Below, piece after piece: positions 1 through 64,000 of a stretch of DNA of 64,000 nucleotides (its first letter is position 1; each line of letters starts with the position of its first letter). A model generated the notes under the pieces. That model ran no database searches. It saw only the letters and a list, made by a program, of their open reading frames with translations, and was not told where the DNA came from. Location: contig NC_092561.1 in NCBI RefSeq assembly GCF_037975245.1, positions 3,951,001 to 4,015,000 on the forward strand, written 5' to 3'. The DNA comes from Apostichopus japonicus (lineage: Eukaryota > Echinodermata > Holothuroidea > Aspidochirotida > Stichopodidae). The translations under genes were made by a program, and so were the position numbers.

Positions 1-182
1 AATTGTTTCTATAGCACTCAAATTATATTTGTTATTAATTTATTATTTTCATTTTTACATTTTTGCATTGACTATGACATATAAAGTCTGAAACTGTGCC
101 TAAATTCATCTTTAAACATTGTATGCAACCAAATTATTAATCTATACTGCCAAAGTATCAATTGAATTAAGGGGACATGCTT

Positions 183-470
183 AGGTTACCCTTGCTCCCT
201 GCTACCTACCGTCACCACTTTCCCCCCACCCCAGTTTACCCCATTCCCGTTAACACACCTGTAACCTGGACACGTAAGATACTCCTAGGTTTGGTATCTT
301 GTTGGGATGCTTGGTCAGGATGAGCTTGGGTAACCCTTGCTCCTCCTGCTACCTAACGCCACCCCTTCCCCACCCCCTGTTTACCCCATTCCTGTTAACA
401 CACCTGTAACCTGGACACGTAAGATACTCCTAGGTTTGGTATCTGTTGAGATGCTTGGTCTGGATGAGCT
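183..470. repeat. Tandem duplication, two ~145-bp copies
   Basis: The block containing TAACACACCTGTAACCTGGA and GTAAGATACTCCTAGGTTTG occurs twice, at about 183-328 and 329-470, with about 90 percent identity by eye. Confidence 0.75.
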
Positions 471-764
471 GTTTGCAGCTCTTTATGATACATGTTGAGA
501 GCTGCACTTTCATTATTCTGTCGCAAAGTTCCACCACCACCTGTTGGAATCTAACAAACCAAAAACAGAAAACGCAAAATGAATTTTACTTTTGATTTGC
601 ATGTTAACTCTTGTTTTATACTTATTTCAGTCTTTGGGGATAACTAACCTGAATCTAGCCTGGACTGAGAACAAGACTCAACAACTTCTAATAGACTCTC
701 ATTTTCTATCTTACCTGTATGTTTGGCCGCTGCCTTTTAACTTCCCCTTTCCATATCTCACACT

Positions 765-1009
765 CAGGCACGTAGCCAATGGGGGGGGACGGATGGGGCA
801 ACCACCCCCTCCACCCCCCCCCCCCTTGAGCATAGTTTTTGTATTTTTTTTATGATATCGCAATTAAATTCAAAATAGAAAATGCTTAGATCTGGGAGGC
901 ATTTTCGGCCACAATTTTCTTGTACATTTCGCACCAACTCATGTTGGCGCTACGCTTAGATAGTTTGCCTACAAGCTTCGCCCCTCCCTTGACAAATTCC
1001 TCACTACGC
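765..1009. mobile_element. hAT-like MITE, degraded copy
   Basis: Begins CAGGCACGTAGCCA and shares its interior (TTGGCGCTACGCTTAGATAG, TTTTCGGCCA) with the copies at 4227 and 60286. The right terminus and the target-site duplication are eroded. Confidence 0.6.
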
Positions 1010-1139
1010 TAACACTGTTGTGTCGATGCAGAAGGAATGCCTTTTGGAAAACCGTGGCAGTACAAACGTTCATGATTGTCAGTATTCTTATAATTACGAA
1101 ACAAAACAAAAAGACCTCGCTTGGTTGTGGCATACATAC

Positions 1140-1310
1140 CTCTGTCGTTACTGACATGCTGCCAGAAATATCAACACAGAATATGATGACAGTGTCGTCC
1201 CCGCTCTCTGAACCGGGGGAAAGTACGTAAGTCATATCACCTTGAGAAGGAAGATCCACAGCCATCGTGGAGATTAGGTTTTCAAGACCACAAAATTCAC
1301 ATCTCCAAAT
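1140..1310 (-). CDS. Exon 11, second half of zinc ribbon and VWA start
   Basis: Begins IWRCEFCG (second CxxC pair, C281 and C284) and ends in VIIFCVDISGSMSVTTE, the first beta strand and MIDAS loop of a von Willebrand factor A domain. The GTATGT donor shows that coding continues, but I found no credible next exon in positions 1-1139. Confidence 0.78.
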
Positions 1311-4300
1311 CTAGTGAGGAAAAGAAAATGCATCAATTTTTACAGGTTTTTTTATTTTTTTATATTTCTTTCCTTCTTTGTAATTTTCATCTTAATCCAT
1401 ATTTGGACGATACTCTTTATCAGATCAACAAGGCTGAAGAAAATACTCTTTTTTTATTTCTTAGAATAAAACAATCCACACATTTCTTAGAAATATAAAA
1501 TGCCACATGGAAAACAGTGTAATATGTTTGAAATGAAGATTAATTTAACAGTAATATATATATACATCCCAGCATTTTTGTCAGACTGCAAACATTAAAA
1601 CAGTACTTATCAGTTACAAGTATGTACTATAGTAGTAGCCAAACCAAGAATACAGGAATATCATTTTATCCAATTATCTCACATCCTTAATTTGCTCTTT
1701 AACATCTTGTTGCTGAAAATACTGTTCACTAGTGTAAAGGTAAATTAAACTCTAGCCAAAGATCCAGTTTTCTACTGTAGGGTTGAAATTGATAGCAAAG
1801 TGTGACCTGACCTAGATAAATCCTTCTAAGAGTGGACCAGTTTCCTACTGTAGGGTAAATGTGATAGCTAAGTGTGACCTGACCTAGATAAACCCTTCTA
1901 AGAGTGGACCAGTTTCCTACTGTAGGGTAAATGTGATAGCTAAGTGTGACCTGACCTAGATAAACCCTTCTAAGAGTGGACCAGTTTCCTACTGTAGGGT
2001 AAATGTGATAGCTAAGTGTGACCTGACCTAGATAAACCCTTCTAAGAATGGACCAGTTTCCTACTGTAGGGTAAATGTGATAGCTAAGTGTGACCTGACC
2101 TAGAAAAACCCTTCTAAGAATGGACCAGTTCCCTACTGTAGGGTAAATGTGATAGCTAAGTGTGCTAAGCCTATAAACCCTTCAACAAAGAGTGGACCAG
2201 TTTCCTAATGTAGGGTTAAATGTGATAGCAAAGTGTGACCTTACCTAGATAAACCCTTCTAAGAATGGACCAGTTTTCTACTGTAGGGTTAAATGTGATA
2301 GCAAAGTGTGCTAAGCCTATAACCCTTCTAAGAGTGGAGGTTACTATGTCTCGACCCATTCTCAAGTGCAATGTATCTGTTTGCCTGTGAGTTTACCAAA
2401 GTCTCAAAACCCACTGCTCATACTTTACAAGCAAACATACTACAATACTGGCAGCAGATAAGATGAGTAAACATTGAGCAAGTTCATCAATTTATAACCA
2501 CCTGAATCAACAAAGCTCTGAAAATGTTTACCTAGACCAGCTTGAAATTATATCCTTATGATTGTTATAAACAACAATAATAGTGCTATCATGTAGGAAA
2601 TAACAAATACCAGTCTCGAGACATTAACATGTTATTACTGTTATAAACAACAATGATGGTGCTATCATACACTGTAGGATATAAAAATACCATTGTTGAG
2701 ACATTAACATGTTATTACTGTTATAAACAACAATGATGGTGCTATCATATACTGTAGGAAATAACAAATACCAGTCTTGAGCAATAACATGTTATTACTG
2801 TTATCAACAACAATGATGGTGCTATCATATAGGATGAAACAAATACCAGTCTCGAGACATTAACATGTTATTACTGTTATCAACAACAATGATGGTGGTA
2901 TCATGTATAGGATGAAACAAATAGAAGTCTCAAGACATGAACATGTTATTACTGTTATAAACAACAACGATGGTGCTGTCATATAGGATATAACAAATAC
3001 CATTTTCGGGATATTAACATGTTATTACTGTTATAAACAACAATGATGGTGCTATCATATAATGTAGGATAACTTAAGACATTGTTAACAAGAGTCAGAA
3101 CAGCAGGACATAAAATACAGAAAGTAATTCTGTAGTAAAATCCAATTCATTCTTCCTTTAATTTACTGAAATGTAAATATGATGAGTTCATTCTAAAACA
3201 ACTTATTTTGAGATCTCTCAAATGACTTTCTGCAAAGACAGTTGTCATAGATACTCAGGAAATATAACTCTATGATGGGTTAAATTGGAAATATTTAGTA
3301 GAATTAATTTTAAACTGTGATTTTGACCTAATTGATCACAAATGTGTTAATTTGTTTTCAAGTATATTAGCTGCCTTGAAGGAAGGAGCTGGTAAAGGAA
3401 GTAAAGATGCCAATTATTGCATAATATTCTATGAATATTCAACACGTATCTTATCGCAACCACAAGACAGAAACGTCTCCATTAATTAGCAAAACACTGA
3501 CATTTTAGTATCGTACCATGACTGATGCTGGGCTTTTGCATTTCCAAGATTTTTAGCTGTTTTGAGTAAAATCTCAAGTTTATTCCCGACATGTCTCAAT
3601 TTAAACTGCATTTTCTAAGTTGAATTGTTTGAGTTGTTGTCCAGATAAATGAAGACAATTGATTGGTTTTTGAATTAAATTTTAGTCTGGGCAGAATCTT
3701 TGTCAAGACTCAGATGGAATTATTGATTATGCAACATTTGTTGAGGAATGTTACCAGGAGGTGTCTTTAAGTTTTCATCAATCGCATTCTCTTTCAAGCT
3801 TTAATGTGTTTCATGAAGTTGCTGCATAGCAGTGATGAATCATAAGTCTGATTTTGGGTGAGAGAAGGGGGTTGGGGGGGGGTGGAAGTATGCTGTTATG
3901 TTCTTACCATGCCTCTTTCATCTTCTACGACATTACTAAGATGAGAGAGCATCGATGAACACCTTTCACAAGGAACTGGCTTACCCTCCACTACTTGGGA
4001 GGGCTTTGACAGGGTATCAAACTTCACTGCCACGATATTAGTATCCGCCCGCCGCACCTTCTTGGTACCTGCATGGAGAGCAGAGCAATAAACTAATGAT
4101 ATATTTGAAAGAGATGTCTAAACATCAGGAAGTACATATAAGAAGGGTTGGAACAGAAGCGCTCATTGCAATTTATGGTCGACTTATAAGATTGACTCTA
4201 TAGTCGTTAGACGAGACACAACCTTCCAGGCTCGTAGCCAGGGGGGGGGGCGAAGGGGGCAGCCGCCCACCCCCTTGTGCATATTTTTTAATGTTTTTTT

Positions 4301-7300
4301 TTTAATGTTTTTATGATATTGCTAGTATTTTCAAAAGAGAAAATGCTAAGATGCAACTTACAAGGCCTGGGAAGTGCCTGGGAGCATTTTCAGCCAAAAT
4401 TTTCCTTGTACGCTTCGCGCCAACCATGGTGGCGCTACGCTTAGATAGTTTGTAATGCCGAATCTACAGTTTCGCCCCTCCCGTGGCAAATTCCTGGCTA
4501 CATGCCTGCAACCTTCATGGTAAAGGTATCATTAAATAGAATGGTGTGACTCACCTAAACTTTTCTTTAATGCCACATAGCTGTAATCATCCTCATTTGG
4601 TTGTGATGTTCGTCTTGAAGGGGGGAGGGGTGGAGGTAATGGACCACTACTTCCTTCTGTGAAAGAAATTAAATGTATGCAAATTAATTTTTTTTTGCAT
4701 CAGAGGGTAATGCAAAACAATAAAATAATTAGAATATTGCACAAATTAAGGCAGTAAAACCCGACAAACGTGATCACCATGGGATACAGATACAGCGACA
4801 GAAGAACAGACAAAATATCACAAAATTGGTCAAATTGATTGATTGATCGAAGTTATTCAACCAGGAATTTCTAACTCAGTGGTTTGTTGTGATGGAACCT
4901 CGACATGCAGCTTACATGCTTTTCAAATGATTGAACTTGTTGAACAGCAAGGAGATGGTATCATCTGATTAAAAATCTTCCTTAAAACCTATTCAGAAAT
5001 AATTAATTAATTAATTACAATAAAAAAGGATTGAGCCTAATTTGACTGGGTCTGTTCCTTTCATTACTTAATGAAGAGTCAATAGTTAGTTAACATCAAG
5101 TTTTAGTTTTGGCAAATTATACAACCATTTAACAAATGTAATATAGCAGACTGCTTCCACCAAAAGGTCCATAACAATTTGCATATGACAATGAAACTGT
5201 TTATTTCCAACATAAAAGATAAGTACATTTTAAACAAGAATTCAATACATATAATCAAATAATCATGGTATTATATTTATTTCAATGAAAACTACCAAAG
5301 ATCTAATATGAATAGGCATCCTTGCGAACCAGTCATTTTCAGTATAAGGAACTGATTTGTGAAGAGCTAAATGATTCCATTTGAGCAAGGGTATAACAAT
5401 CTGTTGCCATGGTAACATTCAAACATAGACTAATTACTTCCTGAGAGATGAATAATTATAACTCTAATGAACCGTTGAAAGCTTATATTCGTTATAACCT
5501 GGTTCTGTCCTTCCTTCTCATATTGTTTTGACCTCAAACTTCAAAATCGTTACCTTGCCTTTATTCATAACCTAAGCCACTCACTGCTATCAGCCTATCA
5601 ATGCACAATTTTTTTCCACAAATTTTTTTCTCAATGCGATACATAGAGAAAACTTTTCTAGTTGCAATTCCGTGTAAAAGCTATTTTGAAATCCAAAAAA
5701 CTACTTGAAAGAAACTATCACAGAACCACTCATCCGTACGCTTAATTAAAACATATCTTAATTATCTACACTGCTTAAAGTACTACTCGAAAAGAAATTC
5801 CTACGGAACCATCAATCACACGTTTGAAAAATATCTGAAATATCTAGACAGCTAAAATTGATGTCTTCAGTACCTCCAACAGCATCATAGACTCTGGGAA
5901 CTTCAGTGTATACAGCTCTCTGGCCCCTGCCTGTTTTCCAGGCTGTTCCTTTCTTCGTTACCTTCTGTTTCTGAGGCATGTTAGGATTGTCATATATGGT
6001 GTCAACACCAGGTTTCTGAACTAGATTAAACCAGAAAATTTAAGAGTTATACTTTGACAAGATTTTATTTGTTGTTCTGGTAGAGATTTTAAAAGGCCAC
6101 ATTTTATGCATTATATTATTAAAACACAAACTGTTGCCTACTGTACCATGACAGTCTAAATTATCTCATCATGTTACATCAGATTCCCTACAATCACATT
6201 ATGATATGGTATCTCTCCCCCACCCCCCCCCTCCCCCAAGAATTAGCCCTTTGAAAAGGAATGAACACATGATAGTGTCATCACCAAGACAAGCTTGTCT
6301 TGTAAACAACACCAACTGTCTGTCTGTCTGTCTGTCCGTCCGTCCGTCCGTATGTATGTCTAAATAAAGACAATGATATCGCACTGTCCGACGTTCTTAA
6401 AAACATGAGACTAGTATAGCTGAATAATGTTCCAATATCCAAGATATTTGCTTGCAAGATTACACACAATAAAGAATGCTTTAAGCAAATTCAAAAGAGA
6501 ACAGTTGACACCCCCACCCCCCCCCCCCCTCTAGTCCTCTCCCTCTGCTCTCATTAAGCCTTATCGATTCACCTGGTATTAAACACAACTTTTCTTCATA
6601 AATCCAAACTATAACTCAGGCTCCCAGATGGCATTTGAAGAAGACTACCACTTTCAGATACAGTATGCAGTTTACTCAATAGATAGAGAAAAAGAAGCTC
6701 ATATCATTAATATATGATTAATATAATACAAGATCATATTATTCATGTGCATCCATTTTCAACATCCATCCACAAGTTACATGAAGCATACTTAATTCAT
6801 TGATAAATGTGACATTCATAAAAAAAAAATCTTAAAGTAAATAAGTTTGTTAGGTTAGTAACTTCTACAAGACACTGCACCAGGATATTTGCAATGTTAT
6901 TCCATTGTATTTTATACAGTATAGCAAATTACTAAGCCAAGTACATGATAGGATAAACTGATGAGTCCTAACCTTATCAACAGTCAGAGCAACTTTTTTA
7001 AATTTGCTGAGTGAGTTTACAAAATAGAATGCCTGGGAGGTAAATATTAACAATAATACTTGACTTTTGCAGAAGAAGAGATTATATAAAGGTTAGAAAA
7101 ACAGCAAGGTAAAGCAGTGGTGACAAACAGCGTCATATACACTCAATGGTGTTGTTATTAAATTGATCTGTAGCTATACAAACATATAGGTACAGCTCTA
7201 TACAATACTACAACAGAGAACAAGGCATAGTGTATTAATATGCAAAGCCACATACTGTTAGTAAGCATCATATTATACATCTGGTTATAAGTTTCAATGG

Positions 7301-10300
7301 AAATTAATTAGATAATTAGGCTAAACTAACAAGTCAATGTTGACATTAATCTATTCACATATATAATCTGTTTCGCACATCTGAACAAAGCTAACGTCAC
7401 CATCAATTGGGAATTCCCCGATATCTCCTATCTTTTCTATCTAATTAGAAGATCTGGGTGGATTTAGACCTTTTTTTATTAAATGTCCAAATGTTCAGGT
7501 AGTTCTGACAAAGTAATATATATATTGGAAAATCCTTCTCAGCTGTTCTCGACATCTAGCTAGACCTAGATATCTCCAACTTGAGTATGGAATAGTGAAT
7601 TATTAATTGGAAACGGTCCTCTAACCAATCTCATCTTACATTGAGATTAATTAAACATTTAATTTCATATCTGGTACCAATATTTTATTAGGGACTGTTC
7701 AAAATTACTTTTTTTTTACTTCCCCAGAATGGGAAGAGGGAACCCTGAAATTAGACGGTCCCTTATCTAGGTAGGCGTTTTCATCCTGTTCTCCTTTCCT
7801 CTGATATATGTTAAATCCCCCCCCCCCCCCACATTACTAAAACTAAACCTCAAAGCAAAGTACTTCAGGACTGTTAATGTAGTAACAGTTGTGTTATGAG
7901 TTAGGCCACAGAGAAAAGAGATAGCAATTTGGTGTTGTAAAGGTGAGGACAAAATTCTCTTCTAAGCATGTATGCATATAGTTGTGTTATGAGCTGGCCA
8001 CAGAGAAAAGAGATAACAAAGTATAAATGGTGTTTTGAGGGTGAGGGCAATATTCTCATATAAGCATGTATGCATATCGTTGTGTTATGAGCTACGCCAC
8101 AGAGAAAAGCAAAAACAAGGTCAAAAATGGTGTTTTGAAGGTGACAACAATATTTTCTTCTAAGCATGTATGCATATAGTTGTGTTATGAGCTAGGCCAC
8201 AGAGAAAAAAGAGAAACCAAGGTCAAAAATGTGTTTTGAAGGTGAGGGCAATATTTTCTTCTAAGCATGTATGCATATAGTTGTGTTATGAGCTAGTCCA
8301 CAGAGAAATGAGTTAGCAAAGTATAAATGGTGTTTTGAGGGTGAGAATTTATTCTCATCTCAGCATGTATGCATATCGTTGAATCAATTGCAATGGATAC
8401 AACCCACAAGCAACACCAGATGAATTTGAAGCCAGATTTAATGTTTGAAGAGAGGCGTTGATCCACATGGAGGAAGCAGGGCGAAAGCTGTTTGTTGCTG
8501 TAAAGTGATCTGGTAACTTACTTGAAAGTGGAGTGTAAATCGAAGACTGTTCACCGGGTAACTTACTCTGGAGGAGTGGTGTATAGGTCGTGTCTGGGAC
8601 TTCTGGTAAGCCAGCATTATCATAAATTTCTGTAAGAAACACAAAACAAATAAAGGTTAACTGCATATGTGAGTGTTTGGGGCTAATTAGTAGATGTTTC
8701 TGTTTATTAGATCTGTTCTTAGTCTCTGCCTTATACTTGACTTACTATATAACATCATCATGTTTTCATTATCTCAGGGATGCCAACCTCTTGACACAAA
8801 AAAAAACAGACTGGATATCCTAAAAAAAATCATATTTTGGAGAGAAAAATCAAATTTTCACGAAAACTTGACACTACCACTGGCCTGTTGGCCCCGGGCC
8901 AGTAAAATGTCAGAAAAATGTTTTACTGGTAAGAACGGGCAAGGAAAATGTTTGCTTTTTCATTAACATTTAATGAGAAAATTGTAAAGCTGCCGATTCT
9001 GCGTATTTCCCGCCCATGTAGGCTCCTTGTTCAACGTGTTTGTCAGGGTTTGGGGGGCTTACTTCTATGCGATTCAGCTTTCTTTAAAAAAAATGAAAAA
9101 TGAAAAAAAAAAAGATGAAAAATCGTGTTTTCAAGAGGCAATATCATATTATCGTATTTCACTTGTTTTATAGTACTAAATACGATAAAATCGTACTGGT
9201 TGGCATCTCTGTTACCTGCATGGGGCTCCTTGCCATTCTTTTCTACATGGTTTTCACCTGTGTTTACTTAAACCCTTCATTACTTTTCTTACATGGTCTT
9301 AAGTTATTATTTTAATTGTCTTTCTTTATTGACTTTCAATATAAGTTATGTCACATGGTGTACTTAATACCACTCCTGTATTTCTTAACTGCAAGACTCG
9401 TCCGTAACAATTTTCATTAACCTATGAACAAGTTTCTTTCGATTACATCATCTTTCAGTATCTCCTGTTTAACTCACGTGTTTCTTGACCTGGTCTCTGG
9501 CCACCCGATGATGCTCCGAATACCGCATTATCGTAAGCTAAAGCAAATCAATAAAAAACGTTACAGTATGAGCAAATTACTATATGAATGAAAAGATAAT
9601 CAGTTTTGTTTGCAAAGAAACTATAGTACACTATAAGAGACAGAATTCAGGAGAACTTTATTAATTGTAAACAGCAGACATTTAAAGAAAAAAGGAGTAC
9701 ATTTATTTCCTTTGATTATTTCATCATTGATTTGCACATGTGTAAATCATGTGACTGACATTAATATGAAAAACTGATCACTTTTGTTTGCACAGGAACT
9801 ATAGTACTTTATAAGAGACAGAATTCAGGAGACCTTTATTAATTGTAAAGAGCAGCCATTTGTAACATCACAACAATAAAAAGGAGTGAATTTATGTCCT
9901 TTGATTATTTCATCATTGATTTGTACATGTGTAAATCATGTAGTAACTGACATTGAAACATTACACAAAGGGTATATCAAACTGTGTAGTAATTCTGAAC
10001 AAAGTCAAGAGGACATCAAGTACTCCCATTGAGGGAGTCAGAACTAAAGATAAGTACCTGTACATCAAAATATCTTCAACAGAACTTTCATGTTTCATCA
10101 TGCTCTTTTGTCTGATTCTGTAGATCAGAGATTCATTGACTCAATTGTATACTTTATTCAAAGCAGTGTTATGACCTATGACCTTTTATTAAATGACAAG
10201 GACACATTTGATTGCTTTAAAGCTACTTATCAAATTGATTGGGAAAACTTAAAAATTGTCAATATTAGCCTAAATTTTATTATCATATGAAGCTAAATAA

Positions 10301-11388
10301 TTGCTAATAATATTCAAAAGTATTTTTATGGAGTTTCTGTATATATTTTATATATATGGAGCTGTCTGTTAGGTTGACTATAATGTATGTGATTCTACAA
10401 TACCACACACATACAGCTGTCTGTTAGCTTGACTATCATGTGTGTGATTCTACAATACCACACACATACAGCTGTCTGTTAGCTTGACTATCATGTGTGT
10501 GATTCTACAAAACCACACACATACAGCTGTCTGTTAGGTTGACTATAGTGTATGTGATTCTACAATACCACACACATACAGCTGTCTGTTAGGTTGACTA
10601 TAATGTATGTGATTCTACAATACCACACACATACAGCTGTCTGTTAGCTTGACTATTGTGTGTGCTTCTACAATACCACACATATACAGCTGTCTGTTAG
10701 CTTGACTATCATGTATGTGATTCTACAATACCACACACATACAGCTGTCTGTTAGCTTGACTATCATGTACGTGATTCTGCAATACCACACACATAGCTA
10801 TCTGTTAGCTTGACTATCATGTATGACGGTGTGGTGGAATTATTAATAGTTGTCCAATTCTTCTGAGCCATGACCATACTTGATAAGTTTTGTGAACTAA
10901 TGACCATAACTTCCTTTAAGTTGAATTGGAGTTCAACTGTTCACATAATCTACTGTACAGTACTTACTTCTTTGTGGAGATCTTGGTTCACCGTTAGAAC
11001 TTGCACCAAAGATGGCATTGTCGTAGACTTCTGTGAAAGTGAAAACATTAGTCTGAATCAGAATCAATGTATCATGTTACAATAGGTAAATACAAACAAT
11101 CAAACATAATGTTTAGATATGAAATGAAACTGAGGAAAATCAATGGTGAACAATGCCAGACACAATAACTTTATATTAGGGGCTCTACTACAACCCTAGT
11201 CAAGCAATATATATATATATATATATATATACAGTATATATATATTTATATAGAGTTGGTTGGTTGGCGTCTATCTTGGCGCAGAGTGCTCATGGACAGA
11301 GCGGAATATATGTTCAACTCAGTTGTCTGATGATCGCTCAATGCGTGAAACTCTGAGTAAAACTACTAGTGTTCCACTAGTCTCAACA

Positions 11389-11438
<50 letters not shown>

Positions 11439-14400
11439 CTGTATTACTGAGGGCCTTCTAAGTACAAAGTTTGTCCTATACTCTAGATTTACAACCTGAT
11501 CAATGCCAAATGTTGTTGTTAATTCGGTAATGACTTTATTGGGTCATCCATTTGCAGGGCTAAGAGCACAAGATTCCTGAAGAAGTCTGTTGACAAACTT
11601 GTAGTAAATGCAAGAACTAATAATTATGTAGAATAGGATCACTAAACCCAGTCAAATCAGACCTAAATTGTTGTTAAACCCTAATAATGATTTCCTAGCT
11701 GGGGAACAGCAAGAAAATATATCATTCTTTATGTCAAACACACACCTCACAGTGAATCATATGACTTACGGTTTGCAACACTGTTGGGTTGGACTCGACC
11801 TTTATGATCGCCACGGAAACCAGGATTGTCATAGTCAGCTATGGAGGAGAAAGATGGAAACGACCAACTGTCAGTGTATAAATCAAATGTTATTATAATT
11901 CAGTTGACCAATGAAAACTTCTGTATACTGTCACATGCAAACTATTATCTAAAATTGACCAATGTCAATCAAAAGGAGAGCTTTGAATTTACATAAGAGT
12001 TAAACTCAACAGTAAATCAGTACTAGATCATATGTACTGTAGGTCACCAGGATCGGTATTGGCATGTGAAATATTATATTGCAACCAGTGCATACAATAA
12101 CTAATTTACAATTCAACAGTACAGCAGTTCCCAATCTTGAGTGGTTTTCCCCAAGATCTATTTATAGTAAATACTTTGAAAGATCTGATAGCTGTAAGCT
12201 GTGTAAGAAGTACAGATGGTAATTAAGTTTTCATATCTTTATCTAATTCTAGATGATAAAGTCAAAGAGATATCATTGTAATTCATTTTAGTACATAGGT
12301 GTAAAGGTTATTTACAACTATAACTACCATGTACAACCGCGTGTCAAGTGACATGAACTAAACAAATGCTATTAACCACGGTATAATATAATACTGTTAA
12401 GCACAGTATAATATAATGCTGTTAAGCACAGTATAATATAATGCTGTTAACCATGGTATAATTAAATGCTATTCTATGTATAATTTAATGTCAACCAGGG
12501 TATAACTAATTAATGCCATTAACCAGGGTGTAATTTAATGCTATTAACCATTGTATAATTTAATGCTATTAATCATGGTATAATTTAATGCTATTAACAA
12601 GGGTATAATTTGATGCTATCAACCAGGGTGTAATTTAACACTATTAACCAGGATACTATTTAATGCTATATTAACCAGGGTATCATTTAATGCTATTAAC
12701 CAGGGTATCATTTAATGCTATTAACCAGGGTATCATGTAATGCTATTAACCAGGATATCATTTTATGCTGTTAACCAGGATACTATTTAATGCTATTAAC
12801 CAGGGGATCATTTAATGCTATTAACCAGGATACCATTTAATGCTACTAACCAGAGTATCATTTTATGCTATTAAAAAGGATATAATATTCACAGTGGTAT
12901 CATATAACGCTATTAACGGGAGTGTAATTTAATACTGTTAACCAGGGTATATATATTTAATGATATAAACCATTGATATCATTTAATGCTATTAACCAGG
13001 ATTAACCAGGGTATCATAATTTGCAGTGTAAATTTTGTGTAGTAGTTTTGCAGTCTCTTGTAAAATACTATATGGTTTCTGTGTATAAAAACTGTTCTAC
13101 AAGTTTGCAGTTGTGTGTACAGTACATTAGCAACTAAGTTGTCCACTTTATACCAGACAATTTACTTCCGGTTAACAGACATGTAGCACTATACTGCACT
13201 GTACAAATATCAGTAACTCAAAACCTTATATAGACATCAAAAAATAGTTATATACAGTATCTCAATACAAGCTGAATTATTTTCTTATCAAGAAATAAAC
13301 CAGACTTTAGATATTTAACAACACAGTGATGTTAGGGAATAATTCATATTCCAATTCCTGGCTTGGCCAAAATGTAACTTTTTTTCTTCTCACATTACCT
13401 AGCTATGTGATGCATGCCAAACACAGTGGTTCATTTCATTGTTGAATTGATATCCATATATGAATGCTGCTAATAACAGACAATACAGTCAAGGTTAACA
13501 AGCTGAGGTAAGGCACACAACTATTGTCCAGGCTGCAATATGAATGGAGTAGTGTGCCATGCAAACTTACTGTATGCCTGTGTGCTATTTCTATTGTGTT
13601 CTTTTGAAAAGTGATTCCTTGGCAAGCCAAATTAACACAGTATTCAAGCATTACATATAGAATGGTGGGCTCATAATTGACGCACTTAAGGAGTTGATGC
13701 TGTTTGCTATGCTCTGAGCCTCTAAGCTCAGACAGGTCAGGTCCCAGAGAGTAGTAGTATCATGTTGAGGTAATTTTGGTTATTTTTAGGGAGTTAGATT
13801 TCCAAATGCCAGAATTTTCGAAATTTCAGACACAGTTAATTTTATTGGTGAACAAATATTAAACTTCTTATAACTGCTAAGTATAAAACTTTGATATCAT
13901 AAAAAAAATACAAAAAATATGCTCGAGGGGGGAGGGGCGGTCCCCCCTTTGCTCCCCCTTTGGCTATGGCAAGCGTTTAGAAATCTTGTAGGAAACAGGG
14001 CAAATTGTAACCCAGTGAACTCATATTGATGTGGATCATATATATATGATTGTACGTACTTACACTCATACACAAGAGATGTACAGACATTATTTTCTAT
14101 TTATATATAGCCAAACAAAAAAACTATGCCACCAAATATTGGAGGGGGGATAATATATACTATATCTCCCCACCTAAAATATTGGGGGTGGACATGTCCC
14201 CCCCGTCCCCCCATGATCGCCACCCATGTGAGAGAACACTTCATATGACAGACTCTGTGTTCTTCCATCACTACAGGTAAAACTATTGTAGCAGCTTTTA
14301 GTGTCATTGAATGCAGTCCAGACTCAAGCCTATGACAATTCAAAGGTGATCAATGGACTTAATTGCAGCTATCTGTGATGTTTTCCCAACTATAGAGATA

Positions 14401-17400
14401 ATGACATACTGTTGTAACAAGGACTTGAACTGAGCCAGGATAAAAACAATTAATTTTAAATTAATTTACTGGTTAAAAAGTTTGCTTATTTAGTCGAACA
14501 ACAAAATGTAGAGAACTCCATTATTGTTATTTGGTAATAACATAAATATAAAAGCAGTGGAAACTTTTAGGAGAGGGTTTCAGTTCTGCTTTACCGGATC
14601 CAACTGGTGGGGGAGGGGGGAGCGGGATTCAACTGGACCGTTGCAAGTATCATGATTGGGGGATATGACCCTCATGCCCCCTGCCCCCCCCTTGGTCCCA
14701 CCACTGTATAAAAGATACCAAAAAGTTAGGAGGAACACCCAATATAGTTATATGATGCCGGAGCCTTTACCACCATGCAGAAGGCTTACACTGTGCATGT
14801 ACTTGTAAAGACCAACCTTATTTACATACATTTAATCAGAGAACAACCATGCATTTATTGCAGTCAATTCTACACTGTAAGAAGATAAGCTTTCATTCAC
14901 ATCGTTTCTATTGTAATCAAGATTCTTTCAAAACAAAAACAAGGAAATTAATCAATGATCTAGATAAATTTGGCCTATCTTGTTGAAATGTACACTTGCA
15001 ACTTCAAGTTAAATTAGCAAAAACGGGGAATTTTAGAAGTGGATATAATCAGAGATCTACATTTAATTTCGTATCAACAAACGTATTAGAAACAGTGAAC
15101 AGAGCAGAACTATTTTCCGATGCAATACATGGAGGAAGCTATGCAATCGAACAACAAATATACATGTCTGCCAAAAGGTTTGGGTGTGTAAGTATCAAGC
15201 ACAGGTAAAAATTACTATAGGAAATACTGTTTCCTTATTTATAAGCTTGCCCCTTACTGAAAGTCTAAAGGAGGAAGTATCAACCTACAGTACTAGATCT
15301 CAAATGTCTGAACAATTGTTACTATCATTTCTTCTAAAGGGAAATACTGCACTGGTGAGGGGAAGAAAAAAATGATGTATGTGTACCAATGTGTGGGAAA
15401 TAGCAGAATATTAAATTATCTGAGTAGAGGTTCAAGTGAAGAATGAGTGGAATTACTTCTTGAAATAATCCAAACAGTTTGATCAGCAATTCACAGATGG
15501 CCCAACACCTCCGACAATACTACCATTATTCTGTCTCAACTATAAACTTCAAAATGACGATTTATAGTTTAGTCTGTGAAATGACTTCTTCTGAAATCGT
15601 TTGAATCGCTGTAAACGATGAAAGGATGTTAACTGAATGAATGGAAAAATGGAACAAGACGATAAAAGGAAACAAAAATCGATCTACTTTAACGACATTA
15701 AACGAATGTTTGTACGACAGTACCTGAAGCCGAACTTCCTGGGATTGCCACAGGCTGTAAACCGCCGTACAGTGCTACATGGATGAAAATTAGTGAATAG
15801 CGATTAAATATGAAAAGATGGTGAAATAGTCAGAAAAATGAGATGGTTAAAATGAAAGAGAATGTGAATTACTGGTTAAGTTCACACAAAGACATATAAA
15901 GAAAGAAACTTATAGAGTACTGTACTTAAAGCAATGGAAACCCAATCCTGATGGCCACGTAACTAATCCCCCTCACCCCGCCCCCCCCCCCCCTTCTCTT
16001 CTCCTTATTGAGATGAAAGTAATGAAACACTGACAACATTTAAAGAAGAAACTTAAAGAGTACTGTACTTAAAGCAAACAATGGACACCCATTAACACAT
16101 TCCAGGTTGCCACATAACTACCGACCCCCCCCCCCCCCTTCTCTTCTCCTCATTGAGATGAAACACTGTCCTACATGTACTGTACTATTCCCTCCCGTCC
16201 AAAAGGTAGTAGTCCCACCAGCAACCTCCCCCTCCCCCCAACAGTCTGTAAATAGTAGATCAGTTTACATTGATAACCATCAGATATATATCAATCCCCT
16301 GTGAGGAAGAATAGTAAAAATGATACCAAAAAATATAACTGGAAAACATCTGGCACTGATCAATTTAAATTATTAATAATTTGAGGTGAAGTTTTGCTCA
16401 ATTAGTGTATACTGATTCAAAAGTGTGACTCGTGGCTCGTCAGAGCACATGACAGGCTGAACAGTGTTAATTTGCATTTTCTTAACTGCCACAGGGTCGG
16501 TATAACCAGTCATGTCCAAGCAAGTCAAATGGAATACAGTGCACCAACTCATTATATTACTCTACAGCTGTAGCTAATATAAAACCAATTAAAAGTGTAA
16601 AACAATACAAAATTATAGCTTCATGGTACAGTAATAGGTCGTCTTTAATAATTCCAACTCAAAATTGGTTTGGTTGCCATAGCCACAAACTACAGCCTAG
16701 CTGGCAAAAGCTAGTGTCAGTTCCTCAATGAAAAAGATATGAAGACATAGTTAAACTCAACTAAAACTGAAAGCAAACTTAGACAAACTTCAGGGCAGCT
16801 TGGAAACCAAATTTTGATCTGCATTGTCTTGGTTTTGATCAATAAGTATGATTGTTGAATCCTACAGCAAGTCTAAACCAATGTTTACCAAGTAACAACA
16901 ACATGGACTCACAATAAAAAAATGTACAATACTTGTAAATGATAATTACTGTAGATAAAAGATATTAGAATTATGAAATAGACTATTACAGTCCCAACTA
17001 TATTTTGTAATATACAGAGCATGCCTTTGTGCCAAACATATTATAATACTAAGCTACCATAGGTACTGTACTAGCAACATGTTAACCACTGCCTGGTGTT
17101 AACACAGTCTGTTTATTTAATAACTTAACCATTGCTTGCATATCGTACCACGCTGTAGGCTATGTCTACATCAGCAGTTTCAGCCAGGAACTGTTTTATG
17201 ATCATATTACAATGCAGATATTATTTGCATAAATTGCAACTTAATGGCAAAGGTAGAAAGACTTACCGTTATTCACCGATAGGCCTTGATATAGGGCAAA
17301 TCTAGTGAAAAGTAGAAAAATAAATAACAGGCTTGAGCAGTCAAATTATGCTAAAAAGAAGTTTATTTGAGGCAGAATTTTGACTAGAGCACAGCCATTG

Positions 17401-18505
17401 TTGATTCCATCTTTGTTGATCGGGTAGATTTTGAATTAAGCCATACGATATTGTTTTCAAATTCTTGTAAAGTTAAAGAGTCATGTGCATACATTTTTCA
17501 TGTACCGAATCAGAATGTTGAATAGTTGCATATATTATTAAAAGGTCAGAAACGTACAAACAATGATTACAAGTTCCCCTCAAAAGTACAGTACAATCCA
17601 GTGTTATTTACAAAGTTCTTATCAACAGAACATCAATTTCATAGTATGTAAGTACTACAATGATCACATTTTGAAGTTAAAGGTTTATGTTCAGTCAACA
17701 TGAGCACATTACACATAAATACCTTCCTAACAGATTAACTTCACAATCTTTTTTAAGTTTTGAAGTTCTACAGGTACAGGTTTATACTGTACTGTGCTGT
17801 AGGTATCACATACACAATGCACAGTTCAAAGTCAAAATTATATATGCAAAGCACTACAGTATCTCCCACAATTTGTGTGATAAAGTGATTCCACTAAAAG
17901 TTAAAATATATAAAACGATTCTTTTAGACCCTGGGGATCTACTTCCTTTTAAGAAGAGTCCATTGTGTAGGACGGTCCTGTTTTATTTATAACTGAATTA
18001 ATGGCTTGTGTTTGCTTGCATCACACAATGTTCAACATACAGTATTTTAATTGGTTTTTTGGTTTATTGGTTGTTAGTAAACTAATTTACCTCAAGAGTG
18101 ATATAATGACTATAGTAGATGCAGTCCAGCATGTACTTGAGCAGGGCAGAATCTCTTGATTTGGCAAGTCACACCAATTTTTTATTATTATTTTTTTGGT
18201 GGGGGGGGGATAAGAATTTCTTCATACAAGGTATATTTATGGAAAGTCACAACTTATGAAAAAAAAATCCTTAAATATAATTGGCCTTGGTATATGACAA
18301 TGTAATGATAGAAGTGGAACAGATACTGCAGATATTTTACATTTTGTTAAGAAACTTGCTGGGGAGGAGTGAACAATTAAATTTATTAAATTAAGTAGGC
18401 TACTGTACTCCTACAGTATACTTACGCCCCCTCCATGTAACTATCATCAATCTCTTCTTCATCAGATTCATCATAATTTAAGATATGGGTGGAAGCAAAC
18501 TCCAT
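1140..18505 (-). CDS. VWA/zinc-ribbon protein resembling circularly permutated Ras protein 1, multi-YDN N-terminus (3' end off window)
   Basis: Eleven exons with consistent GT-AG borders and phases give 334 residues and then leave the window: 18505-18426, 17301-17267, 15774-15724, 11838-11770, 11030-10968, 9537-9478, 8629-8567 (or to 8522), 6020-5874, 4656-4555, 4068-3908, 1310-1140. In order: an acidic N-terminus; YDN motifs at Y58, Y81, Y101, Y122 and Y150; a proline-rich segment (PLPPPLPPSRR) followed by DDYSYVAL; a zinc ribbon with C257, C260, C281 and C284; and the first strand of a VWA domain with MIDAS residues D324, S326 and S328 (DISGSMS). A Sec23/24-like zinc finger followed by VWA is the layout I know from proteins annotated as circularly permutated Ras protein 1. 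No GTPase motif is visible here. The start is the first ATG of the acidic exon; an in-frame upstream ATG at 18631 would add 42 residues. Role inferred: tyrosine-phosphorylated scaffold. Family name is from memory. Confidence 0.72.
1761..2338. repeat. ~73-bp minisatellite, about 8 copies
   Basis: The unit contains GGACCAGTTTCCTACTGTAG and GTGTGACCTGACCTAGATAA. The central copies are nearly identical and the edge copies diverged. It lies within the intron between exons 10 and 11 of the zinc-ribbon/VWA gene. Confidence 0.85.
2560..3075. repeat. ~78-bp minisatellite, about 7 copies
   Basis: The repeating unit includes TGTTATAAACAACAATGATG and GACATTAACATGTTATTAC. Copies differ by small indels. 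Confidence 0.85.
3908..4068 (-). CDS. Exon 10, first half of zinc ribbon
   Basis: Encodes 53 residues ending CERCSSMLSHLSNVVEDERGM. It carries the first CxxC pair (C257, C260) of a Sec23/24-type zinc finger and leaves the frame in phase 0. Confidence 0.75.
4227..4508. mobile_element. hAT-like MITE with 8-bp target-site duplication
   Basis: A 282-bp element with inverted termini (CAGGCTCGTAGCCAGG at the left, CCTGGCTACATGCCTG at the right), flanked by CAACCTTC at 4219-4226 and 4509-4516. It has no coding capacity. An 8-bp duplication and CAG-type ends fit non-autonomous hAT elements. Confidence 0.82.
4555..4656 (-). CDS. Exon 9, proline-rich SH3 ligand and YSYVAL motif
   Basis: Encodes GPLPPPLPPSRR, which contains PxxPxR (PLPPSR, class II SH3-ligand consensus), followed by NEDDYSYVALKKSL. 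Phase 1-1, with a CACAG acceptor and a GTGAGT donor. Confidence 0.7.
5874..6020 (-). CDS. Exon 8, YDN motif 5 and basic linker
   Basis: Encodes 48 residues with TIYDNPNMPQ, a lysine-rich stretch, and then RAVYTEVPRVYDAVG. That gives three further tyrosines in acidic or hydrophobic context. Phase 1-1, with a TCTAG acceptor and a GTACTG donor. Confidence 0.7.
6316..6360. repeat. (CTGT/CCGT)n microsatellite
   Basis: A simple tetranucleotide run, CTGT changing to CCGT and then ATGT. Confidence 0.85.
7880..8385. repeat. ~95-100-bp tandem repeat, 5 copies
   Basis: Copies begin near 7888, 7981, 8079, 8179 and 8280 with GTTGTGTTATGAGC and include CACAGAGAAAAG and AAGCATGTATGCATAT. The array stops about 140 bases from exon 7 of the zinc-ribbon/VWA gene, on its intron side. 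Confidence 0.82.
8522..8629 (-). CDS. Exon 7, YDN motif 4, with two in-frame donors
   Basis: Starts IYDNAGLPEVPDTTYTPLLQ. A GTAAGT donor follows position 8567, and a second GTAAGTTACC donor follows 8522. Both leave phase 1, so either a 63-nt or a 108-nt exon is readable. The extension encodes a second copy of a YTPL-x-SKLP peptide. Confidence 0.65.
9478..9537 (-). CDS. Exon 6, YDN motif 3
   Basis: Encodes (T)YDNAVFGASSGGQRPGQET, phase 1-1. Its strong similarity to exon 5 (YDNA-V/I-FGASS-x-G) supports origin by exon duplication. Confidence 0.75.
9585..9957. repeat. Tandem duplication, two ~185-bp copies
   Basis: AAGAGACAGAATTCAGGAGA and GATTATTTCATCATTGATTT recur in both copies (about 9585-9763 and 9764-9957). 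Confidence 0.8.
10360..10828. repeat. ~55-bp minisatellite, about 9 copies
   Basis: The unit contains CAGCTGTCTGTTAGCTTGAC and GATTCTACAATACCACACAC. It sits in the intron just below exon 5. Confidence 0.88.
10968..11030 (-). CDS. Exon 5, YDN motif 2
   Basis: Encodes VYDNAIFGASSNGEPRSPQR. It is nearly the same motif and length as exon 6, phase 1-1, with a CACAG acceptor and a GTAAGT donor. Confidence 0.75.
11205..11440. mobile_element. Single-arm relative of the palindromic element at 26.4 kb
   Basis: Flanked by (TA)n runs. It contains TTGGCGTCTATCTTGGCGCA, then CAGTTGTCTGATGATCGCT and ACTACTAGTGTTCCACTAGT. The same modules occur at 26433-26690 in the opposite orientation, where the second module is present as an inverted pair. 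Confidence 0.65.
11770..11838 (-). CDS. Exon 4, YDN motif 1
   Basis: Encodes a DYDNPGF motif (Y58) followed by a basic linker. It is phase 1-1, with a CATAG acceptor and a GTAAGT donor. Confidence 0.7.
12360..13015. repeat. ~24-28-bp minisatellite, about 25 copies
   Basis: Variants of TTTAATGCTATTAACCAGGG plus TATCA, AT-rich and increasingly degenerate at the left edge. Lies in the 3.9-kb intron between exons 3 and 4. Confidence 0.85.
13880..13975. mobile_element. Fragment of the CAGGC...GTAGCCAGG MITE family
   Basis: The AAAAAATATGCTCGAGGGGG to CCCCCTTTGGCTATGGCA stretch matches one end of the 60286-60579 element. The rest of the element is missing. Confidence 0.4.
15724..15774 (-). CDS. 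Exon 3
   Basis: Encodes (A)LYGGLQPVAIPGSSAS, bounded by a TGTAG acceptor and a GTACTG donor. It is the first of seven consecutive exons that are phase 1 at both ends. Confidence 0.65.
15905..16175. repeat. Imperfect duplication with poly-C tracts
   Basis: AGAGTACTGTACTTAAAGCA and the following poly-C and TTCTCTTCTCC...TTGAGATGAAA occur twice, at about 15915-16020 and 16055-16165. Confidence 0.65.
17267..17301 (-). CDS. Exon 2 (35-nt microexon)
   Basis: This microexon encodes FALYQGLSVNN between a CACTAG acceptor and a GTAAGT donor. The phases (2 in, 1 out) fit both neighbours. Its ALYQGL resembles ALYGGL in the next exon, which suggests they are duplicates. Confidence 0.65.
18426..18505 (-). 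CDS. Exon 1 (coding) of zinc-ribbon/VWA gene
   Basis: Encodes residues 1-26, beginning MEFASTHILNYDESDEEE. It is acidic and ends at a strong GTAAGT donor in phase 2. The reading frame stays open upstream to 18631, so the true start or a 5'-UTR acceptor may lie in 18506-18631. Confidence 0.65.
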
Positions 18506-20273
18506 CTTGGTGTGTTGATGACCATGGGCACAAACCAATTCTAAAGTTGAAGATGCTGCTAATCTTGAAATGACAATTTCAAAAAATTCTACATTTCTAT
18601 TGTTCATAAGTGAAGAGTGATTTAATGCCAAGTATATATAGTCCTTGTATGCAAATTAAGTAAAATATATCATCAAACTGCACATAATGGCCGGGTCATT
18701 ATTTTAATGTTATGTTCTTCTGAAGAAGAAATTTGCTTTCATTGTTATTTTTTTTATGGAGTGTAAATGCAAGAATATTATATTAATATTCATGTTACTT
18801 AATGATTATATAGGCCTTGTCCCAGTCTTCTTAATCCCTAAGCATGAGTGTTTTTCTTCATAAAGAAAGACAACTATATGCAAATTGATTTTCTTCAATT
18901 AATATAGTAACCATTACAATACAGGGCTCATTTTTAAGAAAATTTTGCCTTAATATTTGGTTGTCATAAAGATTTTTGGGTTGCCCAAATGAACGCACTC
19001 GGATTATAAAAATGGCGCCCTTGCACGAGAGCCATAAGTAATACTGAAATGTATCGATTTAGCCTTGTACAGGTGAGTACCGAGGCTGCGCAGGCCTACA
19101 GTAGTCTATCGGCCCGAGGCTTGAGTCTTACTCTCAAGGAATAGTCTTACGGGGGTTGACAAATCTTGGACAGAACTGCAGTGCAGAGTTACAGACATTT
19201 TAAGTGGTGTATGACATCATGTACTGTACGTGATGTGGAAATTCTCTGGTAGTGAAAAATTATTTCCGAATTAATTTCTGATCATTTCCAGAGACAGAGG
19301 ATAGGCCCAGGGTATACAGCATGTACATTACAGCAACATAAATGAGCATGCGTAATGCCCGCATGCACAGTATAATACTGCATACTTGCGTGCAGCTGTG
19401 AGAAAGAAAGCAACCTGGTGATCACGGCCACCAGAGTCTGTACTCTGTACTGTTCCAAGTACATATGGTACTGCACGTAACCATTAGTTCTACAGTATGC
19501 ACGTAACAGCTAAAGCGTAGGATTTTCCCCTCATTACGGAATGTACCAAAATGTGATTTATTTCTTAAGTTGTTTCTAAATATGAATTGAGGGCGATACC
19601 AAAAAGCTACTATAATTTTTTTCAGAGCAGATTTTTATTTTAAAGAATAGGGATTTTCCAAATTTTGTTTGAAGACTAGAACACTTAGGGCAAATATATA
19701 CAAGTCATCCGTCAGACAACCTAAGCAGGGTTTTAGGTTGTCAGACGTGATTTGTTGTAGTCTCGGACGATCAGACAACCGTTATCTTTGAGCCCTGCAA
19801 TACCAAATGGTATGTGATGTGCAGGCCTGGGCTACTGCATAGGCTTAGCACAAATAGGCCAGTTGTCAAAGTACAGTATGGTAGTCCTAGTTAATACCAA
19901 TATGGCAATAGTAAGGCTTTTACTTTAGAGTTAGTCCAGGCTATAGACTCAAGGCCTTTCTAATTAAAATATGGCTGGTTTAACATTTGCTAATATGTAC
20001 ATGGCTTAGAAATAACGTCGGGTGCATATGTAGAAAATGAATCGGTACACTGTTCCGAATAAAGTTGACAATATTTTATCTTGAATATTGTATGACTATT
20101 GCCTAGGAAGTGCACATCCCTGTGCTTTCCTAGGGGCAACTAACTTGTGCACAAATCATGTGGAGTACAACAATATAGAATATGTAGGTAACACACTACT
20201 GTAGACTACTTTTCACACTACACTTCTCGTAACGTAAAATAGGAACAAATTTAAAGTGATGCCGATGACTTAC

Positions 20274-20462
20274 GTGAAACGTTGTCCAAAACAAATAATA
20301 TTTCCTACAACTGAAAACGTACGTTAAGACAATATGTGGTAGCTCAAAGCTAGCAAGAATGAGCTGCAGTCCCTCAATCTGCCTTGTCATGAGCAGCAGC
20401 GACCTACTTCGTACCTTACGGTCACAATTATTTGTGGGGATTACCACCGGTTTACAATACAT
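20274..20462 (-). other. Possible 5'-UTR exon of the zinc-ribbon/VWA gene
   Basis: A strong CAC/GTAAGT donor on the minus strand after 20274 could end a non-coding first exon spliced to the region just above 18505. This rests on the donor only, with no conserved protein. Confidence 0.2.
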
Positions 20463-21336
20463 ACGGTGGTGTATCTAATTGTTTGCGCTGTCCAAAGTTC
20501 ATACAAACTTTGGGCACGCCCAGATTGTTATTAGATCCGCCTAATATGAATATTCATATATATGAATGGATATCTGCATACCAAAGTAAACTGAATATGT
20601 ATGTTACTATAACAACAAACAATTACTTCCGTAAACGCTGACAGTACACATGTACTGTTTTCACAATGTTATGTTGGTACCGGTTGTACAACTTGTAGGT
20701 AACTGTGTCTATAATTACTTGTGATCTATGAATTTTATTTCGTCCAATATATAAGCGAAGTCTGTAGGAACTGAATTGCTCCAGTCTAGAGAGTAGCGAG
20801 GATTACATCTGCAGTTATTGGATGCCAGAAAGCCAGATAGGTAGGCCAAGTTACAACTTGCTTTAGTTTAGGCCTTAGATATTTCACAATCTTTGGATTG
20901 TATGCTTATCTATCTCCTAAACCTATAGTAATACTAATACTAGTACTGTAGTAGCGGTACATTACCGGCTATATCTGAAACGTTTAAATACGTTACTAAC
21001 CACACGGTCTCGCAAGGAGACATCTGCAGTTTGTGACTTTTAGGCTTCATTTTATAGGAGGAAGTACAGAACTCAGGGCCACTCAATTCACCTGTCTAGA
21101 ACCTAGCATTTTGGTGCTAGGATGCACAGATAGCACATACTCTCTACCCCAGCATATACCATACAGGATATGATAGAGAAGACAAGAAGCTCATAGCAGT
21201 AACTGGCATAGCTATGTTGTAGTTATGTATGGATACCTTGTCTAGGCTAATTGATGTGCACAACTACCTAGCCTAGACAATTTACTCAGTTGTTCACATA
21301 ATTATAATTACTTACAATTAATGTTCTAGATGATAG

Positions 21337-21381
21337 TAGATCCTAAGGATTGACTGTGCCCAAGTCAATTCTTAGGATCTA
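21337..21381. other. 19-bp-stem hairpin
   Basis: TAGATCCTAAGGATTGACT pairs with AGTCAATTCTTAGGATCTA around a 7-base loop, with one mismatch by eye. Confidence 0.6.
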
Positions 21382-21412
21382 GTGCCATTCTGCCATAGGA
21401 TGTTTACCGCCA

Positions 21413-21462
21413 TACCTTTCTGCCACAGGTTTCGAAGGCTCGAAACCTATGGCGAAAAGGTA
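21413..21462. other. 23-bp-stem hairpin
   Basis: TACCTTTCTGCCACAGGTTT and its near-exact inverse flank a 4-base AGGC loop. It lies 31 bases after the preceding hairpin. Confidence 0.6.
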
Positions 21463-22687
21463 CATTTTAAGAATGGATTTTACACTGGTGTACAGGAATG
21501 TATCGATGAAACTTTCTTTGAATCGCGTGGAAGGATAGATGTACCATCTTCAAGTGTAACGGTTCGCTCGATAGACTGAATTGTAGTTAAGACAAGATTG
21601 GGGGATTCTTACACAGTCTTTTAATTTACAGTCAGTATTGCAAGGTTTGGAACACTGCTAAGTTCGGACACCCCTAAGAAATACACAATTTCACCATGAC
21701 AACCTACAGCATGCGCCAATTTCACGAAAAACTACAAAGCTACAGTTATTTTCTCTCCAAAGTAACCTGTGTGCAAGTATGTACTTACATATTTGTCAAT
21801 AAAAGGAAGTTATAGTTTTGGGGTGTTTTAAGGCTTAGGTGTCTGAAATTCGCAGTGTCCATGCTACAGGTTGATCGAGTAATTTTAATTGTAAGTTTGT
21901 GAGAGTCGATACACTGTCTTCAAATATATAATAGTTGGTTGAATAAATCAAATTAAATTAGACTGATGTTTATTAAAAAGACTGATTCTGATTGTCAATT
22001 TAAAAGACCAATAATGTGGATTTTGTGGACATAGGTAGATTCAAGCGAAGCAATACGTACAGTGCATGTGTTGAAGATGGTTTAACAGTGTGACCAGCAT
22101 ATTGTTAACCAAAAGAAGGTTGGATGAGGGTGTTTGGGAATGGGTTCTGTTGATATGCTCGCACAATACGCTGCCATTTTAATTATGCTATCAGCCGCCT
22201 AATTGTTTCCTCCCTACCCTCCTAACAAAATAAACAGCTCTTATTCCTTGCCTCATTTTTCTGTGAATTTCTTGTTCCCAAGCCAATGCTATTCACTGAT
22301 TCACCCATGAAGCACCAACCCATCCTAACAATCCATTACCTGATATTTCTAACCTTCATAATATAACTCTACTCCTACCCACAATAATGTGCTCTTTTCG
22401 TCATATATAAAGTGCTTTACCGCCATGACGGTAACATGGCGAAATTGCACTAGCGGAAAGTACTGATGGCAGGATGACACAGGCCGAAATCCATCAAACT
22501 TGCTTGGGCTTAACTTTTGCACATATAGTTTCTACATTTCAATATTGCCATACACATAAAAACAGAGCTGCTATGTTAATTTAATTTAATTTTTTTCAGT
22601 CACTATCAAAACTTACGTTAACCATGAAATAGCAATAATTTACCAGTTTTGATTTCATCTTACAGATTGTTAAATCTATACCTCACT

Positions 22688-22911
22688 ATGGGTCTGTTAC
22701 CTGTTGGACCCCGCACAGCCCATGTGTCTGCCAGTTATGGACCAGATGCTGACAACATGAAGTTCTACTCTACAACATATGCTGCCTCCTATGCCACAGA
22801 GCCATTTGAACCAAGATTAGGAAAACACATCGGAACTGGTTACCAATCAAATTTTCGACCCGGGGTTTATTACAGCCAGCGGATAGATGAACTTGACAAT
22901 CCAGCCATAGG
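22688..22911 (+). CDS. SAXO4: SAXO4 exon 1 (first coding)
   Basis: Residues 1-74. It contains the family signature blocks MKFYSTTYAASY and GTGYQSNFRPG. The exon begins at 22666 after TTACAG, with 22 nt of 5'-UTR before the ATG. Confidence 0.88.
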
Positions 22912-25900
22912 GTAAGTTTAAACTACTTTGCAGCTGTTGTATTAATAGAGAGCATAAATTAAAATGCTTGCTTTAAATACTAAATTGATAGTGAAAGTGT
23001 ATGTATTGTATGTATACATCATTTAAGAAGTAAGCTGGATGGTACGTAGCAGCTGCGATTCAAAGAAATTGAAGTTTAGATTCAACAGAGTATTAATTTT
23101 TCCTCTGTTGTAACTTTAAGATATGAGAATGAGTTCATGTGCTTACCAACAAGGGAAACAATATCTGTAATGAATAAATCCTATTTTAAGAAATCATCGG
23201 TTGAAATTAGTTCATTGCTGAGTTGAAATGAGAAGATATTTTGCAGTGAGAGGATTTGAGTAAAGGTTTATATGGGTGAAGGGGAAGTTGAGGGGAGACT
23301 TATCTTTTTGAACTACAGTATTTGAAGTTTCATTGTGGTAAAATTTAAACAACTTATTTCAACAGATGACTGAAATTAACTTCTCATAAGAAAAGCCATT
23401 CATTATTTCTTTAACTTCTGCTATTCCTTTACATAAAATTTTTCTTTTAACTCATTCAATAGAAAAATTCTTCAAGGTAACTACAATTCTATCACAAAAG
23501 TTGACTTCAAACCATCTATAGGGTCAAACGGTAGAGACCGCCTACCTCACCAGCTAACCCAAGTTGGAAGCGGATTTACTCGTCAAGACCCCATCACGTA
23601 TCCAACAGTTGGCAATGTAAGTTTTTAACCGTCCTGGAAATCTTCCAAGTCCTTCTGTGTAGCGTAGTCAGTGCAAGATATATGGTGGGATTGGTGTTAG
23701 CATAAAAGAAACAAGATATGAATTGAGCTGGAACAACATGATGAGAATGAAGGTAGAACAACGTGATGAGAATGAAGGTAGAACAACATGGTGAGGTTGT
23801 AGGTAGAACAACATGATGAGATTGAAGGTATTCAGTGTGTATTCAGTGCAAGATATATAGTAGAATTGGTGTTAGCATGAAAGAAACAAGATGTGAATTT
23901 ATGCAGAACAACATGATGAGAATGAAGGTAGAACAACATGATGAGAATGAACGCAGAACAACATGATGAGAATGAACGCAGAACAACATGATGAGAATGA
24001 AGGTAGAACAACATGATGAGAATGAACGCAGAACAACATGATGAGAATGAACGCAGAACAACATGATGAGAATGAAGGTAGAACAACATGATGAGAATGA
24101 AGATATTCAGTGCATGTTCACTGCAAGATATATGGTGGGATTGGTGTTAGCTTGACAGAAAACAAGATGTGAATTTAGGCAGAACAACATGATGAGAATG
24201 AACGCAGAACAACATGATGAGAATGAAGGTAGAACAACATGAGACGTGACTGTAGGCAGAGAAACATGATTAGAATGTTGTGTATTGTCAGTGCTACATG
24301 AGATCATGGTAGTTTGTGCAACACGATAAGATTGAGCAATTTTTGGTTGCTTGTACAGTAGCAGCAACATGACGAGAGTTCAGTCAGAGAAGCCTGATGA
24401 GGTTCATCTTGTCTTCCTAACTCAAGTCAAATGATTTGAAGACAAGATAGGTGATATGTCTCATGTGGTTTCCGGATTTGATTTAAAACAAGAATGACTC
24501 CTCCCACGATAGGGAAATTGAATAAATTTAGTTATGTATCCTCCTTACTGCTTCCTCTTGCTTAAGCTCAACTCAGCATTTCTTCATTATCTTTGCTCCT
24601 AACAGGTACGTAAAGTCTGTGTCGATACTAGAGACCATGGTCTCGGTCCAGCTATCAGTGGTGTACTACCTAAGCACAGAGCTTTGCTCCATAAACTCAA
24701 GTCTAAAGACCCAGTGTCTCTAGAGAACTCAGCACATGTAAGCTATACTTTCTGATTGTTACAGGAAATACATATCAGTGCTACAGAAATATTGTCTTCA
24801 TAATCAAAACTGCCATCATGAATATTCAGTAGAGACTATGTTTATTTATAACTGTGTCAACCCCTCCCCAAACCCAACCAACCTTCCACAGCAGGTCATA
24901 TTTGTGTCAATCTGCAAATCAGATTCCATATTAGCTTCCAATAGGCCTACAGTATCCTACAAGTCATTCCATTCTTTACCTACTGTAGTACAAAGTGTAC
25001 TTTCAAGATTATTTTCCAAGCTGCATTGAACAATAAACGTTCCTGTCGACCACCCAAGCATACTCTTTCCATTGTATCATCAATAACTTGATTCACCCAA
25101 GCATACTCTTTCCATTGTATCATCAATAACTTGATTCAGTTTTCTCTGTGAGTTCCATTTCCTCATATTGTACATATTGCTTTGATTGGTCATTCTTCAC
25201 TTTCTGTTCAGTTAAGATTTAGGGGAAGCTGGATACTGCATAAATTATTTCACTTTTAGGGAGGGCCTTGGAAGGGGGGGGCTGGAGGATAAGGAATACA
25301 ATTCTTTAACATTTTAAATCTCTACATATATACTAACATGTGAAATGAAACTTGGGAGGGGTTTTGGAGGGGGTTGGAGGTAGTTGCAACAAGGAATTGG
25401 GACAGGATTTTCCACATCTGGTAATCTGTAGATCTTTACTGACTTATGAAAGGATCGTAATATATATAGTAGGTGAAAATTTGAGAAGTATTGCAATGGG
25501 AAAAGGGAGATAGAAGACACTAAATGTATTAAATATTCATTATTACTGATTAAATGTATTTTGATTAAATGTCCTAGGAAGGTATCAAACAGAAAAAATA
25601 GCCATAACTCATTTTATGTATGTTCTCTCCAGGGCCCAAGTTTTATGAGCACAGAAAATAAAGTCAGATACCAAGGAATGCCGACAGTAAGAAGTAAGTC
25701 TTTAATGCATTTGTATACCCAATAGTATATATGTAGGTGGAAGCTGGAAGTTTTTTTACTGTTCTGGATTTCACAACTCATTATGATTTCAATTCAATTG
25801 TCTTTGTCATTACCTCCATTTCATTAACAAAAGTCTGTTCAAAGTATCTCTTTCGAGATCCGGCTTTAGGAATCACAAATAATTTCAAGTTGGTTAGCCG

Positions 25901-28900
25901 GCATCATGTTTGATCTCTAGAGTAAGGCAACATATGTCACCAACAAAGAACTAGTATTGTTCGACACAGGTGACAAACGCCTACAGTGGAATTACGACTT
26001 ACCGATTTCCCAAACCTCTGGACATACAATCAGTGCCCAAAGCCTAGTGGTTAGGGTGTCCACATCTAATAAAAGGGGAGGCCCGGGTTTGAATCCCGGT
26101 GGAGGCTGCAAGTTTTTTTCACTGTTCTGGATTTTCCAACTTGCTACAATTACATGTATGTAAATGTTCAAAGTATCTTTTTCAAGATCCGGCTTTAGGA
26201 ATCACAAATGATTTCGAGTTGGTAAGCATCATGATTGATCTCTAGAGTAAGGCAAAATATGTCACCAAATCAGAACTAGTATTGTTCGATACAGGTGACA
26301 AACGCCTACAGTGTCATAACGACCTTCCTTACCGGTTTCGAACCTCTGGACATAAAATCAGCGTCCATAGCCTAGTGGTTAGGGTGTCTGCGTACAAAGC
26401 GTGAGGCCCGGGTTATATATATATATATATAGATATATGTAGATACTAGATGAGACTAGTGGAACACTAGTAGTTGTAACTCGGAGTTTCACGCTTTGTA
26501 GCGATCTTCAGACAACTCAGAGTTGTCTGAAGATCGCTACAAAGCGTGAAACTCCGAGTTACAACTACTAGTGTTCCACTAGTCTCATCTAGTATCTACA
26601 TATATTCCGCTCTGTCCAATGGACATAGAGCACTCTGCGCCAAGATAGACGCCAACCTACTCTATATATAGATATATATATATATAAATTTATAACATTT
26701 TGTACAATAAACCAGCTGCCTCCATTTCTGATGGTTATCTACACAGTTCTCCATTTGTTTAAACATTGCCCCATCTTAGCAGACTTGTGATAAGCTTATC
26801 TTGGAACCTCAATTGTGGGTTCCCCATCAGGTCTTGATCCACTCGCCAGTTCTGTATGTAGAAGAGCTATGACAAATCTATAGGCCTGACCTATTCCTCA
26901 ACCTTAGCACTTGCAAGAAGAACTTCCTCATCAGAATTCAAATGATCCCATTTAATGTTCAGTTTTATACCTCAGATGTTGTATTACACACAGGTGCTAT
27001 TTAAATATTTGATGGCAATAAAAACTCTGGCATACTGTACATAAGCATACAGCTATGAGACACTGGTTGTTGACTTTTGATCCCTGTTTCCATATGATAA
27101 CTAAATTAATATCTCATGTCACATCAATATCATTTCCAGTTTAAACATAAAACTCTTATTTTGTTTACACTGCCGGGCCTCTTCCAGTGGCCTGCATAAT
27201 ATATTCTTAGTTTTCATGGATGTAGCTCAGCCAACCATGGTGATATATTGAAGATAACACTCTAAAATGATTAAAAACATCTCTTAATTGTTTTCCTATA
27301 TTACATTGTATCCTCTCAATTGATGTCATTATAAATCTCATTAAAAAGATAAATGTATTTGTAACTCTTTCATAAGCTCATAACTTTCATGAACTAACTG
27401 AAAGTAAACAACAAAACAACAGCTCATTTAAATATTTTTAGAGAATTTAAATTATTTTTCTTGCTTTTTATTTTCTTTAGTGGACACCGCTACTAAGACC
27501 ATCGGACCAAAGCAAGGGTCAGGATACACTCACGCATACAACATTGAACCAATCACATTCCATCCGGGCTCTCCTCATACGAATGAATACCCGGTGAGTT
27601 TCATGCTTTACTAATTGGTCTGCATAATGAACTAACATAAAGTGCCTTTATGAGATATCCCTCACACAGAGTTTATTATCATTCCTAATGAAATTATTAC
27701 AAGAAACTAAAGGAAGGGAGAATTAGGGATATTCCCTTTTTCCTGCTTTGACAACAATGGCATTGTTTAAAGAAAAGTTCACATGAGATTAACAATATGA
27801 ATGATTTAGTTTAGTCCATTCAGATTAGAGTTTTAATTTATTGTTTATGTTTTTTACTTTGTTAGATCTTGCCAAATATCCTCTGTGATTATAAATATAG
27901 GGTTGTGAAGTAAATTAAAGAGGTCTGTTATATTTGCAGTATGTTAACATCTCCTTTCATGCATATGTATCAGCACACAATGGTTAATACCGCATATTTT
28001 TTTTTCACAAAAATGTTATTTAAGTAGGTCTGGTATATTACTTTGTTTATTATTTCTAACAAACAAAGCAATTTCAGTGAAAAATGAATGGATCTGCTCA
28101 AATCATTTCAGAAATTTTGGACAATACATGAAACCACTTTTCTTTTTTGTAAAGGGCTTAGACTGATAGCCTTTGATTGATAACTCATAGAAAAGCATAT
28201 TAGTGTTGCTGTACAGGGAGTGAGGTTCAATATGCATTGAAATAATAATAATCAGCAGTTATTTTTACGACACTTAAGCTACCAAAAATGTGGGAGAAAA
28301 ATATTTTATTTCTTATTATATATATTGAAAAAAAAATTCATATTATATTATATTATTGTAAAATATTTCTCAAATTTTTATCTCTTTTACATTTCAGGGT
28401 TTCTTCACCTATCGTCCTACTGGGGTCAGCGTCATGAAGACAGCGTACTTGCCCTCAGAATTCATGAATGTAAGTCTCAACTTTTGTAACTAGATAAAGT
28501 AAATCAGTTCCTTTACAATTACTTCAGTACTTGCCCTCAGAATTCAAGAAATTTCATCACTGCTAGATAAAGTATATCAGTTCCTTTAACAAGTACATCG
28601 GTATGAGCCTGAATAAAATGTATTGTAAATTTAGATATGGAATCCACAACATGATATAATATCAAACATAATTGCGCAATCTACAGGGTATTCCACGGTC
28701 TCTTTGCAAACAAAGGCTTGTTGTTAATTGCCTTGTTCTATTTATTTATTTTGCTATAAATATATATGCGTGGGATTGTCAAAATCTTACTTAAGTACAA
28801 AGAGTGGCATGTGTTATTCTATTCTGCCTACAGTCCTCATTTCTTGAATCAATATGATGGATTAAGTAATCATAATATGTTCATAATTAATCAAAACCTT

Positions 28901-31900
28901 CTCATTTAATTATAATTAGGGAGATGAGAAGTTACCAGTGATCACCAGCCGATCTGTCAGGGATACAGGATTCACTCATGAGAAAGCCAAACCGTTATAT
29001 GTGAACAGAGTAATGGGAGATGTAAGTCAAAATGGATTTTTATGAAGATTTCAAATTAATCACCACCTCTTTAACTAGCCAATCACTCCTTTAAGTTCAG
29101 TAATTATGTTATATTATAGTTTATTATAGTATATATTATAGTCAATTGACATTTAATATCCCATCAATTAAATAATTAATTATCGATTAATCAGAGAAGT
29201 TCAAAATATGTAACTCTGTTTTGTTTAAACTGAGACTTAATTGGCTATCCACGTAAATGAACTAGTATGTTAATCTCTTCCCCCACGGTCTGGTTTTGAA
29301 AAATATCAAAACCGACATCACAAATGGCTCATAAATCTATATGTTATAAATATTCATATGTTTCACTTCTTACAGAATTTCTACAGACAGGGATGTCAAG
29401 AAGAAAATTTAGATTTTAAGTTAACGAAAAGCTGACATTAGTTTAAAATGTCTGTTCAAACACATGCAGAAAAGTGATGTTCGATAAGGAAGCTAGGTCA
29501 TTGGATTTCAGCAGTATCGTGAAATGTTTCTCTTCAAAATGATCCACATTATCAAGAATGATTTCAGAGGGACCACACTTCCCCACCCCACCCTACCCCC
29601 ACTTTCCCAATCTACCCCACCACATCCCCGCCCACCACCACATCCCCACCACCACATCCCCACCCCACCACCACATCCCCACCCCACCACCGCATTCCCA
29701 CCCCACCACCGCATTCCCACCCCACCACCACATCCCCGCCACATCACCACATCCCCACCCCATCACCACCCTACCACCACCTCCCCACTCCACCCCACCA
29801 CCTGCACTTCCCAACCCCCATTTTACACCGTCTCTTCCCACTCCTAGATAGAACAACTAAAATGGCAAATTCATTTACCATTTTGACTATTTACTCAAAA
29901 GATGATCCTGTCATGGAAATGTTACAGGGTTAGTATTTTCTCCAAAGTTTGCAAGTATTGTTATTTAATTTTGTTTTTACATAACTTTCATAAATGTTGT
30001 TAATATTTTTTGAATCAGGCCTACACCAAGCTAGGGGAGGTGCCCTCAGCTGTAGGTGAGAGGACCAAGAAGCTGGACCCTGCTGAATATCTGAACATGA
30101 CGAACCCAAATAATCACTCGACGATCACCAGTAAATCTTTCCAAGGAGAGCAAAGACCATCACCTTCTGAAAGCCAAAGGTTGCAGAGATATTACGTGGG
30201 CAGCAAGGTGTGTTATCATTATGTTTGCAATTATTACAGTAATGGATTGACCAGCAAGGTGTGTTATCATTATGTTTGCAATTATTACAGTAATGGATTG
30301 GGCAGTGGGTTGTGGTCTTAGTTACATAACAAGTAGTACTGTATCACACAGAAATCATACTCAAGCAGTACTATATTACACTGAAACCATATTCTAGCAG
30401 TACCATATTACACTGTAACCATATTCAAGCAGTACCGTATTACACTGTAACCATATTCAAGCAGTACGGTATTACACTGTAACCATATTCAAGCAGTACT
30501 ATATTACACTGTAACCATATTCAAGCAGTACCGTATTACACTGTATACATATTCAAGCAGTACCGTATCACACTGTAACCATATTCAAGCAGTACGGTAT
30601 TACACTGTAACCATATTCAAGCAGTACGGTAGTACACTGTAACCATATTCAAGCAGTACTTTATTACACTGTAACCATATTGAAGCAGTACCGTATTACA
30701 CTGTAACCATATTCAAGCAGTACGGTATTACACTGTAACCATATTCAAGCAGTACGGAAGTACACTGTAACCATATTCAAGCAGTACCATATTACACTGT
30801 AACCATATTCAAGCAGTACCATATTACACTGTAACCATATTCAAGCAGTACCATATTACACTGTAACCATATTCAACCAGTACCGTATTACACTGTAACT
30901 ATATTCAAGCAGTACTATATTACACTGTAACCATATTCAAGCAGTACCGTATGACACAGTAACCATATTCAAGCAGTACCATATTACACTGTAACCATAT
31001 TCAAGCAGTACTGTATTACACTGTAACCATATTCAAGCAGTACTGTATTACACTGTAACCATATTCAAGCAGTACCCTATGACACAGTAACAATATTCAA
31101 GCAGTACTATATGACACAATAACATTATTAAAGCAGTACCATATTACACTGTAACTATATTCAAGCAGTACCGTAGTACACTGTAACCATATTCAAGCAG
31201 TACTATATTACACTGTATCCATATACAAGCAGTACTGTATCACACTGTAACCATATTCAAGCAGTACGGTAGTACACAGAAATCACATTCAAGCAGTATA
31301 CCGTATGACACAGTAACCATATTCAAGCAGTACGGTAGTACGTACTGTAACCATATTCAAGCATGCAGTACTGTATTACACTGTAACCATATTCAAGCAG
31401 TACTGCATTACATCACCATATAAAAGCCACACCGTATATACAAACAATATAAAAGCATCAGTTTAGTAACATTAAGACAGCGTTGTATTACATAACTTTG
31501 TAAATGTATCTCTATAGTGCACTACAAAATGAAGTCAGCACTGTGTTATATTGCTCAGGCAATCCTTACTATTGGTTGATAATGCCAGCCATGAAGTCTA
31601 CCATTGTATACTTAAAGTACAATATGGCAGTTTTTAGTTCCTACTTGTTGACATTACTGTGGAATGTTTTTGGGATTTTCGTCATATATTGAACGTCTGT
31701 GATGACGATAACACAAGAAGCTAATGTATAATTTAGGTTCAAGTATATACACAGCAGCTGTGACATAGCAAACACAATTTGCAGTAACCAAATATGCCAA
31801 GAATAACTATTTCAGCTTCACAAAGAGTTTACTCAGATTCTTTGTAAAGTGAAACACTCTCTTCAATGTAGTAAAGCAGCATTGGAATTATCATAGAAGA

Positions 31901-34146
31901 CTTCCTCATAAAAGTTGAACTTTCTAACAGTTCATTGCTTGTTTGAGGTAGGGGTACTATGCCAGTCACCCCTCCCCCCCCACCTCACCCTACCCCTTTC
32001 AACATACTACATATTCAAAGTGCCTCCCTAAGTATACATTTGTACCATGTTAGCTGTATATTAAAGTTTTTGGTGGGCATACCATTAGTTAATTATTTTA
32101 ATCTAGTGTAATTTAAAAGAAAAATTACGATTGTTTTATGTTTTCAAATTTGAAGTATAGCATGAATTAAATTCTTTCATTTCGACAGGAATTATCAGGC
32201 TACAGTGACAACAATGATAAGCCACAGGTCCAGATACCCACTGAGCCTTATAGATGGATAACCCATTATGATACAAGGTAAATATTATGTTGTATGTGGT
32301 TAATAATATGATTATACCCTACTGGCATTTGCAGTAGGCCTACCTTTATCTGTTCCTTTCACCCAGCAATTTAATGTTAACAAACTTAACTTCAAATTCC
32401 AATTGGGGATATAAAGACTGACAAATGCATGCTACCTACACTGAATATGATATGATGTTGTGCAGAGCTGATAAGATATGGAATGACAGGGGATCAATAA
32501 GGGGGCCCTAGAAAATGATATAAAGAATCAGTGGCGGAGCTAGGCGTATTGGTCAGAGAATGGTCTGTAGGGGCGCTTTTGACTCTATCTAAGCGGAGCG
32601 CCACCACAGGTTGGCGCGGAGCATCCGCCCCCCCCTGACTGTATGGACGCTCTGCCACTGTAAAGAATATATTATAGTGTGTACTCCTTTTTATAATATA
32701 CTTAAGGAGATGAGGAGAGTAAAATTACAAGGCCCTGGTGAGATAATTGTCTCTGGGAACCAATGTGGACCTTGATGCCTCTGTTGTTATTACAATGATA
32801 TATACTGTATGACACATAGGAGGCCCTGGTGAGATAATTGTCTCTGGGACCCAATATGGACTTTGATGCCTCTGTTGTTATTAAAATGATCTATACTGTA
32901 TGTAACATAGGAGGCCCTGGTGAGATAATTGCCTCTTTGACCCAATGTGGACCTTGATGCCTCTGTTGTTATTAAAATGATCTATACTGTATGTAACATA
33001 GGAGGCCCTGGTGAGATAATTGCCTCTTTGACCCAATGTAGACCTTGATGCCTCTGTTGTCAATAAAATATACTGTATACAGCCTTGCAGTCTATGTTAA
33101 CCACTAGGGATATGTATTTATTATCCTTGATGAGAGCATTCTATAATGTTATGAGAGACATATCTGCCAATGTGTCACATCTACTATTCACCTCATTATG
33201 ATGAGTATAACCTTGTGTGTTTTGTCTTTAGATTCTATGATATGAACCCGAAGGGCAAGGCCAGAGCAGGTAGGACATTTGGTACAATCCAGGATCAACT
33301 TCCTGATGGATTCACAAAGAGTACTGCTGTCCACTCCTTTGGTCCAGAGCTGAACACTACAGACCAACTACGCAGACTACATCCCTATGTTGCCAGGTAA
33401 CTAAACCAAACAGAAAATATATATGTTAAAATTTATGGTATCTGATAACTGCAATCAATCACCAAGTTTATGAAACCAAAGACATGATAAACCTTATATT
33501 CAGTTTAGGGGTAGGGGAGGGGGGGGGTCAAAGAGAGGTAGTCGTAAGGGGCTGTGAGTTAGAAGGAATGCACATGACCAAGTTTTAGTTATTGTTTCCT
33601 CAAAATGTTGATTGAGTAAAAAACCCATAATGCAATAGTTAAACTTAGTTTGCAAGTTTGTAAAAACTCTCAGGGTCAGATGGCATTTAGGTCATCATGA
33701 ACAACTTTATTCAGACGTACGAGGTATACCCTCAGTTAATGAAATATCCCTTTATCAGTTCTTATGTGGGCTCTAAGTTTCATTAATTGCATTCCATTAC
33801 AGAATATGAATATAAATTTGTAATTTAATAAACTGACACTAATTACATAAATATTACACAAAATGGAGTTCTAAGTTTTTGTTCAGCGAAGCAACAATTT
33901 GTAGGCCCAAATATCCAAGGAGCTTCTATACAGTGATGTCTATATGTTGACCAAAAAGTGTTTTTCATTTGCCAGTGTAAACTCCAGATCAACTTCTGCT
34001 ACATTTCAACACTGACAAATCTTTATTCATTTACTTTGTCACACAGGAGCATCAAAGCACGAGACCGTTATTACGACGACCACACCCACGACGCCAAGAA
34101 ATCAGTGACCTTTAACCCTGTTCCACAAGTCATGGCTAGTGTGTAA
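22688..34146 (+). CDS. SAXO4: Stabilizer of axonemal microtubules 4 / protein phosphatase 1 regulatory subunit 32
   Basis: Complete 466-residue coding region in 11 exons: 22688-22911, 23463-23616, 24606-24737, 25633-25693, 27481-27593, 28398-28469, 28920-29021, 30019-30207, 32189-32277, 33232-33396, 34047-34146. All junctions are GT-AG and phases match. The N-terminus (MKFYSTTYAASY, GTGYQSNFRPGV, LDNPAIG) and the VRKVCVDTRDHG and SLENSAHGPSFM blocks match vertebrate SAXO4/PPP1R32 as I remember it (human about 425 residues). A G-[YF]-T motif recurs at 112-114, 205-207, 269-271 and 405-407, with a variant GYQ at 51-53; the family is tied to ciliary microtubules. A KSVTF sequence at 452-456 fits the PP1-docking RVxF consensus. 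The start is the first ATG after an acceptor at 22665. The gene is head-to-head with the VWA gene and tail-to-tail with the DAG lipase. Confidence 0.88.
23463..23616 (+). CDS. SAXO4: SAXO4 exon 2
   Basis: Residues 76-126, starting KILQGNYNSITKVDF and including GSGFTRQDP. The acceptor is CAATAG and the donor GTAAGT. Phase 2 in and 0 out. Confidence 0.85.
23700..24260. repeat. ~26-bp minisatellite with higher-order structure
   Basis: The unit AGAACAACATGATGAGAATG plus a 6-base variable end (AAGGT or AACGC types) is repeated about 18 times. A longer block with GTGCAAGATATATGGTGGGA recurs near 23668, 23847 and 24119. It lies in SAXO4 intron 2. Confidence 0.85.
24606..24737 (+). CDS. SAXO4: SAXO4 exon 3
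   Basis: Residues 127-170, VRKVCVDTRDHG to SLENSAH, the best-conserved block with vertebrate PPP1R32. Phase 0-0. Confidence 0.87.
25633..25693 (+). CDS. SAXO4: SAXO4 exon 4
   Basis: Residues 171-190, GPSFMSTENKVRYQ and onward. Of two neighbouring GT donors, the one after 25693 (GTAAGT) keeps the frame with exon 5. Confidence 0.83.
25737..26414 (+). mobile_element. Tandem pair of tRNA-derived SINE-like units
   Basis: Two ~330-360-bp copies share AGATCCGGCTTTAGGAATCA, GATCTCTAGAGTAAGGCAA and ACAGGTGACAAACGCCTACA, each followed by a tRNA-like segment (about 26035-26108 and 26360-26414). Copy 1 has an A-box-like TAGTGGTTAGGGTGT and a B-box-like GGTTTGAATCC. Copy 2 is cut at GGCCCGGGTT by a TA-rich insertion. 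Lies in SAXO4 intron 4. Confidence 0.7.
26412..26690. mobile_element. Fold-back element with perfect 173-bp palindrome
   Basis: Positions 26433-26605 form a perfect palindrome: two 86-base arms around a single A at 26519. Its right flank (26606-26668) carries GCACTCTGCGCCAAGATAGA, shared with the element at 11.25 kb. TA repeats border both sides. Confidence 0.82.
27481..27593 (+). CDS. SAXO4: SAXO4 exon 5
   Basis: Residues 192-228, containing IGPKQGSGYTHAYN, which parallels IGAKEGSGFTEES in the vertebrate protein (from memory). Confidence 0.86.
28398..28469 (+). CDS. SAXO4: SAXO4 exon 6
   Basis: Residues 229-252, GFFTYRPTGVSVMKTAYLPS and onward, phase 0-0, TTTCAG acceptor. Confidence 0.84.
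28920..29021 (+). CDS. SAXO4: SAXO4 exon 7
   Basis: Residues 253-286, GDEKLPVITSRSVRDTGFTH and onward, phase 0-0, another G-F-T repeat. Confidence 0.84.
29577..29850. repeat. C/A-rich minisatellite (CACCCCACCACCACATCC type)
   Basis: A strand-asymmetric array of CCCACCACCACATCC-like units, open in several frames on both strands. The predicted Pro/His/Thr or Gly/Trp/Met peptides are low-complexity by-products. Located in SAXO4 intron 7. Confidence 0.85.
30019..30207 (+). CDS. SAXO4: SAXO4 exon 8
   Basis: Residues 287-349, ending SQRLQRYYVGSK. The donor GTGTGT is weak, and the donor context is repeated about 50 bp downstream. Phase 0-0. Confidence 0.83.
30199..30301. repeat. 50-bp duplication spanning the SAXO4 exon 8 donor
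   Basis: CCAGCAAGGTGTGTTATCAT and the sequence through AATTATTACAGTAATGGATTG occurs twice head-to-tail. The first copy contains the AAG/GTGTGT donor used by exon 8. Confidence 0.75.
30335..31425. repeat. 32-bp minisatellite, about 33 copies
   Basis: The unit is TATTACACTGTAACCATATT followed by CAAGCAGTACCG. Most changes fall at the GTAC-N-(T)A position. It fills the centre of SAXO4 intron 8. Confidence 0.92.
32189..32277 (+). CDS. SAXO4: SAXO4 exon 9
   Basis: Residues 350-378, ELSGYSDNNDKPQ to RWITHYDT, phase 0 in and 2 out. Confidence 0.82.
32529..32660. mobile_element. 132-bp hAT MITE with exact 8-bp target-site duplication
   Basis: Ends CAGTGGCGGAGC at the left and GCTCTGCCACTG at the right (one mismatch as inverted repeats), flanked by TAAAGAAT at 32521-32528 and 32661-32668. 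It lies in SAXO4 intron 9. Confidence 0.88.
32735..33075. repeat. ~90-105-bp tandem repeat, about 4 copies
   Basis: The unit contains GGAGGCCCTGGTGAGATAAT and GACCTTGATGCCTCTGTTGT. It lies in SAXO4 intron 9, ending about 160 bases before exon 10. Confidence 0.85.
33232..33396 (+). CDS. SAXO4: SAXO4 exon 10
   Basis: Residues 380-433, including PDGFTKSTAVHSFG and LRRLHPYVA. The latter matches the SLRHLHPHVGR block of the vertebrate protein (from memory). Confidence 0.86.
34047..34146 (+). CDS. SAXO4: SAXO4 exon 11 (terminal)
   Basis: Residues 435-466 and a TAA stop. It carries the KKSVTF motif, a consensus PP1-docking sequence, ten residues before the C-terminus. Confidence 0.84.
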
Positions 34147-37100
34147 CTGCCGAATACCACCAGCCTCTTACGCAGTCCTCTCGTTTACCTTTCAACTTTT
34201 ATCGATTCCTTTCAAAATTAATCCCGTCGGTGCGATTGTCTTCATCAATTTTCCTCTCATAAGATGCTTTGATCTGTAAATGCTTGTCCAAATATTTGTT
34301 TGCATGTGCAATGTCTATACTGTTGAATTTCATAGTAAAACCATGTGATTGAATATCAAAATACCTCTATATTAGTCCTTTACTTACTATTTGTGCAAAG
34401 CCTATCGTATGAAATAATCAGTTTTTGAAAAAATTCATTATGTCTTCTCAATAACAGCAATTAATTATTCATGATGTGTGCTGCATCCAGGTTTGGGTGA
34501 TGTTACTTTGTAAATTTTGTTGAAAAACGCTATTTTTAAATTGGTTACTATCTGATTCCTTACATTATACATTCATAAGATTGAACATTATACATTTTAT
34601 AATGATATTGTTATATTAAAATTAGGTGCAAAAATCTTCTTCTTAACTAAATTTAATTCGTAAGTAAAAGAACAACTTAGAATATAGTTAAGGAGCAAGG
34701 GCACTACAATTTGGTCCATGTACTACTTAGGAAATAAGTCAGAGTTTGAGATAAAAAAAAGGAAATGTATGTTAAAGGAGCAGTCAGAATCTCAACTTGT
34801 GTAAAACTACATATTTTTTGTATTTGATTCAATGTGAAATGCATGAATGTTTATTATATACGATACCTCAAAAATTACCAACATTTATTTTATTTTAAAT
34901 GAAACCCCAAATGTTGCTTTGACTTACAAGCTATAAATATTAATGAAGCATGCTTGCATGTACATGAAAGCTCACAGGTGGTTTGTCCTGAATAGTATAT
35001 GCAACATGGACTAAAACAATGACTGTTTAAGTGTCCAACTAGAGCAAACTCAATCAATCTGGTTTGATCATTTCAGAGATAATTTCAGACAGAGACACGG
35101 AGGTGAATCGATTCTGTCAGGAGACATCGACCACCAAACAGCTCAATCTGTAATTCAGATTTATGACACAATTTTAATTCTTCAAATATTTTGAATGTAT
35201 TGAGAATAAACTAAAACTGGCTGAATTATTCACAAATAAGTCTCAATTGATGATGAAGGGAGCTGCAACTATTGGCAGGTTTAATCATTTTCAACTAGAC
35301 ACTGTTTGTTTTAGTAAAGAGATGGGCTGAAAACCCACTTACATTGCTGGTTAAGTAGTATGTTTCTATTGGACTTAAAATCCAACCTCTGCTACACAGG
35401 TATACACACAAGCAGTATTTACACAAAGGCATTTTTAAAATATTTAGATTACAGAATTAGTGTCCTCTACCTCCACCCCCCGCCTAAACCCTCCACTTCC
35501 CCCATCACATGCCAACTTGATTTAATTTGTACCCGATGTGTGGATGTATATTACTCGGGTACACTTTGCATTTCACACAGATTTCACAACATAACCGGAT
35601 AAATGATCTGTTTTTGTAATCCACTTTAAAGACAGATTGATGTGTTGGGTAATGACATTTCCCACCATGCAATAGAACATGTTGGACACAGTAGTCAGTA
35701 GTGTCACATTAATGTCACAGTATGTACACACAAGATGGTGCAATCAGCTGGTAACCATTCTGATGACATTATGGCAACACCTATTTCAGTCAGCATTTTG
35801 CATGCACATTAGGCTATGAAAGTTTTGTAGGGTCTGGGTGTTTTTTAAACTTTTTTTCCAAAAGTAACTTATTTTCTGGCATTGTTAGCTTACATTGTTT
35901 ATGTCCATGTATGTACTGGCGTGGTGGGAAATGTTACAATTACAAACATTTAACACTGTTGTTTGTAAACCTCACCTTGAGCTTAATATGGTCGCTATGT
36001 TACTATAAAATTTCTTACATGCTATGCAAATGTTTTTTTCCTAATCAGCTGCTCTACATAAATAGCTTTCATCCATATTTTAATATTTCATTCCTTAACC
36101 TTCTTAATCAAGAATGGTCATAACTATATATGTAATGACACTGTGTATATTTTTGCTTGAAATTATCTACTTTCAAACTTCCTGTGAACCTTTCCTGCAT
36201 GCCAACAATCTGAAAAAGAATTAATATATGATAAAGCAAATGTATAACAATGTGTTACACACTCTCTTTTTTGTGAACTCTTTTTTTCTTGTATTTTCAA
36301 CTACCATCATTACACAGTGGAAAACACAGGAAGCTTTCCTGGGAAGCTCTCTTTTACTGGTTAACTTGGATAAATTGTTCCACTTTGACCATCATATTCC
36401 ATTAGTGGGTAAGGCTAGGGGTCTGAGGTAGGCCTCTTACTGACTTGACCAATAGCCTTTCACGAACCAAACTTTCTCACAACATAATTCACATTTATCA
36501 AACTGGTGTGTTTTACAACTACTGATCATTACTCAGCATATTAATTAATGTTAATTTATTTCAGTTGGTTGCAATAATAGGATATAAAGCCTTTTGTCTT
36601 TAATCACACTCGTTAGTGTAGCAGTCTTTACACAGGAATCAAGAAGACAGGACAGGTGGTAATGGTAGAATATTTAGTACTTTATTCCATACTCTCTCCA
36701 TTCAAAGCACACTGTTACCATGGAGATGATACAAACATCTCGACACGGTGTGACTGTACTATAATGATACACAATCCACTCGTCTCAAAGTTGGTTAAAG
36801 GAGCTGCCTCAGATACAAAATTAGCAGCAGTAGTGTAAGAATTGACTGACCAAAGTACAATATATACAAAATAACAAACTACATACCAAACAATTGCACA
36901 GTCATATTGAATGATAAAAAATAAAGAAAAGAGTTTGTGTTAAATTACACAAGATTTGGCTGATATAGGTATAAACTACAAACTATGCAATCATTCTACT
37001 TAAAAATGTTAATAGAAATTGTAAAATATATAAAAGGAGAAAAATACATGATTTGTGGTAGGCCAAGTAAACAAATATGAATGGATCAAACAATTATTTA

Positions 37101-38050
37101 CATAGCAAGTAGATTCAAAGGAGAAACGGTCATTGTTTTATGATGCTAACAGGGCAACATTTAAATCTGGAAAATCAAGTTGCCTTACACATATATATAT
37201 ATGATATGATATGGTCAGCTCATTTTAAGATATCACTAAGAAAGGAGACTCCTTGAAATCCAAAGTCGCCCCTCCCTCGCCCGTCATCCACCCCCTACAC
37301 CCCGAACACAGGATATTTGAATATCCAAGCCACCGACTCTTCAAAATGCTACAGTTTGTTTTTACTTACCACAATACAAAGGTCGTCATGGTAATTTAAC
37401 AATATATATAATAGCCCTATAGTATATGTGGGTTGCTGAGATGTAAATTGATACGTTTATCAAAGTAATATGATATTTACATATCATAAACAGGTCCTTG
37501 TGTATGAGTTTGACACCCAGAATATGTATGTTTAAAAAGTACAAAGTCAATCCTTATCAAGTGGTTTACATCAGCTAAGAAAACATAAGCAACTAAACAT
37601 AGTATGAATATGAAAACCTGGTTACTTCTTTTAGGATATATATCAGACATTATAATATTTGCATTATTCTTAAACTCACCACTGATCAATTTCAAATCAT
37701 GTAAAGAGCTTGCGTCAGATACTGGGGCTGAGGTAATTACACCCACCAAGCCGGAACAATCAAAATTATAAAATAATAAAATCTAGTTAGTTTCATTTTT
37801 ACTGTGAATCTGAGACCATATCTTGAACATATTCTGTGATATTTATCTTTACGATGCTTAGTAAACATGTATCACTGTTTTCAAGTAGATTAAGAACAGA
37901 CCCAGTCTATAACAGATTGGGTTTCTAGGAAGCATTGCATGCACTATTTATAGGTTCTGATTGCCAAGAAACTGAGACAAAAGTGGCACAGCAAGTTGTT
38001 TCAGACCAGGAATTGATACCTGTCATTACTTTTTATAAAGAACACGTTAA
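34147..38050. other. SAXO4 3'-UTR and intergenic DNA
   Basis: AT-rich sequence with no recognisable exon. An AATAAA at 35205-35210 and weaker ATTAAA variants upstream are candidate poly(A) signals for SAXO4. A TA-rich microsatellite lies near 37190. Nothing else is supported up to the U2-like element. Confidence 0.4.
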
Positions 38051-38060
38051 TAATATCATA

Positions 38061-38252
38061 CTTTTGAAGAAAAGTCACCCAGGAATGAACCTGGGCAAGA
38101 AAAAATAAACTACCGAACGACTGATCCGCTCTCAACCCCAGTCCCCTTGCATCGGGACTGTGACTGTGTAATCATCCTCAGGTGTGTATCACATTCTCCC
38201 ATGAAGGGAAACAGATACTACACATGATCTTAGCCAAAAGGCAGTGAAGCGT
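38061..38252 (-). mobile_element. Retroposed element with U2 snRNA-like 5' head
   Basis: The minus strand begins with about 44 bases nearly identical to the U2 snRNA 5' end (GCCTTTTGGCTAAGATCA, then GTGTAGTATCTGTT, the branch-point-recognition region); I count about 40/44 matches to the human sequence from memory. The rest does not resemble U2: UUUCCC/GGGAGA and CAGTCCC/GGGACTG hairpins, an AUUUUUUC tract, and a CCCAGG/CCTGGG hairpin near the 3' end. TATGATATTA flanks it at 38253-38262 and 38051-38060. It is either a U2-headed SINE or a rearranged U2 retrocopy. Confidence 0.7.
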
Positions 38253-39682
38253 TAATATCATATTTATGTTACCTTCTCATTGAGGTGTAGGTGGCTATGA
38301 TCGCCCTACCAGACTTTCTTTTAATCTGTGACTAATCCTTACTGTGATATAGAGTAAGACAACAGCTGTATACAAATCTATGAATTGATATAAAACTATG
38401 AATTAAATTTGAATATCATTATTACTACAGTATTTATGAGATATGATACGCTTACATAGATACTAAAATATGATTAAAATACTCCATTTTGTAAAAGACT
38501 ATATTCAGAAATAATGAAAATAGTTGGCAGTTTTGGAAACAACTCCAAACATATTTCTCTTTATCACTGTACAACTTACTAATCCTTCTTTGTTCGAAAA
38601 CTGAAGCATTCTCTATTAAGAATATTTCAGTTAAATGGTTACAACCATTATTTTACCCAATATTTGATTAAAATTTACCTCATGCATATTCATACTTTGA
38701 CAAACCATCCATTATTTCAACATAAAACATTTTTGGTGCATTATCATTATAACACATTACATTGGCTGCTCAACAAACCCCAACACATTTCACACTGTCC
38801 CCTCTCCAACCATTTGCACATTAAGGGCAAACAGGGAATAAAAGGTAAAAAAAGGAAACTTTCAAAATACAAATTATGTGTAAAATGAAACAAGAATTTC
38901 AGTTGAGATTGAAAGATACCATATACAGGAAAGCCAGTAAATTTGTGATCAAAATCTGAATTTTTTTTCAAATTCGTAATATATGAATATTACCACATGA
39001 AAAGTGTTAGTAGTTTTTCATTGGATACTTTGATTGGTCCATTTAGTGACTTGAAAATGTAATAGATGGAAAACATTCTTCATGACACATCCTGACAGAT
39101 AAACAAATGTAAAAAATCAGAATACACCTCAATCTTAGGAGATTTAGAACGGTATCCAATCATGTCAATTAGAACTAAACAAACAAAACCTAAACTTAAA
39201 CATCTTCAAAAAAGCTATATTTTAAAGTATTTTCAAAATGATTGAATTTATTTTAACTTACTTGGAGTCTATCAATCTTGACCCAAAAGTCACAGAAACT
39301 GGTAATATTTCCTACCTTAAAACTAGTTGAAACCACTTTTACAAGCCACTTGATGCCACAAGTGTGGCCTACACAATTACACTTTAATACTGATATAGAA
39401 ACAATGATGTCACTACTGCCAGGAATGGGACATCCAAGCCCTTCTGTGTGGGCCACATGATAGGTAAATGATTCACTGAAAAATAGATCATTTACTTGGA
39501 TCATAATAATAATAATCAATTTTAATTTTTGCTATTTTGGAAAAATTGTAATCAATTCATGAATAGTAATAAGCTACAAAGTACATCTTCCTTTTATTTT
39601 CTGTGGCATTGATGATTGGCCACCTGTATCACAGATGACTAGTCACACATTCGTGAAGAAAAAAAACATTTATTTATACAAA

Positions 39683-39922
39683 GTGGCTATTTTTACGACT
39701 AGGAGTAACAATAATTACCGGTTACGCATGCGCAGTTGCTTTAACGTGGCTATTTTTACGACCAGGAGTACTATTTTTACGACCAGGAGTAACAATAATT
39801 TCCGGTTAGGGTTACCCCTACTACATGCGCAGTTGCTTTATATACTTTACTGCGCATGAATTCGCCGAAGTCGTAAAAATAGTTTATAAATAATTGTTAC
39901 TCCTGGTCGTAAGAATAGCCAC
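39683..39922. mobile_element. TIR element with internal repeats
   Basis: The left end GTGGCTATTTTTACGACTAG is mirrored at the right (CTGGTCGTAAGAATAGCCAC). The interior repeats TTTTTACGACCAGGAGTA twice and GCATGCGCAGTTGCTTTA once more. No clear target-site duplication was found. Confidence 0.65.
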
Positions 39923-40654
39923 GGCCTTATTTATATGTGGTCACAGGTAGAAGATAAGATCTTCCATCAACTTATGCTTATTCAGTGCTCGATGTTAGAG
40001 CTGGAAAGAGAATAGAGTAACTATTGTAGTACTAGAAGTTATTTATAATCATCAAACAATAACTTTCTTATTTGAACATTGTATGACTGCATTTCTAGAA
40101 GATTTAGAACTATCAGCACTAGTCTATTAAAGCTGTAAGTTTGAAGAATCCCAAAATATATCAACTTGCATTTTTCCTGAGATGATGAATGGTCATATCA
40201 AAAATAATTTTTAACTTGATATCAGCATAAAATTTTAAACTTAAATTGATAGTTTTACAACACAGGAGTTATGTAACAAACAACAAATGTTACAACAAAA
40301 AGTCCTGAAAGTTCCATTTTTTCTAGCCTCAAGTTCAACTCAACTGAAATAAGGAAAAAACAAATCACAAAATGTCAAATGAAATGAACTCTTTGGTACA
40401 AGAGAATTGATCAACCAAACGATGAGAAATCTGTGAGCCTTAAGGGAAAGAACTGCCACACTTAGGACATTTTCTATAACATATATCAGATTTGTTTACT
40501 AAAGCATTGTTTTTGTTACCAATCACTGCTTTAATTATCGGTAAATAGAACTACCCAGACTTATTTGGTTTAGATGGATGCTGAACATGTTATAACTACA
40601 ACTCCTTCACAGTTGATATGTTTTCAGTTCCTATATATTTCTAGATGACCATCA

Positions 40655-42695
40655 AGGCATCAACCTCATACATGGACCTGTAGCATGTAGTTCTTCACAC
40701 TGTCGTCCTGTACACATCAACCTCATACATAGACCTATAGCATGAAGTTCTGCACACTGTCGTCCTGTACACATCAACCTCATACATGGACCTGTAGCAT
40801 GAAGTTCTTCACACTGTCGTCCTGTAAACATCAACCTCATACATGGACCTGTAGCATGAAGTTCTTCACACTGTCGTCCTGTAAACATCAACCTCATACA
40901 TGGACCTGTAGCATGAAGTTCATCACACTGTCGTCCTGTACACATCAACCTCATACATAGACCTGTAGCATGAAGATTCTTCACACTGTCGTCCTGTACA
41001 CATCAACCTCATACATGGACCTGTAGCATGAAGTTCTTCACACTGTCGTCCTGTACACATCAACCTCATACATGGACCTGTAGCATGAAGTTCTTCACAT
41101 TGTCGTCCTGTACACATCAACCTCATACATAGACCTGTAGCATGAAGTTCTTCACACTGTCGTCCTGTACACATCAACCTCATACATGGACCTGTAGCAT
41201 GAAGTTCTTCACACTGTCGTCCTGTACACATCAACCTCATACATGGACCTGTAGCATGAAGTTCTTCACACTGTCGTCCTGTACACATCAACCTCATACA
41301 TGGACCTGTAGCATGAAGTTCTTCACACTGTCGTCCTGTACACATCAACCTCATACATGGACCTGTAGCATAAAGTTCTTCACACTGTCGTCCTGTACAC
41401 ATCAACCTCATACATAGACCTGTAGCATGAAGTTCTTCACACTGTCATCCTGCACACATCAACCTCATACATAGACCTGTAGCGTGAAGTTCTTCACACT
41501 GTCGTCCTGTACACATCAACCTCATACATAGACCTGTAGCATGAAGTCCTTCACACTGTCGTCCTGTACACATCAACCTCATACATAGACCTGTAGCATA
41601 AAGTTCTTCACACTGTCGTCCTGTACACATCAACCTCATACATAGACCTGTAGCGTGAAGTTCTTCACACTGTCGTCCTGTACACATCAACCTCATACAT
41701 GGACCTGTAGCATGAAGTTCTTCACAATGTCGTCCTGTACACATCAACCTCATACATGGACCTGTAGCATGAAGTTCTTCACACTGTCGTCCTGTACACA
41801 TCAACCTCATACATGGACCTGTAGCATGAAGTTCTTCACACTGTCGTCCTGTACACATCAACCTCATACATGGACCTGTAGCATGAAGTTCTTCACACTG
41901 TCGTCCTGTACACATCAACCTCATACATGGACCTGTAGCATGAAGTTCTTCACACTGTCGTCCTGTACACATCAACCTCATACATGGACCTGTAGCATGA
42001 AGTTCTTCACACTGTCGTCCTGTAAACATCAACCTCATACATGGACCTGTAGCATGAAGTTCTTCACACTGTCGTCCTGTAAACATCAACCTCATACATA
42101 GACCTGTAGCATGAAGTTCATCACACTGTCGTCCTGTACACATCAACCTCATACATGGACCTGTAGCATGAAGTTCTTCACACTGTCGTCCTGTACACAT
42201 CCACCTCATACATGGACCTGTAGCATGAAGTTCTTCACACTGTCGTCCTGTAAACATCAACCTCATACATAGACCTGTAGCATGAAGTTCTTCACACTGT
42301 CGTCCTGTACACATCAACCTCATACATAGACCTGTAGCATGAAGTTCTTCACACTGTCGTCCTGTACACATCAACCTCATACATGGACCTGTAGCATGAA
42401 GTTCTTCACACTGTCGTCCTGTACACATCAACCTCATACATGGACCTGTAGCATGAAGTTCTTCACATTGTCGTCCTGTACACATCAACCTCATACATAG
42501 ACCTGTAGCATGAAGTTCTTCACACTGTTGTCCTGTACACATCAACCTCATACATAGACCTGTAGCATGAAGTTCTTCACACTGTCGTCCTGTACACATC
42601 AACCTCATACATGGACCTGTAGCATGAAGTTCTTCACACTGTCGTCCTGTACACATCAACCTCATACATGGACCTGTAGCATAAAGTTCTTCAAA
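40655..42695. repeat. 57-bp satellite-like array, about 36 copies
   Basis: The unit reads CACATCAACCTCATACATGG, ACCTGTAGCATGAAGTTCTT, CACACTGTCGTCCTGTA. Copies are more than 95 percent alike, differing at a few recurrent positions (TGG/TAG, ACA/AAA). Because 57 is divisible by three and the unit lacks stops in some frames, long open frames appear on both strands: 406 residues on minus and 148 on plus, each a 19-residue peptide repeat. These are judged non-coding. Confidence 0.92.
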
Positions 42696-42794
42696 GTCTC
42701 CTAATACACATGTGTATTAGACACCACAGTAGATGTCCTACAATAGACAACATATAATTATACATGTCTTCTACTCTTCATTCAAACTTGGGTG

Positions 42795-43450
42795 AGTGTC
42801 CTCACTGAGAGTTAGGATAGCAATACATATCATTGCTACATGACAGTCTACATATCACAAGAGCCTCACTGAGAGTTAGGATACGTTAGCTTGAACTACA
42901 CATCATTGCTACATGACAGACTATGTATCACAAGAGCCTCATTGAGAGTTAGGATACGTTAGCTTGAACTACACATCATTGCTACATGACAGACTATGTA
43001 TCACAAGAGCCTCATTGAGAGTTAGGATACGTTAGCTTGAACTACACATGATTGCTACATGACAGACTATGTATCACAAGAGCCTCATTGAGAGTTAGGA
43101 TACGTTAGCTTGAACTTCACATCATTGCTACATGACAGTCTACCTATCACAAGAGCCTCATTGAGAGTTAGGATACGTTAGCTTGAACTACACATCATTG
43201 CTACATGACAGTCTACCTATCAAGAGCCTCATTGAGAGTTAGGATATGTTACCTTGAACTTCACATCATTGCTACATGACAGTCTACCTATCACAAGAGC
43301 CTCATTGAGAGTTGGGATATGTTAGCTTGAACTACACATCATTACTACATAACAGACTATGTATCACAAGAGCCTCACTGAGAGTTAGGATACGTTAGCT
43401 TGAACTTCACATCATTGCTACATGACAGTCTACATATCACAAGAGCCTTA
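42795..43450. repeat. ~80-bp tandem array, about 8 copies
   Basis: The unit contains CTCATTGAGAGTTAGGATAC, GTTAGCTTGAACTACACATC and ATTGCTACATGACAG. It ends about 200 bases from the DAGL stop codon. Confidence 0.88.
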
Positions 43451-43630
43451 ACTTCAAGGCTATTGGTTTGTAGTTCCTACCTTAACCCAGATATCAGATA
43501 AACCCTTAGGAAGCCCGAGGGAGGAAGACAAGCTATTCCAACAGCCATGCTGTTGTCAAGTCTCGGCAAGAGCGTTCATATTTTTTTTCAAGAGACATGA
43601 GATGAAATCACCTTTTAATCTAGATATGAC

Positions 43631-43636
43631 TTTATT
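43631..43636 (-). promoter_or_regulatory. Candidate poly(A) signal of the DAGL gene
   Basis: AATAAA on the minus strand, 13 bases beyond the TGA stop, with a GT-containing stretch (GGTGATTT) about 20 bases further on. It would give a 3'-UTR of only a few tens of bases. Confidence 0.45.
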
Positions 43637-43649
43637 CTTTGGAGATAAA

Positions 43650-43888
43650 TCAAAATTTTAAGGGAGGAAACTTAGAAGAAGTTCTTGGAGTGGATATTTT
43701 AGGTTTCTTTCTCCCACCACTGAGGGATTCTTCTAAGTTAATTCTGTCCAGCGGTTGGTCTTCGTCGGTGTCCTCATTGAAGAGGGTGTCATCTGAATCT
43801 TCTGCGCTTGAGGAAACGGGACAATACCGAATAAAGCCTTTGAGGTGTGGGCTGGAACTCCCACTACTCACTGGATCCATATCATAAC
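43650..43888 (-). CDS. DAGLA: DAGL exon j, terminal, PPLKF C-terminus
   Basis: Residues 692-769, acidic/serine-rich (SSSAEDSDDTLFNEDTDEDQ), ending SKFPPLKF and TGA. Acceptor TTTTCAG. A minus-strand AATAAA at 43636-43631 begins 13 bases after the stop. Confidence 0.83.
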
Positions 43889-46800
43889 CTGAAAAAAAAC
43901 AAAGAAAAAAAAAAGCAAGAATGAGAAGAAGCAGGAGTAAACGTATACAAGAACACTCAGGGGAATTTTTCAAGCTGACTTGGCAAGCCCTCAACTTCTC
44001 CTACCTCCCCACCCCCCCCACCCATCCACACCCTAACTGTCCCTTGTCCTCTCCTACTCCACAGACAGAAGTTCACAAAGCACTTCTCACCATAAACCAT
44101 TTCTCATTTTATTGGGAGGTTTTAGACAATCAAAGTATAAACCAAGGATACTAGATGGGATGGGAGCCTGATGCTCTTTGTTGGTCACTCCTCCCCACTC
44201 TCCTATCCTCTCCTATAGATGAACACATCCATCAGTGAATAAGAAATGATGAAAAGAGAACACAGGAAAAGTCATCATTCACATTACCTTATTACCCCAT
44301 CCCACTTCCCTCCCCTACCCTCCCCCCCCCCTTCAAAACATTCTTCCCCAGAACTCTGATTGACCAAAGGAAAAGTCACAATACTACATCATAAAATCAA
44401 TCACAATATACTTATACAAAGTAAATGAACAATGGCAAGCTGCCTGGGAAATTATAAACACTTGACAAGAGCATTTTCCATTACAGTTCACTGTCTGTGA
44501 CTTAGACTGGAACACTGACTTGAACTCACGTCTAAGTTTTGGCGTTTCCTCCTGAGATTCTGATGTATGCGGGGAGTTCCGTCCATTGTCGTATGTTAAA
44601 GTGTACCTATCCCTGACAGATGTGCGACCTTTGACATTACCGAACCTGTCCACCAATTGAGTACTCTCGGGTCTCTTCAGATGCAAAGTCGGAGAGATGT
44701 TCTTCGAATCGTCCCAGGACATTCGCTTGTTCGATTCTATCACAGCGTTTGTCACAAAAGAGTTGCCGGGCTTCGGATCTGGGAAGATTTCTGTTTCATC
44801 CATATCGTGGAAGACAAAGTAACAGTATCCTTCAGAATGAGTACTTAAACGGTTCTTAGCCTTCTCCTCTGGTATATCCAGGGACCCTCTAGCGCTGCTG
44901 CTTTCTGTGTCGATGCTGGTCAAAGACTCGACGCTAGCCATCGGTGCGGACTTGTTTGATTCCTCGCTCGCTAATCTTTGCCTCCTACGTCTCTCTACCT
45001 CAGCCTGGGCACACTTCCTACACGGAGATACTAACGTGGAGTCGCTCTCAAAGAGATACAGATCTTCGTTTCCTGGTCCCCAGGATCTCCTCGATACGAC
45101 ACCTGGTCTGGATGCATATGCATGAGATGCAAATCTACTTGAATTAATGGATCCAGAACCTCTCTGTAGAGTTGACCCTGGACTTGCATAATCAGACGTG
45201 GAGGTTTTTTGTTGGCCAGAGTAAAGTTTCAGAGAATTATCAGCTTGCGGACCAGAATATGCATTAGGTAATGATGACGAATGAGATGATATGTGCCTCT
45301 CATCTGTATTAGTTTCTGTCGATTCTGGGATGGGGTGCATCTGTAGACAAGAGGATGGTGGGGATCCACTGGAATGTGATGGTTCATTGGTAACATCCTC
45401 CCCAATGACGCAAAGACGAGACACAACTTTGTTGGCCCAGGTGGGAGCCTTACGGAGCTTACTGAACTCAACACACTGAGGAAGGAAGGAAGTAAGTAAA
45501 GAAATAAGTGCAATGCCTGTAATAATAAAACTTTTAAAAAAGTAAGAATATCAAGAATGTATCATATCATGTCTACCTAGTTCAACCTGCAATCATATCT
45601 ACCTAGTTCAATGGTCAATCCTATTTACTAGCTTGCATGCTGGATATCAAATGGGATAATCTGCTTACATTTTAAGAACTGAACAAAAATTTAAATATGC
45701 AAACTTTAATATGCTAAAAATCCAATAGTGGTTTTGTAAACATTCAAAGATATAATTGATTACAATGATGTTTACCTTATTTAATGCTTTCTGCATTCCT
45801 TTTGGCATATGATCATCAACAATCACTGGAGATATTAATACTTCTTGGAAATCTGTTTGGTCCCTCCGTATTACATAATAACCAACAGACTTCTTGTCCA
45901 AGCTGATGTAAAATAAAAAAAAAATTAAATTAAAGCAAAAAGGTAAAAAGTCTTAAAGGTAGACATTCCAACTAGCTTGTCTTTATATTAAGACAGCACT
46001 GGGCAGCACTGAGCATGCTGTAGTACATGATACTTACCTCAGCTTCAGTATATTATAGAAATGGTTTGTTTGAAGGTCTAAAATTGTGACACTTGAAAAC
46101 TTCTGGATATAAATGTAAAATAATCAAACACACAAAACAAATTGTGAAATCTGTAACATACCCTTCTCGCTTTGGGTTATTCCTGACAATATGGAGAATA
46201 TTTCCTGGAGGATACAGAAGATTGTGGCTGGTGAGGTTGAGAGATGGATTCGTTGGATGAGCGTTGCAGGTGAGTTGACGACCGGGAGGTGCCTCTAATG
46301 TACCGTCATGGGGAGCAATGTTATCAGGATGAATACGACAGCAACAGCAAAGTTCACCAAGGATAATACTCCACTGTAAACAAGGATCATCAAAAATATT
46401 TATCTTTTAATTTGTTAATTTGAAACTTTTGAAGATAGTTCTGACATAGTGGTTTTAGCAATCAATGCTTTCCACAGACCACAGCTCTCTTGAGATGGGA
46501 TCCGAGGAAGACTGCTTTAACTCTGTGGTTCTTTCAACTTATAATCAGTTTTTTTCCAGTAATGCTAATATGTGGTACAGATACACTACCTCAAGATGTT
46601 GGCCTCGTTTGAAGATTGAACATAACAAGGCATTTCTCTACTATAATGTGTTTTCCAGTTATGCTAATCTGTGGTACAGATACCCTACTTCACGATCTTG
46701 GCTTCGTTTAATGATTGAAGATAACAAGGAACTTCTCTATTCTAATGTTCTTTCCAGTAATGCTAATCTTTGGTACCGATACCCTACCTTAGGATGTTGG

Positions 46801-49800
46801 CTTCGTTTACAATCCAACATCACATGGCACTTCTCTATTCTAATGTTTTTTCAAGTAATGCTAATCTGTGGTACCGATACCCTACCTTAGGATCTTGGCT
46901 TCGTTTGATAGCTGCCAGTAAATCCGTTCGGAGCAGCTCCATCTGGGATAATCCCACCCTAGCCACCACATCTTTGCCATTTATAACTGAGGTAGTAAAT
47001 TCTTTTGTATACTCAGCGGCTGGGAGGCTGGAAAGAAAACAATTTCAATCATATCAATATCTTTTATATCTTTGTGAAATGATCAGGAAGTCATGAACTA
47101 ATTTAAAGAACTCATTTCACAGGTAGAATTATTTCTGCAACTATAAGTCCAATCCATTTAATTTGTACATGTGTTAGTTATTCCACTCAAAGAATTATTT
47201 TCCTAGCTATAACTGGTTGCCTTGCAAGATCTGCTTTGAAAGGTACATTCAAATTTGCTGCTAGAAATAGTAGTACAGCTAGCAGCCTGTTAAATGTACT
47301 GCTCAAATTTAATTGTTAAGTCCTAAGGCATATCTTAGGTCAAATTAATGATGTTGTTAAGTGTGGTTGTATAGCTGCAAGTTGTTCTCTAATGACATTA
47401 AGTTCATAGAAGCTTAAATTTCAAGGTAAAATTTGTTAAATCTGGACTAGTTCTCTTACAGTTACATCCAAACTTGACGACTAATGTCAAAGCTATAACG
47501 ATGACTGCACTGGATCGCCATTGGCTCCCTCCTACATAGTCAAAAATCAGTTTCTTTGCACAATAATTGCTACATAATAACTGCATGCTAAAACACAATA
47601 ATTACATACTAACATTCAGTTCTACTGATATAAATACAGTCCTAACAACTAACATCAGTTCTCAGGTGCTACAGAGAGAAATAATTCTCATGTTTCAACT
47701 AGTTCTTCAGCAAGAATAACAGACATGAAGTTAAACTTTTCCAACTTACAAATAATTTGAAGTGGAGGAGAACAGCCTTCATGGTGGCATATATATATAA
47801 AAGTAACCAAATTGCATCAATGCTATTTTCCCATAAAAAATGAGTTATTCTCCAATTGTTTCGTAACAAAACAACATCAATAGTTTACACAAATGGTCAG
47901 AGATGCATACATCTTGGTTTGATATGCTTCCTTCATGGATTTCTTAATTCTAGCATTGGCACCACTGTATTTTGTTTACCTCAGTAAACCCCCAGGAGGA
48001 GCAAAGCAAATGACTTGGAGGGTGGGGTAGTCCGGTTTCAGCAGTATGCCAAGAACAGCAGCTGCACCAGCCCCAAGGGAGTGGCCAACAATTAATAATT
48101 CATAATCATCGCTGTCCTGTAAAGCAAAATAAATTTATAAAGTCAGGCATAGAGCTGGGCAAAACACATCTCAGAAATTATTGAATATTCAATATATATT
48201 TATATATATATATATATTTGATGTTTTCTACATTTTGTGAAATAGTGAACTATGTTGTAAGTAGTATGAGAAATGTATACCAAATCCATTCAAACATTCA
48301 CTGTTAACCTCAATGCACAAACACACAAGAACACACAGTGGCCAAAATCTGTTTATTGGACTTTACGTAGTAAACAAAGTAAAATTAAAATATGTCAAAG
48401 AGAGAACCAACTAATTAAAAACTGTCTGCTTATAAACTACAAAAGGCCTATTTAGGAGAAATTATGTGTAAAAGTAAGTTGGCCTGGCATTTTGATCCTG
48501 GCAGGATCTTCTTCAAAAGCTAAATGACATCATTTAGCCTTTGAAGAAGATCCTGCTAGGATCGTCAGGCCAACTTACTTTTACAAATTCTCCTCCACAG
48601 GCTCTCTAGTGAATAAGCAGTTTGCTAACAGTTTTATTTTATTTTTTTATTTAGGAGAAATTATAACAGTTAGAAGGTCTGACAAGGATCTTATTCAGGA
48701 ATAGATTGTTCTTATAGAATTCCTCTGATTAATATCCTGCTATGAGTTAAACATCAGGCCACCTTACCTTTATACATAAAATGATTTCAACAGCCTTCAC
48801 TTATCAACTCTAGTAATCCTGCATTCTAATTGGCTATAAACTGTGAGCAAGGTGTTTGCTTATTTCACTACAATCGATTGTTATACATATTAGCCTACTG
48901 TCCAAGACACCAGAGGCAGCTCTGAATTTTCCCAGGCCTCTTGTCAGCCTTTTCATGGGTTGAACAGGATGGAAATTAATTCACAAAGAGTACGCTTTTC
49001 TCTTGTTTCAGTATATAAAATCCTTTAAATGGAGAAACATAAAACGCTTTTCTTCATCAGTTAGTTTGCTCGGTGGATTTAATCTGTCACAAACGGCCGG
49101 GGAAGTGCAGTTTATATCCCAGAGTAAATAACGTGATAGTCCATAAATACTCACCACGGGTAAACAAGAGAATGCTTGGGTGAGTATAGCTTCATCCTGG
49201 AGTTTATCTTTGATGTAGACAGCAGCTGCAATCATTCCCTGTAATAAAACGGAAGCGGATTAGTGTGAGAAGGATGAAGGATGACATTGCTTTACCGAGA
49301 GACTTCTCAGAAAATAAACATTGGTAAGAGAAGATGAAGGGATAACAAATGTCAAAAGAGGCCTAGACATGTCTAGACAGAAGGATACTTGAGAGCAGAG
49401 ACAAAAAAGAGAAAAATAATCCTGTTGAAATCAACCTTTTTACTACAATTCTGAATTTAATGGGATATTCCGGAGAACTTTGATTGTTTGCTTCACAAAA
49501 TTGCTGGAATTTTTCTGCATTAGTGGGTGGAAACCAAATCCTCATAGCATAATGCATGACGACAAATATATACAAAACTTGGCGACATCTCGTCAAGCTG
49601 TATCTTGTTTTTTTGTCTTGAAGTTTTAATAAAATAAGACACTTCTTTCAAAACCAAAGCTTTTTTTTCTTAGCAACACAGCTATGCACATTCCTGCAGT
49701 GCTATGACAAGGGTGTAAATATCAAGTATTTTTAATTTGCATGTTAATTAATTCTATTTTTATCATTCCTATAAGCAAACTAGAATATCAGAGATGTTTT

Positions 49801-52800
49801 AGCTCAATTGTGATTTGTAAACTAGTAACTATGGCCACGTATCACAGGCTAACTGAGGCTAAAGACACAGCAAGGCTGTGCCTAATAGCCCTGTTAAACG
49901 TCTTTGCTATTGTGTTTTTGATCCAGACAAATTAAAATGCATTATTATGCTCCCCAAAGAAATTAATTTCAGCATGATTAAAGTCCGAAGAAATAATTGC
50001 CTACCTTACAAGATTGTGTACGGTTTTGACAATTTATCTTTCACTGACTTTTCATGTTTTGCTAATAGTAGTTGTACCAGAGGTCATTGTCTTAAACTCC
50101 AAAAGTCACAAAGTAGGATTAATATTCGGCATAACTCTTTTATCAAATAGGGTTGTGAATAAGTGGAACGGTTTGCCTGAGAAAGTTGTACTTGCAAGTA
50201 GTATGAATGAGTTTAAGAATGCTTTTGACAAGCACTTTAAGCATTGTAATCAGGTCTGAGTGTTTGTGTCTTCAGTTTTTTTTCTCTCTTATAGGGCCCT
50301 TGATGGGGAATTGAGAGTCCCTCCTGATCCTTGTTTTCTACTAAACTAAAATAAACTAACCTTATGTCCCAGGAAGCCAGGTGGGCAGCCTTCCATGGGT
50401 ATTGGACAGGTATCGGCACACAGATCCGTCACAATGTCAGAAACTGATGAAGTACCACGGATCGCGAGGATCACCTTCTTATGCTCATGATCCAGGGCTA
50501 CAAAAAATGGTGTTTCCCAGACCTGAAGAAAAATTTACAGCTAGAAATTCAGGAGCTATCAATGATTGCAGTGAGATGCTTTATAAACAATAGGCAATTG
50601 TTTGGATATGTTTTGTAAATAACAGACTTAAAATGAGGCAAACAGGAAATGATAAACTGACAAAGCTTTTGAGGAATGAAATAAAATAATGTATCGCTTG
50701 AAGGTATTACATACAGAACCTATTACTCTCTGACACCATTAATCTATGGCATCATTATAGCAATATGATTAGATTGATTCAGTTGGAATGCCAAATGGTC
50801 AATAAACAATAGTGTCCAAGATAGGTCCTAACTGTTTACTGATATAAACTATTATGCCAAGAAATCAATTGGTGATTTAAAATATGATTAAATTATACAT
50901 TTTATTAAGAAAAATATTGATCAAATAATATATTCATTCGCTCAGATAATTAGTCATGAATGTATCAAATCATACCCAGGAAATGACAAATTCTAGCATT
51001 TTAAACTGAAATTGCTATTATGAATATCATTTCAAAATATGAATTAAATATAATACATTCATTTCCGCACATAATAAGATATCAGTTTAAATTAATCAAA
51101 ATGAATAATCCGATAAATGTAAACTAATATCACTCACAAGGATCATTTTCAAATATTATTAAATAATTTGATATACATTCATTTTCTGAGATAATTAGAC
51201 AATGGCATATAATTATATCAAGAAATTATTTAATCCTTTAAATATAACTAATATTAATTACAATTTTTATTTTTAAGATACAACTGTAATCAAATATTAC
51301 TTCTAAATATTATTTTAAAGGATTGAATATATTGATATCATTGTTATCACTTAGACTCCTGTATATTGATCACTGTATACCGCTTATCACCATCTCTGGT
51401 ACGTTAAGTCTTTTACGGTTGAACTATTCATTCCTTTGGCATCACATAATCCACTAATTTGTGATTAATTTACTCTAGATTACATCAGAATCTGACCTAC
51501 TGTACATGTAAATCTACATTTTAAAGTCCTAGTTTATCATCTTCTATTACGGCCATCTTCTATTATGGCCAAGTTATTACATTTTTATGATTATTATTAT
51601 TACAATCCATGTTTTGGTTTGTGTTTTTCAACCTTAATTTGCAGAATATCTCAAAAACAATCAATTTTCTGATAAACCATTATCACATTACTTCATTGTA
51701 TTTATCACTCTCCATCCACCACATCCCTCCCTGTTTCCCTTAATTTTTTGAAAAACTTTAAGTTTACAGGCCCATTTCTATTTCTTTCATTTCTGAAGGA
51801 GAAGCAGAAATTGTGATCATTTTTGTGAACTTTCTTCAACAGGTTTCTTGTTGTCTACTTTAGTTCAAAAATTAAACTATTATATCTATTTCCTTTAAAA
51901 AAATTTGTTACATTTGAAAAACTTTTTTTAGCTTTATAAACAAACACTTCATGCCATATTAATTGCTGTAATTCTATACTTTTCACTAATAAGCTGAATA
52001 CTGTACGTATTGCCAACATGCTGTTAACATACCAATTAATAATAATTATCACTAACATGAAATTAAATATCTCTGACTGAATTGTGATTTTATACACAAA
52101 GTTATACCTTTCGTGCACAAACCACCAATTATATGCATCTATTAAAAAGAGATAAAATTAGTAGGCACAAATAAAGCCACTGGTTACCATGGAGATGCAT
52201 AAAACATATGCAAGCCATATAGCTATATAACGCATCCCCGTGAGTTGTTACTTCCAAAGAGAATAGACGTATTCTACGACTATGAAAAATGAATACGAGC
52301 TGCTTTGTTCCTTAAATTTGTCATCATTATGCAGAAATAATTTATCCAGTTCCATATCACAAATGCTACACAAAATGGTCAAGTTGCTGTGCAAGTGTAA
52401 AGGTGTAGAGTATAGCAGTTTTCTACATAGGAACTATAGTATCCAATGGGAGAAAAAAAGTTACAACCCTTGAAAGTACTAAACAAAATTTGAATACTGA
52501 ATTAATTTTCCCGTTGTATTAAACCTATCATGTGCTAGAAATTTCCAAATAACAGTCAGCTCATGTTTAATAATAATAATAATATTGAGGATTTATAAAG
52601 CGCAGACATATCCATCAATATTATCCTGGTCAACGATAACCTGTCAAACATAGAGACAATCCCTCCACATGGCAGCAGCTAAACAGCACCCAGATGACAG
52701 TTTTATCTCACAGGTCCCCATTTATACACCTGGGTGAAGAGAGGTAATGGAGATAAAGTGCCTCGCTCAAGGACACAACACAATGATCTGGCCAGGACTC

Positions 52801-55800
52801 AAACCTGCAATCCTTAGATCACAAGTCCACTGCCTCAACCACTTGACAACAATGCTGTCATGTTTAAACTTCAGTAAACATTTCATTTCCACAGCCAAAT
52901 AATGAACCTTACATAGATATTAAAATGTCTACAATTTATAAATGTCTGAATAATACAGAGGATCAGAAACTACAAGAAAGTGAATTTGTTTAAACTTTGA
53001 AATGTTAGCAAGTTCAAAAATTGAGATAGAAGGTGAACCTTTAAGTTTTGTTCCTTGTTCTACTTTTGCTCCCTAAATGTTCAAATTAAATTATTTTCTT
53101 CGCATATGAACACTGAATGTCACAAAAATCATCAATTAACCTGTTTTGGCCTTTGTGTGCATTTTCTTCATTTTGTTTGGTTTTGCTTTTTGGCTTTCTA
53201 ATTTTTGTGAGCCATCTTAGAATATCATTGTATCTATTTACATCTATTTTGGAATAATTGAAAGAAATGAAAAGCAGGAGCAGTGATTTATTCCTTAATA
53301 ATGGGCTACAGTTTTTTTACAACAAAGAAAACAAAAATGATAAACATGTTTCCCAACTAGTTATTTTCCAGTGCATCATATCAATATTGAAGACACTGTA
53401 CTTGTTTGCAGCATTTTTGTCGTTTAATTTTGACGTTGATATTTTCTATTCTCTTGTAGTGGACGTTTCCATATAGACATTTCCATTATGGACATTTCCA
53501 TTATGAATATAGAAAGTCCAACTTACAAACAAAGCCTTCTGCAAAACCAGACAGGTCTGATGAAAATGGTCAGTCTGATGTGTAAACAATGACTTTTGTA
53601 CACAAAGGGTATATTACATTGTGAATAATATTTTGAAAACATATGAAATATCAATTTGAATGGGCTTCTCAATGACTGCTTCAAACGTACATTAAGGTAC
53701 ATCACTCACATCTCCTCCAAAACTAAAGCATTTGACATAACCTGTGAGACAACTCTATTATAAGCTACATCCCATCAATAAATGTTTTCCTTCGTTTCTT
53801 AGGCTTTCAGAACAGTTTGATACCTAAAATGAAGTATGAGACCGGTCCACCCCCCCACCCCCACCCCCGCCCCAGCCCTCCTCCATCCCCTCTAGAACAG
53901 AACAAGATGACAATGTGTTAGCACACTACTTAATGAAACCCACTACTGATAACAATAAACAATAATTTCCTCTCTCTCTCAGCTAAGCCTTGATATTCCT
54001 GATAAGTCAAGACACATCCCTCTTTAGTGTATACATCACACCATTAAGCCTTAACATACATTACAGCTATATATCTATCTGTAACAGTTACCTTTCCATC
54101 ATAACTCATATTTGTCATTCCTAAATAAATTTACAAGACTTTATCACCATTTGGGGAAAATTCTTGATGTAACAGTATAAATAATTCTTCTCTTTATTTC
54201 TTCTTTATAACAATTTTTCGCCCCTTTTAATCTGCAAATTTGATGGCAAACATTGAAGCTGCTTTGCAAGCTCTTCCCTGACATAACTGGAGTATTCTTA
54301 TCTACCAATCTCTTACAACTGACAAACCTTTTTTTTCCTAATCGGTTGCTATGGAAAAAAATCCTGTTTCGTTCCTGGAAGTCATTTGTGTGGCTAAGTG
54401 AAGCTTACTTTTTAATGATAAACGCTTTATTTACACATTTATCCTGTCAGTAAGTAAACCTGTTTACAAATACCAGTCAAATGCAGTAATGAAATTCTGG
54501 AATGGTAGCTGCTTTCATGAAGTGTATTGATTGCAAAAAAATAGAGGATTTTAGAATCCTTTCAGGTGAATGAATGAAATAGCATTCCTACTTGGCCTAT
54601 ATCCTAGTTTAAAATTACGATTTCTTTTAATCCAATGTCCTAAAATAGTCCCATTTAAATAAAGGAATAACTTGCAGCACTGAACGTATGATTTTTTTTC
54701 ATTGCAATTCTTAAATGAATCAAAAGTACACCAAACACAGACATCACTATTGCAATGGAAAATAATTCATGAGAGAAGAAAGGTTTAGGGAACAAATATG
54801 AAAAGGACTGCTTTCTTTTTTATCGTTTGTACATGTCTGCAGACAAGCATGTGACTGGTGGAGAAGCTGGGTGGGTAGACAGGGTCTCTTTTCTCTGACA
54901 AAACCACCACCACTTATAATGTTAATGATCACTTCAACATTATTGCTGCACCAGTGGGTAATTAGGAAGAGTGAACCCTAACTCAAAACCATTTAAGATT
55001 GTCACTACACTAAAAAATAAATTAAGGTTAGGTGTAAGGGAACCCTAACAATAACCCTTACCTTTTACCCCTATTAAATCTAACTCCTTCATCATTATCT
55101 CTACATTAGTGGATTGAGGTTAGGGGTAAGGGAACACTCACCCTTACCCCTATTAAATCCAACCTCTTCATCATTATCTATACATTAGTGGGTTAAGGTT
55201 AGGGGTAAGGGAACATTAACAATAACCCTTATCCCTATTAAAGCCTACCCCTTCATCATTATCTCTACATTAGTGCACTGACTTTGTATCAAAGGGAGTG
55301 GGGGGGGGGGGGTAAGTATTTAATACTTCATGTTTCAAATCTAAACTTTTGTTGACAGAACACTTTACTGTATTTGTATACTTATATACAAAAGTCATAT
55401 CAATAATTTCATATTTCAACCTTTCCTTCATTGATCAATAATTATGTTTCAACATTTTCTTTATTGATCAATAATTTCATATATCCAACATTTCCCTTTT
55501 TTTTTACCAGGTATAATTATTAGCCAGCCATGGCCTAGGAAATGCACTGGGATGATAATTTATACCATAAAATAATTAATCAATTAATTGATTATTAAAA
55601 AGACCAAAACAAGATGAATTTAATCAGTTTCAGAAACTTCAGATGAAACTATGCATTTGCTTCTGAAGTTTTCAAATATCATACATTTCAAAAGATATGT
55701 GATTGTTCAATAAGATAAAATAATTCTCTAGAAAGTTTCATGCTGTCAAGATTTTCATGACCTTTAACATGAGATGAAGTCAGCAACTATTTCAGAGATC

Positions 55801-58800
55801 ATGCAGCGAGGAGGCTATGATTGCAGGACTGTTCATTAATTAATTAATTAATTAACTATATGTCATGATAACAATCATGTCATTTTTATAGGAGCTAGGT
55901 GTGTCTACTGAAAGATACACTCTCATGAATAAAACTGTGAGTGGTGGGTTCTATGGTTTACACCACAACACAGTTATTCCATCACATAATAATAATACAC
56001 TGGAGATTATGCAACACAACAACAGAAATGCTAATTTCATCTTCAGTGATGAAAAACTATACCAGAAAATATTAACACAACATATAACATATGTCATTTC
56101 TATAAATGCAACTGAGAATTGGTTAAACAAGAGCATTTTCAGGATTTTCAACCCACTTCTTTCAAATCTAATCATATCAAATCTTGGTCAAAATGATTAT
56201 AATTATCATATTTATTCATTCATGTTGCTGAATTAGAAACTAGCATATGCCACTCCCAGACTTGTGTAAGTTTTACTTACTTAAGTCTTTTTTATTTATC
56301 AGTGTTGCATAACCTGAAAACCAGTTTCATATTTTCTGCTATTATTTTCTTCACATCCTATCATCCAGTCGACCCACATAGCTCCCTTTGTAATTATATG
56401 AATTGTCTACATGAAGCAATCATTCCCCTTGGGTATTCAAACCAGCAAGACAGTATAAACACACCTCATTAGTATGAAATATTAAACATATCAAACATTC
56501 TCAATGAAGAAAGTGACTGGACTAACAAGACTACCAGTGGATTGCATTGCAAGAATTCTTGTATGTAGGCTACATGATTGCCTGCAATACTTTCGAGCTA
56601 GCCTATTAGCTTTCCGTCACTTTACATACCAATACGTAGGGTGAACAACCTCTTGGGCATTTTGGCTCAGAAATCTGAGTAGAAAGAGATGGGGAGATTT
56701 TCATCACTTGAAAAGAGATATATTTGGCTTTTGTAATTTCACATCTAAAGTGCAAGATTAACACAAGGGTCCATCAATTTACACAGACTTGCAACTATGC
56801 ACAAGCTTTTTTTGTAGTATATAGATGTGCAAAGCAACTGGCCACACAAAGATATAATTCACAGCGCAAATTCAAGAGTTTGGTCTTCAACTAGCAATAC
56901 CAAAAGAGGCAAAAGAGTGTGCACAAAGTAACCATTTTTTCTGATCAAGATATTTTTGCATATATATTGTAAGCCCAAGCAATTTGATTCGATGGGTCAT
57001 TCCCTTAACAATGCTGTAAGGTGACCATGTATCCAAGCAATAAGTAGAGGCAGCAGGCAAGTTAGCTTTCCACTGACTAATCACAAAAGAGAATTAGTAC
57101 GAAACTGAGACTTGGTAAAACAATGACAATTCCTTAACGATGTCAAATTAAGAATATTTGTCATCACTTTTGTTAGCCATTTGAAGTATCTGTTTCTGGC
57201 AATTAGCTCTTTCTGGAAAATTTTAAGCTTCAGTTAGTATTTACTCCTGCATCTTTAACAAAGTGGCTGGGAGTGGAAGACTAACTTGACACACACTTGA
57301 CACAGACATGCATACCATGATGAACTTGTGGGTGCATGGTGGTAAATATTCATGCAATGTAAGTAACCATGGTGACAGAGTACATGCATGCAATGATGGT
57401 GCAGTGTAAAGATGTTCAAAACCAGACATGCTGAACACTTGAAAACCGTATGAATATGATATCGTGGAATTATTAAAGGATATATATATATGATAGATTT
57501 GACAGAGAATTAATTGTTGTTATTATGTCATCCACAGCATATCTAACTATGTCTTTGGTTGAATCATTTTAGACTGCTACCGGTTAATATTTGAGCAAAG
57601 GTAACGACTGTTGGGGCAAAACATTTTCAGAGTTGTTTGTTTCTGTTTATCTATATGCAACAGAAAGGAACTCAGATGACAATAAAAAGCTATCACTTAC
57701 TGCTTCCTATTTAATATTAATGATCATAATAATAATTATTAAAATCATTATTTCAGTAAGGGTATGACTTCAATTTTCATAATTGCCAGGTTATTTTACT
57801 TTTACTGTAGTAGTGATATCATACTTACAAAGTTAATCCCTGACAGACCCCCCACACAAGACATTTTTCAAGGGTGAACAGACAAGCAAGTAAATTCTCT
57901 GCACGAGACAACCTGCTTGATGACAACAATATTGTCATGGTGTATGATTCATAACCTTGTTGAGTATCCACTACTTTCCCAAGAAATATTTTAAGAAAAG
58001 TTACAAAATGAACCAATGCATGAAACCAAAATTCTATGTTCAGTGGTAAACAAAACCTCATTGTTTATGGCAGTGATGTAATTTACATCAGGTTTGCATT
58101 TTCGTCTTTCCCAGGACTATGCACCAATAAAATATATTCATGAAGGCTAAACTGAGATCCAATTCACATCTCTCCTTCCCATCCTCCACTCCTTATAGGA
58201 CAGATGTGGGTGGATGGGTGGAGTAGCATTCCTGGGGTTTCATGATTTAAACTTATAGCTGTCATAACTGACATAGGCATAGGAGCCCAATTTGATTTGG
58301 AGCGGCTGTAACGACTTGCCCGAAAATATAACCAACATTTTTTCAACATGTTAATTTGCATATCATATAAGCATGCATCGATAATTGCATCGCTCGCCAA
58401 TAACATACAATCATTTTCCGTGTTATTACCCTTCCATAATGGTTATAATTATTGGGGAAGTCAATACAATAATATTATGATAATTATAAGAAGTTTAACC
58501 ATTGAAAAACACATTGCAAATTATTTTTCTTTCTGTAGGTGCCCAAAAAATTCTCAGCATATTGCCCAAATTTTCACAAATTTGGTTGGGGGCTACAGCC
58601 CCCCCAGCCCACCCCCCGCATCCTACACCTAGGATGACTAATGTCTTTCATTCCCACCCCCTCCACTCCCAATAGGAGGACAGAATTGGGTGGGTGGAGT
58701 AGCATTCCTGGGGTTTCATGATTTAAACTTACAGCTGTCATGACTGATGACTTTCATTTTGTCCACATTTTTAGCTATTTCTTCATTTTAAATTCCATTA

Positions 58801-61800
58801 TCAGTAAGTAATGTCACAACACCTCCTCTCTCACCTCTGGTCCCCTATCCCAATCCCCCCTCCCCTTTCCCATCTTAGTTTGTTCCTGAAAACATCTTTA
58901 CTTTGGCTTTAATCTAATGTCAGCAATCTGTCAGACTTTCAGTGCCACAAAGTCACGATTTAACATGGATATGGAGCAGTACTATCACTAAAAACGAATG
59001 CACAACAATTAATCACTACTTTTATTTTTTCTCACAAGTTTTCTAGATATCCCTTATCACCTCAGCCCCATCGGGAATTCTCTCCCAACCTGCTGTACAT
59101 GTCACCAACGCCAATAAGCACTTAGTAAATTTATCGCAAGCCACAACCGTGAAATATAATGAATAGCAGTGGCAGTTACTTATGCTGTGCAGCAATCCGT
59201 GCTGAAATGTCTAATAACGGGGAGCAAACTTGAGCATTATAACTAAGTCGGGCAGAGTTGCTATGTAACGTGTGATGGATGAATACGCTGGTATTTGCAG
59301 GTTGTGGGTTTATCTCAACAGAGTCAGGGAGTAGTTTCAGTGGATATAATCTTGTGCTAATAAAGTCATCTCTCCAGAGGAGTGGTCATGGAGAAAATTA
59401 CTGCTTGAGATTAAATTACATCTTGGAATGTGTGAAGATCAGAAACGGAACCTCTGATAAATACTTTATGAATGAAAGTGTGTTTGGAGAATATGTCTCA
59501 GTTAAGGAGAGGATAAATGTGTCGTTTCTATTAAAGGTTTGTTATAAACTAATTAAGTCGAAAGTTATTTTCACAAGAAATGTTGATGAAATATGGTACC
59601 AGGAAAAACAAAATTAAGTTTGAACGAGACTTGAAACACAAGCTTCTTCTCAAAGATTTTCTTTCGTTTAAATTCAAGGGCTATTTGGAGATGCTACAAA
59701 ACACAATTTCACAGTAAAGTAGCAGATTTGGAAAAAAATTTCTTAATATTCTCCCTGTAGCTGTTTTTTCATCAGATTTGTAAAATGTGGCAGGAAAATC
59801 CTACAATTGTTGGTAATTTAACACATTTTTTTCAAATTGTTTATAAGGTAATTAGGTGTCCTCAAGTGAACTAGGTTTGCTGTCCATTTTCTGCCATCAT
59901 CCTCACCCTCCCCTTCCCCCCTCCCCTCTCCCTCTCCCCACAATCATCTTGAAGGGTCATTCTATCTCCCCTTTGACTTAATAAGTTGACCTCAATCTTG
60001 ACATTGGTCCTGTGAAATTGCACTAAGAGTAAAGCAGTACAATGACAATGTACACTGACACATTAAGGTATAGTGTGCAGTATGTGCACTGGAGTATAGA
60101 ATACATGTCATACACATGCACACGTAAGTTTGAATGTGATATATAAACAATAATCACATGCTACCAGAAATAATATTACAACAAGACACTGTCACAACTC
60201 ATTGTATATTACAGAAGATTGTTTCAAAGTAAAGAAGCCTTACATATTATTCTACAAACTTAGCATCTTTTCAACCCACTGCAATCAGGCACATAGCCAG
60301 GAATTTGCCAAGGGAGGGGCAAAACTGTAGATTCGGCATTGCAAACTATCTAAGCGTAGCGCCACCATGGTTGGCGCGAAGCGTACAAGAAAATTTTGGC
60401 TGAAAATGCCTCCCAGATCGCTGGAAATGGCACTTCCCAGGCACTGTAAGTTGCATCTTAGCATTTCCTCTTTTGAAAATACTAGCGATATCATAAAAAC
60501 ATTAAAAAAAATTTTTTTAAATATGCTCAAGGGGGGGCTGCCCCCTTCGCCCCCCCCCCCCCCCTTGGCTACACGCCTGACTGCAATGTGAAACATTTAG
60601 CCTTCTTTAATTGTACTGAAGATTTTATCTGATGATATGCAAGGAGAAAAATTCCTGTTTTTCATTAACTTTGCCATTTCTTTTTCACTTCAATTATTGA
60701 GGTCGTTATAGAGACACTTCTAAAGACCATTATCAGACTACAGAAGAGAGTGTTAATGAAATTAATGCAGTACTAAGATGATAAACATGGCAGTTTTAAA
60801 TGTCAGTGGTTCTTATCTAGTATAAATTGCATCCTCTTCAAATCACAGAAAAAAAAAACTTTTTTCTTTAAAAAAAAAAATCAATCAGTTTTTGTAGTTT
60901 ACTCCGAAAAGAAAAGACTATTTATTATCATTTTATGATATTATCGTATTTTTCTTTAAGGTACTGTACTTCAACTCCATCAAGAGAATTCGTTTTCATA
61001 AATCTTACATGTACTAACACAAACTTCTACAAACTTTAACTAAGAATTCTTTATATAAATTTAGCAACTGGCTGACAATGACACTATCAACCAAATTTTA
61101 AAATGTTATTTATTTGCTAAATCTTTCAATGACAGACATAATTCTGTGATTCATATCAACAAACTGTTCCTTTATTTAAAAGAAAAGTGGGGGAAAAACA
61201 ACAACTCTAATTGGAAAAGACCGCAAGATAAAAAGCAAAAATAAAACAATAAGCAAAAAGTCAAATTGAAGCAATTCTATGGATTAATACATTATGGTTA
61301 CTAAGAAGATCTACTTTGCAGAACGTGAATTAATAATTGGATAAAAAGAATTAATAGGCAAAAGAGAAATAATGGTGCTTTACAGAAGGTTAAATTGTTC
61401 AGTGAGCAAATGGATTAATGCATCCAGCATATTCAGCCCAAGAAATTACATAAATTTCTCACCTAGCTTTTTAATTTAATTGGGGGAATCTCTCAAAACA
61501 GAGGAAGTAACTTGAGGTAAGTTTTGGGACAATTCTGCCCCCTACCATATTACAATGCAATTTATTTGATTCGCTAGTCAATTTTTATTTCACATCTCGA
61601 GAAACAACTCCAATGTTTTGAAGATCTGCGATAATTATGTTTAATACAACTTTTTAAAAGTGTCCAGATAAGTTTCATCAATAAATTGGTAACATCAATT
61701 AATCAATTAAAATTTGATTACATTTTGAGTTTTTGACAATTTTGTTAAGGATATTGAAATATCAACACAAAGAGCTGCTTTAGAATTCAGTGATCACATT

Positions 61801-63841
61801 TGGGCAAAATTTATTCCAAGAAATTAGACATAAATTAATACTTTTTACATTAATCAGCTTGTCAGATGCCATCTTCTCAAAATTGTTCAATACTTTTGGG
61901 TTAGACTAATGTACTTTAATGTTTCAGAAAATTTCATGATATAGGGAATAAAACTTTCGTTTTCTGTGCTATCATTATCCAATTTTCCAAAATTTTTCTC
62001 AGCACATTGCAATTGTGAAGATGCTTTTGTTATCATTCACGCAAAAAAAACAAAATTATTGTTACATCGTCAAAAACAAGAACAGATGGGAACATGGTCT
62101 GGAAAAAACGTTGTCTTGAATTTAGTTTCTAAAGACTGATTTCAGTTTTGCAGGGATATGCTGCTCTTCAGTTCTGATGAATGTATGGTGATACAGTTAA
62201 TCAATTTCACAGATGATTTCAGTTTCAATAAATCATTTTCCAAGGCATATGTCAGCTTGATTGATGACAGGCCAGTTGGTTTTTTCTTGTTTTGTTTATT
62301 TGTTGTTGTAAACAACAGATATTAATCTGATGGACATGGAAAATATTAAATTACATGAATGTCTCTGTTTTCTGGGATATCAGCCAAAATAGGCAAAAGA
62401 AGGATCATTTAACCTAAAAAAAGTGTCATGTGATTAAACTTTAAAAAGCATTACATGATATTTGAAAATTGCATATTAAGGCATAGTTATTAGTTTATGC
62501 TTTGAATAAGTGTATTAAATAAGCTTTATCGTGACATTTATCTATTCCTCTTTAAATGAATTTTTAGTTCGTGAAACCCTAAATATCTATTTTGCATAAA
62601 ACCTGATTCTCTTTTGTGTATCATTCCTTTACAGAAGTGGGCTGGGGAGAGGGAAGGGAGGCCATTTGCTCACAAAAATTCATGCAAAAAGAATGAAAAT
62701 GAGATATATAAATTTTGCCAAAAAAAAAAAGGTATTTTTCGGAAGTAAAAGAAAAGTAAAATAAACCAAAAGAGAAATGAAAAGTGATGATGCAGTGAAA
62801 GCATACCGCAGAGTGTAACTGGGTGACAACCCTAGCTGCTCCATCTTTGCCACAATAGCATTCACACACACACGCTAAGCAGTTCTCCAACCATCTTTGC
62901 AATCTCGGGACTAGTTCTGGGTACGCAGACCCTTCCATACATTTTTGGTCCATTTCTTCCTGGAATGAAACACTCGATTCTAGACAAGCGGGTGAGCCAT
63001 CTGGGGAGGATATATTGGGGGCGGTATAACCGTGAGGGCAGTGTTCACAATGCAATCCACTGCTACTCCTGCCTACTAAATTCAGCCCTTCTGTGTCCAG
63101 CCCATAGTCACGGCTGAAACTGGAGGGATAGCAGCCTTGTAATTTTGATTTACTGACCGCTGAATGGAAGGTACCAAAGACTATATCGTTTGGGTCTAGC
63201 CCAGAGAGTTCTAGTAGGGCTGTGTAATTGCACTGACAACAGGCCTGCACACGTCCTGTCTGGTCTCCACGCTGCTGGCTGGTAATACAAGAAGATCTGT
63301 CCAAATGAAAACAATTGAATAGATAAGTGACACAGCACCTGCTTTTGCTTGATTAAATTAACTAAAAGGATAAAATTACTGCAATCTTCCATAACCTGAA
63401 CTCCAATATTCAGTCTTAACAAATTCAAGATTACACAACAGGTGCACTTAACTGATACATAGCTTTACCACCAACAAAAAAACAAACTTATGAAAACAAA
63501 TTCCTACTGATATATGCAAATGAGCATTGAAATCTATCTCAATATATACCAGGTTATCTACAAAATTCTTAAACTTTATTTCATACAGAACTGAGGGGAG
63601 AAGTTATGTTTCAACAAATTAAGTAGATTCATGAAGAGATATTGTTCTATGGTAACCTGGTTAAATAAATCTACTGAAATTTGCAGATGAGATGAAAGTT
63701 AATTAGATAAAGTAATAACCTGCAACTCAATAGCTTCAAACATTTGAAAGATCCATGTAACATTGCATAACCTGAGCACCCATATGAAGCAATTGCATAT
63801 TTCCAGTAGTGATGCAGCTCGGACAAAATGGAACAGTCATC
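43650..63841 (-). CDS. DAGLA: sn-1-specific diacylglycerol lipase, alpha-like (5' end off window)
   Basis: The lipase releases 2-arachidonoylglycerol from diacylglycerol at membranes. Ten exons give the C-terminal 769 residues: 63841-63720, 63296-63158, 50522-50361, 49238-49155, 48116-47980, 47027-46886, 46373-46162, 45902-45776, 45475-44530, 43888-43650. Family landmarks in order: LHHYWKYAIASYG; CCQCNYTALLELSGL; VWETPFFVALDH and IRGTSS; the nucleophile elbow GHSLGAG (S182); GLSQMELLR after GKDVVAR (catalytic D234); LYPPGNILHIVRN (catalytic H323). A long Ser-rich tail (376-769) carries ASVESLTSIDTESS, like the tail of vertebrate DAGLA and absent from the short-tailed DAGLB. It ends in PPLKF. 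The four-helix membrane domain must lie beyond 64000. The alpha assignment rests on the tail, the motif and linkage to SAXO4; it may represent the undivided invertebrate DAGL. Confidence 0.9.
44530..45475 (-). CDS. DAGLA: DAGL exon i, C-terminal regulatory tail
   Basis: A 946-nt exon, residues 376-690: CVEFSKLRKAPTWANKVVSR and then a Ser/Thr-rich low-complexity tail with APMASVESLTSIDTESSSAR and CYFVFHDMDETEIFPDP. The strong GTGAGT donor after 44530 restores phase into the terminal exon; reading through would reach a stop at 44384. Confidence 0.85.
45776..45902 (-). CDS. DAGLA: DAGL exon h
   Basis: Residues 334-375, ending VLISPVIVDDHMPKGMQKAL and NK, the last conserved block of the DAGL lipase domain. 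Confidence 0.87.
46162..46373 (-). CDS. DAGLA: DAGL exon g, regulatory loop and catalytic histidine
   Basis: Residues 263-332, WSIILGELCCCCR and then a variable loop, ending LLYPPGNILHIVRNNPKRE with catalytic His323. Confidence 0.88.
46545..46915. repeat. ~97-bp tandem repeat, 4 copies, overlapping a DAGL splice donor
   Basis: Copies carry AATGCTAATCTGTGGTAC, GATACCCTACCTTAGGATC and TTGGCTTCGTTT at about 46557, 46657, 46755 and 46853. On the minus strand the right-most copy contains the last 25 or so bases of exon f and its GTAGGG donor. The other three are decoy exon ends within the intron. Confidence 0.8.
46886..47027 (-). CDS. DAGLA: DAGL exon f, catalytic aspartate
   Basis: Residues 216-262, EYTKEFTTSVINGKDVVAR with catalytic Asp234, then GLSQMELLR. 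Its 3' end and donor are tandemly repeated in the intron that follows. Confidence 0.9.
47980..48116 (-). CDS. DAGLA: DAGL exon e, nucleophile elbow
   Basis: Residues 170-214, LLIVGHSLGAGAAAVL with catalytic Ser182, then ICFAPPGGLL. The acceptor is TTACAG and the donor GTAAAC. Confidence 0.92.
48454..48594. mobile_element. Fold-back (long inverted repeat) element
   Basis: Two ~70-base arms with few mismatches (AGTAAGTTGGCCTGGC...GGATCTTCTTC against GAAGAAGATCC...GTCAGGCCAACTTACT), with AGGAGAAATT and its inverse at the ends. A partial extra copy of the end (TTAGGAGAAATTATAACAG) follows at about 48651. Confidence 0.7.
49155..49238 (-). CDS. DAGLA: DAGL exon d
   Basis: Residues 142-169, GMIAAAVYIKDKLQDEAILT and then QAFSCLPV, the helix preceding the nucleophile. 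Phase 0-0, donor GTGAGT. Confidence 0.87.
49880..50358 (+). pseudogene. Non-LTR retrotransposon 3' remnant (CR1/L2-like ORF2 C-terminus)
   Basis: Two overlapping frames join by a frameshift near 50150. The first gives LPYKIVYGFDNLSFTDF, CTRGHCLKLQKSQSR and INIRHNSF; the second gives RVVNKWNGLPEKVV and FKNAFDKHF. This is the usual C-terminal pattern of LINE reverse-transcriptase polyproteins (TRGH...RV-x-WN-x-LP-x-x-VV). A short 3' region ending in an AAACTAAAATAAACTAA-type tail follows. Broken, 5'-truncated, and antisense to the DAGL gene. Confidence 0.78.
50361..50522 (-). CDS. DAGLA: DAGL exon c (oxyanion/IRGT region)
   Basis: Residues 88-141: VWETPFFVALDHEHKK, VILAIRGTSS and GFLGHK, typical of lipase class 3. 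Phase 0-0. The donor GTTAGT lies within a few bases of a LINE tail. Confidence 0.9.
52571..52857 (-). mobile_element. tRNA-derived SINE with 10-bp target-site duplication
   Basis: Read on the minus strand, it starts with a tRNA-like head (TGGTTGAGGCAGTGG as A box, GGTTTGAGTCC as B box), continues through a conserved body, and ends GCGCTTTATAAATCCTCA plus an (ATT)n tail. TCATGTTTAA flanks it at 52561-52570 and 52858-52867. Confidence 0.85.
54985..55285. repeat. ~90-bp tandem repeat, about 3 copies
   Basis: Units contain AGGTTAGGGGTAAGGGAAC, ACCCTTACCCCTATTAAATC and CTTCATCATTATCTCTACAT. The GGTTAGGG and CCCTAAC stretches make each unit partly self-complementary. Confidence 0.75.
58150..58740. 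mobile_element. Duplicated ~95-bp block flanking a MITE-like insert
   Basis: GTGGAGTAGCATTCCTGGGG and TTTCATGATTTAAACTTA occur at about 58219-58257 and 58696-58734. Between them, a segment from about 58274 to 58633 has weak inverted ends (TAGGCATAGGAGCCC; GCATCCTACACCTA). Confidence 0.5.
60286..60579. mobile_element. hAT-like MITE with 8-bp target-site duplication
   Basis: A 294-bp copy of the element at 4227 in the opposite orientation. Ends are CAGGCACATAGCCAGG and CCTTGGCTACACGCCTG, flanked by ACTGCAAT at 60278-60285 and 60580-60587. Open frames through it are by-products of the repeat. Confidence 0.85.
63158..63296 (-). CDS. DAGLA: DAGL exon b
   Basis: Residues 42-87, including VQACCQCNYTALLELSGL and NDIVFGTFHSA, equivalent to the CCGCN...DIV block of DAGLs. 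It ends at GTCAGT in phase 0. The frame stays open past the donor, but that extension no longer resembles DAGL. Confidence 0.84.
63720..63841 (-). CDS. DAGLA: DAGL exon a
   Basis: Residues 1-40 of the visible part, DDCSILSELHHYWKYAIASY and then a Cys-containing segment, matching the (E)LxxYxxxAxAAYGW block before the lipase core. Using the GT after 63720 rather than the nearer GGTTATG restores phase with the next exon. Confidence 0.82.
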
Positions 63842-63885
63842 CTATTAAGAAACGAGAAAAGAAACAAAATATTTACTACATTCAA

Positions 63886-64000
63886 AATCCACTTGCCACC
63901 CTCCCCAACTTGCCACCCTCCCCAACTTGCCACCCTCCCCAACTTACCACCGTCCCAAACTTGCCACCCTCCCCAACTTGCCAACCTTCCCAACTTGCCA
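63886..64000. repeat. 17-bp minisatellite running off the window
   Basis: At least six copies of CCCCAACTTGCCACCCT, beginning about 45 bases upstream (intron side) of DAGL exon a. Confidence 0.88.

What the first reader, a model, noticed from the sequence alone, without database searches (positions are those of the whole stretch)
5874..11838. Exon array encoding a ladder of YDN motifs
Five consecutive exons each carry Y-D-N-(A/P) in a similar place (Y58, Y81, Y101, Y122, Y150; spacing 20-28 residues), and all are phase 1 at both ends, so they can be duplicated or skipped without breaking the frame. Y-x-N is the Grb2 SH2-docking consensus once phosphorylated. The next exon supplies a class II SH3 ligand and a YxxL-like motif. 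Together this looks like a modular phosphotyrosine scaffold on a zinc-ribbon/VWA protein. I know of no description of this.
Basis: partly seen in the sequence, partly recalled or inferred. Interest (0 to 1): 0.75.

Follow-up and report, generated by a model that had tools for sequence, protein, structure and literature searches.

The report
Tyrosine-motif exon ladder in CPRas relative
An animal gene related to an odd Ras family carries, where its sister genes have the Ras switch, a chain of small skippable exons each encoding the same tyrosine motif, which looks like a docking ladder for signalling proteins, though no experiment has shown it.

Summary
Five consecutive minus-strand exons (5874-11838) each encode Y-D-N-(A/P) and are phase 1-1. 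A scan by splice signals, phase and Y(D/E)N finds four of the five plus one poor candidate in the whole window.

Beyond the window I extended the model to 783 aa: tyrosine-rich tail, Sec23/24-type zinc ribbon, VWA/Sec23-trunk region. The tail has 15 tyrosines in 238 residues against 9 in the other 545. Thirteen of the 15 are YDN(A/P) or Yxx(L/V); 0 of 200,000 shuffles match that.

New: the gene is a relative of the CPRas family (circularly permuted Ras, zinc finger, VWA). Five other loci in the genome match its VWA half. The four with upstream sequence carry Ras motifs in permuted order and no ladder. The window gene shows no Ras domain; the ladder sits in its place.

A phosphotyrosine docking scaffold is the best reading. 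Grb2 is only one possible partner. No transcript, phosphorylation or orthologue data were available.

The parts
18426..18505 (-). E1, start exon MEFASTHILNYDESDEEEIDDSYMEG, phase 0 in / 2 out
   Evidence: four sister loci start MEFGSKFVYL; donor only 6 of 9 matches
17267..17301 (-). E2, YQGL motif, phase 2 in / 1 out
15724..15774 (-). E3, YGGL motif (with E2: YxxL-x6-YxxL), phase 1-1
   Evidence: donor 6 of 9
11770..11838 (-). E4, ladder exon 1: DYDNPGF, phase 1-1
10968..11030 (-). E5, ladder exon 2: VYDNAIFGASS, phase 1-1
   Evidence: related to E6
9478..9537 (-). E6, ladder exon 3: TYDNAVFGASS, phase 1-1
   Evidence: related to E5
8522..8629 (-). E7, ladder exon 4: IYDNAGL plus YTPL; two in-frame donors 45 nt apart (short form ends at 8567), long form adds a second YTPL
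5874..6020 (-). E8, ladder exon 5: IYDNPNM plus YTEV and YDAV, phase 1-1
   Evidence: weak donor GTACTG
4555..4656 (-). E9, proline-rich SH3-type ligand PLPPPLPPSRR and YSYVAL, phase 1-1
3908..4068 (-). E10, first half of Sec23/24-type zinc ribbon (PCERC)
1140..1310 (-). E11, second half of zinc ribbon (WRCEFC) and start of VWA domain (DISGS); the gene continues beyond the window as E12-E22

Best explanation
The gene encodes a relative of the CPRas family that lacks the Ras domain. Its C-terminal part (Sec23/24-type zinc ribbon plus VWA/Sec23-trunk region) is a folded body. Its N-terminal 238 residues form a flexible tail of tyrosine motifs. Shown here at sequence level: exon structure, motif repetition, domain content, no detectable Ras domain, and sister genes with a cpRAS domain in that place. 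Inferred: the protein is cytosolic; tyrosine kinases of Src/Abl type phosphorylate the tail, helped by the PxxPxR segment; the pYDN sites dock SH2 adaptors of Grb2/Grb7 or Crk type; the Yxx(L/V) sites dock other SH2 proteins. Because E3-E9 are all phase 1-1 and E7 has two in-frame donors, splicing or exon duplication could change the number of sites without breaking the frame.
For: Exon model with consistent phases over 22 exons. Ladder beyond chance. Tyrosines 15/238 in the tail against 9/545 elsewhere; 13 of 15 tail tyrosines against 4 of 9 others fit YxN or Yxx(LIVMF). E5 and E6 share YDNA(I/V)FGASS although their silent sites are saturated (pS 1.03, pN 0.19 over 12 codons), and their flanks of about 500 bases a side show no similarity at E 0.01. 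Tail lower in FILVMW (19% against 29%). Pfam on the 783-aa model: Sec23_trunk 2.4e-9, VWA_2 7.4e-7. Precedents: p130Cas with 15 YxxP motifs that bind Crk SH2 when phosphorylated (PMC2689226, passages); Grb2 SH2 pY-X-N-X; a peptide with a YDN core binds the Grb7 SH2 domain (PMC2131756, passages).
Against: No transcript, phosphosite or binding data. The class 'YxN or Yxx-hydrophobic' was chosen after seeing the sequence. The +5 hydrophobic residue (F, F, F, L, M) is not needed by Grb2 or Crk. Asp at +1 is not the best Grb2 residue, and the YDN peptide did not bind Grb2 SH2. No orthologue could be compared: close-relative scans of viral and prokaryotic contigs found none and no eukaryotic collection was open. 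Disorder, signal peptide and membrane segments were not predicted with a program. Kinase preference is recalled, from no call.
Confidence: 0.6

Rival explanations
1. The tail is an unphosphorylated array of short linear motifs: Yxx(L/V) would be clathrin-adaptor sorting signals and the YDN(A/P)x(F/L/M) units would bind one unknown partner that reads the +5 hydrophobic residue.
For: Eight of the ten non-YDN tyrosines of the tail are Yxx(L/V); +5 hydrophobic in 5 of 5 ladder exons; the body resembles Sec23/24 coat proteins.
Against: Sorting signals normally sit in tails of membrane proteins (recalled), and I noticed no transmembrane stretch in the 783-aa model (by eye, no predictor run). YDN(A/P) is not YxxPhi.
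Confidence: 0.17
2. The ladder is the residue of exon duplication with no selected signalling role; the repeated YDN is inheritance, not function.
For: E5 and E6 are clear copies; the introns are full of tandem repeats, so duplication is easy here.
Against: Silent sites between E5 and E6 are saturated while the protein is kept; the other exons share only the motif core, and the non-YDN tyrosines are also non-random.
Confidence: 0.15
3. The exon model is wrong in part: some ladder exons are cryptic or used only in rare isoforms.
For: E1, E3 and E8 donors are weak; no transcript evidence.
Against: The 22 exons join in a consistent frame; the scan recovers E4-E7; sister genes have a similar start.
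Confidence: 0.08

Closest known systems
CPRas proteins (cpRAS-VWA type; Elias and Novotny 2008, PMC2430557, parts 1-3 of 4 read)
   Same: Four-cysteine zinc finger upstream of a VWA/Sec23-trunk region; sister genes in this genome carry the permuted Ras domain and have a similar MEF(A/G)S start
   Different: No Ras domain found in the window gene; a tyrosine-motif ladder and proline-rich exon occupy that position. Published CPRas are about 840-970 aa, this model 783
cpRAS-less zinc finger/VWA proteins (noted for Dictyostelium, Entamoeba, Lottia, Capitella, Strongylocentrotus and ciliates in PMC2430557)
   Same: Zinc finger and VWA half without cpRAS
   Different: The paper calls them a group of their own, apart from CPRas. 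No tyrosine ladder is mentioned in the parts I read, and I had no sequences of them
p130Cas substrate domain
   Same: Flexible region with many repeated tyrosine motifs; E4 and E8 are YxxP sites
   Different: 15 YxxP repeats on an SH3-headed scaffold; no zinc ribbon or VWA; three of our five are YDNA, not YxxP
Grb2-docking adaptors LAT, LAB, LAX
   Same: Several Grb2-SH2 docking sites in one tail (PMC3291652, search listing only; that these are YxN sites is recalled)
   Different: Those are transmembrane lymphocyte adaptors
PECAM-1 cytoplasmic tail
   Same: Tyrosine motifs in a tail of eight alternatively spliced exons, with exon 14 needed for SHP-2 binding (PMC5664058, passages)
   Different: Ig-domain receptor with ITIMs, unrelated protein

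Membership tests
CPRas (cpRAS-VWA) | Circularly permuted Ras domain, order G3-G4-G5-G1-G2 | tested here: not met
   No G1 or G3 pattern in window 1-22600, L009 or L010 on the minus strand; the same patterns found both motifs in 4 of 4 sister loci with upstream sequence, a good control. One search did show two G4-like and two G5-like strings in non-exonic sequence, read as chance. Pfam frame scans of 1-9999 and 9900-19898 gave no Ras, but they also missed the zinc ribbon and VWA that are there, so they are weak evidence
CPRas (cpRAS-VWA) | Zinc finger with four cysteines upstream of VWA | tested here: met
   PCERC...WRCEFC; zf-Sec23_Sec24 9.5e-5, below Pfam's own cut-off; 31-36% identity to the zinc-ribbon exons of 5 of 5 sister loci. 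The sister exon itself matched no Pfam family
CPRas (cpRAS-VWA) | VWA / Sec23-Sec24 trunk region in the C-terminal half | tested here: met
   Sec23_trunk 2.4e-9 and VWA_2 7.4e-7, both above cut-off
cpRAS-less CPRas relatives | Zinc finger and VWA half without any cpRAS | tested here: met
cpRAS-less CPRas relatives | Groups in a tree with the cpRAS-less set of other species | not tested
   No sequences from other eukaryotes were available
Sec23/Sec24 (COPII coat) | Beta-sandwich, helical and gelsolin domains after the trunk (recalled definition) | tested here: not met
   None listed by Pfam at E up to 0.1 on the 783-aa model; by eye one C-terminal stretch (LPFQVQIS...LRLIT) recalls Sec23, untested
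Phosphotyrosine docking scaffold | Several copies of an SH2-type tyrosine motif in a flexible segment | tested here: met
   (sequence level only; flexibility judged by composition)
Phosphotyrosine docking scaffold | Phosphorylation and SH2 binding in cells | not testable with these tools
   needs experiment
ITAM | YxxL/I-x(6-8)-YxxL/I (recalled) | tested here: inconclusive
   YQGL-x6-YGGL at residues 31-44 over the E2/E3 junction; 3,783 of 200,000 shuffles with tyrosines fixed also have one

The most novel reading that the evidence does not exclude
A CPRas-family gene has exchanged its built-in Ras-like GTPase for an exon-encoded phosphotyrosine ladder. If the ladder recruits Grb2-Sos or Crk-C3G, the protein would now call in activators of Ras-family GTPases instead of carrying one. 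The number of docking sites would be set by exon choice.
Probability: 0.25. Interest if true: 0.75.

Novelty: new variant of a known kind. Interest (0 to 1): 0.52.

Why it matters
CPRas proteins and their cpRAS-less relatives are scattered over eukaryotes, and Elias and Novotny (2008) left their function open. The ladder is the first concrete hint I know of that one member works in tyrosine-kinase signalling, and it gives testable peptides. It also offers a natural case where docking-site number is laid out as separate symmetric exons, useful for asking how the valency of a phosphotyrosine scaffold evolves.

Tried and rejected
A leftover Ras domain in the long introns: rejected on the pattern scan (with as positive control). 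That scan did list two G4-like strings (window 9788; L009 7712) and two G5-like strings (window 7076; L010 6071); none has Ras-like context by eye. The Pfam frame scans gave seven sub-cut-off matches to other families and no Ras, but also failed to see the zinc ribbon and VWA exons, so I give them little weight.

The SVNNALYGGL / SINNALYHGI similarity between E2-E3 and two sister loci: dropped. The match had E = 5.0, and in the sisters it lies in a stretch I could not read as an exon.

Weak Pfam matches of the tail, VCX_VCY (0.048) and SCIMP (0.17), both below cut-off: treated as noise. SCIMP is a tyrosine-phosphorylated adaptor (recalled), so I mention it.

Flanks of the ladder exons as a sign of recent duplication: none found. 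The long hits (E4 with E5, E6 with E7) are my overlapping extracts; one 30-base hit at 83% (E6 with E7) lies beside that overlap.

E1 homology to the sisters' first exon: suggestive only. Between 49 and 108 of 5,000 shuffles reach the observed score, depending on the sister.

Scans for relatives in viral contigs and genome contigs confirmed none. I did not run structure prediction: its rule asks for proteins read letter for letter from the DNA, and this one is spliced. Own-genome searches for PF04811, PF04810 and PF00071 did not complete. Literature searches for the ladder: one search returned one paper, on Grb7; two searches returned none; the 20 of 2,749 papers listed held neither YDNP nor YDNA as a word.

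Full report
What is there. The window lies in a 671.6-Mb genome of 35 contigs (C1:3951001-4015000). The intron-rich genes, one of them PPP1R32, suggest an animal; the species is not known to me. On the minus strand a gene starts at 18505 and runs off the left edge. I defined exons E1-E11 inside the window and E12-E22 beyond it (from stretches fetched). Acceptors are AG, donors GT, and the 22 exons join in a consistent frame to a 783-aa model (768 aa with the short E7). E22 is the last exon I assigned; I did not establish the stop codon.

The ladder. E4-E8 each encode YDN(A/P), at residues 58, 81, 101, 122 and 165 (150 in the short form). Each is phase 1-1, as are E3 and E9. A scan that knew only splice signals, phase 1 and Y(D/E)N found five acceptors in the whole window on both strands; E4-E7 are four of them, and the fifth (9063-9215) has a poor pyrimidine tract. 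E8 was missed for its GTACTG donor. In 200 Markov sequences of the gene region the mean was 0.03 and the maximum 2. Around the tyrosine the five read DYDNPGF, VYDNAIF, TYDNAVF, IYDNAGL and IYDNPNM. The constant parts are Asp +1, Asn +2, Ala/Pro +3 and a hydrophobic residue at +5.

The rest of the tail. The 238 residues before E10 hold 15 tyrosines, the remaining 545 hold 9. Thirteen of the 15 are YDN(A/P) or Yxx(L/V); the exceptions are Y11 and Y23. With tyrosines fixed and other residues shuffled the mean is 3.6, and 0 of 200,000 reach 13. I chose this class after looking, so the figure is descriptive. YQGL-x6-YGGL (E2/E3) fits the ITAM spacing, but 3,783 of 200,000 shuffles have one too. In the long form of E7 two YTPL motifs lie 12 residues apart. 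E7's two donors lie in an internal repeat that includes the splice site. E9 adds PLPPPLPPSRR.

Selection. E5 and E6 are copies. Over 12 codons they differ at 8.8 silent and 5.2 replacement positions (pS 1.03, pN 0.19), so silent sites are saturated while YDNA(I/V)FGASS is kept. For the other nine pairs, over six codons, pN is 0.14-0.36 and pS 0.35-1.26; these windows are very short and contain the shared motif by choice.

The body and the family. Pfam on the 783-aa model gives Sec23_trunk (2.4e-9) and VWA_2 (7.4e-7) above their cut-offs, and VWA (8.3e-5), zf-Sec23_Sec24 (2.5e-4) and VWA_CoxE (0.019) below theirs. Solved Sec24 chains match weakly (0.007-0.012). This is the arrangement that Elias and Novotny described for CPRas proteins, a permuted Ras domain followed by a four-cysteine zinc finger and VWA, and for relatives lacking cpRAS, which they saw as a separate group (PMC2430557, parts 1-3 of 4 read).

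Sister genes. The 349-residue query matched only this gene in its own genome (8 of 8 matches at E up to 0.001). Three of its own exons (E2, E3, E6) were not found that way either, so short ladder exons elsewhere would be missed. The 434-residue C-terminal query gave 20 matches at E up to 1, all 20 scored candidates: 10 in this gene and 10 in five other loci, best 38-45% identity per locus, two on C10 (19.04 and 19.09 Mb) and three on C8 (18.51, 18.62 and 18.68 Mb) (lower bounds by the tool's own statement). I fetched 20 kb at each. In four of five a DTAGQEE (G3) exon lies upstream of a GSGGVGKS (G1) exon with TIE(D/E)SF, and both lie upstream of a zinc-ribbon exon related to ours. In the two read further, NKSD and SAK motifs lie between G3 and G1, giving the published order G3-G4-G5-G1-G2. 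Four Ras pieces from three loci match Pfam Ras (9.5e-11 to 5e-6); a sister zinc-ribbon piece matched nothing. These four show no YDN(A/P) string upstream of the zinc ribbon; single Y(D/E/M)N strings occur. The fifth locus (18.62 Mb) was cut just above its zinc ribbon, so neither Ras nor ladder could be tested there. The four sisters whose start is visible begin MEFGSKFVYL; ours begins MEFASTHIL, a modest similarity.

No Ras in the window gene. The G1 and G3 patterns, which found both motifs in those four sisters, find neither in window 1-22600, L009 or L010 on the minus strand; two G4-like and two G5-like strings occur outside the exons. Pfam frame scans also gave no Ras, but they missed the zinc ribbon and VWA too. 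The ladder thus occupies the place of the Ras domain, between a probably shared start and a shared body. Whether this gene lost cpRAS or descends from the separate cpRAS-less group is not settled.

How it probably works. Shown: the motifs, their modular exons, their excess over chance, the body. Inferred: phosphorylation by Src/Abl-type kinases and docking of SH2 adaptors. For Grb2, pY-X-N-X is enough, but Leu/Val +1 and Val/Pro +3 bind better (PMC3787023, passages). Two sites are YxxP, the Crk type that p130Cas carries 15 times (PMC2689226 and PMC12071665, passages). A cyclic unphosphorylated peptide with a YDN core binds the Grb7 SH2 domain and not that of Grb2 (PMC2131756, passages). So the partner is open. 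Alternatively spliced exons carrying tyrosine motifs have a parallel in the PECAM-1 tail (PMC5664058, passages). Passages of PMC4046983, on chicken BG genes with many tiny tail exons and ITIMs, show another exon-modular tail.

Judgement. The added fact, that the ladder stands where sister genes carry a Ras-like GTPase, raises the interest. The lack of any orthologue or expression evidence keeps the score moderate.

Noticed in passing
genome C1:3945154-3945198 (L009), outside the window: A further small phase 1-1 exon (E18, 45 nt) carries a sixth YDN (VLYDNKGGTTFFQTE), in the C-terminal half and without Ala/Pro at +3.
   Followed up: partly
L009:512-1135 (minus strand): A tandem array of roughly 59-bp units (read by eye), each repeating the acceptor site and first bases of exon E20; only the last copy continues into the full exon.
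   Followed up: no
window 22628-22912 and 30004-30318, + strand: Exons of a PPP1R32 gene (Pfam 2e-31 and 6.8e-7), head to head with the ladder gene.
   Followed up: partly
window 40658-42693: 57-bp minisatellite, 35.7 copies, 97% matches, open on the minus strand as a 423-aa frame of a 19-residue repeat; probably an artefact of a unit divisible by three.
   Followed up: no
window 44387-45550, - strand: 388-aa open frame with one YDN; no Pfam match at E up to 0.1.
   Followed up: no
genome C8 18.51-18.68 Mb and C10 19.04-19.09 Mb: CPRas-type genes occur in local clusters (three and two loci) with very similar copies by eye, suggesting recent tandem duplication in this species.
   Followed up: partly
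window 8522-8629, - strand: Two in-frame splice donors 45 nt apart in an internal repeat; the longer form adds a second YTPL.
   Followed up: yes
window 24742-25026, + strand: Weak Urb2/Npa2 match (8.6e-4, below Pfam's cut-off) in a 95-aa open frame.
   Followed up: no
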